Of a stretch of 47,232 bases of DNA, positions 1 through 47,232 are shown in pieces. Below the pieces are notes generated by a model. The model ran no database searches, had not been told where the DNA came from, and worked only from the letters and a program-made list of their open reading frames with translations. The DNA lies in IMG/VR virus record IMGVR_UViG_3300032298_000435, positions 1-47,232 of that record; one strand, given 5' to 3'. The number at the start of each line of letters is the position of its first letter. Positions within the stretch are counted from its first letter, which is position 1. Made by a program: the position numbers and the translations under genes. Source of the stretch: a virus.

Positions 1-60
1 ACTGGAGCAGGTGCTACTGGAGCAGGTGCTACTGGAGCAGGTGCTACTGGAGCAGGTGCT
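1..60 (-). repeat. 15-bp tandem repeat coding Ala-Pro-Ala-Pro-Val
   Basis: Four copies of a 15-bp unit (GGAGCAGGTGCTACT on the plus strand) lie at the window edge and continue out of it. They code for an APAPV linker in the scaffold-like protein. The copies are identical, so the number may vary between isolates or be collapsed in assembly. Confidence 0.9.
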
Positions 61-419
61 TGAGCCATTGGGTCAACTGGAGCAGGTACTGGTGCTACAG
101 GAACATTTGGATCAACTTGACCGGCTTCATCCAATTCACCTTCTAATTCTGCGAGAATTTCATTTAATTCATCATCCGATATTTGCATTCTTGCATCATC
201 ATCCATTGCATCATCTGATGCGGACATATCCATTGGCATTGTTTCAGATGATTCATCTGAACCATATTCACCGTCAGAAATTTCGTTTTTTAATTTTTCA
301 GCTAACATAGCTTCTAACTTTGGTTGGAATGCTTCTTCCAACGCTGCTTTTGCGTTTGCGAGTGCTGTAGCACGTACAGCTTTAGCGTCAGCAATAGCTT
401 CTTTTAATAGATTTGACAT
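1..419 (-). CDS. Prohead core scaffold-like protein (partial, runs off left edge)
   Basis: The visible N-terminal 139 residues start MSNLLKEAIADAKAV and are strongly helical and rich in Ala, Glu and Lys up to about residue 45. An acidic stretch with many Asp, Glu and Met follows, and then an Ala-Pro-Val repeat that leaves the window. A charged helical acidic protein two genes after the gp21 protease is what T4 gp22, the main prohead scaffold, looks like. In T4 the order is 21-22-23, so the major capsid gene is expected beyond the edge. A purine-rich Shine-Dalgarno sequence (AAGGAAA) lies before the start, with TCTAAATA further upstream, as expected for a highly expressed late gene. The assignment rests on position and composition, not on a diagnostic motif. 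The C-terminus is not visible. Confidence 0.65.
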   Translation of the reverse strand, partial: MSNLLKEAIADAKAVRATALANAKAALEEAFQPKLEAMLAEKLKNEISDGEYGSDESSETMPMDMSASDDAMDDDARMQISDDELNEILAELEGELDEAGQVDPNVPVAPVPAPVDPMAQAPAPVAPAPVAPAPVAPAP

Positions 420-446
420 ATTTGTTTTTCCTTATTTAGGTGAAGT

Positions 447-454
447 TATTTAGA
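447..454 (-). promoter_or_regulatory. Putative late promoter of scaffold gene (TCTAAATA)
   Basis: Read on the minus strand this is TCTAAATA, one base from the T4 late promoter consensus TATAAATA. It lies 27 bases before the scaffold ATG, with AAGGAAA (about 426-433) between them. The same motif, spacing and purine-rich element precede Hsp20 at the other end of the window. A gp55-like sigma factor that could use it is encoded at 44008-44925. Confidence 0.5.
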
Positions 455-493
455 ATACATGAACTTCAATGAAGATTATTAAATTATATGTTG

Positions 494-510
494 CGACAAA
501 GGAAATGTCG
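494..510. other. Short inverted repeat in divergent intergenic region
   Basis: CGACA and TGTCG flank a 7-base AAGGAAA loop between the divergent scaffold and plus-strand genes. The stem is only five base pairs and has no T-run, so it is unlikely to be a terminator. It could be an operator or chance. The rest of 420-563 is AT-rich with no other gene. Confidence 0.25.
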
Positions 511-563
511 TATTACTATTAAATAAATATAAATAAAAAAATGAAAGTATTAAAAATTATTGA

Positions 564-571
564 TATTTATA
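564..571 (+). promoter_or_regulatory. TATTTATA start-proximal motif
   Basis: TATTTATA followed by CTATT sits 5 bases before the ATG at 577. This is the only plus-strand example of the motif seen before many minus-strand genes, and it has the same orientation relative to its gene. It supports 577 as the real start. Confidence 0.45.
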
Positions 572-576
572 CTATT

Positions 577-1167
577 ATGCCATATAAAATTGTAGGAAAA
601 TGTATCTTTAATACAGATACTGGTAAAAAAATGGGATGTACTAAAGGTAGTGTTAAACGATATTTAGCAGCATTACATGCAAATATACCAGATTCAAAAA
701 AGAATGAAATACGAACAAAATTGAAAGAAATCTTTCGTAAATCATTCGCAAATACCATTAATGAAACAGCGGAACTTAATAAAAAGAATGTTAAGTTTAG
801 AGATGAATTAAATAAAAATCAAGGACTTGATTTTAAACCATTTGAAGTTGCAAAGATTGCAGAAATAACTGGACCTGTAAATAATAAAAATGCAGGATCT
901 GGTATGGAATTAAGTTTTGATAAAGAATTCAACGAAAATACAATTAAATTTGTCATTAAAAAATTGACAAATGAAGAAGATGATACCAAGAATTCTTTTA
1001 AATACGGCGTATGGTATACACCATATGAAAATGAAGATGATTTTGATAAACCTTCTGCCGAAGTTCGTTATAAATTGTCTGATCCAATTACAAATGATAC
1101 TGGAGAAGGTGAAATTAAAAATGAATTGTATAGTTTCATAAAAGACGCAATCAAAATAAATAATTAA
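577..1167 (+). CDS. Conserved hypothetical protein, first of two plus-strand genes
   Basis: Encodes 196 residues from the ATG at 577. An in-frame ATG at 541 would add 12 residues, but TATTTATA sits directly before 577 and the protein then begins MPYKIVGKCIF. The first 35 residues form a compact basic unit with GCTKGSVKRYLAALHAN near residues 20-36, which resembles a short N-terminal segment I recall on other small phage proteins, of unknown function. The remainder is charged and helical, then beta-rich, with no catalytic motif seen. It is followed two bases later by a second small gene, and together they form a plus-strand pair inside a minus-strand head module. No function is proposed. Confidence 0.75.
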   Translation: MPYKIVGKCIFNTDTGKKMGCTKGSVKRYLAALHANIPDSKKNEIRTKLKEIFRKSFANTINETAELNKKNVKFRDELNKNQGLDFKPFEVAKIAEITGPVNNKNAGSGMELSFDKEFNENTIKFVIKKLTNEEDDTKNSFKYGVWYTPYENEDDFDKPSAEVRYKLSDPITNDTGEGEIKNELYSFIKDAIKINN

Positions 1168-1169
1168 TT

Positions 1170-1478
1170 ATGACACATTTAAAATCATTCATTACAAAAG
1201 AAAACGAAGAAAAAGAATACAAGATAAATGATATTGATCACCCAAATGGTTGGGATTGGAAAGAAATAGACATGTTATATGGAATGGGATTTGAACCAGA
1301 AGGTGATGCTAGAATGATTTTAAAAGTAAAAAATCAAAGGCACATGGACGATTATACTTTCAAAGTATATAAAACAGATGATGATTATGTTTTATTAATC
1401 AATGATTTAAAACATTTGTTTAAAACATTCAACGATATGTTAAACAAAATAGATGAACTTGGTTCAGTAGAAACTTAA
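1170..1478 (+). CDS. Hypothetical protein, second of two plus-strand genes
   Basis: Encodes 102 residues, acidic and rich in Asp, Lys and aromatic residues. It begins MTHLKSFITKENEE, which recalls the MK-x-F-x-x-F leaders of T4-family proteins but has no clear L-x-E cleavage site. No membrane segment, cysteine pair or known motif is visible. It starts two bases after the stop of the previous gene, so the two are probably co-transcribed and translationally coupled. A hairpin terminator begins six bases after its stop codon. Function unknown. Confidence 0.75.
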   Translation: MTHLKSFITKENEEKEYKINDIDHPNGWDWKEIDMLYGMGFEPEGDARMILKVKNQRHMDDYTFKVYKTDDDYVLLINDLKHLFKTFNDMLNKIDELGSVET

Positions 1479-1483
1479 AAAAT

Positions 1484-1511
1484 AAACCCCACTGTAAAAA
1501 GTGGGGTTTTT
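1484..1511. terminator. Bidirectional rho-independent terminator
   Basis: AAACCCCAC and GTGGGGTTT form a perfect 9-bp stem around an 8-base loop. There is a T-run on the plus side and an A-run on the left that becomes a T-rich run on the minus strand. It lies between the converging genes ending at 1478 (plus) and 1531 (minus), so it can serve both. Confidence 0.9.
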
Positions 1512-1530
1512 CGTTTCTATTTAGAATATT

Positions 1531-1962
1531 TTAATGGTTCTTAATTTCAAAGTACTTTTCAAGAATATTTCCCATATCTTCATACAAACTTACCATTTCA
1601 GAATTTTGTTGTTGACATTTAACCGCATTCTTTTTAAATGCTTCAGACATCCTTTTTAAATCTTTGAAATGACGAATTGCGGTATTTTCTTGCATCCAAT
1701 CACCACATTCATTCACTGCGTATGTTTCTGCATACTGTGATATCTTATCAATGTTTTCAGCAATTTTCATCAATTGATGATATTCATAAAGAACTTTACC
1801 ATATTCATTATAATTGTTTACCAATTCATAAAGAGCTTTCTTTTCTTCTTTGGACAGTGTCTTTACTGGTATGGGTGTTTCCGCAACACCTTGTGGTTGT
1901 TGTGGCGCAGATTGTTGTTGTTTTAAACCCAATGTTTCTGCTATTTCGGCTAATTTAATCAT
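1531..1962 (-). CDS. Small helical head-module protein with MIKL leader
   Basis: Encodes 143 residues. It begins MIKLAEIAETLG, where I-A-E fits the T4 prohead protease consensus (L/I-x-E), and continues with a Gln/Pro-rich linker to about residue 30. The rest is predicted mainly helical, with Cys at about 86 and 115. No family was recognised. The gene sits between the 879-aa protein and the scaffold, separated from the scaffold by the plus-strand pair, and is preceded by TATTTATA four bases before ATG. Position and leader suggest an internal head protein or core component, but this is inference. Confidence 0.75.
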   Translation of the reverse strand: MIKLAEIAETLGLKQQQSAPQQPQGVAETPIPVKTLSKEEKKALYELVNNYNEYGKVLYEYHQLMKIAENIDKISQYAETYAVNECGDWMQENTAIRHFKDLKRMSEAFKKNAVKCQQQNSEMVSLYEDMGNILEKYFEIKNH

Positions 1963-1966
1963 ATGA

Positions 1967-1974
1967 TATAAATA
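1967..1974 (-). promoter_or_regulatory. TATTTATA start-proximal motif
   Basis: Minus-strand TATTTATA lies 4 bases before the ATG at 1962, in the short gap after the 879-aa gene. No Shine-Dalgarno sequence is seen here. Confidence 0.45.
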
Positions 1975-4614
1975 TTATCTTAATTTAAAAATATTCTTGT
2001 TTTCACGATTATTTGATTCAAATAATTTATACTTGGATTCTTCCTGACGAGAATCACCCCGGTCATCGTCACCTCCTGACTTACGAGGATCAGTCCAACC
2101 TACATTTGGTGCTTTTGGATCATCAGCAGTCTTTTCAGCAGGCTTTTGTATATCTGAAGAAGATTTTTCTTGTATAAATTTAATTCCTTTATTACTTATA
2201 CCAATATATACAATATCCTCTTTTTCAATTAAATATGATACTTCTTGTACTGTTAAATAAATACTTCGAACCATTTTTCTTATTGGATCATCAATTTTTG
2301 GATTTAAATAAGATAAAATTATAGATGACAAATCTTTGGATGATTTTCCGCCTGATAAAACAGGATTTTTTGAAAATTCTATTGCAAGTGTATTGACTAA
2401 CTTTCTTTTAAAGATATCTACAGAAGATTTTGAATCAAATGTTATTTCAAATAAATTTTTTAACTTTTGATTTAAATCTTCAGGCTTAAATGAAGTTTGA
2501 AATCTCAAAGTGGTATTATTTATTTGACACTTTATTAACATTGATAAAACTTTATCTTTTGAAATTTTAAGTGCTATTTTAGTCAAAGATTTAGCACTTA
2601 AAAGTGTAGAAGTATTATTTTCTAATTTTGAAAATCTTATTTTTTCAGGAAATTGTATAACTAAACCACTTAAAAAGTCTGGTGTAATTATATCGTCTAA
2701 TTTAGATTGTAATTCTTTAGTTAAACCACTAGGCGGAATAGTTCCATCTGAAGGTGTTGTGCCTGGCGTACCACTACCTGGCGCAGCTGGTTGAGCACCA
2801 CCTGGCGTACCACTACCTGGCGCAGCTGGTTGAGCACCACCTGGCGTACCACTACCTGGCGCAGCTGGTTGAGCGCCACCTGGCGTACCACCATCTGGCG
2901 CAGCTGGTTGATCACCACTAGTAGAAGGGTTAACTTCTGCATTAATAAAATCAAGAATATCTTTAAAACGACTTCCTTGACTTTGCATAAATGGTATTAC
3001 TTGATCTTTTGGTTGTTTAAACATTTTACCCAAATCAGTCAAAAATTCATCATATACTTTTTGTTGTTCAGCATTTAATGCTTCATTAATATTTTCTTCC
3101 CATGTTTCATCAAGTTGTTTTTCATTTTCAGAAATTACATTTGATTTTTTATTTAAAACATAAGTGTTATTATATGATTTAGTAAAAGTTTTTTCTACAT
3201 TTTCTTTTCTAAATCCTCTTTGTAATAATTCTGCGCCTTTTGTAGGATCAAATCTTCGAATTTTTTTGGCAGCAGTTGCATACATTCCTTGATTTGGATC
3301 ATTTGCACTACCAGGTACTATATCTTCAGGTTTTGTGCCGGGAAAACTTTGATTTGTTGTAACACTAGTATCAACGCCAGTATCAGGATATAATTGATTA
3401 GGATTTGTTTGATCAAATGGATATGATCCTCCACCACTTGTAGTAGCTCCGGCAACTGTACCACCCGCTGGAACTCCTCCAGTATAATTTGGTTGATTTG
3501 GATCATACGCTTGATATGGACTACTACTTGCACCGGTTCCAGTAGCACCACCACTTACATTGTCGGGATATAATTTATTAGGATTTGTTTGATCAAATGG
3601 ATATGTTCCACCACCTCCACCACCTCCGCCACCACCACCACTTACATTGTCGGGATATAATTTATTAGGATTTGTTTGATCAAATGGATATGCTCCACCA
3701 CCTCCACCACCTCCGCCACCTCCGCCTTTAGGAACCCCTCCACCTCCTGTAGTTTTTGTAACTTGATATGCATTTGGATCTGCTCCAGGAATTAAACCTG
3801 TTGCAAAATTAGAAATTGCATTAGTTGCAGTAGCACCTAAATTTGCTAGACCATAACCAGCTATAGCGCCACCCAAACCAGACATTACTGCATCTCCGTT
3901 TCCACGACCTTGCGCTTTTGCAATTGCGGCATTGCCAATACCATTTATAAGACTACCGACGATTTTACCTGCAATAGGATTTCCACCAGTTGCTGCTGCA
4001 GCAGCAACACCAGCTCCGAAAGATAAAACACCCAAAAGAAATTTGGTTTTACCTGGGTTATTTACAATTGCTTGTTTAATTTTGTCTTTTAGACCTTTGG
4101 GAGCATTACTGTTATCCACCATCTTCAAACCTTGATTTGGATCTATCGGTGGGGTTTTTTTGGTTTTCTCTTCTATTTCTTTAAATCTCTCTTCTACTTC
4201 ATCGCCAATTTTTGGTTTTTTAGCAGCAGGTGGCGTAGATGATTTTTGAAATTTGTTTTTAAAACCATTGAACAAACTTGCTACTCCAGCATCTTTACTA
4301 TCAGTAGTTTGTTGACCAATGCCCGTGACATTTTTTAAACCTTGTCCAACACGAGCAGCACCTGCTTTAAATCTGTCCCATAATCCCTCGTCAATACTTT
4401 CTAAAAGAAGTGGATCTTGTTCAATCATTTCAAGAAGAACTTTGTCTTTTTGAATGTCAATTGAAAAATTAACACCTGAATCATAGGATTCTTTTAAAAA
4501 TAATTTTAGATCAGAATCTAATTGTTCGTATTGATTTGATTCGAATAAAAAGTCATACTGTAAATCCGATTTTATTTTAATGTTTTCGATTAGAGTGTTA
4601 TTCATGTGATTCAT
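1975..4614 (-). CDS. 879-aa low-complexity protein between protease and scaffold, probable internal head protein
   Basis: The first 75 residues contain many L/I-x-E triplets (for example LIE near 8-10, LLE near 70, IDE near 75), the cleavage consensus of the T4 prohead protease. A Gly/Ala-rich hydrophobic stretch at roughly residues 185-275 looks like a glycine zipper and could span or perturb a membrane. It is followed by poly-Gly tracts, three copies of a YPFDQTNPN-containing unit (two near-identical, one diverged), and later a 13-residue Pro/Ala/Gly repeat at about 570-615. The C-terminal third is ordinary globular sequence with a charged tail. The start at 4614 is used, but MNNTLIE at 4605 is also possible. 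Position between gp21 and the scaffold, together with the possible cleavage sites, points to an internal or ejected head protein. No homologous family was recognised. Confidence 0.8.
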   Translation of the reverse strand: MNHMNNTLIENIKIKSDLQYDFLFESNQYEQLDSDLKLFLKESYDSGVNFSIDIQKDKVLLEMIEQDPLLLESIDEGLWDRFKAGAARVGQGLKNVTGIGQQTTDSKDAGVASLFNGFKNKFQKSSTPPAAKKPKIGDEVEERFKEIEEKTKKTPPIDPNQGLKMVDNSNAPKGLKDKIKQAIVNNPGKTKFLLGVLSFGAGVAAAAATGGNPIAGKIVGSLINGIGNAAIAKAQGRGNGDAVMSGLGGAIAGYGLANLGATATNAISNFATGLIPGADPNAYQVTKTTGGGGVPKGGGGGGGGGGGAYPFDQTNPNKLYPDNVSGGGGGGGGGGGTYPFDQTNPNKLYPDNVSGGATGTGASSSPYQAYDPNQPNYTGGVPAGGTVAGATTSGGGSYPFDQTNPNQLYPDTGVDTSVTTNQSFPGTKPEDIVPGSANDPNQGMYATAAKKIRRFDPTKGAELLQRGFRKENVEKTFTKSYNNTYVLNKKSNVISENEKQLDETWEENINEALNAEQQKVYDEFLTDLGKMFKQPKDQVIPFMQSQGSRFKDILDFINAEVNPSTSGDQPAAPDGGTPGGAQPAAPGSGTPGGAQPAAPGSGTPGGAQPAAPGSGTPGTTPSDGTIPPSGLTKELQSKLDDIITPDFLSGLVIQFPEKIRFSKLENNTSTLLSAKSLTKIALKISKDKVLSMLIKCQINNTTLRFQTSFKPEDLNQKLKNLFEITFDSKSSVDIFKRKLVNTLAIEFSKNPVLSGGKSSKDLSSIILSYLNPKIDDPIRKMVRSIYLTVQEVSYLIEKEDIVYIGISNKGIKFIQEKSSSDIQKPAEKTADDPKAPNVGWTDPRKSGGDDDRGDSRQEESKYKLFESNNRENKNIFKLR
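2763..2912 (-). repeat. 39-bp tandem repeat coding a 13-residue Pro/Ala/Gly unit
   Basis: About 3.7 near-identical copies of a 39-bp unit code for PAAPGSGTPGGAQ in the 879-aa protein. The high identity at DNA level suggests recent expansion by slippage or recombination. Confidence 0.9.
3555..3727 (-). repeat. Two-copy repeat coding poly-Gly plus YPFDQTNPNKLYP
   Basis: Two near-identical copies of roughly 85 bp encode a run of ten or more glycines followed by YPFDQTNPNKLYPDNVSG. A diverged third copy lies near 3375-3430. The poly-Gly codons (CCA/CCT/CCG on the plus strand) are themselves a microsatellite-like tract. Confidence 0.85.
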
Positions 4615-4630
4615 GTGATATGGATATGGA

Positions 4631-4638
4631 TATAAATA
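4631..4638 (-). promoter_or_regulatory. TATTTATA motif upstream of 879-aa gene
   Basis: Minus-strand TATTTATA lies 16 bases before the ATG at 4614. A CCATAT direct repeat fills the spacer. Confidence 0.35.
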
Positions 4639-4665
4639 TAAATTGAATTTGTTTTATTAATATAA

Positions 4666-5283
4666 TTATTTAATTTCGCCTAAAATGTCTCTGATTAAAT
4701 CTTCTACCTTTTCCCACTTATTAGTTAATGGGTTTTTTACAATTCCTTCTTGTAAAGATTGTTCGCCGGATGGAAACATAAATGCACCTTTAGTTGATGG
4801 ATTACTAACAAAATCAAATGCAATTAATTCAAAATCATCTTGAACTTCATCAGTGCCTTCATGTACATTCTTTTTAACACTTCCCATTCCTCTGGAACTA
4901 ATACCCAATTTAATGCCACAATTAAGTAGTTCTTTTAAAATATTACCACTTGGAGTAGTTAAAATTTCAACTTCACCCATTAAATCATTGCCACTCCAAT
5001 ACATTCTTTTAACATTGTGACTTACATTTTTTAAATTCACAACGCTACTGTCTGGATGATCCAATTCACCAAGTGCTCTTCGTTCTCTTATGAAATTTTC
5101 ATCATATTTTTGAGCTTCTCTTTCTAAAAGTTCTTTACCATAAACTCTGCCGTTGAAATTTTTAGCTTCAGCTCTTTGTAAAACACCTTGTACAGTAAAT
5201 GGTCCGCCTTTAGCCATTGCTTCAGTGATCACCGATTTATCTACATCAAATGTTATGTAATCTACTAATAATTTTTTATTCAT
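4666..5283 (-). CDS. 21: Prohead core protease (T4 gp21-like)
   Basis: This serine protease cleaves scaffold and capsid proteins inside the immature prohead before DNA packaging. The 205 residues match the T4 gp21 family: an early beta strand with GPFTVQGVLQRAEAKN and NGRVY, the conserved LGELDHP around His76, and the catalytic serine motif GISSRGMG around Ser129/Ser130. VITEA near residues 18-22 fits the I-x-E self-cleavage consensus, as expected for a protease made as a zymogen. A strong AAAGGAG Shine-Dalgarno sequence lies at 5293-5300, inside the end of the preceding gene, and fixes the start. The gene follows the portal block, as in T4 (20-67-68-21). Confidence 0.93.
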   Translation of the reverse strand: MNKKLLVDYITFDVDKSVITEAMAKGGPFTVQGVLQRAEAKNFNGRVYGKELLEREAQKYDENFIRERRALGELDHPDSSVVNLKNVSHNVKRMYWSGNDLMGEVEILTTPSGNILKELLNCGIKLGISSRGMGSVKKNVHEGTDEVQDDFELIAFDFVSNPSTKGAFMFPSGEQSLQEGIVKNPLTNKWEKVEDLIRDILGEIK

Positions 5284-5288
5284 ATTTA

Positions 5289-5993
5289 TTATACTCCTTT
5301 TGTTGCAGCGTTTGTTGGTACAACAGGCGCAACTGGTGCTGCAGGAGCTTGTTGTTGTTTCTTTTTAACAGACGGTGTAACAACTGCATTACCTATAATT
5401 TTAATTTGATATGGTGCTTTAATAAAGTATTCACTTTCTTTTTGTTTACCTTGTTCTCTACCTTTTACTATGATGACATATTTTTCATAATAAAAATCAA
5501 TGCTTATACCAGAAACATTAACAATATAATCTTTTTCTGGTTGTCCATATCCTTTTGATGCTCTCAATTGTACTTGTTTATTTCCAATTTTGCTCAGTAT
5601 TTTATTTTGAAAACTGGACTTGTTTTGTAAAGTGGATTGTGATACTCTGCTTTCAAAATCACTCAAATCAGATTTAGCATCATATAAATTTGGATCTTGT
5701 TGTCCTTGTTCACCACCTTGTTGTGGAGGTTGTGCATTGGGATCTTGTTGTACGTTTGGATCAGCAGCTTCATTTACTGGTTTTGCAAGAGTATATCCAA
5801 GAACAGTACCTAAATCTGTTCTGCCGTTTTTCTTCTTGGAAACCCAAGTTGGAACTCTAGGTACACCAGCAGATCCTTCTCCACTACCCGCAGCAGAAGA
5901 TGTAGTAATTTCATCTATTACTTGTTTAATTAATTCTTTGATCTTTTGTTTCAAAGATCCATCTGACTTAATAATTTCTTTTGTTTTGTTCAT
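5289..5993 (-). CDS. Conserved head-module protein, Pro/Gln-rich linker
   Basis: Encodes 234 residues. The N-terminal 35 residues are a helical, Lys-rich segment. A GTVLGYTLA-like motif lies near 62-70, followed by a Gln/Pro/Asn linker at about 78-103. A coherent beta-rich domain at about 140-205 (KDYIVNVSGISIDFYYEKYVIIV) precedes an Ala/Pro/Val tail. No enzyme motif is seen. It occupies the place between portal and protease held in T4 by the small core proteins 67 and 68, but sequence similarity to those is not evident. It starts one base after the previous stop, so coupling with the 288-aa gene is likely. Function unknown. Confidence 0.75.
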   Translation of the reverse strand: MNKTKEIIKSDGSLKQKIKELIKQVIDEITTSSAAGSGEGSAGVPRVPTWVSKKKNGRTDLGTVLGYTLAKPVNEAADPNVQQDPNAQPPQQGGEQGQQDPNLYDAKSDLSDFESRVSQSTLQNKSSFQNKILSKIGNKQVQLRASKGYGQPEKDYIVNVSGISIDFYYEKYVIIVKGREQGKQKESEYFIKAPYQIKIIGNAVVTPSVKKKQQQAPAAPVAPVVPTNAATKGV

Positions 5994-5994
5994 A

Positions 5995-6861
5995 TTAAAG
6001 TTGATTCTTGATTTCTTTTATCAATTCATATGACAACAATAAAACCATAACTTGATTATCTTTAACGAGATTAAATTTATTAACATTATCAAGTTGTTTT
6101 ACGGTTTCATTAATCTTAATCTTGATAACATCATCAGAAATTTTAGATGTTAATTCAGATAATTGTTTCTTGACATTTGTTACTTCAGAATCAATTAATT
6201 TCTTCAAAGAATTTGTATTGCTTATACTATTAATATATTCTTTTAATAGATTTTTTTGACTTGAATCCAAATCTTTATACTTTTCATTTAACGATTCAAT
6301 CAATATTTTATAACTCAAAAGACGAACTTCTTCATTTTGTTGTTTATAAACATTAATCATTTCATCTTCTGTTTCTTTAACTACTTTTCTAGAACCACAT
6401 AAATTTTCAACTATACTAGTTCTAGAAGAAACAATTTCTTTTACATCAAACTTTGAATTTTTATCACTGTGATTTTCAAAAATTTTGTAAATTGAAGCTA
6501 ATACTTTATAATTCTTAATACTAGATTTAAATAAATCGTTGATTGGATAAACATCCTTAATTTCTTTGATTAAATTATATTTTTCGGATGTTAATGATTT
6601 TTGATTTAATTTATCTCTTTGTTTTAATACAATTTCAATATACTTTTCCGCTTGTGTTTCGTCTTTAGCGACTTCATTAACCAAAAAGTTATACAGTTGT
6701 AGCTCTTTGCCTAATTCTTTATTTTCGGAAAAATATTTAAATAGAATGTTCTTGGCAAAAGATTCGTCTTTCCCCGATAAAATATCTGAAGTCACTTGTC
6801 GAGTGAGCAATTCAAACAATATTCCTGTATTTCTAAACTTTGAATGCTTAGCTTTGTGCAT
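5995..6861 (-). CDS. Conserved hypothetical protein next to portal gene
   Basis: Encodes 288 residues, almost entirely predicted helical and rich in Lys, Glu, Leu and Asn. It begins MHKAKHSKFRNTGILFELLTRQVTSD, a motif I recall from an uncharacterised protein next to the portal gene in marine T4-like phages. There is no catalytic motif or membrane segment, and coiled-coil character appears from about residue 160. Its place directly after the portal suggests a prohead assembly or core role, but the sequence itself shows no function. Confidence 0.8.
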   Translation of the reverse strand: MHKAKHSKFRNTGILFELLTRQVTSDILSGKDESFAKNILFKYFSENKELGKELQLYNFLVNEVAKDETQAEKYIEIVLKQRDKLNQKSLTSEKYNLIKEIKDVYPINDLFKSSIKNYKVLASIYKIFENHSDKNSKFDVKEIVSSRTSIVENLCGSRKVVKETEDEMINVYKQQNEEVRLLSYKILIESLNEKYKDLDSSQKNLLKEYINSISNTNSLKKLIDSEVTNVKKQLSELTSKISDDVIKIKINETVKQLDNVNKFNLVKDNQVMVLLLSYELIKEIKNQL

Positions 6862-6882
6862 ATAATTTAATATTCGTTATTT

Positions 6883-6890
6883 TATAAATA
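6883..6890 (-). promoter_or_regulatory. TATTTATA motif upstream of 288-aa gene
   Basis: Minus-strand TATTTATA lies 21 bases before the ATG at 6861, in the 76-base gap after the portal gene. This is the longest spacing in the set. Confidence 0.3.
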
Positions 6891-6937
6891 TATTAGATTT
6901 ATAGTAAAAATCATTTTTAATATACTATTTACAATGA

Positions 6938-8860
6938 TTAATCAATAATGTTTTTTTCGTCTAACAATGATAGACTTTTTGTTTCGTGTAATAATTCCGA
7001 TTTAATTTGAGAAGTAGGTTTTAAAAAGTCACTTAATCCTTCCAAACTCAATACAGATTTAGACTTAGATCCTTGTCTTAATGGATCTGTTTGTGATTTT
7101 GATACATTTTCTTTGCTTCCTAATGGATCATATCCAAATGTATTATCTTTTCTCTTTTTATGTGAACCTTTTTGTGAAGGTCTTTTATATGATCTAAATG
7201 ATTTTTCTGTAAGCGCAGGAGCTTCTCCACCACCAGCGTCTGGTGCAGCACCACCAGCTTCTCCGCCACCAGCGTCTGGTGCAGCACCACCAGCTTCTCC
7301 ACCTGCATCGGGTTCACTTCCCATTTCACCACCACCTGATTCTTCGCTATCTTCTTCCGATTTGATTTTATTGAATGGTTTGGCTGGATCAATACCTTCT
7401 TCTTCGATTTGTTTAAATCTATAAGATTGTTTTGCATCTTCTACTAAATCGTTCTTTTGTACATCAGAATCTTCCTCGGAAATCTTAAATACATTTTCGT
7501 ATATCCACTTCTTACTAAATAATTTGGTTTCCATCATATCTTTAGAAAGATTCACTTTATCTTGCCAAATACCAATCTTTTCTTTTTCAAAAATTACAGA
7601 TGGATTTGTCAATTCTAATGTAAAATCAACCAATGATGAATCTTTATAACCTTGTGAATACAAATGCACCATTGCAATCTTATTCAATTCACTAATCAAA
7701 ATTCTTTGTACTCTATTAACTGTCTTAGCAAATCTTATATCTTCACTTGCAAGTGTTGCTTTACCACTTAAATCTTCTTCGTAACCCAAAAATGCCTTGG
7801 GAATCTTTAATGCTGCTAACATCTTATTACGAAGATATTCAATGTCGTCAATACCATTGAATTCCATACCACTCAATGGTTCAATGCTAGTACCACTATC
7901 ACTACCACGAACTGGTAGATAAAAGTCTTCTACCATGTTTTGTAGATTAAATCTTAAATTATAATCCCCAGTTCTTTCATCAATATATGGAACTTTTTTC
8001 ATCTTATCCATCAACTTTTGCATATATTGATCCACTTCACTTGGTGGAATATTACCAACATCAACCTTGAAAATTCTCTTTTCTGGAGCACGCATTACAC
8101 GGTGAATTAACATTGCGTCTTCCATCAATGATAATTGTTTCCATACTCTTCTACCACCTTCAATAATACTCTTACCATATGGAATAAAATTACTGTCACT
8201 TAACATTCTGAAATGCGCAATTTGATAATTTTCCAATTCTTCCAATCTTCCACCTTCTGGCAAATTGATTTGGAACTTAACATAGTTCTTGTTTGTCAAA
8301 TCACTATTTTCTACACGGGTAACATTATATGCACTAATAGGTTCTACCATGTATACGCCATATTCTGGACTAATATACATTTTTAAATAGAAATCACCGT
8401 ACTTTACAAGATTTCTAGTCCAACTCCACATATTAAATTCAATATTAAGAATGTCATAAAACAAATTATAAAGAATTTGTTTGATGTTATCATTACTTGA
8501 ATGAATTATAAGAATTTCACCCAATTCATTTTTGGTTACACATTCATCCGCATAAATATCCAACGCAGATGATATAATCGGGTCCATATCCATCGTGTCG
8601 TAATCTCTAAATAATTCAATACGAGCAGCTTGATAACTTAATGTAAAGTCTCTACTATATTGATTATATGAAGATGTTCTAACTCTGTTAAAACGATCTC
8701 TAAGTGTATTACGGTCAGTAGCATACATTACTTCATCTGTATCTACCACCTTTAACTTCTTGCCACCAACATTACGGATTACCGCATCGGTTGAAAAAAG
8801 TCTCTTTAACTTTGAATATAAAGATCTTTGTTTTAAAATTTGAAATTCTTCGTTTGCCAT
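6938..8860 (-). CDS. 20: Portal protein (T4 gp20-like) with long low-complexity C-terminus
   Basis: Forms the dodecameric portal vertex through which DNA is packaged and to which the neck attaches. The 640 residues follow the T4 gp20 pattern: an N-terminal region with YDTMDMDPIISSALDIYADE near 87-106, the WSWTRNLVKYGDFYLKMYI segment near 148-166, and the KAFLGYEEDLSGKATLASED segment near 356-375. Beyond about residue 500 it adds a Gly/Ala/Asp/Glu-rich repeat and a charged tail, making it longer than T4 gp20 (about 520 residues). It lies 21 bases after the terminase gene, an order typical of this family. Confidence 0.95.
   Translation of the reverse strand: MANEEFQILKQRSLYSKLKRLFSTDAVIRNVGGKKLKVVDTDEVMYATDRNTLRDRFNRVRTSSYNQYSRDFTLSYQAARIELFRDYDTMDMDPIISSALDIYADECVTKNELGEILIIHSSNDNIKQILYNLFYDILNIEFNMWSWTRNLVKYGDFYLKMYISPEYGVYMVEPISAYNVTRVENSDLTNKNYVKFQINLPEGGRLEELENYQIAHFRMLSDSNFIPYGKSIIEGGRRVWKQLSLMEDAMLIHRVMRAPEKRIFKVDVGNIPPSEVDQYMQKLMDKMKKVPYIDERTGDYNLRFNLQNMVEDFYLPVRGSDSGTSIEPLSGMEFNGIDDIEYLRNKMLAALKIPKAFLGYEEDLSGKATLASEDIRFAKTVNRVQRILISELNKIAMVHLYSQGYKDSSLVDFTLELTNPSVIFEKEKIGIWQDKVNLSKDMMETKLFSKKWIYENVFKISEEDSDVQKNDLVEDAKQSYRFKQIEEEGIDPAKPFNKIKSEEDSEESGGGEMGSEPDAGGEAGGAAPDAGGGEAGGAAPDAGGGEAPALTEKSFRSYKRPSQKGSHKKRKDNTFGYDPLGSKENVSKSQTDPLRQGSKSKSVLSLEGLSDFLKPTSQIKSELLHETKSLSLLDEKNIID
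7215..7305 (-). repeat. 36-bp tandem repeat in the portal C-terminus
   Basis: About 2.5 copies of a 36-bp unit code for GGAAPDAGGGEA in the acidic, flexible C-terminal extension of the portal protein. Confidence 0.85.
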
Positions 8861-8871
8861 AGTTTTATATA

Positions 8872-8879
8872 TATAAATA
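8872..8879 (-). promoter_or_regulatory. TATTTATA motif upstream of portal gene
   Basis: Minus-strand TATTTATA lies 11 bases before the ATG at 8860, in the 21-base gap after the terminase stop. The spacer is TATATAAAACT and has no Shine-Dalgarno sequence. Confidence 0.4.
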
Positions 8880-8881
8880 TG

Positions 8882-10477
8882 TTACAATAACCAAGTTAGG
8901 TCTTCTTTTTTATCTGTAGTTTTTCCTGTTTTCATTTGCCATGCTTCTTGACTACTAACAGTTTGAGATTTATAAACATTTTGAGATCCACCAATTCTTG
9001 TAATACCACCCAACATTGATCTATTTAATTCCATACTTTGTTGTCTTAGTTTTAATGCAGTATCTCTTACCCATAAACCAATACTCATTGCCATTACCAA
9101 ATCATCATTATAACCTTTCATCGCTGCTACTTTATTACCGTCCCAGATAAACACTGACAATTCATCCATAAATCTAATAGATCTTACATCCACTGATCTT
9201 TCTCTAAAATAAGTTTCTAACTTTGATATCAATAATGGTCTAGTCTTTTGACTATTAGTAAATCCAGGAATCATCTTCTTTTCATCTCTGTTAATTTTAT
9301 TAGTCAATTGTCGTTCAACATCTACATATTGTAAGTCTGCACTACTATAGAACGTATTTGGATATTGTCTATCTATTATTTGTTGTAATACGGCCCAACC
9401 AATATTCGCATTTTCAACTATAAGTAAAGCATTGTTATAATCTGTAGCCACCGTAACCAACATATTACCATACTCTTTGGTTCCTATCAACCCTTTATAT
9501 TCAGCAACTTGTGTTAATGATTCCACATCTATTACTTGAAATGCACTATAATCACCACCGTCACCTCTAGCAACGTCTGCACTAACTATATAATTTCTAC
9601 TATAATCAGGATATTCCCATATCCAATATCCATGATCAATTCCTCTCATTTCTATTGGATCTTTTACTTTACTTTGTTTGTAAAAATCAATAGTAACCGC
9701 ATCAACTATACCATTACCAGTAGTTGCAAAGTCACAATCACATTCTTGAGCCGCACCTTTAACACCGGACAATTCTGTTTGTTTATCTCTCCAAGTTTGA
9801 TCTCTTTCTGGATGTAAATTCCACGGAAGTCTAATTGTATTAAATTCATTTTCCTTCGCTTCTGCTTTTATCCATGTTTGATGAAAGAAATTACCAACAC
9901 CGTTTGGTGTACTTAACATAATAGCTCTACCACCAGTACTTAATGTATATTGAGCAGACAACCATATTTCTGCAATGTTATCAATGAATGCGGCTTCGTC
10001 AATAATCAACAATGACAATGCAGAAGAACGACCTGATGTACCAGCAGATGATACGGCTTTAATCTGTGAACCATTTGTTAACCTTAAACTCAATCTATTA
10101 TCTTCTTGTTCTTTTACTTTCAACCAAGATGGAAGATTGTCATTAGCAAATCTAACACGGGTAACAATTTCCTTTGATGTTTCTTGATTAATACTAATAC
10201 AAAGAACATTTTTATCCTTGTGAAATACCATTAACCACAAACTATATGCTGCGGTTAATGTACTAATACCCATCTGTCTAGACTTTAATATAATATTAAA
10301 ATCATGATTTACTAAAGCAGTTAAAGTCTTTTCTTGAAAGTCATACAAATCAAAGTTTACAGTTCCACGAATAGGATGTTGAATCTTAACATATTTCTTC
10401 ATGAAATAAATTGGATCTACAAGACATTTCTTATATTCCTCTTTAATTACTTCCTTAAGTGTTTTTTGTGTACTCAT
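8882..10477 (-). CDS. 17: Terminase large subunit (T4 gp17-like)
   Basis: This is the ATP-driven DNA translocase and headful nuclease that packages the genome through the portal. The 531 residues contain a Walker A motif SRQMGIST at 66-73, a Walker B LLIIDEAAF with Asp160 and Glu161, and the RNase H-like nuclease with its first acidic residue in SADVARGDGGDYSAF near residue 300 and a late acidic pair in YNDDLVMAM near 457. T4 gp17 is about 80 residues longer, mainly at the N-terminus. The start overlaps the stop of the upstream gene by four bases (ATGA), so the two are translationally coupled. Confidence 0.96.
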   Translation of the reverse strand: MSTQKTLKEVIKEEYKKCLVDPIYFMKKYVKIQHPIRGTVNFDLYDFQEKTLTALVNHDFNIILKSRQMGISTLTAAYSLWLMVFHKDKNVLCISINQETSKEIVTRVRFANDNLPSWLKVKEQEDNRLSLRLTNGSQIKAVSSAGTSGRSSALSLLIIDEAAFIDNIAEIWLSAQYTLSTGGRAIMLSTPNGVGNFFHQTWIKAEAKENEFNTIRLPWNLHPERDQTWRDKQTELSGVKGAAQECDCDFATTGNGIVDAVTIDFYKQSKVKDPIEMRGIDHGYWIWEYPDYSRNYIVSADVARGDGGDYSAFQVIDVESLTQVAEYKGLIGTKEYGNMLVTVATDYNNALLIVENANIGWAVLQQIIDRQYPNTFYSSADLQYVDVERQLTNKINRDEKKMIPGFTNSQKTRPLLISKLETYFRERSVDVRSIRFMDELSVFIWDGNKVAAMKGYNDDLVMAMSIGLWVRDTALKLRQQSMELNRSMLGGITRIGGSQNVYKSQTVSSQEAWQMKTGKTTDKKEDLTWLL

Positions 10478-11133
10478 TGATTTAATCCATCCAAAACCAT
10501 TTGTTTTGCTTGTTTCTCGGTTTCTGGATTATAATTTAATTTCGTCAATTCTTCATTGGCTTTTGCGATGTTTTCATCAACATCTTTTAAATCGTTTTTC
10601 AAATCAGATAAAACTTTAACCATTTGATTAGTATCATCCGTCCAAAATTCACTACTTCCATCATCATTGAAAAATTGTAATTTTTCGTTCGTATTTTTTT
10701 CTAAGTATTCAATACTATCAGTGATATTTTTCTTAAAATCTTTCATTTCAGAAAGCATACTATTATAGATTTTATATCGTTCATAGTCTGCATATACACC
10801 CAATACTTTTAATTTGGTGTCAAATGAAATAGTACAATCATAACATTTACCTGTTTTAGGATAAAATCTATCGTCTAAATAATTACCAAATTTCATATCC
10901 GCATTACAAATGCTACATCTTTGATCAATTTTTATTTGACCACATTTAGATACTTTTCTTTTGGTATTGTTTTTCCAAATCCATTTATTACCTTGTCCAT
11001 CTTCCCATTCTTCACCTTCTTTTCTTGTACTATTATTTAAATTTGGATCATATCCCACTTGAATAAATGGACGGTTTCCATCAACATAATCTCTGACGAT
11101 ATTAAGATTGCTTTTTCCTGTTGCTCTTTTCAT
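10474..11133 (-). CDS. Zinc-binding conserved protein in the small-terminase position
   Basis: Encodes 219 residues. The N-terminal third carries KEGEEWEDGQGNKWIWKN. A four-Cys cluster follows, CSICNADM and CYDCTI about 25 residues apart near 73-100, which looks like a zinc ribbon. From about 110 on it is helical, with coiled-coil character up to the C-terminus. It lies directly upstream of the large terminase and overlaps it by four bases, the slot held by gp16 in T4. A comparable zinc-binding protein is common beside terminase in marine T4-like phages. It may replace or accompany the small terminase, but no DNA-binding motif typical of gp16 is visible, so the role is open. Confidence 0.8.
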   Translation of the reverse strand: MKRATGKSNLNIVRDYVDGNRPFIQVGYDPNLNNSTRKEGEEWEDGQGNKWIWKNNTKRKVSKCGQIKIDQRCSICNADMKFGNYLDDRFYPKTGKCYDCTISFDTKLKVLGVYADYERYKIYNSMLSEMKDFKKNITDSIEYLEKNTNEKLQFFNDDGSSEFWTDDTNQMVKVLSDLKNDLKDVDENIAKANEELTKLNYNPETEKQAKQMVLDGLNQ

Positions 11134-14102
11134 AACTTTACTTTTAATCTTTCCAATTCCTTTTTGAAATCATCCAAGATTTCAGTTCTTTTATTTTTAT
11201 AACGAAAAGTATTACCTTTCACTAATTTAATTAGTTTTTCTAAAGTGTTAATGTCATTAAATGTTACATTATCGCCAAATAAAAATTCAGCAACATCATC
11301 CATATCGGTATAAACAGTTTTTATATTTTGTTTTTCCTGTTTACCCTTTTCATTTGTTATAACATCCGCACTTTGAAGACCCTTTTTCCAATTCATTTGA
11401 TATCTCTTCATCTTATTTGGATCTTCGGTGGATTCATAACTATTAGACATAATATTCATTAATAGAATGTTTCTTAATGCGGCCTTATACTTTGAATCTG
11501 GAGCACCAGATAAAGATTTAACCATGAAATTTAAATCACCAATCATCAAATCAATTTGTACATAACCATCTTCATTTGGTATTTCTGTGGATTTTACTGG
11601 ATTGCCGTTTTCATCAATTATAGGTACATTTAAATGTAGTTGATCCAGTCCTGTATTTATTTTAAATGCTGGTGTAGGAACTGTTGATGGTGTATTAGAT
11701 TCTACATGTTGTTTTAGTTTATCATAAAACATCTTTTTATCATAATCATAATTTACACCAAATAATTGATTCAATTGTTCGGTTGATATTGCAACATCAA
11801 TATCACCCAAGACAGGTTTGGATTTATTTCCAATAATTTCATAATTTAATGAATCAAGATTCCATATTTTTAAACCATTTTTTATTGTGAAATCTAGATA
11901 TTGTTTTGGTAAATCACTATTAGCCGCAACCGCATTACCACCTTCTGTAATTAAAAATTCTTTTAATATATCATTGACAATTTTATTTCCCATATCAGCA
12001 TGTTTTTTGATTTTATCAATGGATGCTTGAGTTTCCGGAGTAGTTGCTTTCTTTTCTTTCTTTGAATATTGTTCAATCATTTTTTCTGCGTATTTATCTT
12101 TTATTGCTTTAATGAATGAACCATAATCAAATCCTAAATCGGTAAGAATTCCATTTTTGTCAAGTGTTTTTGCAAATCCAAGAACACCTGTAGTTAAATC
12201 TTTTAATTTAACATCATTTGGATTAACACCACTGTGTGTGGATAAATTTTGATCTATGTCAGTAATTTTCTTTCCAAATAAACCCGCTAAAAAGTCTGCC
12301 AAATCTCTTAAAAATGTACGGGGACTATTAGATATCAATTTATCTACAACATCTTTTCTTAACATTGGAGATACAATCTTACCATCTTTAAATTTAGCTC
12401 TTACTCCTGTATCACCAATTCTAATATTAAGAACTTCTGCCAATGCGGCATACATTCCTCCCATTGTAAATCCTTTTATACCTCTTTCAGGTGTAAATCT
12501 AGCAGCAAACCAATCTTTATATATTTTTGTAGTATATAATAAATCTAATTGAACCCAATCACCATCGTCAAGTTTGATTATAATCTGTTTACCGTCAGAT
12601 CTTTTTGCACTTTCAATATCAATATAATTTTGTCCACTGGTTTCAATGAATTGAATTACATTTTTGATATATTCTTTCTTTGTATCGCTTCCGTCTTCAT
12701 TGGTTTCAATAGGTATAACAACCATTACATCAATATCACCATAAGTTACTTGTGCTTTATCGTGTTGGTCTTGCTTGTAGTAACCAGCAGAACCCAAGAT
12801 TTGATAATCTTTAATCGGAGTTAATGGTATATTACTTAAAAACATATTCAAATCAGCCAAAAAAACTTTGAACTTTTCAGTTGATTTTTCAATTGTATCC
12901 GGTGACAAAACTGTCTTGGATGTAAGTTCTGGCTTTAACCATCCACCTTCATCAATTGGTTGTTTATGTGCAGCTCTATTTGCAGCGCTGAATTTGGAAC
13001 GGGAAACATACTTAATGTCACCTTCTGGATGAGAGAATACATAACCTTCACCACCTGGTTCATTGCCTATATATGATTTAATTTCACTATCTTGATTGTC
13101 TATTTGATTAATAATTTCATCTTTAACCGACATTATTTCTACAACAACTTTCCATAAAGATTCAAATCCAGCACGATTACTACTAACATATTCAGTAATC
13201 TTCTTTTTCATTACATCTGTAAGATTACTTTGACTAATCCATTGTAGAAAATCGTCGCCAATATTCACTAATCCAGTATCAACTTTACTATTCAAGTATT
13301 TATATAATACATCGGGAAAATTAGTCATCTTCATACTTGCCAATTTGGATGGATTAATAAAATCATCTATATTTCTAGCATGTTTATTAATATAAAGTAT
13401 AATATCTTTTAATCTTTTTTCATTTACATTAGGCGGATTATTTACAGATATTGGCGGTATTACTAACAATTGTTTACCTTGAAAAACATTATAATTTGTA
13501 ATCGCAGTTTCATTTCCAAAACTATCCACTTCTCTGTGTACTACAACCGAAGCTTTGCTTTGCGAAATCTTTCTTCCCAATTCAGAATCAATACTAACCG
13601 CATAAGTTACAATGTTTGGTTTGAAAACATATCGTCCATTTTCAATTAATGGCGTATTGAAATACAACAAATCCCCTTTAAAATAACCTCTAAATGTTGT
13701 TGGAACGGCAGATTCAAATACAGAAAATACATTTTTCATTTCTTGAACAAATAATCTATATTCGTCTGTTTTAACACTTTTACCTCTATTCAAAAACATT
13801 TGTTGCAATTCTTCTGGAGATGTTGGTCTACCATTATAACCTTTCGCAACAAATCCACTTTTATCAGTTAATACAAACTTACCTTCATCGTTTCTGCCGA
13901 ATATAACTGCAGGAGAACCATCCCATTTCATTGTTACATTTTTATATCCGTCACTTTCCAAATCAATGAAACTTTTAATGGAACGAATAGCTCCTTTGGA
14001 ACCTTCCCAAAATATCAAATCTTCTGCGTGGTCTATACGAGCAGCTTCGTTAAGTAATATATTAGATACCAAAAATTGTTCTAAATTATTCAGCTTTATC
14101 AT
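11130..14102 (-). CDS. Large multidomain nucleotidyltransferase: ligase-like KxDG domain plus two Pol-beta-like domains
   Basis: Encodes 990 residues. Residues 1-20 (MIKLNNL...LLNEAA) look like a leader ending in an L-x-E prohead protease site. The first domain has VTMKWDGSPAV with Lys59 in a KxDG motif, EGYVF near 353 and IKYVSRSKF near 365, which match motifs I, IV and V of ATP-dependent ligase-type nucleotidyltransferases. A second domain has LGSAGYYK near 436, GDIDVMV near 455 and VQLDLLY near 517, the GS / D-x-D / D pattern of Pol-beta-type nucleotidyltransferases. A third has GDIDVAI near 764 and VQIDLMI near 850. Marine T4-like phages carry large uncharacterised proteins with a similar KWDG start (I believe Pfam DUF6267). 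The substrate is unknown: nucleic-acid repair, RNA modification and host-directed modification are all possible. Confidence 0.75.
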   Translation of the reverse strand: MIKLNNLEQFLVSNILLNEAARIDHAEDLIFWEGSKGAIRSIKSFIDLESDGYKNVTMKWDGSPAVIFGRNDEGKFVLTDKSGFVAKGYNGRPTSPEELQQMFLNRGKSVKTDEYRLFVQEMKNVFSVFESAVPTTFRGYFKGDLLYFNTPLIENGRYVFKPNIVTYAVSIDSELGRKISQSKASVVVHREVDSFGNETAITNYNVFQGKQLLVIPPISVNNPPNVNEKRLKDIILYINKHARNIDDFINPSKLASMKMTNFPDVLYKYLNSKVDTGLVNIGDDFLQWISQSNLTDVMKKKITEYVSSNRAGFESLWKVVVEIMSVKDEIINQIDNQDSEIKSYIGNEPGGEGYVFSHPEGDIKYVSRSKFSAANRAAHKQPIDEGGWLKPELTSKTVLSPDTIEKSTEKFKVFLADLNMFLSNIPLTPIKDYQILGSAGYYKQDQHDKAQVTYGDIDVMVVIPIETNEDGSDTKKEYIKNVIQFIETSGQNYIDIESAKRSDGKQIIIKLDDGDWVQLDLLYTTKIYKDWFAARFTPERGIKGFTMGGMYAALAEVLNIRIGDTGVRAKFKDGKIVSPMLRKDVVDKLISNSPRTFLRDLADFLAGLFGKKITDIDQNLSTHSGVNPNDVKLKDLTTGVLGFAKTLDKNGILTDLGFDYGSFIKAIKDKYAEKMIEQYSKKEKKATTPETQASIDKIKKHADMGNKIVNDILKEFLITEGGNAVAANSDLPKQYLDFTIKNGLKIWNLDSLNYEIIGNKSKPVLGDIDVAISTEQLNQLFGVNYDYDKKMFYDKLKQHVESNTPSTVPTPAFKINTGLDQLHLNVPIIDENGNPVKSTEIPNEDGYVQIDLMIGDLNFMVKSLSGAPDSKYKAALRNILLMNIMSNSYESTEDPNKMKRYQMNWKKGLQSADVITNEKGKQEKQNIKTVYTDMDDVAEFLFGDNVTFNDINTLEKLIKLVKGNTFRYKNKRTEILDDFKKELERLKVKL

Positions 14103-14859
14103 ATGGTTTTAAAAATGTTTTATCAAATGTCGTAATTGCTTTGTTGTAGGAACGTTTGGTTTCGTCAAGAGGATTATCTGTAAATTGCCAATTCCAAAAT
14201 AATTCATTTGGTGTTTTAAATCCAAAAAATTGTAATATTTCTTTTTGTGTTTGAGTAACATCTTTTCCATTCCAATTTTGACCTGTAGCAATAAATCCTG
14301 AATCTATATCTTTTACTATATTGCTTTCACCCAAAGTAGAGTGTCTGTTCTCAATCCACGTCAATCTTTCAATTAATTTCTGATAAAAACCATTGGCTTG
14401 TCCCCATCTCACACTAGCAAAAAATAAAACAGTATCACTTTCAAATAATTCTTTACTTATTTTCCATAATTCATCACTTTTATTATTTATACTAGCCCAA
14501 CAACGATGTTCGCCTGTAGGATTTTTCTCTTTATCTTTTAAGGAAGAATCTTTTGTTCCACAATGATTTCCCCATTTAGATGATACGTTACCCTCACACG
14601 GAAATATGTTTAACTTGGTTGTATCAATCAAAGTTACTTTTTCTTTACCAAGTAATTCTTGTATTTTAAATGCAAGTTGTGTACTTTTAGCAATATCATC
14701 TTTATGTCCACTCCATCTATTGCTGGTAGTTAATAATAGTACTTTATTTTTACCTCGTAAATAATCAATGGTTTTCTTATACTTTTTAGCATAAATATCC
14801 ATATCTTGTTCACTAGAAGGTAATTGAGCTTCTAATAATAAGTCAGTTAACTTAATCAT
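14086..14859 (-). CDS. Flavodoxin-fold / NAD(P)H-dependent FMN reductase-like protein with MIKL leader
   Basis: Encodes 257 residues. After a leader MIKLTDLLLEAQ, in which L-L-E fits the prohead protease consensus, the protein has a flavodoxin-like start: strand VLLLTTSNRWSGHKDD near 40-55 (the phosphate-binding loop position), then VTLIDTTKLNIFPC. A Cys-containing insert has Cys near 88, 99 and 119, and the next strand TVLFFASVRWGQANGFYQKLIERL corresponds to the FMN-contacting loop. The family reduces quinones, nitro compounds or iron-sulfur partners. The three Cys do not match a known Fe-S flavoprotein spacing exactly. It overlaps the 990-aa nucleotidyltransferase gene by 17 bases, so the two are co-expressed. 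Substrate unknown. Confidence 0.7.
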   Translation of the reverse strand: MIKLTDLLLEAQLPSSEQDMDIYAKKYKKTIDYLRGKNKVLLLTTSNRWSGHKDDIAKSTQLAFKIQELLGKEKVTLIDTTKLNIFPCEGNVSSKWGNHCGTKDSSLKDKEKNPTGEHRCWASINNKSDELWKISKELFESDTVLFFASVRWGQANGFYQKLIERLTWIENRHSTLGESNIVKDIDSGFIATGQNWNGKDVTQTQKEILQFFGFKTPNELFWNWQFTDNPLDETKRSYNKAITTFDKTFLKPYDKAE

Positions 14860-14866
14860 CGTATAC

Positions 14867-14874
14867 TATAAATA
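14867..14874 (-). promoter_or_regulatory. TATTTATA start-proximal motif (TATTTATAGTAT form)
   Basis: Minus-strand TATTTATA followed by GTATACG lies 7 bases before the ATG at 14859, just downstream of the sheath terminator. This is one of the two clearest examples, with GTAT after the octamer. Confidence 0.5.
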
Positions 14875-14883
14875 GATTTAGTA

Positions 14884-14919
14884 AAGAAAAAACCCCCGCT
14901 TATTTCTAAGCAGGGGTTT
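14884..14919 (-). terminator. Rho-independent terminator after tail sheath
   Basis: A 13-bp stem (14890-14902 with 14907-14919) has a GAAA tetraloop in minus-strand RNA and is followed by TTTTTTCTTT. The single C/A mismatch seen on the plus strand becomes a U-G wobble on the minus strand, so the hairpin is fully paired only in the sheath transcript. It separates the sheath from the flavodoxin/nucleotidyltransferase pair. Confidence 0.9.
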
Positions 14920-14935
14920 ATGAATTATTTAATTA

Positions 14936-17900
14936 TTAGGCTCCTGGGAATGTAGCACCAGTTGGGAGAATGTTGAAATCAAGTACGATGAATTCAGCAG
15001 TCTTAGCTGGTTGTAGATAGATTTGACCGTATAGGATGTTTCTATCAACCAAGTCAGGAGTATTATTTGTATCATCCATTACAACTTGGAAAGCGTACAA
15101 TCCACTACGTTGTTGTACAGATTCCAAATATGGATTTACGATACTCAAGAAACGGTTTCTTGTAGCAGCCACATTTTGTTCGAATACCAAGAACTTACTG
15201 CTACTTGCAATAAACTTCTTAAGTGCGATTAACAATCTACGAACGTTTACTCTGTCAAGAGCACTTGGTTGAATTTGAAGTGTCTTTTGTCCCCATACAC
15301 AAATACCTTGACCAGGGAATGCTGCGATTGGGTTTACACGTCCTTCATACAAGGTATCACGTTCACTGTGGGTTGTTCTGTCTAGAACTTGAACTGCTTG
15401 AGCAATTCCACCACGATTTAGACCTGCGGGAGCAAACCATTCAGCAGCAGCATTGTCATTAGCAGCATAAACTGATGGCATTACTACTGATGGTGGTACA
15501 CTTATAATCTTGTTCAAGTTGGTGTCTAGAATCTTAACCCAAGGATAATATGTAGCAACATAACTGCTATCGATTGTAGATACATCATTTACTGCTGCAT
15601 CAATCAATCCTACAGTTTGGTTACTTGATGGAAACACTACGTTATCCATAATGTAGAATGTATCACCACGAGCTTCACACATATCCGTTACCAATTGGGT
15701 AACATAACTGTGTTGTTCGTGGAAAACACCAGGTGTTACAATCAAGTTGATGTCAAATTCATCTGCATTTCCAAGAGCACCTACACATTGTTTGTAAGCG
15801 ATTGAACCTGCACTATTGATATTTGTACAATTTAAACCTTGTGTATTACCTGCGATAATATTACTTCCAACATTAATTGGAATTGCAGGTGATTGACCAT
15901 CAAATCCACCTTGGAAACCTACTACGAACTTACGCATCTTGACATATGTAGCTTCGTTAGCTGCATCATATGTTGAAGGAATACTACCGCTCAATGAAGC
16001 AGCAAGTAGTGAACCAGTTCCAACATTAGAACTTATTGATTCCAAATCAAATGCGATATTGTGTCCTACAGTAGCACCAAATGGTAGAGGATAAAAATAT
16101 TCTTCTGTATCATATTTTACACCTGCATTTGTTGAACTTGTTGGGTATAAAGAAGTCAATTCAGAATCAGCACCAAGTGGAATATCACTGATTACTGTAC
16201 CAGATGCGTATTTACCAGGAGCTAATCCATAAATACTTGCTTTACTATATTGTACTACTGGAATATAATTTCCAATTGTACCTCCTAGTGGAGTTACATA
16301 TGCTTCGTTACCATAAGGAACAGCAGATACTGGATATGGTACTGTATTCATTTCAATTCTTACATACTTACTCAAGTTTGTATAAGTACCAAATTCAATG
16401 ATTTTACCAGCATAAGTAATGAAGTTGTATCTATCACCAATTCTACGAGCTACGAAGTTTGAAGAATTAGGATCTAGACTCAAGTTTTGGAAGATTTCCA
16501 AATACTTTGGTTTCTTATCAGTATCACTATAAGATCTTACAGCAAGTGTAAATGATCCCCAATCACTTCCTGCAACAGTACTAGATAATTTAACATTACT
16601 AATTTCAATCTTGTATTGTTTATTTGTGATTGTACCATCACTCACAGTGTGTACTTTAAACAATTGATACTTGGTTGTAGAACCACCTGTATTAGATGTT
16701 CCACTCCAAGGAGCAATTCCTTGTGAAAGAATCCAAGGTGTTGCTGCACTTGTTAATCCGTATTGAGAATCACCTGCGTTTAAGTTTGTTGAATATTGAT
16801 CGGTAAACTTTAATGTTTCACCTGTTGAGAATGAACCAGATGAAGGTATTCCTGCGTATATTTTCCATCCTGGGTTTCCACTATTTAATTCATCATTTAC
16901 TTTTTGAATTGAATCTTCGAATGTATTATATAAATAAGCTGCTTCAATCTTAGTACCGGAAACTTGATCATTTTGATTACCAACGGTTGGATCATTTCCA
17001 AATACATTTGTAATATAATTTGAATCAGCAGGATTCAATGAGAAGTCATAGTAACCAATTAATGAACCATTTTGTGATAAAGTCAATTGGAAATCACTCA
17101 ATGATGTTGGATTTTGAGATCCACTATAATTTCCAGATGTTGCGGTTTTTTGATTCAATACAGAACCACTGAAACCAGGAGCATTAAAACTACTATCCAA
17201 TGTACCATATTGAGTATTTGATAATACAGCAAGAACTCTTGGATAATAAGATACTGCGGTTGGATTACATGGATCGGCTGGTGCAGACCATTGTGGTGTA
17301 AATGTTCCTGTAATTTTACCAAATGAACCACTGATTACACCCTTAAGATATACTTGTGTTCCACAACCAGTTGAAGATCTTAGAGCAAATATACTACCAC
17401 TTACGAGTGTAATATTTGTACCAACAAGATTTCCATCTGAATTGGTAATTGTTACACTATTTGCAAGTGAAGCACTAAAATTTGAAGTGGTTGATGTAGA
17501 TTCTGCAATTGATTGTAATAATTTAGCATCATTTGTATAAGATGTATTTCCTTGATAAGATGATGTTACATATACAGTTGCGAATGTTAACGCACCTACA
17601 GTAAAACTATAAGTTTGACCACTGTTATATAAACTGCCATTTGCAGAATTTACATCTAATGTAGTGTTATCACCAGCGGTTGAATTAAATTTTGCGGTGA
17701 ATGTAGCACCAGATACAAATGATAGTGATCCACTTGTGCTTGCTGATGCATAAGTAAATGTACTGGAAATATTGTCACTATCATATAGTACATATGAAGA
17801 TCCACTATTTAAGGCACCAGCAGAACCGCTTCTGGCCCAAGTACCTGGTTGTGCCCAGATTACGAATGGGTTGATTTGTCTATATCCTGTCAAAGCACCG

Positions 17901-18181
17901 ACACGACATACGGTTACAAATCCTTTTTCCTTAAGATATTCTTTTGCGGTGTATGGTCCATAATAAACACCATCAGCTACACCGAACTTTTCTTCAAGAT
18001 CGGCTGTGTTGGTGATTAATGTTGGTGCGAATCCAGGACCTTTTGGAAACGGAGCAAGTATTACTGCTCCGATTTCGGCAACACCTTGTGCTACTCCGCT
18101 TAGGTCGTTTTCTCTTGTAAATACTCCTGGGCTGACTATACGGTCAACAGGACTAAATTTTCCTCCTTCAGTTATTGGCAT
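14936..18181 (-). CDS. 18: Tail sheath protein (T4 gp18-like), enlarged
   Basis: This is the contractile sheath subunit that drives the tail tube into the host. The N-terminus has the typical SPGVFTRENDLSG near 17-29 and a FGVADGVYYGPYTAKEYL segment near 66-83. The C-terminus has GVFHEQHSYVTQLV, WFAPAGLNRGGIAQAVQ, NPIAAFPGQGICVWGQKTL and RVNVRRLLIALKKFI, the conserved core that forms the inner tube-facing domain. At 1081 residues it is far longer than T4 gp18 (659). The extra sequence is a Ser/Thr/Gly/Asn-rich middle at roughly 100-700, probably surface domains. A GAAAGGAA Shine-Dalgarno sequence at 18190-18197 fixes the start. A tail tube gene (gp19), which follows in T4, is not present here. 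Confidence 0.95.
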   Translation of the reverse strand: MPITEGGKFSPVDRIVSPGVFTRENDLSGVAQGVAEIGAVILAPFPKGPGFAPTLITNTADLEEKFGVADGVYYGPYTAKEYLKEKGFVTVCRVGALTGYRQINPFVIWAQPGTWARSGSAGALNSGSSYVLYDSDNISSTFTYASASTSGSLSFVSGATFTAKFNSTAGDNTTLDVNSANGSLYNSGQTYSFTVGALTFATVYVTSSYQGNTSYTNDAKLLQSIAESTSTTSNFSASLANSVTITNSDGNLVGTNITLVSGSIFALRSSTGCGTQVYLKGVISGSFGKITGTFTPQWSAPADPCNPTAVSYYPRVLAVLSNTQYGTLDSSFNAPGFSGSVLNQKTATSGNYSGSQNPTSLSDFQLTLSQNGSLIGYYDFSLNPADSNYITNVFGNDPTVGNQNDQVSGTKIEAAYLYNTFEDSIQKVNDELNSGNPGWKIYAGIPSSGSFSTGETLKFTDQYSTNLNAGDSQYGLTSAATPWILSQGIAPWSGTSNTGGSTTKYQLFKVHTVSDGTITNKQYKIEISNVKLSSTVAGSDWGSFTLAVRSYSDTDKKPKYLEIFQNLSLDPNSSNFVARRIGDRYNFITYAGKIIEFGTYTNLSKYVRIEMNTVPYPVSAVPYGNEAYVTPLGGTIGNYIPVVQYSKASIYGLAPGKYASGTVISDIPLGADSELTSLYPTSSTNAGVKYDTEEYFYPLPFGATVGHNIAFDLESISSNVGTGSLLAASLSGSIPSTYDAANEATYVKMRKFVVGFQGGFDGQSPAIPINVGSNIIAGNTQGLNCTNINSAGSIAYKQCVGALGNADEFDINLIVTPGVFHEQHSYVTQLVTDMCEARGDTFYIMDNVVFPSSNQTVGLIDAAVNDVSTIDSSYVATYYPWVKILDTNLNKIISVPPSVVMPSVYAANDNAAAEWFAPAGLNRGGIAQAVQVLDRTTHSERDTLYEGRVNPIAAFPGQGICVWGQKTLQIQPSALDRVNVRRLLIALKKFIASSSKFLVFEQNVAATRNRFLSIVNPYLESVQQRSGLYAFQVVMDDTNNTPDLVDRNILYGQIYLQPAKTAEFIVLDFNILPTGATFPGA

Positions 18182-18260
18182 ATATTAAATTCCTTTCAAA
18201 TGTAGAAATTTTATTGAAAAAATCTAAATATAAATATTCACAAAAAATTCAAGATGTTAA

Positions 18261-18268
18261 TATTTATA
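18261..18268 (-). promoter_or_regulatory. Exact T4-type late promoter octamer upstream of sheath
   Basis: The minus strand reads TATAAATA, 79 bases before the sheath ATG, giving a leader of about 70 bases that contains the Shine-Dalgarno sequence. An oppositely oriented copy lies between it and the gene at 18229-18236. Confidence 0.5.
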
Positions 18269-18281
18269 AACAATTTTAAAA

Positions 18282-21200
18282 TTACTGATATAAAGGAAAA
18301 AATCTTCGTCCAGCACCTTCAACATATACAGGAGCCCACCCCCAAAATAATTTGCTTCCAATACCACTTAAGTCTTGATCTGTACCACCACCATTAATTG
18401 TAAATATATAAGCATTTGGATCTGTTAATCCTCCACCACCAATGCTATAATCACCTTCACCTACTAAATAAAGATTTGGTATTATTGTTTTGTTTTCTAA
18501 ACCAGGTGTTTTTAAATCCGCAGCAAATGCACTGTATTTCTTTTCTGGATATAAAGACGATGTAGTATTATAATAAATAAAAGATATAACCATTTCTTGT
18601 GCAGGTACTAATACAATAGATCCAGATTCTTCAATAGATCCACTGCCTGGTCCATCAAATCCAGCAACACCACCCCATTCTATTTGTTGATATGGATAAA
18701 AATTAATGGTATTGTTTGTACTACCGGAAGATACTAATCTAATACTAAATGAGCCAGATTCTACTGAAGAACTAATATGTATATTTAAATTATTGAGAGT
18801 ATGTAAATGCCAAAAAGAATATTCGGATGAACAAGTGATTGATGAAGTTGATCCACTAAAATATGAAGAAGTAAATGAAAATTCACCTTGTCCAGCAGGC
18901 CCAGCAGGTGATGGTATCCAAACTGTATCATAATTATTGGAACTACTTTTTGCTAAAATATAATTTATAGTTCCACCTGTTGGTATTCCATTATTTGCAT
19001 AACTAGCACTTGTAGCAAAAGAACTACTTAAAGAATAACTGGAACTTATTGAATAACTAGATGTATTTGAATAACTTGATGAAACAGTATAACTAGCCGT
19101 AATTGCTTGTGATGCACTTATTGCCCAAGAAGCAGTTCCGTACAAACTAGATGTAATATTATATGATGATATTGATCCTGTAACAATTAAAGATCCTGTA
19201 ACATATCCACTTCCTGTAAATGGAAATCCACTTCCTGTTCCACCACTTATACTTGCACTAATAGTTACTATTGGACCAGATCCACTAATTATAGTTATTC
19301 CTGGTCCACCAATTATAGAAGTAATATTACCACCTCCACTTCCAGATATAATACTTCCAGAAGCAACCGCACTGGATGTCATCATACACACTTGTTTAGA
19401 GACATTATCCCAAGTTAAGAAATATTTAAATGGTTCTGGCGTATTTTTAATACAAGTTGGACTATGCCAAAAAATACTACTTGTTACATTTAAAATGTCT
19501 ACATTTATTACCGCACTACTTCCAAAATCCGGTGGAGTACTACTCCCAGACGGATCAAAAACTTGAACTGTTCTTAAATTTGTATATGAAAGATTTGAAT
19601 TAACATCATATAATTCAGATTTTATTTCAAAAACTTCATTTGCTACATTTACTGGAAACGGAATTTTTACATAATAAGCATTTCCAGTATAACCATACAA
19701 TTCAGAAACTTTTATTGACAAATCGGAAACAATTATTTGTTTGACATTTTCAGGATAAACAACTAAAGTTCCATAAAGATCTTCAGGAAATTTAAATTCA
19801 AAATTTTGTTTTTGATCAAAATATTTTCCAGTTGTACTTCCACTATAAGCAAATTCCGCAATTAATACACCTCGGTTTGAATCATATCCTATATTTTTAT
19901 TTACACTTGGTAATGAACTGGTAATGTAAAATTTTAATTTTGATATTGCGGAAGAATCTTTTTCAATTACGGATGTTCTAAATGATAAAACATAATCTGT
20001 ATCTTTATAAAACCCCAAAAAGTTACTGTCAAAATTTGATCCTGATTGTGCAGATTGTTCATTTGCATTATATGGTAAATAAGAAACATTTCTATTTGTA
20101 AATGATGTATTTGATTTTACAATTGCATATGTACCATTTAAATTACTACCAGAAATTTTTAATCCGTCAACAAATGTTTGATTGTCATATTTAAGATTCA
20201 AATCATTTGAACTTGTAAACCAAAAATTATTTATATGAAATTGACTAAAAAATGAACCCAATCTTTCAAATGCTTTGTTTGGAGTAACTGGATCTCTTAA
20301 TATTTCAGTATCACCAAATGTTTCATCAATTACAGATTCAAAATCGCCAAGAGTTCTTAAACTTTTTCTATAAACTTTATGTTTAGCAGGTTTACCCGTA
20401 AAAGTATTAATGTTTTTATAAATTATCTTTGCATAAGAAAACGTCTTATATTGTTTTGCACCACTTAATCCTAAAGATTCTTGTAAATAACTTGATGATA
20501 AAAATAAATTAGAATTATAAGTAATATCATTATAAACAATTTTATAATTTCCACTTGTAATCGTAGCAACTTTATTATTATAAGTAAATGGTGTATCTAA
20601 AATTAATGTTGTTGTATTTAATATATCTTTAATTAAAAAAGAAGCAGTAGTATTTATACTAATTTCATTAAAACTAGCATAATCTTTGATTTTATTTACA
20701 TATAATTGTACTTGGGAATTCTTTAAACTGGAACTGAAATTCGCATTAGCATCAATAATTCTATAATCTACCAAATTTTTTCTATATCCAAATTTTTGTA
20801 TATCAAAGTCTGCTTTTGGTTGTACCGGAGTTGATAAAAAACTACCAGTAACTATTTTGGGGTTATTTTCCGCAGAAGATGATACCGCATAAGATAATAT
20901 TGGTTCAACTTCAATTAATGGTTGGTTATAAAATCTTATTTTTGAATTGGTAACTTTATTAACATTTATATTTATATTAGCGGACCATCTTACTGTTTTG
21001 TCGTCTACTGTAGTAGAAACTAATATTATCTTACCAGACCCAATTGAATTTTGTTCATAAACATAAATTGATAGTACAATAATTCTTTTATTGGTTAATT
21101 GGTCGGTGCTTATAGCCTTTTCTATAAAAAGAGGAACACCATTACCATCAAATGCTTCGGTAAATATTTCAGCACCAATTTTAAGTTTGTCACTTCCATT

Positions 21201-21341
21201 GATTACCAACGCATTTTTCCCCACAGAGAATTCTGGTGAAAACTCTGTGAGGTTAAAATATTCGGATAAGTATGTCTTATCTTCTATATTAACTGTTCGG
21301 CTTGATAAACCTAAAATTTGACCTGTCTTTATGCTGGGCAT
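18282..21341 (-). CDS. Large fibre-like virion protein with Ser/Tyr repeats
   Basis: Encodes 1019 residues. The first 630 or so are beta-rich with no recognised enzyme motif and begin MPSIKTGQILGLSSRTVNIED. A Gly/Ser/Ile-rich passage near 680-740 follows. Next come heptad-like SSYS / SASYA repeats at about 750-795 (ASWAISASQAITASYTVSSS), typical of trimeric fibre shafts in T4-like phages of aquatic bacteria. The C-terminal 200 residues form a compact Gly-rich domain ending WGWAPVYVEGAGRRFFPLYQ. No chaperone gene follows. A neck whisker, tail fibre or baseplate-attached spike would all fit, and the gene lies just before the sheath gene. Confidence 0.7.
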   Translation of the reverse strand: MPSIKTGQILGLSSRTVNIEDKTYLSEYFNLTEFSPEFSVGKNALVINGSDKLKIGAEIFTEAFDGNGVPLFIEKAISTDQLTNKRIIVLSIYVYEQNSIGSGKIILVSTTVDDKTVRWSANININVNKVTNSKIRFYNQPLIEVEPILSYAVSSSAENNPKIVTGSFLSTPVQPKADFDIQKFGYRKNLVDYRIIDANANFSSSLKNSQVQLYVNKIKDYASFNEISINTTASFLIKDILNTTTLILDTPFTYNNKVATITSGNYKIVYNDITYNSNLFLSSSYLQESLGLSGAKQYKTFSYAKIIYKNINTFTGKPAKHKVYRKSLRTLGDFESVIDETFGDTEILRDPVTPNKAFERLGSFFSQFHINNFWFTSSNDLNLKYDNQTFVDGLKISGSNLNGTYAIVKSNTSFTNRNVSYLPYNANEQSAQSGSNFDSNFLGFYKDTDYVLSFRTSVIEKDSSAISKLKFYITSSLPSVNKNIGYDSNRGVLIAEFAYSGSTTGKYFDQKQNFEFKFPEDLYGTLVVYPENVKQIIVSDLSIKVSELYGYTGNAYYVKIPFPVNVANEVFEIKSELYDVNSNLSYTNLRTVQVFDPSGSSTPPDFGSSAVINVDILNVTSSIFWHSPTCIKNTPEPFKYFLTWDNVSKQVCMMTSSAVASGSIISGSGGGNITSIIGGPGITIISGSGPIVTISASISGGTGSGFPFTGSGYVTGSLIVTGSISSYNITSSLYGTASWAISASQAITASYTVSSSYSNTSSYSISSSYSLSSSFATSASYANNGIPTGGTINYILAKSSSNNYDTVWIPSPAGPAGQGEFSFTSSYFSGSTSSITCSSEYSFWHLHTLNNLNIHISSSVESGSFSIRLVSSGSTNNTINFYPYQQIEWGGVAGFDGPGSGSIEESGSIVLVPAQEMVISFIYYNTTSSLYPEKKYSAFAADLKTPGLENKTIIPNLYLVGEGDYSIGGGGLTDPNAYIFTINGGGTDQDLSGIGSKLFWGWAPVYVEGAGRRFFPLYQ
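18985..19125 (-). repeat. Ser/Tyr/Ala short repeats in fibre-like protein
   Basis: A run of imperfect units coding for (S/T)-A-S-Y and S-S-S-Y motifs lies in the presumed fibre shaft. DNA copies have diverged, so this is an old protein repeat, unlike the near-identical repeats elsewhere in the window. Confidence 0.75.
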
Positions 21342-21347
21342 ATATAC

Positions 21348-21355
21348 TATAAATA
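21348..21355 (-). promoter_or_regulatory. TATTTATA start-proximal motif (TATTTATAGTAT form)
   Basis: Minus-strand TATTTATA followed by GTATAT lies 6 bases before the ATG at 21341. It matches the copy before 14859 in the following GTAT bases. Confidence 0.5.
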
Positions 21356-21369
21356 TATATACCCATTAA

Positions 21370-24300
21370 TTATACATAATTAACTTTAGAGAACCCGTTT
21401 TCTTTCTTAATTTCAAGTCTATTGTCAACCATATCCCTCATACTATCCAAATGACTAATAATCCATACGAAATCAAAATTAGTCTTTAAGAACGCAAATA
21501 AAGCACCCATAGACGATAAATTATCTGCATCTGCACATCCAAATCCTTCATCTATAGCTATAAAGTTGGGTCTTGGTAGATTACTAATATTAATTAATGC
21601 GACTCTCATAGCCAATGAACTAACAAATCGTTCCATACCACTAGCCAATTCCAATGGCCAGCGTTTATCTTCATAATTAATATGTGTAGTTACATTTTTA
21701 CCATCTGTCTGTAAGGTTACCGTAAATTCTACTATTTGGTTTAATATGTTATTTACTTCCTTTTCAATTGTTGGTAACGCCTTACTAATCAATTCATATG
21801 GAATACCATCTCTGGATATTGCATTTGTATACAATTGATATGCTTCATATTCAACTTCAAGTACTTTAACATCTTCAATTGATTTTTGAATAGTCTTTCT
21901 TTGTTCTTCAAATCCAGAAATTTTTGTATTATAATTAATAATGTTGTTATTTACATTCTTAATTTCTATATCAATAGTTTTGATATTGGATTTAATTGAA
22001 TCAATTGTATCTTTAACAGTTTTGTTAGATTCAATTGCATCTTTATTATTATAATATTCTTCAATTTGACTTTCAACATTAATGAGAGAGTTCTGGTCAG
22101 AACTAATCTTATTTGATATCTTTAGAATTTCAGTATTTAATTTGTTAATTTTAATCTGTGTTTCAACATATAATTTATGAACATCATTATACTTTTTCCA
22201 ATGATCCTTTATATAAGACACTTCATTAATTTTGTTTTTAATATTATTATATTCACTAACAAGACTTTGAGCTTCAACTTTATCTAATTCCAATTCTTCT
22301 CTTGTTTTAATTGCATCTTTAACGAACACATTTGTTGTACAAAAATTACAATTTGGATCATACTTATGTTCTTCTAACTTCTTTAATTTCTGTAGTTTAG
22401 ATGTAACAACAATCTTTTTCTTTTCAATAAGATGTTCTTTTTGACTAAATGATGATTCCAGTTCTTTGAACAATTCATACTTAGTTGTAATATCATCGTT
22501 TTCATAGTTCTTTATAATTTCATCATATTCTTTGTATGTTGATTCAATAGATGATAATTGAGATTTATATGAATTTAAACTGGAAGATTGTGTTGATATA
22601 GAATTTTCCAATGAAATCTTTTTTGATTCAATAGAAACAATATCAATGATATTACTATTAATATTAATAAGTTTTTTGGTTTCGTCTAAAAGACATTCAT
22701 TTTCAGAATCCCGATTGTTAGATAGTTTTTCTAAATTAGTATTTTCATTTTTTAACGAACCCGAAAAGTTTTCTATATCCGAATTTAAATTCAATAAATT
22801 CTGGGTATAATCATTATTCTTGAAATTCTTTAATAATGAATTAATTTCTTTAGTCTTATCAGCCGCATCGTTATACAAACTATCAAATATAGTTAGTCCC
22901 ATAAATTGAGCCAACAAATCTTTTCTTTCTGTTTGTCCCATATCTACAAATGATCCAACCTTATTGTTTTGAATACTCAAGACAGTTAAAATAAAATCGT
23001 CATATGTACCTACATAATCACGAATAATATCATTGGTACTTCTACGAGCTTCACCATTAAGTTCTACAACTTTACCACCTTCTTCTTTCCAGAACTTTAC
23101 ATCTACTTTGACATTGCCTTTTTTATCCGCATGTCCTTTTCTTTCAATGAAGAAATCTACACCATTAACTTCAAAGTTAAACTTACAACGGAATGTCACC
23201 TTTTGCGTATTAAGAATGTGAGATGCTTTGAATGCTCTATCACATTTATCAAAAATACAAAAAGATAATGCAGACAATACACTTGATTTACCCGCAGCAT
23301 TATTAGCAAATAATCCAACTACATTATGCATCTTAGTAAAGTCAATAACATTGTCTTCACCATAACTAAACATATTGTCAAATTCAAATTTCTTAGGTTT
23401 CCATCGAATATTTCTAACGATAGATTCTTTTTCTAAAGAAACATTTAAATCTTTGTTTATTTTATAAATCTTTTCAAGTGTATCTTTTGTTGGATTTAAA
23501 TTCTGGTTACTAAGATAGTCTGTTATCAACTTATTTTGATAATCAACATCAGACACATCGGCTAAATTAAAATTATTATTATCAATAATATTACTTGAAG
23601 ATGTATTTAATGAATCTACACGAACATATGTCACTTCCATTACCTCTGATTTTTCTCGGATAGATGACAATACAGATTTAACTTCAGTTGCAACGCTTTC
23701 AAAACACTTTAATCTAAGTCTTGCCTTTTTAGGCATATTAGAAATATCAGTAATTAAATTACCTTTATTGATTTCCGCAGTATAAAATCCATAATCATTT
23801 GGAATTTCAAAGTGTTTAAATACTTTGGTCTTTAAATCCCAAAATACAAATCCGTGACCTTTAAGATCTTCGCCATGATTCTGTTGGATCAGTGAACCAC
23901 AATAAACAATTATTGGATCAGATTGACTTAGAACTTGATGTCTGTGAATATCTCCCAACAATACAATATCGTGTCCGTCAAAGATTTCGTTTGTAATAGT
24001 TCTACTCGCAACTTTATATCCTACATCAGTAATTGCATTGTTTACTGGACCGTGGAATAAAGCAATTTTATAACGGGTTTCATTTAAATAAATCTTTGGA
24101 ATGTCTTTTACTTTAATATATTTATCCGGTTCATCAAATACACTATAGTGATTAAACAAAATATCGCCCAAGATATAAAGTCCAGAATCCTTTAGATAAA
24201 ATAAATTTTTATGATTAATCGCATCAACAATTGGACTCAAACTATCTAATCTGTTTTTATTGGCCAAAGTAGCATCGTGATTACCTGAAATCAATATCGT

Positions 24301-24555
24301 TGGTCTTCTATCTGCTAGATTTTGTAAAAATTCAGATGTAATCTTTACACATTCAGGTGAAAGATCGCTCTTTGAATGCAAGACATCTCCTAATACGGTA
24401 ACTACGGTTTCCGTAGGTGTCTTTTCTATTGCTTTATACAATCTTTCAAATACTTGATTGTATTCATCGTGTCTCTTTGTAAGACGCAAATGAATATCCG
24501 CAATGTGAAATACATTCTTGAATTCTTTTATATCTGATTTAAGATATTTTGCCAT
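21370..24555 (-). CDS. Single-chain recombination nuclease: gp47 (Mre11/SbcD) fused to gp46 (Rad50/SbcC)
   Basis: Encodes 1061 residues. The N-terminal half is a calcineurin-like phosphoesterase: DIH at 20-22, GD at 56-57, GNHD at 91-94, FHGP with His168, and GDIHRHQ at 201-207. From about residue 385 an ABC/SMC ATPase follows: Walker A GLFANNAAGKSS at 414-425, long coiled coils with a zinc-hook CNFC at 736-739, signature LASGMER at 970-976, and Walker B with Asp1002/Glu1003 in AIDEGFG. In T4 these are two adjacent genes, 47 and 46, which make the exonuclease that resects DNA ends for recombination-dependent replication and degrades host DNA. All catalytic residues of both halves are visible. 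The gene begins one base after the primase stop. Confidence 0.93.
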   Translation of the reverse strand: MAKYLKSDIKEFKNVFHIADIHLRLTKRHDEYNQVFERLYKAIEKTPTETVVTVLGDVLHSKSDLSPECVKITSEFLQNLADRRPTILISGNHDATLANKNRLDSLSPIVDAINHKNLFYLKDSGLYILGDILFNHYSVFDEPDKYIKVKDIPKIYLNETRYKIALFHGPVNNAITDVGYKVASRTITNEIFDGHDIVLLGDIHRHQVLSQSDPIIVYCGSLIQQNHGEDLKGHGFVFWDLKTKVFKHFEIPNDYGFYTAEINKGNLITDISNMPKKARLRLKCFESVATEVKSVLSSIREKSEVMEVTYVRVDSLNTSSSNIIDNNNFNLADVSDVDYQNKLITDYLSNQNLNPTKDTLEKIYKINKDLNVSLEKESIVRNIRWKPKKFEFDNMFSYGEDNVIDFTKMHNVVGLFANNAAGKSSVLSALSFCIFDKCDRAFKASHILNTQKVTFRCKFNFEVNGVDFFIERKGHADKKGNVKVDVKFWKEEGGKVVELNGEARRSTNDIIRDYVGTYDDFILTVLSIQNNKVGSFVDMGQTERKDLLAQFMGLTIFDSLYNDAADKTKEINSLLKNFKNNDYTQNLLNLNSDIENFSGSLKNENTNLEKLSNNRDSENECLLDETKKLININSNIIDIVSIESKKISLENSISTQSSSLNSYKSQLSSIESTYKEYDEIIKNYENDDITTKYELFKELESSFSQKEHLIEKKKIVVTSKLQKLKKLEEHKYDPNCNFCTTNVFVKDAIKTREELELDKVEAQSLVSEYNNIKNKINEVSYIKDHWKKYNDVHKLYVETQIKINKLNTEILKISNKISSDQNSLINVESQIEEYYNNKDAIESNKTVKDTIDSIKSNIKTIDIEIKNVNNNIINYNTKISGFEEQRKTIQKSIEDVKVLEVEYEAYQLYTNAISRDGIPYELISKALPTIEKEVNNILNQIVEFTVTLQTDGKNVTTHINYEDKRWPLELASGMERFVSSLAMRVALINISNLPRPNFIAIDEGFGCADADNLSSMGALFAFLKTNFDFVWIISHLDSMRDMVDNRLEIKKENGFSKVNYV

Positions 24556-24556
24556 A

Positions 24557-25510
24557 TTATATTCTTAGTTTTAACTTAAACAACTTTTCAAAGTCCATCG
24601 TATCACAACTATCTATCATTTGCCAAGTTTTTTCAAAACCTATTACACTTGGATCTTTACCGTCCAATATTATCAATTTAGTCGGAATACTATTCTTGAT
24701 TAGAAACTCACAGATTTTGATGGAATCTTTTATCGCATCATTGTCTAATAAAATATGTACCATCGGAACATCGTGTTCTAATAATTTTAATTTTAATTGT
24801 TTGCTTAATGTCTTTCCAAACAATGGTATACAATTATTTTTAACTGCAATAGCATCAAATGGTCCTTCAACCAATGTTATAGGTTGTTCAAAATTAATGA
24901 ATAATTCAAACCCAATAATATTCTTTGATGCGGAACAACTCACATATTTCAATCCTTTGGTGTCAAAAAAACTTCTGGCAGTATAAAAATTCAATGTACC
25001 ATTACTATCATATGATGGTATTACCACTCTATTTTTTAAATCGCCTTCAGTACAATATCCAATATTATATCTTATAATATCATTCTTAGTTATATTTCTG
25101 GACTTGAGATACTTTAATGCGTGTTTATATTCCAGTTCATTTATCGGTTCACTAATAGGTTTATATTCTTTTGGTAGTTTTACCAGTTTTATTTCTTCTG
25201 GTTTATCTTCAAAAGAAATAGAAAATTCATCAATAGATTTTTTATAAAACGATTTCTGGCTTAATCCAATTGATGTATAATATTCTGCGGGAGCATTTAA
25301 TTTCTTAAATAAAGACTTGAAACTTGTTCCACTAAATCCGCATACCCAACAATTATATTTGCCTGTATATAAATTAATTTCTAGTTTTCTTTTATAGTGT
25401 TTGCAAGATGGACAATGATAAACCGCATCAGTTCCTTTACGAATCTTAGGAACTTGATGTAACAGTTTATTTAAAACAGATATTATTGCCTCTTGATATA
25501 ACAACATCAA
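24557..25510 (-). CDS. 61: DNA primase (DnaG type, T4 gp61-like)
   Basis: Makes RNA primers for lagging-strand synthesis, normally with a gp41-like helicase that is not in this window. The 317 residues have a zinc-binding N-terminus with Cys33, Cys36, Cys54 and Cys57 (CPSC and CWVC), then a KYLKSRNITKNDIIRYNIGY segment, followed by the TOPRIM domain with Glu in TLVEGPFDAIA near 215 and the D-x-D of HILLDNDA near 250. Length is close to T4 gp61 (342). The start may be the first or second Met (MML). It sits between the DUF2786-like gene and the gp47/46 fusion, an all nucleic-acid cluster. Confidence 0.92.
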   Translation of the reverse strand: MMLLYQEAIISVLNKLLHQVPKIRKGTDAVYHCPSCKHYKRKLEINLYTGKYNCWVCGFSGTSFKSLFKKLNAPAEYYTSIGLSQKSFYKKSIDEFSISFEDKPEEIKLVKLPKEYKPISEPINELEYKHALKYLKSRNITKNDIIRYNIGYCTEGDLKNRVVIPSYDSNGTLNFYTARSFFDTKGLKYVSCSASKNIIGFELFINFEQPITLVEGPFDAIAVKNNCIPLFGKTLSKQLKLKLLEHDVPMVHILLDNDAIKDSIKICEFLIKNSIPTKLIILDGKDPSVIGFEKTWQMIDSCDTMDFEKLFKLKLRI

Positions 25511-25531
25511 TAATACTTTACAGTAAAAGTC

Positions 25532-26194
25532 TTATTCAATCAACTTTTTATTTGGGTCATTTTTTACCCACGGTTTTTTATCCAATGCAACTGCAATTTT
25601 CATCAACTTAATTGGATCAATTGGTTTTTCTTCTTGAACATCTTCAGAAAGATCTTCGGAATTTTCTTTTTCATCTGATGTTTTATCGTCATTTCCTTCG
25701 GTTTTTTGTTCCGTTTCTTCTTCTTTAACATCTTCGGGTGGAGTAGGTGGAACATCTTGTTGAATATTTTCTTGTGTATATGTTTGATGTTTTGGAATGT
25801 AACCTATTACATTTCTTGCAATTATTCCCTGCATTAAATATCTTTTATAATCATTATACATGTCTCTATAATATTCAAATGCGTTGTTAATATTTTCATA
25901 TTCACATAATTTTATACGAATGCAAATACAATTATTTTTTTCTTTCCACTTTAATCCGGGAACATCCATTATCATACAACAAATATTGATGAGCAATTCT
26001 CTCTCATTTTTATCGTTTATAACGATATAATAATCTTTGGATTCTTCTGATATAGATATTTCTTCTGGGGATATATTATATTTTTCACATATCCGTTCTA
26101 ACTTTTCTTTAGCCGCATTTCTTTCACCGCCTTTACCTTTTTCGGCTAATGCTTTTATCTTTTTTGCTAACTCTATTATTTTGTTGCGGTTCAT
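25532..26194 (-). CDS. DUF2786-like protein with long acidic linker
   Basis: Encodes 220 residues. Residues 1-45 (IIELAKKIKALAEKGKGGE, then AAKEKLERICEKYNIS) match the helical pattern of DUF2786, a short domain of unknown function found in many phage proteins. Residues 50-110 form a small alpha/beta region. From about 135 to 190 it is a Glu/Asp/Pro/Lys-rich disordered linker, and it ends with a short basic tail. The start overlaps the RuvC-like gene by 62 bases in another frame. A later start would remove the conserved first helix, so the overlap is probably real. Function unknown; its neighbours suggest a DNA-related role. Confidence 0.75.
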   Translation of the reverse strand: MNRNKIIELAKKIKALAEKGKGGERNAAKEKLERICEKYNISPEEISISEESKDYYIVINDKNERELLINICCMIMDVPGLKWKEKNNCICIRIKLCEYENINNAFEYYRDMYNDYKRYLMQGIIARNVIGYIPKHQTYTQENIQQDVPPTPPEDVKEEETEQKTEGNDDKTSDEKENSEDLSEDVQEEKPIDPIKLMKIAVALDKKPWVKNDPNKKLIE

Positions 26195-26699
26195 CTTTGT
26201 ATAATGAGCAAACTATACCATCATACATATCACCGTTTCTTTCATCCCAATTACCCTTTTTGTTAAGAACTGTAAATTTAACTACATCTGGACAAAGTGA
26301 TTCTAGTTCTGATTTTACAAATTGTTTTGATTTAACACCTTTAATTCTACACTTACCAAATAACTGTTTACGCATAGTGTTAACAGATAACAGATTTACC
26401 TTGACTTTAAAGTGTTCTTCAATAATATATGAAAATACGGCATTATGCCTAGCTAATGTAATTATAACTTGTTGTGATGTGAATCCACCAGCAAATCCAC
26501 TAAGAGCAGCTTCTAAATTAATGACTGTGACATCTTTAATTAATGGATTCTTTTCCAATTCAGATATAACAAAATAAGTTTTTTCTTTTGTTATTTCAAA
26601 CTTTTTGGTATCAATATAACCGGCATCCAAGACTTTACCGTCTTTACTAAATGCCCAACCTGTAACTGATGTAGATGAATCTAAACCTAATATAACCAT
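26133..26699 (-). CDS. RuvC-like Holliday junction resolvase / RNase H-fold nuclease
   Basis: Encodes 188 residues. It begins VILGLDSSTSVTGWAF with the first catalytic Asp at position 7. The second acidic residue is Glu63 in VINLEAAL, and a late acidic pair lies in NGDMYDGIVCSLY near 155-160. This order (D, E, then D-x-x-D near the end) is that of RuvC-type resolvases. T4 itself uses the unrelated endonuclease VII to trim branched DNA before packaging, so this protein probably fills that job here. The C-terminal 20 residues are basic and are encoded by sequence shared with the next gene. It could also be a nuclease with another branched-DNA substrate. Confidence 0.85.
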   Translation of the reverse strand: MVILGLDSSTSVTGWAFSKDGKVLDAGYIDTKKFEITKEKTYFVISELEKNPLIKDVTVINLEAALSGFAGGFTSQQVIITLARHNAVFSYIIEEHFKVKVNLLSVNTMRKQLFGKCRIKGVKSKQFVKSELESLCPDVVKFTVLNKKGNWDERNGDMYDGIVCSLYKDEPQQNNRVSKKDKSISRKR

Positions 26700-26711
26700 T
26701 TAAAATACATA

Positions 26712-26876
26712 TCAACCTTTTTTATTAGGTGCGTAATTTTTACCAGTAAAATTTTTTATATATTTAGTACTATATACTTTATATCTATCTTCTAACTTTA
26801 AATTTAAAGACGGTCTTTTATTATTAGGTAAAGAAGTTGGCAGTGGAGTTGGAAGCGGTGTAGGGTTAATCGCCAT
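26712..26876 (-). CDS. 54-aa small protein, relative of the 79-aa neighbour
   Basis: This ORF has a Pro/Thr/Leu-rich start (MAINPTPLPTPLP) and a core RPSLNLKLEDRYKVY. The core resembles RESLNKSLEERYKTQ in the adjacent 79-residue protein, which suggests the two arose by duplication. The ATG lies three bases after the stop of that gene, so translation is likely coupled. The C-terminus is basic (GKNYAPNKKG). No function can be given; small size and position after large virion proteins suggest a minor structural role. Confidence 0.65.
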   Translation of the reverse strand: MAINPTPLPTPLPTSLPNNKRPSLNLKLEDRYKVYSTKYIKNFTGKNYAPNKKG

Positions 26877-26879
26877 AAC

Positions 26880-27119
26880 TTACTTATATCTTTTGGTATC
26901 AAGTCCGTTTAAATAAAGGGATTTGCCTTTTTTGATTCCTTCAATTCCAAGACCTTCTTTTCCACCAGCTGCAAAACCTGGCTTAGTCCAATCTTTTTCT
27001 AATTGTCCGAAAATATCAGGAGTAGCCTTTTTAGCATCAAAAGCTCCACCAACTTTTTGAGTTTTATATCGTTCTTCTAAACTTTTATTTAAAGATTCTC
27101 TATTTAATGGTGTTGGCAT
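26880..27119 (-). CDS. 79-aa small protein
   Basis: Begins MPTPLNRESLNKSLEERYK, followed by a Gly/Lys-rich basic segment. It shares the S-L-N-x-x-L-E-[ED]-R-Y-K core with the next gene downstream. There is no membrane segment or Cys. It follows the FG-GAP protein gene after 28 bases, with TATTTATA 17 bases before its start. The function is unknown. Confidence 0.65.
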   Translation of the reverse strand: MPTPLNRESLNKSLEERYKTQKVGGAFDAKKATPDIFGQLEKDWTKPGFAAGGKEGLGIEGIKKGKSLYLNGLDTKRYK

Positions 27120-27136
27120 ATATTATACTTTCTTTT

Positions 27137-27144
27137 TATAAATA
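27137..27144 (-). promoter_or_regulatory. TATTTATA motif upstream of 79-aa gene
   Basis: Minus-strand TATTTATA lies 17 bases before ATG at 27119. The spacer AAAAGAAAGTATAATAT also contains a weak purine stretch. Confidence 0.35.
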
Positions 27145-27147
27145 TGT

Positions 27148-29463
27148 TTAGATATCCCATTTTACCAAAATATTTAGCGGTAATTCACCACTATTTTTAA
27201 TTGGCATACCCAATTTAGCCACAGCAACCAAATCACCACCACTATAAAGTCCTACAGTTGTTATATATGGTGCCAAATAAGAACCAGTTGGGTCAATTGA
27301 AGAACTATAATTAAATCCAAAGAATTCTTGTTTTATAGACTTACCACCAAATTTACCCGTCTTTTGTTCAATATAACTTATAATTTGTTGTAAAGTTTTT
27401 CTGGAAGACTTTGGTTCTACATACTTGAATAATTCGGTTTGATTCAAATTATTATTAAAATACTTCCATAGTATGTACATATCATTCAAATTAACTTTAT
27501 TATTACCATCAATATCAAAGTTTTTATAATTTGATGTTAAATTTGAATTGTAATTGGATGTATAACTTGAAGAAATGTTATAATTTGCAGAATAAAGATT
27601 AAATAATGATTGTTCATCATTTGTAAATGTCATATAATCCCACCAATTATATGATGTATTGATTTGATAATTAATATATTTTAAAATCAAATCTAAGTCG
27701 GTAAAATCAAAAGATTTATTATTATCAATATCAAATTCAAATGTATTTGGAATTAATGATGTAGGATTTGTACTATAATTAAATTCTCCCGATTCAATTC
27801 TACATAATACTTGTTTTTCATATATTTTAACATTGCTCTTATATTCAATATTATATTGAGATTGTAATGGATTGGAACGATCTTTTAATAAATTATCAAA
27901 AATAGAACCACTATTTGATAATATAATCTTACCGTCTCTATAAAATACATTTCCTATATGATAATCATTAACAATATCATTGAAATTGTATATATATGAA
28001 TAACCATTGATGGTATCATATATTGAAGATGTCATTTCACTTGGATTTACCAAGAATAATGGAGAACCAATTGACACTATATTATCTGTAATTGCAGAAC
28101 TATATCCAAATGTTGTATAAGGATAACCATATTGTTTCTTTTTAGTTACTACAGATTTTATTTCCCATAGTGATGTAGATAGTGAAGATGTATAGTAAAC
28201 AAATTGTCCTAATGTATCAATTACACTGTCATTTGGGTTACAATCAAATCTTTTATTAATTGTATTTTTAATATAACTGGAACTAAATTGACTAATATCT
28301 TTTGTACTTGTAGCAATCGCATTACCATTATAAATGTCAACAGAATATCCTAAATTATTTGATTCTAAAATATTTTCATTTCCAAATGATTTTTCTAATA
28401 AAAACCAATCAGTTGCATCCGAACATTTTTTCCAAAAATAAACTGCTCCTCTATTTCTTAAAATTGTAGAACCACTCCATTCATAGTAGTACATATCATT
28501 AGGTGATCCTACTATAAGTGTATCTCCATAGATTGATACAGAATTACCATAGTTACTGCCACTTGGTTGAATTCCTGGAAAATAAGGTTTTGTATTAATG
28601 AAATTTAACGAACCCGTAATATTTCTATTTTGATCCAATATATCATTTTCTACCCATTGATTTGTAGATGTATTTAATTCGTATACATAAACCGCACTTC
28701 CTGTTGACTTATTACCAACTACTATTCTATTTGATCCACTCGGATCAATCTTAACCACACTACCATAATAATAATCCGCAGGTAATCCACCAGGAGATAA
28801 TGTTTGATAATGATTCCAAACACCTAGTGATTGTGTGTATATATAAGCACAATTATTTTTACTAGAACCTACTACTAGTTTATTTTGATAAATTGAAACA
28901 GATTCACCAAATGTAGAATATTCCAAATTATCAAATGAATTTGTAATACTATATTTTGGATAATAAACCGTTCCAGAAACATAACTACTTGAATAATCAG
29001 ATAAATCATATATATCAACACAAGAACCTGTGTTAACTATAGAACCGTTAATCAATGAAAATCTATAATATGGATTTCCAATTACTACTACAGATCCAGA
29101 TACATCTACAGATACACCATAAGAATCATCATAAATAACAGGATTCCATCCGCCCAAATCAATTTCTATGTTCAATCCTAAAACAGGAACAGATGATGTA
29201 TCCGCATTAATATATGTAATATCTACACTACTAGTATCAGCCGACAAATACCCACCAAAATCATCCGGATTTATGTATTTATAAAATATAAAATTAGGAT
29301 TATATAAATCAGTATTTTTAGAATATTTAAATATTTCAACCGATCCTTTATTGTTTAATACAAACGAGCCAGATAAAAAAGATGTAGGATTTCCAACTGC
29401 TACATAATCTCCGTCAGCAGCAATTGAATATCCTGTTTTTAATTTATAAATTGGATCGGTCAT
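27148..29463 (-). CDS. FG-GAP-type beta-propeller virion protein with two dockerin-like calcium loops
   Basis: Encodes 771 residues. Seven repeats of the pattern G-x-S-[VI]-x(5-8)-[LIV]-[VA]-[VI]-G-[NS]-P run through the first 480 or so residues (for example GYSIAADGDYVAVGNP, GNSVSIYGDTLIVGSP and GYSSAITDNIVSIGSP), as in FG-GAP or integrin-like seven-bladed propellers. Two EF-hand/dockerin-like loops follow: DIDNNKSFDFTDLDLILKYI near 582 and DIDGNNKVNLNDMYILWKYF near 648. The last 40 residues (ITTVGLYSGGDLVAVAKL) match the end of the 368-residue protein at 30096-31202. The gene overlaps its upstream neighbour by four bases. A receptor-binding or baseplate-peripheral role is likely, but is inferred from architecture. 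Confidence 0.8.
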   Translation of the reverse strand: MTDPIYKLKTGYSIAADGDYVAVGNPTSFLSGSFVLNNKGSVEIFKYSKNTDLYNPNFIFYKYINPDDFGGYLSADTSSVDITYINADTSSVPVLGLNIEIDLGGWNPVIYDDSYGVSVDVSGSVVVIGNPYYRFSLINGSIVNTGSCVDIYDLSDYSSSYVSGTVYYPKYSITNSFDNLEYSTFGESVSIYQNKLVVGSSKNNCAYIYTQSLGVWNHYQTLSPGGLPADYYYGSVVKIDPSGSNRIVVGNKSTGSAVYVYELNTSTNQWVENDILDQNRNITGSLNFINTKPYFPGIQPSGSNYGNSVSIYGDTLIVGSPNDMYYYEWSGSTILRNRGAVYFWKKCSDATDWFLLEKSFGNENILESNNLGYSVDIYNGNAIATSTKDISQFSSSYIKNTINKRFDCNPNDSVIDTLGQFVYYTSSLSTSLWEIKSVVTKKKQYGYPYTTFGYSSAITDNIVSIGSPLFLVNPSEMTSSIYDTINGYSYIYNFNDIVNDYHIGNVFYRDGKIILSNSGSIFDNLLKDRSNPLQSQYNIEYKSNVKIYEKQVLCRIESGEFNYSTNPTSLIPNTFEFDIDNNKSFDFTDLDLILKYINYQINTSYNWWDYMTFTNDEQSLFNLYSANYNISSSYTSNYNSNLTSNYKNFDIDGNNKVNLNDMYILWKYFNNNLNQTELFKYVEPKSSRKTLQQIISYIEQKTGKFGGKSIKQEFFGFNYSSSIDPTGSYLAPYITTVGLYSGGDLVAVAKLGMPIKNSGELPLNILVKWDI

Positions 29464-30083
29464 ATATCAGTAAATTCTATTTCTTGATAAGTAGAAAAAT
29501 AACTCCCACTAAGTATTAAATTTTCATTTCCGTCATCTACTATTAGATAACTAGAATCGTATTGATTGTCTATTATTGTTACACTATATGGCGAAATTTT
29601 TTCTCCGAAATTAATTCTTGGAATTGTAAATACATCCATTACATCTGTCAGAAGTCTATATGTAGTATCTAAATTGAAATTTTCTACACCCCATAATTGA
29701 GTTGGATTATTATATGTGTTGTAAAATAATTGTTTATTTGTACTATATACCAATCGCATATAAGTACCATCCGTATTAGTTGGATTAGATGTTGAATTAT
29801 AATATTGATTACCAACAGGAAAAAATGTGCCTGTAATGTTTAAACCACGATGATATTGAACAAAATCATCACTTTGTTGTTGTAACGCTAAATCACAATA
29901 ACTGTTTGTTACAGGTAAACTTGTACCGTCGCCGTAATCAATATAAATATGAGATATCGATCCACTTAATGATCCAGACATCCATAATATTAAATCCGTA
30001 GCTTCAATATTTGTAGGATTCCAGATTTTATTAGCAACAAATGGTGTAACTTGGACATCATCTCTGTTTAGACTTTTAATCAT
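29460..30083 (-). CDS. Hypothetical virion protein
   Basis: Encodes 207 residues, beta-rich, with many Tyr, Thr, Asn and Asp. It includes SHIYIDYGDGTSLPV near 44-58 and a run of aromatic residues in the middle. There are no catalytic motifs or transmembrane segments. It is placed between two large structural proteins, 12 bases after one and overlapping the next by four, so it is part of the same operon and probably a virion component. No family recognised. Confidence 0.7.
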   Translation of the reverse strand: MIKSLNRDDVQVTPFVANKIWNPTNIEATDLILWMSGSLSGSISHIYIDYGDGTSLPVTNSYCDLALQQQSDDFVQYHRGLNITGTFFPVGNQYYNSTSNPTNTDGTYMRLVYSTNKQLFYNTYNNPTQLWGVENFNLDTTYRLLTDVMDVFTIPRINFGEKISPYSVTIIDNQYDSSYLIVDDGNENLILSGSYFSTYQEIEFTDI

Positions 30084-30095
30084 GTATCCATTAGT

Positions 30096-31202
30096 TTAAA
30101 AATCAAGTTTTACTCTAATCAACAATTCACTATCAAAAGTTTTTTGTGTTGGTTGACTTAATTTAGCAACAGCTACAAGTTCATTATCACTGTCATATAA
30201 ACCAACTGTAGTAATATATGTGGTAGGATTATTTACGAAATCGCCAATCTTAATAGCACCTCTTGATAATACAGTACCATTTAAACTATCAGTAGTACCA
30301 TTTGCAATGAATGTTGGATTGTTTGTGTAGTTAAAGTCTTGATTTTTTACTCTTACGAAATATTGGGCAGAAGGTAAATATTCAGACTTTCTTACTTTAA
30401 ATGTCTTGGTTGTACATTTAGTAATTGCTTGGAACATAGTTCTTTGATTCAATGCGTATGTATTTGCTTGATCTGCAACACTCGCAAATGATCCCGTCAA
30501 AGATACTCCAACCGAAGAACTAATTGCACCTGCGTTTAATACAACTGTACCTGTTTTTGGATAAAATAATCCAACAGAATTGTATGTAATAATTCCACCG
30601 TTTGAATATGCAGATGGAACACCATCATTGACACTTCCACTAACAATGTTATAAACATCCAATTGTTTTTTAACTACAGAAGAATCATCTATGAATGTAA
30701 ATTGTCCGTTGGAACCACTAATACTAAATTCAATTTGTCCTTCATCCACACGATCTTTGTATTTATCTGCGGATAAATTTAATACTACTATACCAGATGC
30801 GGTAACAGATGTAGTTGAATCTGTAGCAGTAGATACTGTATAATTGCCAGATTTAAAATTGAAAAATGTATCATCTGGTGTCAACAATACATTCTTATAT
30901 TGATTGTAAATTGCTTGTGTAGGGCGAATATATAATGTAGTTGAATCTGTAATAGAAGATCCAGAACCATAATAGTCACCATATGTTATTGAAAAATGTG
31001 GTTGGTTTTGGTAATAAACATTGTAATAATACAATCCGTTTTGAACATCATATTGGTTTGATCCCGTCAATACTACTTGAGTTGACGATGTTGTAAAAGT
31101 TGATTGTGTTACTGCATAATTGCCGTCAACCCAAAATCCAGAAGAAACCTTATTGATTCTTCCGGCTACGATATCTGTAGATTCAAAGTTTTTAAAAATC
31201 AT
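30096..31202 (-). CDS. Virion structural protein sharing a C-terminal module with the FG-GAP protein
   Basis: Encodes 368 residues, predicted mainly beta, with Ser/Thr/Gly-rich strands. The first half includes YNVYYQNQPHFSITYGDYYG near 52-71. The C-terminus YITTVGLYDSDNELVAVAKL followed by a hydrophobic strand matches the end of the protein at 27148-29463. The shared tail probably docks both proteins to the same partner. I recall proteins with this kind of ending as baseplate-associated structural proteins in marine T4-like phages, but its exact T4 counterpart is not evident. Confidence 0.75.
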   Translation of the reverse strand: MIFKNFESTDIVAGRINKVSSGFWVDGNYAVTQSTFTTSSTQVVLTGSNQYDVQNGLYYYNVYYQNQPHFSITYGDYYGSGSSITDSTTLYIRPTQAIYNQYKNVLLTPDDTFFNFKSGNYTVSTATDSTTSVTASGIVVLNLSADKYKDRVDEGQIEFSISGSNGQFTFIDDSSVVKKQLDVYNIVSGSVNDGVPSAYSNGGIITYNSVGLFYPKTGTVVLNAGAISSSVGVSLTGSFASVADQANTYALNQRTMFQAITKCTTKTFKVRKSEYLPSAQYFVRVKNQDFNYTNNPTFIANGTTDSLNGTVLSRGAIKIGDFVNNPTTYITTVGLYDSDNELVAVAKLSQPTQKTFDSELLIRVKLDF

Positions 31203-31221
31203 ATTTTATTAAGCGGTTGTA

Positions 31222-31854
31222 TTATTGAACTGTAATAGTAACTGTAATTGTTAAACTACCACCACTTTCATTTCCAATGATAGTTAATGTTGTAGTCGTA
31301 GTAGATAACAAAGCGTTATTTGGTACAAATTTAAACTTATTACCAACCACTACTTGAGAAGCAGCAGTTACGGCATCACCAGCAAAACTTGGAATAGTTG
31401 CACTAGTAGAGTTAATACTATTTGTTTCAGTAACTAACAATGTTCCGGCATTCTTATTACCCAATATGGCAGTATATCCTAGTGTTGTATTGTATGTTGG
31501 ATTGGTACTTGGAGAAATTATGAATTCACTTGTATTCAATCTATCGGTTGTAATACTTGTTTGTGCGATAGAAATTACTGGAATTGCGGTTACTCCTGAT
31601 GGCAATGTTACCAACTTGTACTTCATTACTTGTGTTTCATCGCTAAATGGTTCCAATACTGGAATATTTCTTATAGCGATATCGTAAAATGCACTACCAA
31701 GTGGATGTGTTGAATTGTATAGATTATAATCAATTTCGTCATCCGCAAGCGCAAATGATGAAATGTTCAAAGATCCGTTCTTTGCTAACAATTGTCTACC
31801 TTTTTGTGTTAAAATCGCATCAACTGTTATAGTTTTGTTGTCTAGATATGCCAT
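31222..31854 (-). CDS. Conserved T4-like virion structural protein
   Basis: Encodes 210 residues. It begins MAYLDNKTITVDAILTQKGR and continues with FALADDEIDYNLYN near 35-48, a signature I recall from uncharacterised structural proteins of cyanophages and other marine T4-like phages. The C-terminal half is Thr/Ser-rich and beta-stranded, ending in a TITVTITVQ strand. It lies between the 1411-aa protein and the 368-aa protein. Minus-strand GATAAATA lies about 15 bases before its start. Probably baseplate or tail associated. Confidence 0.8.
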   Translation of the reverse strand: MAYLDNKTITVDAILTQKGRQLLAKNGSLNISSFALADDEIDYNLYNSTHPLGSAFYDIAIRNIPVLEPFSDETQVMKYKLVTLPSGVTAIPVISIAQTSITTDRLNTSEFIISPSTNPTYNTTLGYTAILGNKNAGTLLVTETNSINSTSATIPSFAGDAVTAASQVVVGNKFKFVPNNALLSTTTTTLTIIGNESGGSLTITVTITVQ

Positions 31855-31900
31855 ATAGTATAAGTATATTTATCAATAAATATTATTCATTAAATCTTTT

Positions 31901-34900
31901 TTACGAACTAATCAATGAATTTTGAGAAACTTGTAGATTTATTTGAGTTCTTTCAATTGGTGATGAATTATCACTGTTTCCTTTATCATCAACTGTTGTA
32001 TATCTAGTTTGACTAGATTTTTTAAAAAATGAACCGGTCGGTGAATTAACGAAATATTGATTGGTTGAAAATCTTGAAATTCTTCTTTTCAATGAATAAT
32101 GTCCTACAGGATACGAATCTGTATCAAAAATTGAAGAATTATTATCATATGTAGTAAATAAAGATGATGAATTGACATTTACATACGAATATGTATTTAT
32201 AAATTTACTGCTAGAATTTTCTAAACTAGTATTTGGATTTGTACCAAACAAATATACTTTTTTATTGTTTCCGTAAATATAGTTACTTTCAAATTTATCA
32301 AAAAATGATCCGCTAATAGAAAATACACTTAATCTTTTATCATAGTTCAAACTAGAGAACTGGAATGATGTATAATTATTAGATGTATATGATGCGGGAT
32401 GCATTGATGATGTCAATGAACCGTATGTAGAAGATGTTAACGGATAATCTAATCCATTTTTACTTAATTTTACTTGACTTGTACTTCTATAATTTCTTTC
32501 AAACGAACCAGAAAAATTTCTAAGTGGTTGATATGAACATCTTAAATCATAAGCAATAGCACTGTCTATTGGACGATTTTGATATTTATTTCTTTCCAAT
32601 AAACTTGGTTCAATTAATATACCATCAATTACTTTACTTCTTGCGGGAAGCAATTGTCTTACTGTTTCAAAGAAAGATCCGTCAAAATAATTCTTATACA
32701 GAGTCATAAACTCTTGATACAAAACTTGTTCTGATAAATTATATTTATTATAATTGTCTCTTAATGTTTGTAAACTTTCATAATTGTCGGAAAAAATATT
32801 TGATGGATCACCAATCAAATCCATCATATCATATTCGCCCAAGAAATTCAATATATCATCATCTCTTACTTTAAATGGTGAAATGTATACTGCCAATAAA
32901 TTTGAATCTGTAGTGATTAAATTATTTACTGCACTTGTTTCATTAGGCATCAATCTAGATTCAACTGTTTGTGTTGCTTTATTGATTTTTACATTTTTAA
33001 ACTTATTAGGACCATATTGTCCCAATTTGATGTTTTGATTAATTTCAATTTCATCAAATTGATATGGATAAAGTGATGCAGATACAGTTAAACAATTTGA
33101 TTGTGTAGTTGTATTTTGTGCAAAGTTATAAGCAGATGCACTATATTGTGAATATAACTTATTTGCATTTCTTACAACAAATAAAGCAGGTACGGAACCC
33201 GTGTACATATTAACCGGATAATCATAACTGTATCTGAAATACAAGTTGTCATAAGTTGTACTGTCATTATTTGTTTTATATGAATCAAAATTCTTACAAT
33301 GTTCTATAAAAGATTCATCATCTAATTCGTGTTTCCATAGATTTATTTTGTCAATATTTCCTTGGAATAAATTGCCACCGCCTGTATAGTTTCCTACATA
33401 AAGTAAACCAAAACTATTAAATGATTCATTGATTCCTTCGGTTCCACTAATGATTGATTTATTATCATCAAATACAATTTCATCGTTGTCAACAGATGTT
33501 ACTCGTAATGAATATTGATATGGTAATTGTCCGCCAGATCCCGAATCATAACTTGCAGATAAATTGATTTGTTTAATTAATACATTGAATACATTTCCGT
33601 TAAACAATGGTAATGAATCTGTTTCAAGATAGTCAGTTGGCAATCCAGCTGGAGATAAATCAAATTTTAATTTTCCGAAAGTATCTTTAACTTCCTTTTT
33701 GATTGATACATCCCAAAAACTAGTTTTTAATAAATAAACCTTGGTATTTTGTGGATAAATATAATCTGAATCAATTCTAAATTTGAATTCAATTGAATTA
33801 ACATAATTAGATGGCCCAGATACTGGAATTACTATGGCATCCCCATTTCTAGTATATTTTGTAAAATAATATTTATTTTGATATGTGTAGGATGAATTAT
33901 CTTCATCCGATATCTTGTTTCCGCCGTATTCTTTAACATTTAATAAACTACGAGGAATTCCATAGATATTAGATACCACTCGGATACATTCTTCTGTTCC
34001 TTTAGTCTTATAAATCAACGGCAGTGTCTTTAAAATTCTATTCCATATGATCTTTAACTTATCATAATCGGAATAAGCATTTGAACCCGTCAAGTAATTA
34101 GATTCAATAGATGAATTGTCAAATGAACTGATTGGATTCCAACCAAATTGTTTTAATAAAGTATTTGCTACTGTACTTACATAACTTGACGATAAGTTGT
34201 TTTCAACATATTGTTGTGTTGGGAAATTCTTAATATATAAGTAAATGTTATCAAAATGATGTCCAATCATTGATAAGAATATCAAATAATCCGTATTATT
34301 ATCATCTAATAGAATATATTCTGGGGTATTATTTACAAGACTATCTCTATTATTTTTATCAAATTCAATTGCATTTTCTATATAGTCTGGATAATTGTAG
34401 TTCTGTATATAAGCACCATTAACAAATGATGTTGTACTACCACTTACTAAAGTAATATTTTTATACAAATATGTATCATATCCGTCAAATGAATTGAAAA
34501 CTGTATTTAATTGTGATTGATAATCATTTACTTCTGTTGCATATGACGCACTAATAAATGAATATGACGTTAATAATGTATATGATGACGCACTATTCGC
34601 TGCAGATGCGGATAATGTAGTCAATATAGAATTGATTGACTTATTAAGTTGATTAACAGATGTAACTTTATTTAAAAACAGTTTGGTTCTCAATTCCGCA
34701 GAACCAAATACAATGAAATCGGAAAAATTAGAATAATCAACATTGAGATTATTTAATTTCTTATAAAATTCTACATCGTTTTTTGTAGTATTATCCAACT
34801 TTAAATCATTAGAACTTTGATAATTTACAGGTGAACTATTATAAGAATCAATTGGTATTTTGAAATTTGGACCGGATATCTTAAAGTTTTTCTTAATTAT

Positions 34901-36136
34901 CGGAACATTAATGACAAACTTTTGAATTACAGGTACAAGTGATATGTTTGATATCCAACACTTATCTCTTAATGAAACATCCAATGGTAATTCATTGAAT
35001 AATTTTACAATTATGTTTGTATTACCGTCTTCTTCTACGAATGTATAATTTAATATTGTATAAAATGTATCGTTACCAAAATTTAATGCATTCTTCAAAT
35101 ATGCATACAATTTATTATCATGATATGTTTGAACTGTATCAACTACATTTGATATAAAATTTGTGAAAAATAAATCAATTATGAAGTTTTCAACTTGTGT
35201 TGTCAATTCAATATTACTTGTATAATATGAATTAATTTGATTCAATCTAATTGATATAGACTTTTGAACTATATACTTAAATTGAGTTTTAATCTGTTCA
35301 AATGAATAAATTGATTTGTAATATGTATACAACCAATCTTTAATATAATTTTTAGCACCTTCAAAACTATTTTGAATCAATTGTCCGTTTTGAGAATTGA
35401 TGAACGGACGATTGAATCCACCGTATGTGTCATCTAAAAATGCAAGTATATCCGCATCTGATTTGAATCCAAAATTAGTTCTTAGTAATGTAAAAATTGT
35501 TTTATTATTTTTAATTAATGAATCACTATTTTTGTAAATCTGATATGAATCCAAAAAGTAATTGAATAAAGGAATTGTATCTCTAACCAATACTGCTTTT
35601 CTGGCAAATGCTTGATATTGAAGATTTACAAGTATATTTTCTTCTTTTGTTAAATCTAATTTAAATGACGGTGTTAATTTAATTTCTCTTCTACTAGGAG
35701 AAATGTCTTTGATATAAAGTTGATAATCAGGATTACCCGCAGTATTTCTAATAAAATTATAACTAGCAACATGGTTACCTGAATTAATATTTGAACCGGA
35801 AAAATCTTGAAGTGTATTTAATAATATATTTTTATTAAATGCAATCGTATAACTACTATTGTATTGTTTATAACTGTAATTTAAAGTTGTGTTATCAACA
35901 TCTTTATATGTTTTATTTAATACGGTATATGTTGTTGAAACAGGTAAATATTGCCATATATTAATATTACCTTCAATATCATATACACTAAATTCAACTA
36001 TGTCTTGTTCCGAATTTCCAAAATAATATTCTTGAAATGGTACATCAACAAATGTATCCAAATCATTTTGTAAAAAGTAAGAACCGCTATTAAGCGATCC
36101 ACTGTTAGATGATATTGTTGGAAATGGAAATGCCAT
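31901..36136 (-). CDS. Very large virion protein (1411 aa) with LamG/concanavalin-like region
   Basis: This is the largest gene in the window. The first 700 residues are mixed helical and beta with many Tyr, Asn and Phe. A segment at about 720-780 contains KIIWNRILKTLPLIYKTKGTEE. Roughly 800-1020 has the alternating strands of a laminin-G/concanavalin-like fold (SIEFKFRIDSDYIYP, then LLYVGNYTGGGNLFQGNIDK and INLWKHELDD). The C-terminal 250 residues are Ser/Tyr-rich. The position after gp6 and two smaller proteins matches the gene order of T4 gp7, the large wedge protein, but sequence identity to gp7 is not evident. Baseplate wedge or fibre attachment is likely. Confidence 0.75.
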   Translation of the reverse strand: MAFPFPTISSNSGSLNSGSYFLQNDLDTFVDVPFQEYYFGNSEQDIVEFSVYDIEGNINIWQYLPVSTTYTVLNKTYKDVDNTTLNYSYKQYNSSYTIAFNKNILLNTLQDFSGSNINSGNHVASYNFIRNTAGNPDYQLYIKDISPSRREIKLTPSFKLDLTKEENILVNLQYQAFARKAVLVRDTIPLFNYFLDSYQIYKNSDSLIKNNKTIFTLLRTNFGFKSDADILAFLDDTYGGFNRPFINSQNGQLIQNSFEGAKNYIKDWLYTYYKSIYSFEQIKTQFKYIVQKSISIRLNQINSYYTSNIELTTQVENFIIDLFFTNFISNVVDTVQTYHDNKLYAYLKNALNFGNDTFYTILNYTFVEEDGNTNIIVKLFNELPLDVSLRDKCWISNISLVPVIQKFVINVPIIKKNFKISGPNFKIPIDSYNSSPVNYQSSNDLKLDNTTKNDVEFYKKLNNLNVDYSNFSDFIVFGSAELRTKLFLNKVTSVNQLNKSINSILTTLSASAANSASSYTLLTSYSFISASYATEVNDYQSQLNTVFNSFDGYDTYLYKNITLVSGSTTSFVNGAYIQNYNYPDYIENAIEFDKNNRDSLVNNTPEYILLDDNNTDYLIFLSMIGHHFDNIYLYIKNFPTQQYVENNLSSSYVSTVANTLLKQFGWNPISSFDNSSIESNYLTGSNAYSDYDKLKIIWNRILKTLPLIYKTKGTEECIRVVSNIYGIPRSLLNVKEYGGNKISDEDNSSYTYQNKYYFTKYTRNGDAIVIPVSGPSNYVNSIEFKFRIDSDYIYPQNTKVYLLKTSFWDVSIKKEVKDTFGKLKFDLSPAGLPTDYLETDSLPLFNGNVFNVLIKQINLSASYDSGSGGQLPYQYSLRVTSVDNDEIVFDDNKSIISGTEGINESFNSFGLLYVGNYTGGGNLFQGNIDKINLWKHELDDESFIEHCKNFDSYKTNNDSTTYDNLYFRYSYDYPVNMYTGSVPALFVVRNANKLYSQYSASAYNFAQNTTTQSNCLTVSASLYPYQFDEIEINQNIKLGQYGPNKFKNVKINKATQTVESRLMPNETSAVNNLITTDSNLLAVYISPFKVRDDDILNFLGEYDMMDLIGDPSNIFSDNYESLQTLRDNYNKYNLSEQVLYQEFMTLYKNYFDGSFFETVRQLLPARSKVIDGILIEPSLLERNKYQNRPIDSAIAYDLRCSYQPLRNFSGSFERNYRSTSQVKLSKNGLDYPLTSSTYGSLTSSMHPASYTSNNYTSFQFSSLNYDKRLSVFSISGSFFDKFESNYIYGNNKKVYLFGTNPNTSLENSSSKFINTYSYVNVNSSSLFTTYDNNSSIFDTDSYPVGHYSLKRRISRFSTNQYFVNSPTGSFFKKSSQTRYTTVDDKGNSDNSSPIERTQINLQVSQNSLISS

Positions 36137-36139
36137 AAA

Positions 36140-36592
36140 TTATTCGTTTTCAGATTTTAAATTAAATGGAAATTGATCAGAAAAATCTTCAGATTTAGTT
36201 CCTTGTTTTAATTTAATTCTCAATTGTACTATTAAATCTCTTGCCGCACTTAATTGTGATTTTGATGAATCGGATTGTACTTCGTCAACCAATTGATTTA
36301 ACTTTTCTTTCAAATCTTGATTTTCATACAATACTTTATTGTATTCAGTTAAGAATGATTGATCAAATACTTGTTTTTGAATCTTAGGTTCTGTTTGTAT
36401 TTCAGTAATACCTACATCATATAAATTTTCAATTTCATCCTTCTTATAATTAAAATTTATTAAAGGAAATGCAATGTATTGTTCATTTGCGTCACTTGAA
36501 CTAATATATAAATTTACATTTCCAAATTCATCAATATTATTAGTGAATTGGCCTGTTAATAAAAAGTCATTGATTTGCGATTTTATACTCAT
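36140..36592 (-). CDS. Small structural protein with C-terminal coiled coil
   Basis: Encodes 150 residues. The first 60 are beta-like (FGNVNLYISSSDANEQYIAFPLI), followed by a helical coiled coil from about 85 to 132 with KVLYENQDLKEKLNQLVDEV and LSAARDLIVQLRIKL. It starts within the last bases of the DNRLRE gene (4-base overlap) and ends three bases before the 1411-aa gene, so the three are tightly coupled. Probably a baseplate connector; no family was recognised. Confidence 0.7.
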   Translation of the reverse strand: MSIKSQINDFLLTGQFTNNIDEFGNVNLYISSSDANEQYIAFPLINFNYKKDEIENLYDVGITEIQTEPKIQKQVFDQSFLTEYNKVLYENQDLKEKLNQLVDEVQSDSSKSQLSAARDLIVQLRIKLKQGTKSEDFSDQFPFNLKSENE

Positions 36593-38214
36593 CTTGATAC
36601 TTTAAATATGTTTCCATTATCAAATATTACGATTTCACCGTTGATTTCTGTTTTTATTAAAATTCTATAATATCTTTCTACGGGTAAACCAGTTGTATCC
36701 AATCTGAAATAATGAATTGCACCATCACAACTTAATTTTGTATAATCATCAAAATCAATTACGAAATTTTCACTTTCATTATCTTTAATAGCATAATAAG
36801 AATCGGTGGGTAATAAACTTGAACTTAAATATTGACTTTGTTGATATCCTTTAACAAAGTTCTTTAGTGGTGCCTTTTCTCTCGCAAATATGTTTATACG
36901 AGGTACACTTCCAAACTTATATTCTCTACCCACATTCTTTACAACTACTGTATATGGATTAAATCCTGTTAAAGACACCAAACTGCCTGTGGAATATACA
37001 CTATCATCCCATTTAACATCCAAATATGGTTGATAAATAGTATTTGTTTCTTTACTGAAAAATCTAATAGATGAATTTATATCATTAGCTTGAACCAATT
37101 CAAGTGAACTAACTAAAATGAATCCATTATTAGGAACACATCCACATATCCAACCTTTAACAATTGAAGTGACATCCATATAAATGTCAGATGTACTATA
37201 AGAATATGATTGTGAACATATTAATGAACTGCCACTCAATGATGATGAACAAAATGATGATATATAAAGAGACGCACTTAATGTATTATAAAATGACGAT
37301 GATACATTTGATGTTGGTTGTAAATATGTAGATGGAACATTATAAAACCAAGTAGCACCACCATTTTGGAATGATGAAGATCCTAAACTTGATGTTAAAA
37401 GATAATCACTGAAATTATAAGTTGATGTAGATGATGTAGGTGAATACCATAAACTAGATGTATTTTGCGTAGTATTGTTATACCAACTAGCACCAAAACT
37501 ACCAATTCCGTCAGTATCATATCTTCCTACACCCATATCCCAACTCTTGCTAACTGGATATGCATAAATTTTATAATCTAACGGTACTTCACTTGTAGAA
37601 GAAGCCTTTAATTTTAAGAAAAATTTAGATCCATTATTTATATCTCCCGTTAACAGAGAACTTGAAATATCGGTCAAATCAAACTGAATTAAAATTCTAC
37701 TAAATTCAGGATCATTAGTAAAGGTTGTAGTTGGATTGTAAACACTCTGTGTTCCTTGTAAAGTTCCATTAATACACCCATTAAAATTAGTTAAAGATCC
37801 ACTTGCAAAGAAAATTGAACCTGTAAAAGATCCTACTATACTTCCACTTATACTACCTGTTACAACACCATTATAATTAGTTAAACTTGATGTAATTGGT
37901 ATACCCGCACCATATGTTCCTGATACATATCCATTATAATTAGTTGATGTAAATTGTGAAGATCCACTGACATATATATTTGATGATCCTGCAGCTCCTG
38001 ATATATAACTTCCAGAAACACTTCCAATATAATTTAATACATCGAACGTCGAATAACTGCCAGAAAGACTGGCTGAAGTATAAAATGCAACGTTACTTAT
38101 TAATTGATTTTGTGCTTTTAATTCTAAAATTTCATCAATTCCAAAATTTTTATCGGCATAACCCGTCTCGTTAGTTATGAATGTGTCTTGTTTTGGAAAT
38201 ATAAATGTGTGCAT
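36589..38214 (-). CDS. DNRLRE-domain virion protein
   Basis: Encodes 541 residues. The start MHTFIFPKQDTFITNETGYADKN, the strand ILIQFDLTDI near 175, then KSWDMGVG and ASWYNNT near 225-245, DIYMDVTSIVKGWICG near 340-355 and IRFFSKETNTIYQPYLDVKW near 380-400 follow the DNRLRE beta-sandwich pattern. This domain occurs in secreted and cell-surface proteins, often linked to polysaccharide or matrix contacts. A Gly/Ser/Tyr-rich insertion fills about 45-160. The C-terminal 130 residues are a separate beta domain. The gene follows gp6 in the baseplate operon, so it may add a surface-binding domain to the baseplate. Confidence 0.75.
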   Translation of the reverse strand: MHTFIFPKQDTFITNETGYADKNFGIDEILELKAQNQLISNVAFYTSASLSGSYSTFDVLNYIGSVSGSYISGAAGSSNIYVSGSSQFTSTNYNGYVSGTYGAGIPITSSLTNYNGVVTGSISGSIVGSFTGSIFFASGSLTNFNGCINGTLQGTQSVYNPTTTFTNDPEFSRILIQFDLTDISSSLLTGDINNGSKFFLKLKASSTSEVPLDYKIYAYPVSKSWDMGVGRYDTDGIGSFGASWYNNTTQNTSSLWYSPTSSTSTYNFSDYLLTSSLGSSSFQNGGATWFYNVPSTYLQPTSNVSSSFYNTLSASLYISSFCSSSLSGSSLICSQSYSYSTSDIYMDVTSIVKGWICGCVPNNGFILVSSLELVQANDINSSIRFFSKETNTIYQPYLDVKWDDSVYSTGSLVSLTGFNPYTVVVKNVGREYKFGSVPRINIFAREKAPLKNFVKGYQQSQYLSSSLLPTDSYYAIKDNESENFVIDFDDYTKLSCDGAIHYFRLDTTGLPVERYYRILIKTEINGEIVIFDNGNIFKVSR

Positions 38215-38223
38215 ACTCTATTA

Positions 38224-38231
38224 TATAAATA
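38224..38231 (-). promoter_or_regulatory. TATTTATA motif upstream of DNRLRE gene
   Basis: Minus-strand TATTTATA lies 9 bases before ATG at 38214, in the 55-base gap after gp6. A near-late-consensus TATAAATT also occurs further upstream in gene sense, around 38240. Confidence 0.4.
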
Positions 38232-38269
38232 TAAGTATGAAATTTATAAGACTTTTAATGATAAATTTA

Positions 38270-40252
38270 TTAAATTACAGCACCTCTAATATCATTATCT
38301 GGAAATTTAACTTCAAATACTGATGGATCTAAAGATGGATATATAATCTTATTATGTGTTGCTTCGGATAAATTATATTCATGGGGTGAATAATTTCCGT
38401 CATTTTGATTGAGATTTTTAAATACTACTTCAGATATAGACTGCACTCCTTCAACTTTTGCCAATTCTAATTCCAATTGATTAATATTAATTGGTTGATT
38501 AAAATACCATTTATCAACATTGAAGAAATCTTTTGCTTTTTGTAGACATTGATCTAAAACTTCCTTTCTATTAAAATTATTATATACTAATATTTTAAAA
38601 TCTACTCCTATATTGATAATATAACCGTCAATAATATTGATACTATCAGATATAATCTTATATTTTTGTAAATAATGTCTGATATTATATACCAATGCGT
38701 CATTGGTTTGTGTCAAGTTTTTATTTGAATTATAACTCAAAACATATAAATTTAAACTAAATGGATTAGAAACATCAAAATTTACTTTTCTAAAGTTATT
38801 TTCTAAACTATTATTAATCAATGTTGTTTGATTTTCATTGTTTACAAATCCATTTAATAATGTTTGATTTGTAGAAATTGATAAATCGGAATTTGGTATC
38901 ACCATTACTTTTGCAATAGAACCAAATCTTGGGGGTATAGAATATATTCTGGAAATATAATCATCTACGGTTACTGTTCTGTTTTGTGAACCAAAATTAG
39001 CCAAAGCATTTTGTCTAATTTCTTCTACACTTTCTTCATTTTGTCCACCAACTGCGGGATCTGGATTAGATATTCTAAATGAATTTTTAACAGTAGTTAA
39101 TAATGAATTTTGAGAAGGATTTAATCCTGATACATCATTTAAATATGTAACAGATGATATATTCTTAATGGTATCAGATGGTGAATTTGATGTTAAACCA
39201 CCACCAACTAAATATTGTACTGTTAATACTGTGTTAGATGGTGATTGACCAAATGTTTCAGAATTTAATAATTTACTAGTATCATAATTTAAATTTAAGT
39301 TACTAATATTTTTCAATCCGATACCAACTAATTCAGAATTTGGATATATTACTTCATCTGATGTTGCATCTGTACCCGCACCAAATTCAAGATATGTTGT
39401 ATTATTTGCAGTAACATTTACAACAAACTTTCTTGATGTTTTAAAACTTTTAATTAACTTAGGAACTTCAGATGAATATTGAACATAACTATTATTAGTA
39501 AAACTAGTATTTTCTGTTTCTGTAAATATTAAATCTTGTGCCAAATAATCAACTTCATACCATTTATTGTTATCACTATCTTTTACATCAATAATATCAA
39601 TTACATTATTTTCAGACAATGATATTTTATAAAATGGTACAGATGCACCTACTGTAAATGATGATGTAGTAATCTTACCAGCAATAACTTTTGTTGATTT
39701 CTTTAATAAGAAAAATTGTGGTATTCCATAATTATCTCTTGAATAAACAGTCACTTCTCTAGGAGAAAACTTACTATCAAGCGAAAAATCAACAGGATCA
39801 GTCGTTATAAAACTTACACCGCTTTCATTAGATACTTCCATATACTCTCTTATCTTAAGAGCATAGTTGTTATCTGGAATATAGTTGTTATTAGAATCCT
39901 TAATAGAAGGAATTAATTGATATAAATCAATATTTGTAGTAGAAGATTTAGTAGGTTTTGTTTTGTAACCAAGATAATTTGCTAATGCAAGAACATTTTT
40001 TCTTTCTTCTGCATATGGCATTAAACTTTCTTTAAATTGATAATCTGTATAATATGAAAGAACATCTCCAATATAAGATGCCATTTCAATAAACATCATA
40101 CCTGGAGATGCATCACTAAAATCTTTATATGTTCGTGGAAAATATGTTTTTGAATATTCAATTAAAGACGTTTTAAAAGAAGAAAAGTCTCTATTAAGAT
40201 ACTTAATTTCTCTACGAGAACTATTAAAAGACTTTTGTATAATGTCTGCCAT
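38270..40252 (-). CDS. 6: Baseplate wedge protein (T4 gp6-like)
   Basis: gp6 forms the continuous ring of the baseplate that transmits the signal for sheath contraction. The 660 residues equal T4 gp6 in length. Recognisable segments are the start IKYLNRDFSSFKTSLIEYSK, DASPGMMFIEMASYIGDVLSYY near 48-69 (the conserved helix of gp6 and other J-like wedge proteins), ALANYLGYKTKPTKSS near 88-103, and a late region RTVTVDDYISRIYSIPPRFGSI near 425-446. It lies two bases before gp25 in gene order, the usual pairing in contractile injection systems. All expected regions are present. Confidence 0.93.
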   Translation of the reverse strand: MADIIQKSFNSSRREIKYLNRDFSSFKTSLIEYSKTYFPRTYKDFSDASPGMMFIEMASYIGDVLSYYTDYQFKESLMPYAEERKNVLALANYLGYKTKPTKSSTTNIDLYQLIPSIKDSNNNYIPDNNYALKIREYMEVSNESGVSFITTDPVDFSLDSKFSPREVTVYSRDNYGIPQFFLLKKSTKVIAGKITTSSFTVGASVPFYKISLSENNVIDIIDVKDSDNNKWYEVDYLAQDLIFTETENTSFTNNSYVQYSSEVPKLIKSFKTSRKFVVNVTANNTTYLEFGAGTDATSDEVIYPNSELVGIGLKNISNLNLNYDTSKLLNSETFGQSPSNTVLTVQYLVGGGLTSNSPSDTIKNISSVTYLNDVSGLNPSQNSLLTTVKNSFRISNPDPAVGGQNEESVEEIRQNALANFGSQNRTVTVDDYISRIYSIPPRFGSIAKVMVIPNSDLSISTNQTLLNGFVNNENQTTLINNSLENNFRKVNFDVSNPFSLNLYVLSYNSNKNLTQTNDALVYNIRHYLQKYKIISDSINIIDGYIINIGVDFKILVYNNFNRKEVLDQCLQKAKDFFNVDKWYFNQPININQLELELAKVEGVQSISEVVFKNLNQNDGNYSPHEYNLSEATHNKIIYPSLDPSVFEVKFPDNDIRGAVI

Positions 40253-40254
40253 AA

Positions 40255-40650
40255 TTAAATATTATTTTGATTAACTGTCAAATTAAGTGTATCCGTTTGA
40301 TTATTAACCGTAAATTGTATTTTTATATATAATATATAACTATCTGTAAGTTCATTTTTTTCTTGATTTGATATACCAATATCTATTTTATTTACAGTAA
40401 CACCTGGTACATAATTGTTAATTTCATCTGTGATGATTTGTTTAACTATATCAGGAGAATCTTGTAAATTTTGTTCAAATAGATATTCTTGTAAACCAGA
40501 ACCAAAATTAGGATTCATTCGTCTTTCACCTTTTTTGGTTCTCAACAAATTAGTAATATTGGCTTTTACTTGGGTTAAAGTATCATAACTTTGTTCAAAG
40601 TATCCATTTCTGCCAATTTGAAGTGGTAATGTTAGTCCTATAGGATTCAT
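40255..40650 (-). CDS. 25: Baseplate wedge protein gp25 (GPW/gp25 family)
   Basis: Small wedge subunit that joins the gp6 ring to the first sheath layer. The 131 residues have the family pattern: NPIGLTLPLQIGRNGYF, KANITNLLRTKKGERRMNP near 29-47 and FGSGLQEYLFEQN near 49-61. The conserved GERxMxPxFG core is present. Length is normal (T4: 132). It ends two bases from gp6 and starts one base after the 160-aa gene. Confidence 0.95.
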   Translation of the reverse strand: MNPIGLTLPLQIGRNGYFEQSYDTLTQVKANITNLLRTKKGERRMNPNFGSGLQEYLFEQNLQDSPDIVKQIITDEINNYVPGVTVNKIDIGISNQEKNELTDSYILYIKIQFTVNNQTDTLNLTVNQNNI

Positions 40651-40651
40651 A

Positions 40652-41134
40652 TTATTCCATTGATACCATACCGGAACCTATAGATCCAGTTTGTTTCTTT
40701 TTATCAACGGCTTTCATTAAACTTCTAAAATCTCTGTTAAGAACATTCATCACTTTACCTTGTTCTTCTGTTACAGGAGCAACTGGTTGTGATGTTTCTA
40801 TAGATTCATTCATCTGCATACCAGCAAATGCTTGTGATTTAAATACAGAATCTAGACCAACCATTGAACTTTCACTTGGTATTTTTACAACAGTTTGATT
40901 CAAAATTTCATTCAAAATAGGATTACTTGAATACTTTTTAATTTCTTTTGGTTTTTGAACCGATTCTTTTACTACAGTTTTGGTTGCAACAATAGATTCA
41001 TTAGATTGAATCGTACTTGATTGTTTTCCAGACAATACTTCAGACAATATTTTTGGAATTAAAGAAGGTAATGTTTTGTCCAATTCTTCTCTAATTATAC
41101 TTCTAATTATTTCTTTTAATTCATTACTTTTCAT
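40652..41134 (-). CDS. Small baseplate-operon protein, function unknown
   Basis: Encodes 160 residues. The N-terminal 40 form an amphipathic helix (KEIIRSIIREELDKTLPSLI). A Ser/Thr/Lys-rich middle follows, then a short conserved-looking end with VMNVLNRDFRSLMKAVDKK near 128-146. No catalytic motif. It lies between the glycine-zipper protein and gp25. I recall short helical proteins in this place in related phages; T4 gp53 has a comparable size but no clear similarity is visible. Confidence 0.7.
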   Translation of the reverse strand: MKSNELKEIIRSIIREELDKTLPSLIPKILSEVLSGKQSSTIQSNESIVATKTVVKESVQKPKEIKKYSSNPILNEILNQTVVKIPSESSMVGLDSVFKSQAFAGMQMNESIETSQPVAPVTEEQGKVMNVLNRDFRSLMKAVDKKKQTGSIGSGMVSME

Positions 41135-41151
41135 ATGCTATATAATTATCA

Positions 41152-41949
41152 TTAAACTTTCGGGATTATATTATTTATTTTGTTATTTATTTGTTCTGTA
41201 GTAGGTGGTTTAGGTATTTTTATAGTCTTTATTCGTTTACCAATGCCAGATTTAATCTTTTTAGCCAGTGCAACTCCGCCAATTGCACCTACCGCTCCTC
41301 CAATACCAGCACCTATTCCCCCACCAAGTTTACTGCCAATACCAGCACCCAATCCTCCACCTACGCCACCACCAATTGCGCCAGTAACACCACCGGAAAC
41401 AGCTCCACCTATTGTACCACCAATAGCTCCTCCAGTAGCTCCACTTAAAGATCCACCGAGTCCGCCTCCAATCGCAGAAGATGCACTTTTTACAACACCT
41501 GTTACAGCAGAAGTCGCACTTTTTGCAACACCACTAACAGCAGAAGATGCACTTTTTGCTAAACCTGTCAATCGATCAACAGTCTTACCTGCAATTTTAC
41601 CAGGACTAAAATGTTGTGGGGAAAAATTTGGAGCAGACATTTTTGGTATCCCTACTTGTGGAACAGCCGGAATGTTTGGTAAAGGCGGAACATTTGGTGT
41701 ACTTATTCCTGATAAATTAGGTAAACTTGGAGTTGATACACTAGGAATAGAAGGTACACTTGGCAAATTTGGAATTGATGGTATTGCGGGTTTTGGTATA
41801 TTAGGAATTTTAGGAATAGAAGGTTTTGGTATACTGGATGCGATATCTGCTTTTTTTGCGATTGCAAATTTTAATCCATTTGAAGCTTCTGTAGGCGCTC
41901 CTGGTAATGCTGGATCAATATCTGTAAATGATTTGAGTTTATTTATCAT
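41152..41949 (-). CDS. Pro-repeat and glycine-zipper protein next to the hub
   Basis: Encodes 265 residues. Residues 35-100 contain repeated Ile-Pro-x and Leu-Pro-x units (KPSIPKIPNIPKPAIPSIPN). Residues 130-165 contain three 11-residue Ala/Ser/Val repeats. Residues 165-235 are a Gly/Ala/Ile-rich glycine zipper (GGAIGGTIGGAVSGGVTGAI), and a basic tail follows. Glycine zippers insert into or line membranes. The start overlaps the hub gene by four bases, so it is made together with gp5-like protein. A role in tail tip or membrane passage is conceivable, but is inference from composition. Plus-strand open frames over this gene are shadows of its GC-richer repeats. Confidence 0.7.
   Translation of the reverse strand: MINKLKSFTDIDPALPGAPTEASNGLKFAIAKKADIASSIPKPSIPKIPNIPKPAIPSIPNLPSVPSIPSVSTPSLPNLSGISTPNVPPLPNIPAVPQVGIPKMSAPNFSPQHFSPGKIAGKTVDRLTGLAKSASSAVSGVAKSATSAVTGVVKSASSAIGGGLGGSLSGATGGAIGGTIGGAVSGGVTGAIGGGVGGGLGAGIGSKLGGGIGAGIGGAVGAIGGVALAKKIKSGIGKRIKTIKIPKPPTTEQINNKINNIIPKV
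41460..41575 (-). repeat. 33-bp tandem repeat coding an Ala/Ser/Val unit
   Basis: Three slightly diverged copies of a 33-bp unit code for VAKSATSAVTG-type 11-mers at the N-terminal side of the glycine zipper. Confidence 0.75.
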
Positions 41950-43607
41950 ACTTGTTCAAATTGTACTTCAACTGGACCTTCTCTTCTTAATTTTCCTTTA
42001 AATTCACCAGGTAATCCTTCACCTGAAACTACGTTTACAGATACTGGTTCTGTAGCGTTCTTAAATCCCTCCGGAGTAACTCCATCTACTCCTGGAGCAT
42101 AACCACCACCTGTAACAAATACTCTTCTACTCATTAATTTATCAAGATTATCTCTTAAAAACTTTAATTGTGTATTTTGAACGGAATCTTGAGTTTTATC
42201 TGGATTTGGCCCCGCAGATCTATCATGGACATGTTGATACCAATGAACATGATCTAATAACCAATTACATAAATCATACATCCAATCTACTGTGGTTTGT
42301 CCTAATAGTACAGGTTCATTTGTTTGACCATATTGACCCAAATAAATAGCAGGACTATTAATTACTGTTTTATTATTGGTAGTCATTACAATTTGATCAT
42401 GCGCATCAACTGTATATTCACTATCAGTTACAATTCCATATCTTTCTTTTGAAAAATGTAAAGTTTCACCGAATCTACTACTTAAAATCAATCTATCTGT
42501 ATTAATTACTATTTGATCCCCTTTTAAATTTTCTACGTCAAAATTATATGCAGTAGAACCGTTTGGGGAAAATAATGGTTGTTCTTCTTTTCCTTGTTGA
42601 AATATAGACTTATAACAAGTTGTTCTCCATTTTGATTTTGTTAATCCTGATGTAATGTAAATTGAACTTCCGTCATGATTTATGTCTTCTTCAATTAACC
42701 CACCAACATTTTTCTGTGAATCTGTAATCGTTGGAATTGCAGGAAGTTTAGGATGAACTAATATAGGTTTATCCAATGACAATTTTCTTTGTCTATTTCT
42801 AATTAAAACCATTGGATTTCCACATCCTTCATTGGACGCATTTACCGTAGGGTCACCTTTATAATCAGAATAAAAACCCTTGTCATTCTCTCTTATATTA
42901 TCATATGCCGAAAAACGAATTGATTGTCCATGGCGACTTTCAAAAACGGTATCTCCTTCATATCTTTTTAATTTTCTAATTTTAGAATTTGCTAAGAAAT
43001 AAGAACCAAGTACTCCTTTTACTTGATTATTTGCAATCTTTTTGTGTGCATTTAAAGATTTCGGACCATCCACTGCTTCTGTTTTTATATCATCGTCAGA
43101 TACTAAATCTTTATTTCCAGTATTGTTTCCATAAAAAGATTCTAATCTAAAATTAGATTCTTGATTTACAAATCCATTTAGATTTAATTTTCTAGTGTAA
43201 AATAACTTATCTAAATATTTTACAATAATTACAACTTCATTTAATAATGGATATTCAACTATTCCTGTGGACTCCATTGGAAATGCCCATGATAATTTTT
43301 CTTTTTCCAGTCCTTGTTGCGAAAAACACAATCTTACTTTACACGCACCAATATAAGTATAATCTATATCTTTATTTGTAGGTTCATCACCTTTATAGTT
43401 TTGAGGAATATTTCTGGAATCTACTAAATGTCTTTTATTTACTATTTCAGGATGAGTTTCATCCAAAATTACATCCAATACAATTGCCGGTTCCAATTCA
43501 TAAAATTCATTTGATGGAGCTGCAGATGATTGTCCACCAACAGATAATCCAATATTGTTTAACTGTCCATAACTAATAGGAGAAGATTTTATATTAAAAT
43601 ATGACAT
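41946..43607 (-). CDS. Baseplate hub / tail-tip OB-fold protein (gp5-like, no lysozyme domain)
   Basis: Encodes 553 residues. The N-terminal part has YELEPAIVLDVILDETHPE near 37-55 and a strand-rich OB-fold-like stretch to about 150 (IGACKVRLCFSQQGLEKEKL, YPLLNEVVIIVKYL). The middle includes VFESRHGQSIRFSAYDN near 221. A later part has FGETLHFSKERYGIVTDSEY and HDQIVMTTNNKTVINSPAIYLG near 400-420, then LCNWLLDHVHWYQHVHD, a His-rich segment. This resembles the gp5 / VgrG-like hub proteins of marine T4-like phages. The lysozyme domain of T4 gp5 is absent. It is first in the gp5-gp25-gp6 block. Confidence 0.8.
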   Translation of the reverse strand: MSYFNIKSSPISYGQLNNIGLSVGGQSSAAPSNEFYELEPAIVLDVILDETHPEIVNKRHLVDSRNIPQNYKGDEPTNKDIDYTYIGACKVRLCFSQQGLEKEKLSWAFPMESTGIVEYPLLNEVVIIVKYLDKLFYTRKLNLNGFVNQESNFRLESFYGNNTGNKDLVSDDDIKTEAVDGPKSLNAHKKIANNQVKGVLGSYFLANSKIRKLKRYEGDTVFESRHGQSIRFSAYDNIRENDKGFYSDYKGDPTVNASNEGCGNPMVLIRNRQRKLSLDKPILVHPKLPAIPTITDSQKNVGGLIEEDINHDGSSIYITSGLTKSKWRTTCYKSIFQQGKEEQPLFSPNGSTAYNFDVENLKGDQIVINTDRLILSSRFGETLHFSKERYGIVTDSEYTVDAHDQIVMTTNNKTVINSPAIYLGQYGQTNEPVLLGQTTVDWMYDLCNWLLDHVHWYQHVHDRSAGPNPDKTQDSVQNTQLKFLRDNLDKLMSRRVFVTGGGYAPGVDGVTPEGFKNATEPVSVNVVSGEGLPGEFKGKLRREGPVEVQFEQV

Positions 43608-43608
43608 A

Positions 43609-43971
43609 TTATTTCTTTATTTCAATTGGAATGTTCATTGTATCTGTAATCTTCCCCACTTCAGCCATTAGTTGTTGTCTTTCTTCTTCGGATAATCCAC
43701 CAACCTCTTCTGTACCTTTATTATCACTGCTAATTAATCTTTGTACTATAGCAGCTAATTTAACTAGTTGTTCATCGTTCCTCACACTTACATCTAAGTA
43801 GTCTTTTATAAGAGGAACGATGACAATAGCATCGTTCGGTGTTTTAATCATACTTCTTAAATCAGATACCAAAATATCAATTTGATCTTTTTTCTGTTCA
43901 GAATTGATTACAACGTCTTTAAGTAAGTTTGAATATTTCTTACCTTTATACAATTCAAAATCTAAATCCAT
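43609..43971 (-). CDS. Small conserved helical protein upstream of the hub gene
   Basis: Encodes 120 residues, mostly helical and acidic, starting MDLDFELYKGKKYSNLLKD, with a Lys/Gln/Asp-rich middle and the end EEERQQLMAEVGKITDTMNI. I recall proteins with this start from marine T4-like phages, without an assigned function. It ends one base before the hub gene start. TATTTATA lies three bases before its ATG, the shortest spacing seen in the window. Confidence 0.75.
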   Translation of the reverse strand: MDLDFELYKGKKYSNLLKDVVINSEQKKDQIDILVSDLRSMIKTPNDAIVIVPLIKDYLDVSVRNDEQLVKLAAIVQRLISSDNKGTEEVGGLSEEERQQLMAEVGKITDTMNIPIEIKK

Positions 43972-43974
43972 ACC

Positions 43975-43982
43975 TATAAATA
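43975..43982 (-). promoter_or_regulatory. TATTTATA start-proximal motif, shortest spacing
   Basis: Minus-strand TATTTATA lies 3 bases (GGT) before ATG at 43971. If it is a promoter, transcription would begin within or after the start codon; if it is a translation signal, the spacing is also short. Confidence 0.45.
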
Positions 43983-44007
43983 GATATAGATTTGAATAAT
44001 TACACTA

Positions 44008-44925
44008 TCAATTTAATTTACCTCTGTCTAAATAAGACTGAGCAATTACCCTTTGATAACTTTTCATCTTATTTATTACTTTAGTAATTTGTTGTGTCTT
44101 ACAAGATGATATTTCTCTAATGTACAGATACAACGCTTTTTTATTAAACGCATCAATTCTATTGCAATTTCTGAATAATTCTATCACTGCATTCGCAATA
44201 TTTAGATCTCTTTGTTTTGTAAATATACGACCAACATTTCTCTCCCAGTAATCTACCATTAATTTAAGAAATTCATCTGTTTCTACATCTTTATAATGTG
44301 AATCGACAGTTTGTAAACATACGGATGATTCACCTGGAGTATCCGCAATATTTACATGTTGATTATATTTTTTGTAATTACCGTTGTTATGAAAAATAAG
44401 ATAATTTTTGGCAACTATACTAAAATAACTGAATGCTTTACCTTTACCTTCTTCAAATTTATTCATATTAGAAACCAAATGTGCCACAGTTTCTTTTTGA
44501 ATTTCAATTGGACTATTGTCAAAATATGTAAATTTAAATGTATTAAAAACATTTTCTACTAATTTGTCAAATGCGTGTTTAATATAAGTTTCATAAAGAT
44601 GATTTCTAATGTCTTGATTATCTTCTTTGTTGTATTTAATAATATACATTTCTGTATCTTTAGTAAAATACATCTTTTCTGCGGATTTCTTTTTTTGTTC
44701 GGATTCTACTGAAGATTCTTCAACTATAATTTTAGGTATTGTTTTCCTAATATTTTTTTCTTGTACCAATGGTACATCTTTTTTCTTTTTATCGACTTTG
44801 TTTATAACCATTTTATTTTTTTGTTTAGTTGATTTTGTGGATACTTCTTTACCGAGATGTTTTACAACTTTTTTATCAACATCTATTTTTTTTAAAACTT
44901 TTATTTTTTTCTTGGAATTTTTCAT
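44008..44925 (-). CDS. 55: Late-transcription sigma factor (T4 gp55-like)
   Basis: gp55 is the phage sigma subunit that directs host RNA polymerase to late promoters (TATAAATA in T4). The 305 residues have a Lys-rich, probably disordered N-terminus to about 85. The family core follows: NHLYETYIKHAFDKLVENVF near 106-125, a KAFSYFSIVAKNYLIFHNN segment near 157-175 (sigma region 2-like), and the C-terminal EISSCKTQQITKVINKMK near 266-283. T4 gp55 has only 185 residues, so the basic leader is an addition. The start overlaps the stop of the small membrane protein gene by four bases. Confidence 0.9.
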   Translation of the reverse strand: MKNSKKKIKVLKKIDVDKKVVKHLGKEVSTKSTKQKNKMVINKVDKKKKDVPLVQEKNIRKTIPKIIVEESSVESEQKKKSAEKMYFTKDTEMYIIKYNKEDNQDIRNHLYETYIKHAFDKLVENVFNTFKFTYFDNSPIEIQKETVAHLVSNMNKFEEGKGKAFSYFSIVAKNYLIFHNNGNYKKYNQHVNIADTPGESSVCLQTVDSHYKDVETDEFLKLMVDYWERNVGRIFTKQRDLNIANAVIELFRNCNRIDAFNKKALYLYIREISSCKTQQITKVINKMKSYQRVIAQSYLDRGKLN

Positions 44926-45188
44926 TTGGATTTTTCTTTGATAAGTTCAATTAATTTCACAATTTCAGAAAAAACAAAACCAACATCATCGTCTTTTTCA
45001 AAAATGTTTTTATCGTCAATTTCTTTTAATTTACGATATGTGTTTTCGACCAAAGTTTTATACTGAATAGACCAATTTTGCATTGTTTCTATTACATCCA
45101 ATAAATCATTTATTTTAATAAAAAAATAAAAGTTTGCGCATATTGAAACCGTCAATACTACTGTGAGTATTATTATTAGTGTTAACAT
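44922..45188 (-). CDS. Small membrane protein with cytoplasmic helical tail
   Basis: Encodes 88 residues. Residues 2-24 are one hydrophobic segment (LTLIIILTVVLTVSICANFY), followed by an amphipathic helix and a charged acidic end. The topology looks like a bitopic inner-membrane protein with the tail inside or outside; no signal cleavage site is evident. It is coupled to the gp55-like gene by an ATGA overlap. Function unknown. Confidence 0.75.
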   Translation of the reverse strand: MLTLIIILTVVLTVSICANFYFFIKINDLLDVIETMQNWSIQYKTLVENTYRKLKEIDDKNIFEKDDDVGFVFSEIVKLIELIKEKSK

Positions 45189-45191
45189 AAA

Positions 45192-45329
45192 TCAATCATA
45201 ATCTGATACATCTCCATTATCAAGATATTCTTCCATAAATGATATTGCTTCATTTACCAGATCCCAATCTTGCGTCTTTTCCGATTCTTTGAGAATATCC
45301 AACACTTCTTTTATATCAAATTCGTCCAT
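45192..45329 (-). CDS. 45-aa acidic protein
   Basis: A short ORF starts MDEFDIKEVLDILKESEK and ends in an acidic YLDNGDVSDYD tail. The helical first half and acidic end give a strongly negative protein. It is located three bases before the membrane protein start, in the same direction, which supports it being real. Such small acidic proteins can bind host enzymes, but there is no specific evidence here. Confidence 0.6.
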   Translation of the reverse strand: MDEFDIKEVLDILKESEKTQDWDLVNEAISFMEEYLDNGDVSDYD

Positions 45330-45413
45330 AATATTTTAATAGTAAACTGATAATTAAATATATCATAAAAATTTGTAAAACCAAACAATTATTACTATAA
45401 TAGTAATTTTAAT

Positions 45414-46439
45414 TTAAAAACTAAAGTGATTCGGCTTATAACTGTTATCAACCATTACTTCTTTTATTACTTCTTTGTCAACAAACACTTCTCTAATCAC
45501 TTCTTTTTCTACAGGCACTTCTCTAATAATTTCTTTTATTATTTGTTCATCTTTAACTTCTTGTATAGCTTCTTCTTTTGCTTGTTCAACTATGTCTTCT
45601 ACAGTTGGTTCTTTTTCTGGAGTTTCTTCTGTTTTAACAATAGGTTTTACATAAATTACATCTCCTAATGTTGTATTATAAGCTAATAATAAACAAATTG
45701 CAAGTGGATCAAATACTGATATAAGACAAATGATAAACCATTTTACTACTTTATTAATATCTACACCAAATTCATCTGCGACAAATTTAAATGTTTGTAA
45801 ATCTTTTTGACCACCACTTTTTATTTTGATGTCCGATATTTGTTTGTCTAATTTTTGTATTTCATCAACAGTAGATTGAATTTTATTATTTTCTACATCC
45901 ATATCTTTTTCACTCTTATCAATAAATTCTTTTGTGGATTGTTGTATTTGTGATAATTGAATTGGGTTACGACTAATAATAACATTTGTTATACTTTCAT
46001 TTAATCTATTTTCTTGACTTGTTCTTAATTTAGTAATATTTTCTATTCTCTTTTTTGCATCATTTATCTTATCAACATACATTTTTTTCTGATCTTGTAT
46101 GTAAACAATTTTTTCTTCACTTAATTTATTTTCAATTGAAGACTGTTGATATGCAGATGTTAAATAACCAAAAATACCAAGAGATGTAATAAACATTAAT
46201 GATACAACTGCTAAAATAAGATAGGTTTTCAATAACAATTGTGATTTTTTCCAGTATCTATATAAAAATGTAGTGGCTACTAATTTACCAATTTCAAGTG
46301 AACTAGCCATAATCATAGATGCTATAGCAGACCCACTAAACAACATGCCAATACCAATTATACTAAAAAAAGCAGCACAACTCGCTATAAATAACGATGA
46401 TAATCCTACTATTCTTTCAAATGTAAATTGAGTTTTCAT
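45414..46439 (-). CDS. Multi-pass membrane protein with coiled coil and C-terminal decapeptide repeats
   Basis: Encodes 341 residues. Hydrophobic segments lie at about 10-31, 34-56 and 70-93, then a long coiled coil follows at about 100-210 (Lys/Glu/Ile/Asn-rich), and a fourth hydrophobic segment at about 232-255 (WFIICLISVFDPLAICLLLA). The tail is acidic and ends with three copies of a VxxEVIxEV-type decapeptide (VPVEKEVIREVFVDKEVIKE). Similar uncharacterised membrane proteins occur in aquatic T4-like phages. The 84 bases after its upstream neighbour's terminator include no Shine-Dalgarno sequence. A role at the host inner membrane is likely; anything more specific is unsupported. Confidence 0.75.
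   Translation of the reverse strand: MKTQFTFERIVGLSSLFIASCAAFFSIIGIGMLFSGSAIASMIMASSLEIGKLVATTFLYRYWKKSQLLLKTYLILAVVSLMFITSLGIFGYLTSAYQQSSIENKLSEEKIVYIQDQKKMYVDKINDAKKRIENITKLRTSQENRLNESITNVIISRNPIQLSQIQQSTKEFIDKSEKDMDVENNKIQSTVDEIQKLDKQISDIKIKSGGQKDLQTFKFVADEFGVDINKVVKWFIICLISVFDPLAICLLLAYNTTLGDVIYVKPIVKTEETPEKEPTVEDIVEQAKEEAIQEVKDEQIIKEIIREVPVEKEVIREVFVDKEVIKEVMVDNSYKPNHFSF
45446..45540 (-). repeat. 30-bp imperfect tandem repeat coding a decapeptide
   Basis: Three copies code for E-x-V-I-[RK]-E-V-x-V-[ED] in the C-terminal tail of the membrane protein. DNA copies differ at several positions. Confidence 0.75.
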
Positions 46440-46462
46440 ATTGTATATATAGTCAAAAAAGA

Positions 46463-46495
46463 AAAAACCCTCTACTGTTTATAACAATAGAGGGT
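46463..46495 (-). terminator. Rho-independent terminator after Hsp20
   Basis: ACCCTCTA pairs with TAGAGGGT (46467-46474 with 46488-46495), extended by three more pairs. In minus-strand RNA the only mismatch becomes a U-G wobble. TTTTTTCTTTTTT follows on the minus strand. It lies 21 bases after the Hsp20 stop. Confidence 0.9.
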
Positions 46496-46516
46496 ATATA
46501 ATAAATATATAACTAA

Positions 46517-46999
46517 TTACTTAATCGTTACTTTTCTTACGTCTGGGACTGCATGTTTTACCTTATTTAAAGTAATTAAAAGAATACCGTTTTCAAATGT
46601 AGCAGATACAGTATCTTTTTCAATATTATCTCCTAAAGTAAATGATCTTCGGAAACTAGAACGTTTTAATTCTCTTCTGATATATTTTCCATTTTGGGTA
46701 TCTGTTACATTTTTACTTTTACCGCCACTTACAGTAAGTACATTTTGTTCCACTTCAACATTTACATCTTGTTTACTTAAACCTGGAACTTCAGCTTCTA
46801 TAACTACTGTATCATTGTAATCAATAACATCTACTCTTGGATATGAACCTTTTTCAAAAAAGTCTACACCAAATTCTTGGCTAAAATTAGGGGAATTTGC
46901 TTTGAAAAATTCATCAAAAATTTGATCAAATGGAGTTAAAAACTCATCACGATGAATTGTACGAAATAACGGATTATTTTGATATTTTACTACTGACAT
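46517..46999 (-). CDS. Small heat shock protein Hsp20
   Basis: ATP-independent holdase chaperone that binds unfolding proteins; Hsp20 genes are common in marine T4-like phages. The 160 residues have an N-terminal arm with FDQIFDEFFKANSP, then the alpha-crystallin domain: YPRVDVIDYNDTVVIEAEVP near 53-72, VNVEVEQNVLTVSGG near 78-92, RSSFRRSFTLGDNI near 113-126, and the closing ATFENGILLITLNK near 133-146 (the A-x-x-x-N-G-x-L motif). The C-terminal VRKVTIK provides an I-x-I/V-like anchor. It has its own promoter-like motif, a Shine-Dalgarno sequence and a terminator, so it is a separate transcription unit. Confidence 0.95.
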   Translation of the reverse strand: MSVVKYQNNPLFRTIHRDEFLTPFDQIFDEFFKANSPNFSQEFGVDFFEKGSYPRVDVIDYNDTVVIEAEVPGLSKQDVNVEVEQNVLTVSGGKSKNVTDTQNGKYIRRELKRSSFRRSFTLGDNIEKDTVSATFENGILLITLNKVKHAVPDVRKVTIK

Positions 47000-47004
47000 A
47001 TATA

Positions 47005-47032
47005 TTTTCCTTTCTTAAATAGTCTATTTAGA
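47005..47032 (-). promoter_or_regulatory. Putative late promoter (TCTAAATA) and Shine-Dalgarno of Hsp20
   Basis: Minus-strand TCTAAATA at 47025-47032 lies 25 bases before ATG, with AAGAAAGGAAAA at 47005-47016 between them. Motif and spacing match those before the scaffold gene. The stretch from here to 47125 holds no gene. Confidence 0.55.
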
Positions 47033-47125
47033 CCCATTTTCATGCATTCTTTTTGGGACATGCAAGGATAATCGTTTTGATTATCTAATGTATATATATC
47101 AATTAATTAAGAAAAATTCAAAAAT

Positions 47126-47232
47126 TTATTCAATTGGATTAGGCGGAAATAAATTATTTTGTGTATATTCACTTATATAACGATCATTAAATCTAATACC
47201 CGCATACATTTCGTAATCTTCAATTGTTCTAA
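47126..47232 (-). CDS. C-terminal end of an unknown gene (partial, right edge)
   Basis: An open frame enters from the right edge and ends at a TAA at 47126-47128. The visible 34 residues include MYAGIRFNDRYISEYTQNN and end NPIE. No family can be recognised from this fragment. A stretch of about 95 bases without a gene follows before the Hsp20 promoter. Confidence 0.5.
   Translation of the reverse strand, partial: RTIEDYEMYAGIRFNDRYISEYTQNNLFPPNPIE

Follow-up and report, generated by a model that had tools for sequence, protein, structure and literature searches.

The analysed window, 47,232 nucleotides of DNA (IMG/VR record IMGVR_UViG_3300032298_000435), derives from a T4-like phage. Between its tail sheath and terminase genes, away from the replication genes, it harbours an open reading frame, P0001. 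The original prediction of a 990-aa protein at this place proved right, with the gene lying on the minus strand; the plus strand of 11130-14102 contains stop codons throughout. IMG/VR holds near-identical or about 90 % identical copies of P0001 at 45 loci. The N-terminal module matched Pfam family DUF6267 (PF19782; E 3e-30) and is followed by two different Pol-beta-type modules. The relevant features are listed below, with a slash marking a predicted cut.

11130..14102, minus strand: P0001, 990-aa ORF, LIG (DUF6267)-NT1-NT2 polyprotein (Pfam, motifs, gene linkage)
14046..14102, minus strand: disordered N-terminal propeptide, capsid-targeting-like sequence, residues 1-19, ending NILLNE19/A (pLDDT about 30)
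12960..14045, minus strand: LIG, DUF6267 ligase-type nucleotidyltransferase module, residues 20-381 (Pfam PF19782, AF2 model, motifs)
13917..13928, minus strand: LIG motif I, K59-W-D-G62, with the predicted AMP-accepting lysine (conservation)
13671..13673, minus strand: LIG D144 of GDLL, motif III-like (conservation)
13038..13049, minus strand: LIG motif IV, E352-G-Y-V355 (conservation)
12999..13013, minus strand: LIG K364-Y-V-S-R368, motif V-like (conservation)
12945..12950, minus strand: predicted site IDE385/G386 at the LIG/NT1 junction (disordered 382-395)
11961..12947, minus strand: NT1, Pol-beta-type module, residues 386-714, without Pfam or PHROG family
12789-12794, minus strand: NT1 GS, G437-S438 (conservation)
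12729..12740, minus strand: NT1 G-D456-I-D458 (conservation)
12543-12545, minus strand: NT1 third Asp, D520 (conservation)
11940..11945, minus strand: predicted site ITE720/G721 at the NT1/NT2 junction (the one stretch with pLDDT<50 in the joint model of NT1-NT2)
11133..11942, minus strand: NT2, Pol-beta-type module, residues 721-990, without Pfam or PHROG family
11796..11807, minus strand: NT2 G-D767-I-D769 (conservation)
11550-11552, minus strand: NT2 third Asp, D851 (conservation)
14086..14859, minus strand: P0002, 257 aa, N-terminus MIKLTDLLLE/AQ, overlapping the P0001 start (motif)
4666..5283, minus strand: gp21-like head maturation protease, which may process P0001 (phrog_207, E 1e-52)

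P0001 almost certainly consists of a ligase-type module (LIG) and two Pol-beta-type nucleotidyltransferases (NT1 and NT2), in view of invariant catalytic residues, Pol-beta fold matches, ligase motif order, weak ligase fold matches and recurrent linkage of the modules. In LIG, motif I (in full K59-W-D61-G62-S-P64) is followed in superfamily order by a motif Ia-like K81-S82, G-D144-LL, E352-G-Y-V and K364. Thus, the proposed KxDG site at Lys59 and motifs IV and V (the latter K364-x-x-x-R368) are all present. LIG deviates by a single Lys in motif V and by Asp replacing Glu in motif III. Among 53 DUF6267 domains sharing 20-52 % identity, plus two close copies, H25, E27, K59, D61, G69, K81, D144, H189, E352 and G353 were invariant, while G62, P64, K364 and R368 were conserved in at least 90 % of the 53 domains.

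Motifs III and IV are separated by a large helical insertion in LIG, whose AF2 model is confident (pLDDT 89, pTM 0.85). A Foldseek search of PDB with this model returned the adenylyltransferase of fungal tRNA ligase Trl1 as best match, followed by DNA ligases I/III and RNA ligases. The Trl1 matches (E 0.04-0.3) have low TM-scores and about 10 % identity; no PDB match reached E 1e-3 and TM-scores were low, with ligases dominating the relevant matches. In BFVD the first annotated matches outside the family were RNA ligases (Atu_ph07, E 2.5e-3, prob 0.93). No profile of a known RNA-ligase family (Rnl1/Rnl2/Rnl3-type) matched P0001, for which Pfam gave DUF6267 and one chance match. The NCBIfam scan of P0001 gave nothing above cut-off. 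When the sequences of solved structures were searched, neither the single protein nor the profiles of LIG, NT1 and NT2 yielded a usable match. Weak Pfam matches such as RXLR and HisKA were rejected as chance. The phrog_455 match spanning 134-657 was likewise rejected as a sign that NT1 is part of this family, since LIG-only proteins match too; its S-PM2 member is a LIG plus an NMNAT domain. Motifs and weak but consistent fold matches together predict that LIG is a covalent nucleotidyltransferase of the ligase superfamily, taking up AMP on Lys59.

The two Pol-beta patterns had been placed at 436-517 and 764-850, which is accurate within a few residues. GS, D456, D458 and D520 of NT1 are unchanged in all of its 18 relatives, which share about 30 % identity; D767, D769 and D851 of NT2 are likewise invariant in 32 relatives. 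Conservation of Lys59 and of both DxD pairs, named at the outset as a check, was thereby found. The proposed GS/DxD/D pattern is complete in NT1; in NT2 the Asp triad holds, but the canonical GS is lacking, the protein reading GNKS where its relatives carry GS or GT. In Foldseek, the top 50 PDB hits of the joint model of NT1-NT2 were without exception pol beta, pol lambda or TdT (E 1.5e-4 upwards, prob as high as 1.0). These hits may stem from NT1, NT2 or both, and pol beta is heavily represented in PDB. The best matches support the Pol-beta palm fold with prob 0.98-1.00. The fold check thus recovered a Pol-beta core for NT1-NT2, and for LIG the weaker ligase resemblance described above. The RlaP Pfam model was absent among the matches of NT1 or NT2 members, and an RlaP identity is therefore unsupported; Pfam scans of NT1 and NT2 recognised no HhH or BRCT domains. 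NT1 and NT2 would represent two new nucleotidyltransferase families. The predicted function of P0001 in ligation and nucleotide addition is plausible.

Other phages encode LIG, NT1 and NT2 as separate overlapping genes (in the order NT2, NT1, LIG), as pairs, or as reordered fusions. The 119 non-redundant loci include 27 with separate NT2 and LIG genes, 20 with an NT2-LIG fusion (plus 5 cut), 12 with LIG and NMNAT genes, 7 with separate NT2, NT1 and LIG genes, 3 with NT1, NT2 and a LIG-NMNAT fusion and 2 with LIG-NT1-NT2, besides other arrangements. Even at loci found by NT2 search alone, LIG was present in 60 of 66. The recurrence of the same modules as separate genes, pairs and differently ordered fusions makes it very probable that they form one cooperating conserved system. 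In jumbo phage Atu_ph07 the product of a gene overlapping an NT2 gene matches Pfam RNA_ligase below the cut-off. When this 'RNA ligase' was compared with LIG by profile, the similarity was not significant, which leaves gene order and a fold match as the grounds for regarding the two as kin. ADP-ribosyltransferases were also suspected in the Atu_ph07 cluster, without Pfam support.

The original prediction mentioned neither the separate-gene versions of these modules nor prohead-protease sites or packaging. P0001 contains exactly three [LI]xE/[AGS] sites, after residues 19, 385 and 720, one ahead of each module. As a caveat, the LxE[AGS] motif is short, and about 1.9 copies are expected in 990 aa. 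Each site lies in a predicted disordered segment, one per segment with pLDDT<50; given three sites, such a placement has a chance of about 2.5e-5. The motif is that of the T4 prohead protease gp21, which cleaves after L/I-x-E, and in T4 the propeptide of internal proteins targets them to the capsid (PMC9026906). IPII and IPIII of T4 start with MKTYQEFIAE/A. The gp21-like protease encoded in the window carries a site of its own (VITE21/A). A point against the packaging reading is that the tail sheath, too, starts with MPITE/GG. P0002 is possibly a second packaged cargo.

Relatives retain these sites. A site near residue 5-23 was found in 12/12 standalone NT1 and 18/19 standalone NT2 proteins, and IDE385/G386 of P0001 is homologous to the N-terminal ITE/GGW of standalone NT1. 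Directly upstream of LIG it occurs in all 33 distinct fused proteins and in 75/100 free LIG proteins, against a background of 11 %; cyanophage LIG mostly lacks the tag. It is kept at the junctions of two independent fusion types and at the N-termini of unrelated partners too. In HTVC008M, however, LxE[AGS] at N-termini is only mildly enriched overall (20/161 versus about 10 per bin).

It could be argued that the E/GG segments are conserved structural N-termini and that P0001 acts as an uncut trifunctional enzyme. The residues following E at the junctions (GGW, GGN) are themselves conserved, and cleavage is a prediction from sequence. We consider this reading improbable: the segments are predicted to be disordered, the stretch upstream of the site varies in length and sequence in standalone relatives while LxE is kept, and NT2 of Atu_ph07 and PA5oct begins at M-GGRAF and M-SGNAF, just past the site position, from which it follows that the upstream part is dispensable. 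The idea of a ligase and two nucleotide-adding domains combined in one chain is borne out for the modules but not for a single machine, the evidence suggesting a polyprotein that is probably cut.

Virion data are available for some relatives. The NT2 relative of PA5oct is annotated in its record as a structural protein detected by ESI-MS/MS; the LIG-like protein 0228 of this phage does not bear such a mark. A cytidylyltransferase partner was detected by mass spectrometry in virions of S-SM1 (PMC3037559) and S-CREM2 (PMC10665884), and its N-termini read MKKFSAFLNE/A and MKNFSSFLTE/A, respectively. The list of S-CREM2 virion proteins (PMC10665884) does not include LIG, even though this phage carries the gene. 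The broad LxE[AGS] motif was not significantly associated with S-CREM2 virion proteins (p about 0.07). The tag [FYLIW]xxF[LIM]xE occurred in 5/13 virion versus 0/34 non-virion proteins (p 8e-4, for a pattern picked after seeing the sequences); in this phage only the T4-derived tag, and not the broad motif, separates the two classes.

Processing of P0001 by the protease and its packaging appear somewhat more likely than not. The best explanation overall, which we put forward tentatively, is a capsid-delivered, protease-released kit for repair of nucleic-acid ends. Residues 1-19 would act like a T4 capsid-targeting sequence, carrying the P0001 chain into the prohead, where the gp21-like protease would cut after E19, E385 and E720, so that the tag is lost and LIG, NT1 and NT2 are freed in the head. 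The three proteins would then be injected with the DNA and, in the new host, add nucleotides to broken nucleic-acid ends that are subsequently sealed, from the first minute of infection. Nucleic-acid end joining is somewhat favoured as the function. As substrate, RNA (e.g. tRNA cleaved by nucleases of host defence) is slightly preferred over DNA, in which case the phage's own incoming DNA may be repaired.

A DNA substrate is favoured by the position of cyanophage LIG in the DNA-replication cluster, between gp43/uvsX/gp41/mazG genes, and by the lack of a recognised T4 g30 DNA ligase in cyanomyoviruses (PMC2984593). In L102, LIG adjoins a DnaB-like helicase gene. LIG might accordingly be an intracellular DNA ligase replacing T4 gp30, acting with X-family gap-filling polymerases to repair replicating phage DNA at nicks, gaps and ends, never packaged, with LxE sites that are coincidental or otherwise used. 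The polymerase fold matches of NT1-NT2 and the untagged state of most cyanophage LIG fit this alternative. It is nevertheless rather unlikely, given the strict retention of the junction site (33/33, in two independent fusion types and at unrelated N-termini), the virion detection of PA5oct NT2 and of the cytidylyltransferase partner, and the place of the window gene between tail sheath and terminase.

Pol-beta and ligase-superfamily folds also include members acting on non-polynucleotide substrates. The modules may therefore modify host proteins or small molecules, for instance by AMPylation by the Pol-beta enzymes or by NAD/nucleotide chemistry with the NMNAT/cytidylyltransferase-like partner, which several lineages carry as a fusion with LIG. 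Packaged T4 Alt, which modifies host RNA polymerase, provides a precedent for such a host-takeover set (PMC9026906). This possibility seems improbable, as the fold searches ranked highest polynucleotide ligases and DNA polymerases that use a template or primer, and an Atu_ph07 partner resembles an RNA ligase below the Pfam cut-off.

The DUF6267 family is widespread in cyanophages, with matches in 470 phage records, and no mention of it was found in the literature searched. If LIG is a DNA ligase, it is a candidate for the ligase reported lacking in T4-like cyanomyoviruses (g30; PMC2984593); if it is an RNA ligase, it would be a new RNA-repair enzyme for phages. It is conceivable, if still short of probable, that a new ligase-superfamily enzyme and two new Pol-beta nucleotidyltransferases are made as a polyprotein, brought to the prohead by one capsid-targeting sequence, cut in the capsid by the head-maturation protease and injected with the genome, with the kit also occurring separately tagged in T4-like and jumbo phages. 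Such a spread would make capsid delivery of repair enzymes a general phage strategy. The retained sites predict heads pre-loaded with nucleic-acid repair enzymes, ready before phage gene expression, which, if true, bears on phage survival of nuclease-based defences at entry.

Several known systems resemble P0001 in part. Pairs of an X-family DNA polymerase and a DNA ligase (BER/NHEJ-like) resemble P0001 in the fold matches of NT1-NT2 and in the polymerase-ligase pairing, but no sequence relationship to NT1 or NT2 was detected and HhH and BRCT domains were not recognised in the Pfam scans. The adenylyltransferase domain of Trl1 has the covalent-lysine motif set and gave the top PDB fold matches of LIG; however, LIG has its helical insertion and the P0001 chain contains no CPD or kinase domain. 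The N-terminal module belongs to the family known in cyanophages as Pfam DUF6267, PHROG 455 and T4-GC 71, but there it is a separate gene or an NMNAT-like fusion, usually without tag and without NT1/NT2. T4 internal head proteins and Alt share the short N-terminal propeptide ending in L/I-x-E/A or G and a gp21-like protease in the genome. In T4 such cargo reaches the host together with the DNA; P0001 differs in being a three-enzyme polyprotein with internal sites, for which packaging is proposed here. In jumbo phages, RlaP nucleotidyltransferases occur with Rnl1/Rnl2 RNA ligases, a combination proposed to replace nucleotides lost from tRNA and to seal it (PMC7824862, in which DUF6267 is not mentioned). 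Here too a KxDG covalent nucleotidyltransferase-type ligase is co-encoded with Pol-beta enzymes. P0001 differs in its DUF6267 ligase, in nucleotidyltransferase families without Pfam RlaP match, and in having two such enzymes rather than one, in a single polyprotein with capsid-targeting/cleavage sites. Like RlaP, NT2 is tied genomically to a ligase-type partner, namely LIG (60/66 loci) or, in Atu_ph07, the protein with the weak RNA_ligase match.

The predicted protein P0001 combines a ligase-type module (LIG) with two Pol-beta-type nucleotidyltransferase (NTase) modules (NT1 and NT2):

11130-14102, minus strand: ORF of P0001, 990 aa
P0001 residues 23-378: Pfam DUF6267 match (LIG), E 3e-30
P0001 residues 386-714: NT1, with G437-S438, D456-x-D458 and D520
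P0001 residues 721-990: NT2, with D767-x-D769 and D851

The 47-kb IMG/VR virus record carries T4-type portal, terminase, tail sheath and baseplate genes and encodes a gp21-like protease. The P0001 gene is flanked on one side by P0002 (14086-14859) and the tail sheath gene (14936-18181), and on the other by P0003, the large terminase subunit and the portal. P0002 (257 aa), whose gene overlaps the P0001 start, appears flavodoxin/FMN-reductase-like by eye, has no family or PDB match and starts with MIKLTDLLLE|AQ (bar, predicted prohead-protease cut). Elsewhere in the window, a single 1061-aa ORF (21370-24555) joins SbcD-like and SbcC-like parts, which are separate genes in T4.

By sequence, P0001 had no match in the PDB. 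Relatives carrying DUF6267 came from cyanophages, from Vibrio and Pseudoalteromonas phages, from Pelagibacter phage HTVC008M and from IMG/VR. Across a set of 53, most of them sharing 20-52% identity with the query, H25, E27, K59, D61, G69, K81, D144, H189, E352 and G353 never vary, and conservation of G62, P64, K364 and R368 is at least 90%. The motifs follow one another as in ligases and capping enzymes (I, Ia, III, IV, V). The original prediction of a ligase-type site at Lys59 with motifs IV and V is borne out by K59, E352-G353 and K364. The AlphaFold2 model of LIG (pLDDT 89, pTM 0.85) is disordered at residues 1-19 and 382-395 only. Foldseek found no PDB match to this model below E 1e-3. 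Fungal tRNA ligase adenylyltransferase domains nevertheless took the first three places, ahead of DNA ligases I and III and RNA ligases, with CorA channels as background. Among viral models, RNA ligases were the first annotated matches once DUF6267 relatives were set aside, including that of Agrobacterium phage Atu_ph07 (E 2.5e-3, prob 0.93). A ligase fold is considered likely.

NT1 and NT2 are two distinct families, and neither matched Pfam or PHROGs. The two Pol-beta patterns originally proposed for this chain held up: the listed NT1 residues are invariant across 18 relatives and the NT2 aspartates across 32. The top 50 PDB matches of the joint NT1-NT2 model (pLDDT 83), not split by module, were DNA polymerases beta and lambda and TdT throughout (best E 1.5e-4, prob up to 1.0).

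LIG, NT1 and NT2 are also found as separate genes, in many contigs as an overlapping row in the order NT2, NT1, LIG, as in a relative's record L190:

1846-2652: NT2
2649-3668: NT1
3665-4756: LIG

Among 119 non-redundant loci (bar, separate genes; hyphen, fusion; NMNAT, NMNAT/cytidylyltransferase-like partner), NT2|LIG occurs at 27, NT2-LIG at 20 (plus 5 cut), LIG|NMNAT at 12, the complete NT2|NT1|LIG operon at 7 and LIG-NT1-NT2, the order of the window, at 2; NT1|NT2|LIG-NMNAT and NMNAT-NT2-LIG were also found. The latter, an 815-aa protein (L295, 4389-6836), is a third, independent fusion order. LIG was present at 60 of 66 loci recovered by an NT2-only search. In jumbo phage Atu_ph07 the gene overlapping NT2 matches Pfam RNA_ligase below the cutoff; Pseudomonas phage PA5oct encodes, three genes from NT2, a KxDG/EGYV protein weakly matching the DUF6267 profile. 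Because the modules are linked in varied orders across distant phages, there is strong evidence that they work together.

The T4 prohead protease gp21 cleaves at L/I-x-E, and the 10-residue propeptide of T4 IPIII suffices for capsid targeting (PMC9026906). P0001 contains exactly three [LI]xE[AGS] tetrapeptides, LNE19|A, IDE385|G and ITE720|G, each directly preceding one module and kept in close homologues covering those positions. Its three segments scoring below 50 in AlphaFold hold one site each (chance ~2.5e-5, given three sites). A site lies at the extreme N-terminus of standalone NT1 (12/12) and NT2 (18/19), and just upstream of the LIG core in 33/33 distinct fused and 75/100 free LIG proteins (background 11%); those lacking it are mainly cyanophage-type. 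Unrelated neighbour genes in the relatives carry a tag of this kind at their N-termini (MRAREFIxE-like). It occurs in 85 of 1133 distinct ORFs, whereas the internal rate predicts 0.6; the enrichment is an upper estimate because the expectation ignores N-terminal sequence bias.

In L205 (2221-7485), L217 (3075-8947) and L185 (3552-6170), islands of unrelated genes start with a shared tag (MRAREFIxE, MRAKEFLLE, MKIQELLIE). These are probably sets of capsid-targeted cargo, in which injected phage effectors could be sought on a genome-wide scale. Directly downstream of the Atu_ph07 RNA-ligase/NT2 pair (L318, 9673-14296) lies a tandem array of five or more ~250-aa proteins, which share the N-terminal tag M[RK]WxQLxE and a conserved YRGM motif; a suspected Alt-like ADP-ribosyltransferase identity found no support in Pfam. 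The window's tail sheath (1081 aa, far longer than T4 gp18) starts with MPITE|GG, which likewise fits the protease motif. Four LxE[AGS]-type sites also fall within the first 80 residues of an 879-aa ORF (1975-4614) without family match, possibly a head/scaffold protein.

Virion data from relatives bear on packaging. In Synechococcus phage S-SM1, cytidylyltransferase T4-GC190 (MKKFSAFLNE|A), whose gene adjoins that of DUF6267 (T4-GC71), was detected in the virion (PMC3037559). S-CREM2 virions likewise contain a cytidylyltransferase (PMC10665884), starting with MKNFSSFLTE|A. In two S-CREM2 regions a T4-derived tag, a pattern chosen post hoc, is present on 5 of the 13 virion proteins classed as non-structural or hypothetical and on 0 of 34 others. 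For PA5oct, the annotation of the NT2 homologue EST35_0231 as a structural protein cites ESI-MS/MS. Against packaging, cyanophage LIG usually lacks the tag, LIG (gene at 58914-59531) is absent from the S-CREM2 virion list, and the PA5oct record does not mark its LIG-like protein as detected. The Cas9-like endonuclease gp12 of S-CREM2 (L303, 4705-7314), with the T4-like tag RFASFMAE|A, was reported in virions (PMC10665884) and is possibly a packaged, injected nuclease.

We favour a capsid-targeted polyprotein from which the head protease would release LIG, NT1 and NT2 for injection along with the genome; at broken nucleic-acid ends the NTases would rebuild missing nucleotides and LIG would seal the result. 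RNA as substrate is suggested by the fold matches to Trl1 and RNA ligases, by the partner gene in Atu_ph07, by the RlaP precedent (PMC7824862) and by a PNK-like kinase, likewise tagged, that HTVC008M encodes near DUF6267. This P-loop kinase (AGE60463, phrog_505; L046, 9709-10371; MIPFILKE|G), two genes from DUF6267, is a possible end-healing partner. Pointing to DNA are the pol beta, lambda and TdT matches, the location of LIG within the replication clusters of cyanophages and the report that cyanomyoviruses lack a g30 ligase (PMC2984593). DUF6267, found for example inside the gp43-uvsX-gp41-mazG cluster of S-SM1 (SSM1_189; L300, 5935-6909), may be the DNA ligase these phages were reported to lack.

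The literature searched made no mention of DUF6267. As far as could be found, there is no earlier description of either NTase family, of repair enzymes made as a prohead-protease polyprotein, or of the combination of two concepts already known: repair by a ligase with a Pol-beta NTase, and capsid-targeted injected proteins.

Follow-up and report, generated by a model that had tools for sequence, protein, structure and literature searches.

MIKL leaders on unrelated phage proteins resemble T4-type capsid-targeting sequences and may tag a repertoire of enzymes

Can a short shared N-terminus mark phage enzymes for entry into the capsid? The question is raised by a stretch of 47,232 b (hereafter, the window) that constitutes an entire IMG/VR virus record; further leaders of the same phage beyond this record were sought only in its relatives. 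A preliminary description had suggested that three of its proteins, which start with MIKL and proceed to L/I-x-E, carry candidate capsid-targeting tags akin to those of T4 internal proteins. Translation of the window reproduces all three leaders with the residues that directly follow the glutamate: MIKLTDLLLE-AQ (flavodoxin-like protein), ...ILLNE-AA (990-aa protein) and MIKLAEIAE-TL (143-aa protein). The interval to which they had been assigned, 14086-14859, does contain the flavodoxin-like gene, but the other two leader genes are located elsewhere in the window. The relevant features are:

3..419, minus strand: start of a gp22-like scaffold gene (MSNLLKEAIADAKAV...), which ends at the record edge (translation)
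1531..1962, minus strand: 143-aa protein, encoded among the head genes with gp21 on one side and the gp22-like gene on the other (position)
1936..1962, minus strand: leader MIKLAEIAE of the 143-aa head-region protein, predicted cut after E9 (translation)
4666..5283, minus strand: S77 prohead protease of the gp21 type, with ITE-A in its own N-terminal region (PF03420, phrog_207)
8882..10477, minus strand: terminase large subunit (PHROG matches; ORFs overlap)
11130..14045, minus strand: mature 990-aa protein, DUF6267 plus C-terminal part, predicted cargo (PF19782, phrog_455, motifs)
14046..14102, minus strand: leader MIKLNNLEQFLVSNILLNE of the nucleotidyltransferase-like 990-aa protein, predicted cut after E19 (translation)
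14086..14829, minus strand: mature flavodoxin-like protein, predicted cargo (weak homologue profile match and fold matches)
14830..14859, minus strand: leader MIKLTDLLLE of the flavodoxin-like protein (257 aa), predicted cut after E10, before AQLPSS (translation)
14867..14874, minus strand: octamer TATTTATA, a candidate signal for late transcription whose first base is 15 nt ahead of the flavodoxin start

According to the accessible part of a review (PMC9026906), only the first 10 residues of the T4 protein IPIII are required for head entry, with targeting assigned to residues 4 and 7 and processing to residues 8 and 10. At these functional positions, the MIKL leader has L4, [IL]7, L8 and E10. 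T4 internal proteins have short leaders of 10-19 residues; the criteria for a T4-type leader, namely a hydrophobic side chain at 4 and 7, the residues for processing at 8 and 10, and glutamate as P1, are fulfilled by the flavodoxin-like leader, which carries L4, L7, L8 and E10. The position of the glutamate holds for this protein alone, whereas the leaders of the 990-aa (E19) and 143-aa (E9) proteins differ in length from the T4-type 10-residue spacing. The suggested search for additional leaders yielded none in the record, in which MI[KRSN][LFIV] starts are found in 3 of 38 greedily chosen ORFs, exactly the three already reported, but many in relatives.

The terminase large subunit and the two leader-bearing enzymes form one tightly packed gene run. 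On the minus strand, 10 of the 14 copies of the octamer TATTTATA precede the start of a gene on that strand by no more than 60 nt (p 1.9e-11), which makes the octamer a candidate late-transcription signal, a function that is inferred. The octamer in front of the leader enzymes is also common to portal and core-region genes, and this location of the enzymes, in the terminase-side block and behind such an octamer, was counted for the tag reading. The octamer is not general, since only 16 of 75 leader families have TATTTA in their upstream 40 nt.

The description had further pointed to a matching protease at 4666-5283, and both Pfam and PHROG confirm it as a gp21-type S77 enzyme: Peptidase_S77 was matched with E 8.3e-26 (91.1 bits, cut-off 27) and the PHROG 'head maturation protease' (phrog_207) with E 1e-52, and the protein has the GELxHP and SSRGxGS blocks in common with T4 gp21, so that Peptidase S77 membership was met. 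The window thus encodes a cognate protease in the same genome as the leaders. Among homologues of the protease, [LI]xE-[ASD] is found in all 15 distinct N-terminal segments (the anchor is present in 22 of 35 homologues). The presumed gp23 site of relatives reads LLNE-A (from one close relative), LLDE-A, LVQE-A, IVSE-A or LVVE-S, compared to FLTE-A (E65) in T4 gp23. The 143-aa protein, a candidate prohead core or internal protein, has no match in Pfam or PHROG; its family comprises 22 distinct ORFs, including that of the window, and homologues start with MIKLTEIAE-A, MKLKHLLE-N, MIKLKHLVE-N or MIKLKKLMGE-G. The gp22-like gene resembles by eye immuto26A_204, which lies between gp21 and gp23, in its start and place. 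Flavobacterium phage immuto, which is in culture (host strain LMO8), has leaders of this type, including those of immuto26A_178, _184 and _189, and its prohead protease is annotated.

A strict DNA pattern encoding MI[KRSN]Lx[DN][ILFM]LxEA was searched in viral_contigs, with the residue-reversed pattern as control, and matched at least 120 stretches, compared to 1 for the control and none in 36 random contigs. Among the matches listed, 86 each open a frame of at least 73 residues (5 run off the stored stretch). Their mature parts fall into 35 clusters and 60 of the proteins are alignable in the leader only; the requirement that mature parts be unrelated under a common leader is thus satisfied. 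In one match (L209), no stop interrupts the frame for another 215 codons upstream, and its matched ATG may therefore be internal. A looser pattern that lacks the final A gave 53 matches, in 22 of 22 records reached via the flavodoxin gene, and none for the reversed control; 22 of these are flavodoxin starts, which agree because of shared ancestry, and 31 are other starts. Could the leader then carry no signal, reflecting instead a start-codon-proximal bias of AT-rich genomes or the common descent of a few genes? In its favour, MIKL starts are rich in A and T, orthologues make up many of the matches, and base composition was not controlled for in the choice of random contigs; yet this reading is scarcely credible in view of the 35 clusters unrelated beyond the leader, the control and random-contig counts, and the synonymous change in the flavodoxin gene, in which leader residues 2, 4, 6, 7, 8 and 10 are invariant over 36 distinct DNA sequences while the codons vary. 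Chance or AT-bias as the source of the leader was ruled out by the reversed-pattern and random-contig counts.

Starts of the form MI[KRSN] or MQ[QKE]LAG were found in 79 families compared to 1 in the control, a group that is partly pattern-selected, and the motif was found in 1 of 16 control families. In four large phage records, 25 of 32 MI[KRSN][LFIV] starts have E at position 9 or 10, as do 19 of 26 once the starts matching the record-selecting pattern are left out. The T4 spacing is present at residue 1 in 25 of 775 genes of these records, compared to 3 of 1023 control ORFs, and at 8 of 3014 internal Met residues. Counted over all genes, E is no more than slightly enriched at residue 10, because leader genes account for only ~3% of genes. 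Leader genes are clustered along the genome in two of the four records (p 5e-5 each) but not in the other two (p 0.18 and 0.053). S77 proteases were detected in 14 of 26 leader contigs and in 3 of 36 contigs chosen at random with a minimum length of 30 kb (Fisher p 1.1e-4); the 12 leader contigs without a match, one of them 105 kb, possibly lack it because most are fragments.

The residues following the glutamate in leader genomes are often not the A, S or D of the T4 proteins compared (K, V, I, L, Y, Q and W occur), so some leaders may stay uncut or be cut at a second site. Such bulky residues, together with leader cargo matching lysozyme and M23 peptidase families, which are not obvious head proteins, would suit an amphipathic tag for another target, such as a membrane, a host complex or a shared chaperone, with the L/I-x-E end being incidental. 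We consider this very improbable: E9 or E10 is kept in the 19 of 26 starts picked regardless of E, [LI]-x-E-[AS] is also found in the protease and where gp23 is presumably processed, and the positions agree with the T4 mutagenesis data, as far as the available portion of the review goes (PMC9026906).

The flavodoxin-like protein of the window matches none of the Pfam families at E 0.01, and its homologue L279 matches FMN_red with E 0.0022 (18 bits, under the Pfam cut-off of 24), so that membership in NADPH-dependent FMN reductase (PF03358) at the curated cut-off was not met. Membership in the flavodoxin-like fold was met in a structure search with a low-confidence model (pLDDT 55.9), which gave 11 PDB matches at E<=0.001 (TM-scores 0.35-0.59), one of which is unnamed and the other 10 are flavin enzymes or flavin-binding proteins. 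A PDB sequence search with the family gave a single weak match (1zx3, E 0.0043) and tblastn against named phages none; the protein is probably an FMN reductase. In the 990-aa protein, which matches phrog_455, DUF6267 spans residues 23-378 (PF19782, E 3.3e-30, 106.1 bits, cut-off 27; membership met) and contains KWDG and EGYV blocks, whereas the C-terminal part has two GDIDV stretches. We take the former to be ligase-like nucleotidyltransferase blocks and the latter to be of the pol-beta nucleotidyltransferase type. K59, D61, G62, E352, G353 and K364 are invariant in alignment A3, and L/I-x-E followed by A, S or G is kept at the leader end of the close homologues read. A PDB sequence search with this family found no match and the AF2 model was uninformative (pLDDT 48). 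The leader is absent from the DUF6267 proteins of S-SM1, S-PM2, S-WAM1 and P-HM2, indicating that this family can work unpackaged. Neither Pfam nor PHROG matches an ART domain (T4 Alt family) in the three window leader proteins (membership not met), and several ART-like leader proteins have weak or no Pfam matches (Tox-ART-HYD1, E 0.082), so that the ART label remains only a lead. The 350-aa leader protein L185 likewise has no tblastn match in named phages.

The best outside support for the tag reading comes from cyanophage S-SM1, whose T4-GC190 cytidylyltransferase was detected by mass spectrometry in purified virions, according to the accessible part of the report (PMC3037559), which does not mention a leader. 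This protein (SSM1_190) starts with MKKFSAFLNE-A, with the same spacing as the MIKL leader, and 7 of the 9 T4-GC190 homologues read have a leader. As in the window, the leader is on a nucleotidyltransferase, here one adjacent to T4-GC71, which belongs, like the 990-aa protein, to DUF6267, but it is IPIII-like rather than MIKL. These data concern presence, neither cutting nor injection, and no virion proteomics for the window phage or any MIKL-bearing phage was found in the literature. The spacing rule also has false positives, since the S-SM1 baseplate protein gp5 fits it. The S-SM1 enzyme remains in the purified virion and many leader carriers match enzyme families, both of which speak against docking to the prohead core merely for assembly (core filling, size control or chaperoning), after which carriers would leave or be degraded and none would be injected. 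One carrier is the 143-aa protein between the gp21 and gp22-like genes, and most of the fragments into which T4 core proteins are cleaved leave the head (PMC9026906, in the part available), as such a role would have it; we nevertheless regard it as improbable.

Collectively, the comparative tests bear out the proposed capsid-targeting tags, because unrelated cargo share only the leader, its conserved residues coincide with T4 functional positions, relatives show the motif again in their protease and where gp23 is presumably processed, and an enzyme detected in S-SM1 virions starts with an equally spaced leader (on the available part of that report). Leader anatomy, conservation, modularity, the protease, and the matching capsid-protein and protease sites are direct observations. 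We conclude that the leader is most likely a portable T4-type capsid-targeting sequence on a large enzyme repertoire, and consider a course of docking, S77 cleavage, release in the head and ejection with the DNA highly likely, although docking, packaging, cutting and injection are inferred for the window's own proteins. Late in infection, the short amphipathic N-terminus, with hydrophobic residues 4, 7 and 8 on one helix face, would dock the enzyme on the scaffold core of the growing prohead. The phage S77 protease would then cut after E, with P3-P2-P1 being [LI]-x-E, so that both enzymes, the flavodoxin-like reductase and the ligase-like nucleotidyltransferase, are freed in mature form within the head; they may then leave it with the DNA and be active in the next host ahead of phage gene expression.

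With the leader on two enzymes of the window and on dozens of unrelated proteins in other uncultured phages, such phages probably take enzymes into the head and transfer them along with the DNA. We lean, by a little, towards a broader proposition: that T4-like phages of aquatic bacteria put a general portable capsid-entry tag on almost any enzyme. Each lineage would thereby inject enzymes of many families (ligase-like and cytidylyl nucleotidyltransferases, kinase-phosphatases, ART-like proteins, Mom, NUDIX, DnaJ, exonucleases and flavin reductases), which would mend or shield the entering nucleic acid and disable defences ahead of transcription, and this repertoire would be readable from sequence alone. 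Phage proteins co-injected with DNA are hard to predict; if the 10-residue start does mark them, injected enzymes can be looked for in thousands of uncultured T4-like phages, and unknown families acquire a role open to testing, as proteins stored in the virion that act in the first moments of infection. The leader also suggests a possible reason for the presence of a cytidylyltransferase in cyanophage virions (PMC3037559, as far as available).

T4-type targeting leaders are already known; judged by sequence comparison, it is the MIKL consensus, on dozens of families including many enzymes, that appears to differ from T4. In the giant phages phiKZ and SPN3US, which have head propeptides and ejection proteins, a diverged relative of gp21 likewise cleaves head proteins on the C-terminal side of glutamate (PMC9026906, accessible part). 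Their motif is another one. T4 Alt, a packaged and injected ADP-ribosyltransferase, similarly represents a head-carried enzyme with a removable N-terminal propeptide, but only weak ART-like matches were found among the scanned leader proteins, and with a removed propeptide of 7 residues (PMC9026906, in the portion available) it is a poor model; IPII, IPIII and gp24 serve the analogy better. The gp24 propeptide, MAKINELLRE-S, is very near MIKLNDLLxE in spacing and residues, but belongs to a vertex shell protein, whereas the MIKL leader is on cargo. We presume that gp24 is cut exactly after MAKINELLRE. T4 ipII and ipIII both start with MKTYQEFIAE-A, and the systems are alike in having a 10-residue N-terminal leader with hydrophobic residues 4, 7 and 8 and E10, on otherwise unrelated proteins, in a genome with a gp21-type protease. 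They differ in the consensus, MIKLxD[IL]LxE with a more varied residue after E, and in that the T4 leader targets whereas the MIKL leader has not yet been shown to do so; T4 has few small internal proteins, compared to the dozens of families and many enzymes that carry the MIKL leader.

The window spans a whole IMG/VR virus record (47,232 bases), probably a piece of a T4-like myovirus genome. Terminase, portal and gp21-type protease genes are on its minus strand, as is the first part of a gp22-like gene. Genes for a 257-aa flavodoxin-like and a 990-aa nucleotidyltransferase-like protein lie between the sheath-like and terminase genes; their ORFs share 17 bases, and the 990-aa ORF shares 4 with the next. 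Translation confirmed the N-terminal leaders that the preliminary description had assigned to these two proteins and a small head protein, and the protease which it had placed at 4666-5283 is a Peptidase_S77 (S77) member by family match:

14936-18181, tail sheath-like gene; start resembles, by eye, immuto26A_230, an annotated sheath of Flavobacterium phage immuto
Minus strand, 257-aa flavodoxin-like protein; leader MIKLTDLLLE
Minus strand, 990-aa protein; leader MIKLNNLEQFLVSNILLNE
4666-5283, minus strand, S77 protease; GELxHP and SSRGxGS blocks common to T4 gp21
Minus strand, 143-aa protein between the gp21 and gp22-like genes; leader MIKLAEIAE

The most likely role of the MIKL leader is T4-type capsid targeting, as a portable tag that the phage's S77 protease cuts. 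Separately, an 879-aa protein (1975-4614), encoded between the gp21 and 143-aa genes, has several L/I-x-E sites in residues 1-80 as well as Gly-rich and PAAPGSGTPGGAQ-type repeats, and its relatives match in parts only; it is a candidate core protein.

The Pfam search gave no match for the 257-aa protein itself, and one homologue matches FMN_red short of the cut-off. A model of its structure, of low confidence (pLDDT 55.9), matched 11 PDB entries at E ≤ 0.001, of which 10 are flavin enzymes or flavin-binding proteins and one is unnamed. In the 990-aa protein, Pfam places DUF6267 at residues 23-378, directly after the leader; KxDG and EGxV blocks, which we read as ligase-like nucleotidyltransferase motifs I and IV, are invariant among 11 aligned homologues, and the C-terminal part contains two GDIDV stretches, presumably of the pol-beta nucleotidyltransferase type. 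At L185, a locus of another virus (346-1398, minus strand), and in its relatives, the 990-aa protein is replaced by one of 344-350 aa that likewise contains KxDG (as KIDGVN) and matches RNA_ligase weakly (E 0.057); perhaps two different ligase-like enzymes use the slot behind flavodoxin, one or the other in a given virus.

Relatives of the 257-aa protein are encoded by 175 stretches of the viral_contigs collection, 80 of which were retained. In the 51 cases passing our filter, which missed variants, the gene after flavodoxin encodes a 344/345-aa protein starting MI[KR]LNNIL[NS]E (39), the 990-aa protein (7) or a 224-aa protein with the start MIRLNNIL[NK]E (2); three cases lack a called gene there. 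A separate search recovered 45 loci with 990-aa relatives. Some flavodoxin records have an additional gene in front, for a 173-aa protein starting MISLTDILNE. Each of the 22 records with the flavodoxin gene contains the pattern MIxLx[DN][ILFM]LxE, which was counted 53 times overall, and its reversed form is absent from them. Across 36 distinct 40-codon DNA sequences of the family (those starting 16 residues ahead of the EQDMD block, the rest being excluded), leader residues 2, 4, 6, 7, 8 and 10 are kept with varying codons and residues 3, 5 and 9 are variable.

A stricter pattern ending in EA is present in at least 120 viral_contigs stretches (80 listed); its residue-reversed control matched once in the whole collection. 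The listed loci contain 86 matches, each opening a frame of at least 73 residues (five frames run past the stored stretch, and in locus L209 the open frame extends another 215 codons upstream), and the mature parts of these proteins form 35 clusters. A wider regular expression retrieved 101 families in 3.54 Mb of redundant leader-group loci versus 6 in 1.11 Mb of random loci, or 79 versus 1 for MI[KRSN] or MQ[QKE]LAG starts only, ratios that are inflated because the leader group was partly selected by pattern. Among 60 representative leader proteins, alignment is confined to the leader; its conserved columns arise partly by construction, whereas the absence of others does not. These proteins match 36 Pfam families at E 0.01, the 25 listed including DUF6267, Mom, NUDIX, DnaJ, RNase_T exonuclease, zeta-toxin/AAA kinase, M23 peptidase and phage lysozyme. 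In four large records, E stands at position 9 or 10 in 25 of all 32 MI[KRSN][LFIV] starts, and in 19 of 26 when starts fitting the selecting pattern are left out; the motif is present in one of 16 such families from random contigs. T4 spacing begins at residue 1 in 25 of 775 genes of these records versus 3 of 1023 random ORFs; its rate at internal positions is 0.14-0.20% in both alike, and at internal Met it occurs in 8 of 3014 and 13 of 3489 cases, respectively. The random contigs came from a 14-mer draw, unmatched for base composition and phage type.

A second class of leader, MQx[LI]AG[LIV][LIV]xE, with equal spacing (4, 7, 8, 10), was seen on further proteins, among others at these loci of other viruses:

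L289, 3186-3779
L440, 3202-4098
L278, 6469-6885

In immuto26A_188, such a leader stands behind MKKQILSEQFRR. The DUF6267 homologue of L382, a random-draw locus, starts MKLTELTESITLLE-STVRTPHPED, which is leader-like, of another type and outside the leader set.

Among contigs of at least 30 kb, S77 was detected in 14 of 26 leader contigs versus 3 of 36 random ones (Fisher p 1.1e-4). The former are the 30 listed from the EA-pattern search minus four, omitted because their records were already among those of the flavodoxin pattern search; the latter are all of that size among 80 listed in the random draw. Two of the three random matches have identical coordinates and thus may be one phage. For records of at least 80 kb, the counts are 5 of 6 versus 1 of 6 (p 0.08). 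The leader pattern was present in all 14 leader records checked (14 of the 26), 38 times, and in none of the 36 random records, so that none of the three random S77 records has the MIKL pattern. These statistics include relatives, which are not independent, and the association chiefly marks the leader as a trait of T4-like phages. The match of presumed cut sites is a sharper link. By eye, the major capsid protein of G011, a record sharing the 990-aa protein, has LLNE-A where T4 has FLTE-A (E65), and those of other relatives have LLDE-A, LVQE-A, IVSE-A and LVVE-S at the equivalent place. The proteases carry [LI]xE-[ASD] near their own N-termini in all 15 distinct segments (the anchor was found in 22 of 35 homologues, 13 being excluded).

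Several observations weigh against a cleavable capsid-targeting tag. Many leaders have a bulky residue after E, several of these with a second L/I-x-E a few residues downstream (MIRLNNILSEVIQE-GG, MISLTDILNEVLSE-SD, MIRLNNILNEWLNE-IK). S77 was undetected in 12 of the 26 leader contigs, including one of 105 kb, leader genes are clustered in just two of four records tested, and the literature yielded virion data for none of the MIKL-bearing phages. The capsid-targeting tags of the preliminary description hold as to observed anatomy, modularity, protease and matching sites, whereas docking, cleavage, packaging and injection are only inferred: the S77 protease would cut the leader, and the flavin reductase-like protein and the ligase-like nucleotidyltransferase would be carried in the head by means of it.

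According to Sullivan et al. 2010 (PMC3037559), the putative cytidylyltransferase T4-GC190 was detected in purified virions of cyanophage S-SM1. SSM1_190, annotated as T4-GC190, starts MKKFSAFLNE-AERS; it and gp5 are the two of 158 coding sequences that fit T4 spacing (the record has 240 features, and about 5 kb and many short ORFs lay outside the scan). Seven of nine T4-GC190 homologues read have a comparable leader followed by a variable linker, and those of cyanophage P-HM2 and phage HTVC008M, the latter picked by its GRLNPP motif, have no such leader. The HTVC008M cytidylyltransferase-like protein (locus L005, 7368-9158) starts MKTLKELLRK, with hydrophobic residues 4, 7 and 8 retained and K for E10, perhaps targeting without cutting. 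In S-SM1, the neighbour of T4-GC190 is T4-GC71, a leaderless DUF6267 protein, and two uncultured loci encode DUF6267 followed by a GRMNPPTxGH cytidylyltransferase-like domain in one protein with one leader, MINFLNFL[LI]E-A; DUF6267 thus occurs repeatedly together with an enzyme known from virions. In HTVC008M, the DUF6267 protein begins MYNDLLVE-D. In the cultured phage immuto (MW353175), a prohead protease is annotated, and genes upstream of the terminase encode proteins starting MRLLELLRE-A, MISIYNILKE-V and MKKVMGNLADLLLE-E.

The octamer TATTTATA has 14 copies on the minus strand of the window (e.g., 14867-14874), 10 of them at most 60 nt upstream of minus-strand gene starts (p 1.9e-11); portal, 143-aa, 879-aa, sheath-like, flavodoxin and other genes follow it. 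It may be a late promoter, or else a translation signal; the T4 late promoter is TATAAATA. Four copies start 11-15 nt ahead of ATG, so that, if the octamer is a promoter, transcripts begun there would have almost no leader. Between the sheath-like and flavodoxin genes, at 14887-14916, a GC-rich inverted repeat with a T run after it was noted by eye, and the latter thus seems to begin its own transcription unit.

In T4 itself, ipII and ipIII start MKTYQEFIAE-A, gp24 MAKINELLRE-S and Alt MELITELFDE-D. The 54-aa hypothetical protein gp61.1 (T4 18966-19130) starts MKTFKEFIKE-D and could be a T4 internal protein that has gone unnoticed. Titles in the "capsid targeting sequence" literature concern T4, P1, P22, SPN3US, other phage topics and T4-based delivery; no work surveying leaders of this kind across uncultured phages was found, preprints and most subscription journals being outside the search. 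According to a review (PMC9026906), the first 10 residues of IPIII alone are needed for head incorporation, residues 4 and 7 acting in targeting and 8 and 10 in processing, and the capsid-targeting sequence may allow T4-like phages to take in various proteins. The idea of a shared targeting sequence is thus already known; new here are the MIKL consensus, the enzyme cargo and the scale.

Follow-up and report, generated by a model that had tools for sequence, protein, structure and literature searches.

A natural single-chain Mre11-Rad50 (SbcD-SbcC) fusion in a tailed phage, a further member of a known viral family with a probable role in resecting DNA ends

Does a long open reading frame (ORF) of an uncultivated virus really join an Mre11-like nuclease to a Rad50-like ATPase in one chain, and if so, what would such a chain do for the virus, how old is the join, and is it new? 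The window, i.e., the whole stretch of DNA that we analysed, comprises the 47,232 nucleotides of IMG/VR record IMGVR_UViG_3300032298_000435, whose terminase, portal, head protease and tail sheath genes mark it as the genome of a tailed phage. The original prediction for this locus was of a natural fusion with the nuclease first, in one 1061-aa chain, and both the ORF and its Pfam and PHROG matches uphold it:

21370..24555, minus strand: single-chain Mre11-Rad50 (SbcD-SbcC) fusion gene, 1061 aa, identified by its ORF, Pfam and PHROG matches and intact relatives

The reading frame begins with ATG and runs for 1061 codons with no internal stop. Pfam Metallophos matches residues 15–205 (E 9e-12), the SbcD-like family phrog_100 matches residues 10–363 (E 3e-23) and the SbcC-like family phrog_77 matches residues 266–1060 (E 4e-47). 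NCBIfam models likewise match both subunits, and solved Mre11 chains match the N-terminal part, with solved Rad50/SbcC chains matching the C-terminal part.

An assembly or sequencing artefact could in principle have joined two adjacent genes. Against this, intact copies of the gene are found in independent contigs at 99%, 98.7% and 93% identity, and its codons are under purifying selection (dN/dS ~0.07–0.13 for the gene), to either side of the join as well as over the join itself; the lowest values fall in the ATPase lobes and the nuclease core, and the helix-loop-helix and linker (aa 336–383) are still constrained where dN/dS was measurable. Looking for the same fusion in related phages, we found one ORF spanning both halves in 155 of the 170 related loci, and a break at the nuclease/ATPase join in none of the 170. 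The remaining 15 mostly reflect contig ends, masked bases or matches too distant to span both halves; the 170 include two distinct contigs in which the break comes downstream of the hook motif (within the coil or close to lobe II), a locus interrupted by a mobile element and two loci with only an SbcD-like ORF. A single coding sequence (CDS) over both halves is also annotated in Microcystis phage Mel-JY01 and in the Tenacibaculum phages. The independent intact copies and the codon constraint on and across the join thus exclude an assembly or sequencing join, to which we assign a negligible probability. Every complete close relative proved to be fused rather than split into separate genes. A search for a second, separate SbcC or SbcD gene gave none in the window, in Mel-JY01 or in 13 large relatives, apart from pieces of the same gene.

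The N-terminal half was recognized as follows:

23806..24522, minus strand: Mre11/SbcD-like phosphoesterase domain, approximately aa 12–250, from Pfam, motifs and structural alignment

This part scores Z 24–25 in structural alignment against S. aureus SbcD and T. maritima Mre11, and carries the phosphoesterase motifs D20-H22, G56-D57 (motif II, of the form GDxxH), G91-N92-H93-D94, H168 and G201-D202-I203-H204. The full motif set that had been predicted is there in the sense that every motif is present, but motif V reads GDIH (G-D202-I-H204) instead of the canonical GHIH (GHxH in T4, SPO1 and E. coli); that is, the metal ligands D, H, D, N, H, H, H are all in place except that Asp202 stands for the first motif V His. 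Among 131 distinct sequences of fused proteins there is no variation at the metal ligands D57, N92, H93, H168 and H204; D20 fails in just one, which has a gap there, and residue 22 is His in 103 and Gln in 27. H60 and D202 are found in 131 of 131. The His-to-Asp change in motif V could alter metal preference or activity, and this GDIH, together with the Gln in motif I of some relatives, is what might be expected if the nuclease half were degenerate and the protein were chiefly an ATP-driven scaffold or tether for DNA. We consider that improbable: Asp can also bind metal, the other metal-ligand positions are invariant or nearly so among the 131 sequences, and dN/dS for the nuclease domain (0.03–0.07) is among the lowest in the gene.

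Residues 384–1061 form a complete Rad50/SbcC-like ATPase part, divided as is usual for a split ABC head:

22936..23406, minus strand: Rad50 ATPase lobe I, aa 384–540, with Walker A A417-x4-G422-K423-S424 and Q-loop Q529
21841..22935, minus strand: coiled-coil arms, aa 541–905, from the predicted model and the hook motif
22339..22350, minus strand: CxxC zinc hook C736-N-F-C739, from conserved cysteines
21373..21840, minus strand: Rad50 ATPase lobe II, aa 906–1061, with signature S972-G-M-E975, Walker B I-D1002-E1003, D-loop D1009 and H-loop H1035

Walker A, Q-loop, signature, Walker B, D-loop and H-loop were all found, and structural alignment of this part gives Z 28–29 against E. coli SbcC and P. 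furiosus Rad50 (Z 29 to SbcC). The prediction that Walker A, zinc hook, signature and Walker B follow the nuclease in the same chain holds, and these elements are nearly invariant in the 131 sequences: K423, S424, Q529, C739, G973, D1002-E1003 and D1009 are without exception, and C736, S972, E975 and H1035 are each missing in one or two. Most of the family has Ala at the start of Walker A. The hook lies at residues 736–739 as predicted (C736 in 129 of 131 sequences, C739 in 131 of 131). In two distant fused relatives (L090 and L091) the main ORF has no CxxC motif, and these apparently lack a zinc hook. A short coil and a compact complex had also been proposed, which is partly right. The coil is short relative to E. 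coli SbcC and the longer phage fusions, but longer than those of T4 gp46 and SPO1, and with a Rad50 part of ~678 aa (T4 560, SPO1 637, Moorella phage 710, E. coli 1048) it is not especially short for a phage.

What lies between nuclease and ATPase was examined in a predicted structure of the fusion (39-row alignment, mean pLDDT 82, pTM 0.45) and in alignments:

23620..23787, minus strand: capping-like domain, approximately aa 257–312, strand-strand-helix-strand, from the model and the SbcD/Mre11 alignment
23437..23547, minus strand: helix-loop-helix, aa 337–373 (helices 337–350 and 357–373), from the model
23407..23436, minus strand: linker between the nuclease and ATPase parts, aa 374–383, from the model and the dN/dS constraint over 336–383

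The order in the model is canonical, namely Mre11 core, capping domain, helix-loop-helix and Rad50 head, the last beginning with a strand at residue 384. The core alignment with SbcD/Mre11 extends through residue 312. The helix-loop-helix is the positional equivalent of the Rad50-binding domain of Mre11, and a profile alignment also reaches the C-terminal portion of the T. maritima Mre11 chain 3qg5_C. Both the capping (257–312) and the putative Rad50-docking (337–373) elements are thus present in the predicted model; because the pTM of 0.45 is low, the model does not establish the placement of nuclease and ATPase relative to each other. Just 10 residues separate the end of the helix-loop-helix from the Rad50 N-terminus, and a linker of 9–12 residues has been reckoned to span the gap in the T. 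maritima MR complex (PMC3175470). Model and alignments therefore indicate a whole Mre11, including its usual Rad50-docking part, then about 10 residues, then a whole Rad50.

Two neighbouring genes bear on function:

24557..25510, minus strand: DnaG-like primase, 317 aa, its stop codon one base before the fusion ATG, a conserved upstream neighbour
26133..26699, minus strand: RuvC-like Holliday junction resolvase, 188 aa, in the same-strand cluster (phrog_827, E 1e-5)

Of the 149 loci with enough upstream sequence, 135 have a primase ORF as the immediate same-strand neighbour upstream of the fusion, and the spacing in the window, the fusion starting one base past the primase stop, suggests coupled translation. 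In SPO1 also the primase adjoins SbcC, though there SbcD and SbcC are separate. The resolvase had no Pfam match; a similar ORF occurs in 63 of the 149 related loci. Elsewhere in the window are a tail sheath gene of unusual length (14936-18181, 1081 aa, its best sheath match, phrog_23, covering only residues 736–1078 in the C-terminal third), a gene for an Hsp20-like small heat shock protein (46517-46999; phrog_432, E 3e-24) and a gene for a 771-aa protein (27148-29463) with a Pfam FG-GAP_2 repeat match and no PHROG match.

The role proposed for T4 gp46/47 is the resection of DNA ends that feeds recombination-dependent replication (PMC3016280; PMC3175470). Since all parts for an ATP-gated reaction are present in the fusion, in a tailed-phage genome and beside primase and RuvC-like genes, its role is most likely a similar one, ATP-gated end resection and tethering in phage recombination and replication. 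One could instead imagine an SMC-nuclease of Lamassu- or Wadjet-like kind that attacks the host or counters its defences, and Foldseek does list Lamassu and JetABC chains for the ATPase part. These fall below the best MR chains, however, which rank first in structural alignment; moreover, the nuclease half is Mre11-like rather than Lamassu- or Jet-type, and the primase and RuvC-like resolvase neighbours are conserved across relatives, so that we regard such an enzyme as very unlikely. All told, the gene product is very probably an R555-type Mre11-Rad50 (SbcCD) complex in a single chain, with which a tailed phage resects DNA ends for phage recombination-dependent replication. Two chains would most likely form an M2R2-like assembly, joined both at the Mre11 part and at the CxxC hooks. 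On binding ATP the Rad50 heads would close over the nuclease, hydrolysis and DNA-end binding would let the Mre11 sites cut, and the cutting would leave 3' single-stranded tails for recombination-dependent replication. The fusion may further contribute to host DNA breakdown, as T4 gp46/47 does. Residence in one chain would fix a 1:1 stoichiometry and keep the subunits together.

The fusion is common in aquatic phages, of which the one analysed here is an example. A profile scan of IMG/VR gave at least 591 relatives (591 among the first 600 candidates), and cultured phages with the fusion are Microcystis phage Mel-JY01, Tenacibaculum pT24 and PTm1, Sphingomonas PAU and Chryseobacterium MA9V-1; the huge-phage assemblies LR756508 and LR756501 carry it as well. 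A tblastn search for plasmid relatives gave no match, and a weak profile match to Deferribacter pDF308 was rejected, since it lies mainly in the coiled coil and is not the published fusion. Among plasmids, a fusion has been published for one of C. kluyveri. Two loci have insertions in the gene. On a viral contig of 303,564 bases (L116:5992-10155) a 326-aa intein, recognized by Pfam Intein_splicing (E 2.5e-9) and LAGLIDADG_1, sits directly after the motif III GNHD. In LR756508, a phage of 484 kb, ~0.9 kb interrupts the gene near motif V, GDIH (L080:6662-7579); the insert holds a 305-aa ORF with a TnsA-N-like nuclease domain and is probably a mobile intron or homing element, and an Rfam search of the interruption for a group I intron gave no match. 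Two further loci have standalone SbcD-like ORFs related to the nuclease half and lacking a fused ATPase, one with motif V GHIH (L095:5995-6828) and one with GDIH (L096:1409-2317), which may be split or partner-less relatives.

Both halves were placed on trees. In the ATPase-lobe tree, a 98/96 branch has all sampled fused proteins on one side and the T4-like, SPO1, Vibrio, Moorella and E. coli proteins on the other. The nuclease-half tree gives the same grouping, except for the two standalone SbcD-like ORFs, which are placed within the fused proteins or next to them; two changes are counted on this tree. On these trees, which have long branches and omit R555 as well as several of the published fusions, the grouping is consistent with a single old fusion event in the sampled phages and joint inheritance of the two halves since then. 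Neither half tree calls for repeated fusion among the phages sampled; in the wider family, given the long branches and the published fusions absent from the trees, fusion may have happened more than once. In a structural search of BFVD, seven of the best nine matches were proteins of giant or large algal viruses and the other two were unnamed proteins, all nine being 969–1417 aa in length and the first being from Tupanvirus (E 7e-77). Tupanvirus, Harvfovirus, Yasminevirus and others stand ahead of the Tenacibaculum phages in this list, which is a ranking and not a tree. Phages have been suspected, from short reads, to be the main reservoir of such fusions (PMC3175470). It is conceivable, at somewhat less than even chances in our estimate, that a single ancient fusion gave rise both to the R555 gene and to the fusions of aquatic phages, having passed between bacterial phages and eukaryotic viruses, with phages as the main reservoir.

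The original prediction implied that the fusion was new, which is not supported. Natural Mre11/Rad50 fusions have in fact been known since 2011, when Yoshida, Claverie and Ogata published those of Mimivirus (R555), Bacillus phage 0305phi8-36 and aquatic viral sequences (PMC3175470). They reported phage primases beside the aquatic sequences, attributed the aquatic homologues to viruses that probably included phages, and noted that R555 departs from the usual motifs in having GDxxH in motif II and Asp for the motif V His (PMC3175470). The 1061-aa gene is therefore a further member of an already described viral family, and the fusion itself is no discovery. Phage ownership, only inferred in 2011 from short environmental reads, is now accompanied by full-length genes in real tailed-phage contexts (terminase, portal, tail sheath, primase), and a natural 1:1 single-chain MR enzyme of ~1060 aa is a convenient object for work on Mre11-Rad50 structure and mechanism.

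Compared with known systems, the window fusion resembles the R555-type fusions in its single chain, Mre11-like then Rad50-like, in a region of the length of a capping domain and helix-loop-helix followed by a short linker, and in having abundant aquatic viral-fraction relatives with phage primases as neighbours; it also shares GDxxH and the motif V Asp with R555 itself (R555 residues taken from PMC3175470). R555 differs in being a 1351-aa protein with a long coil from a giant virus of amoebae, whereas ours has 1061 aa, a shorter coil and a tailed-phage genome. The protein of Microcystis phage Mel-JY01 (WWT39521.1) is similar in length (1066 aa) at 39% identity, with a primase just upstream and a small ORF between, though its annotation, 'AAA domain containing protein', covers the ATPase half only. 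The fusions of Tenacibaculum pT24/PTm1, Sphingomonas PAU and Chryseobacterium MA9V-1 have the same domain order in a single CDS of 1301–1326 aa, but their Rad50 part is ~200 aa longer, their motif II is GDxxE or similar, and they form a separate branch in both half trees. T4 gp47/gp46, E. coli SbcD/SbcC and archaeal Mre11/Rad50 share the domains, the motifs and probably the reaction, yet are encoded by two separate genes; those of T4 and E. coli further differ in their GHxH at motif V and in falling outside the fused group in both half trees.
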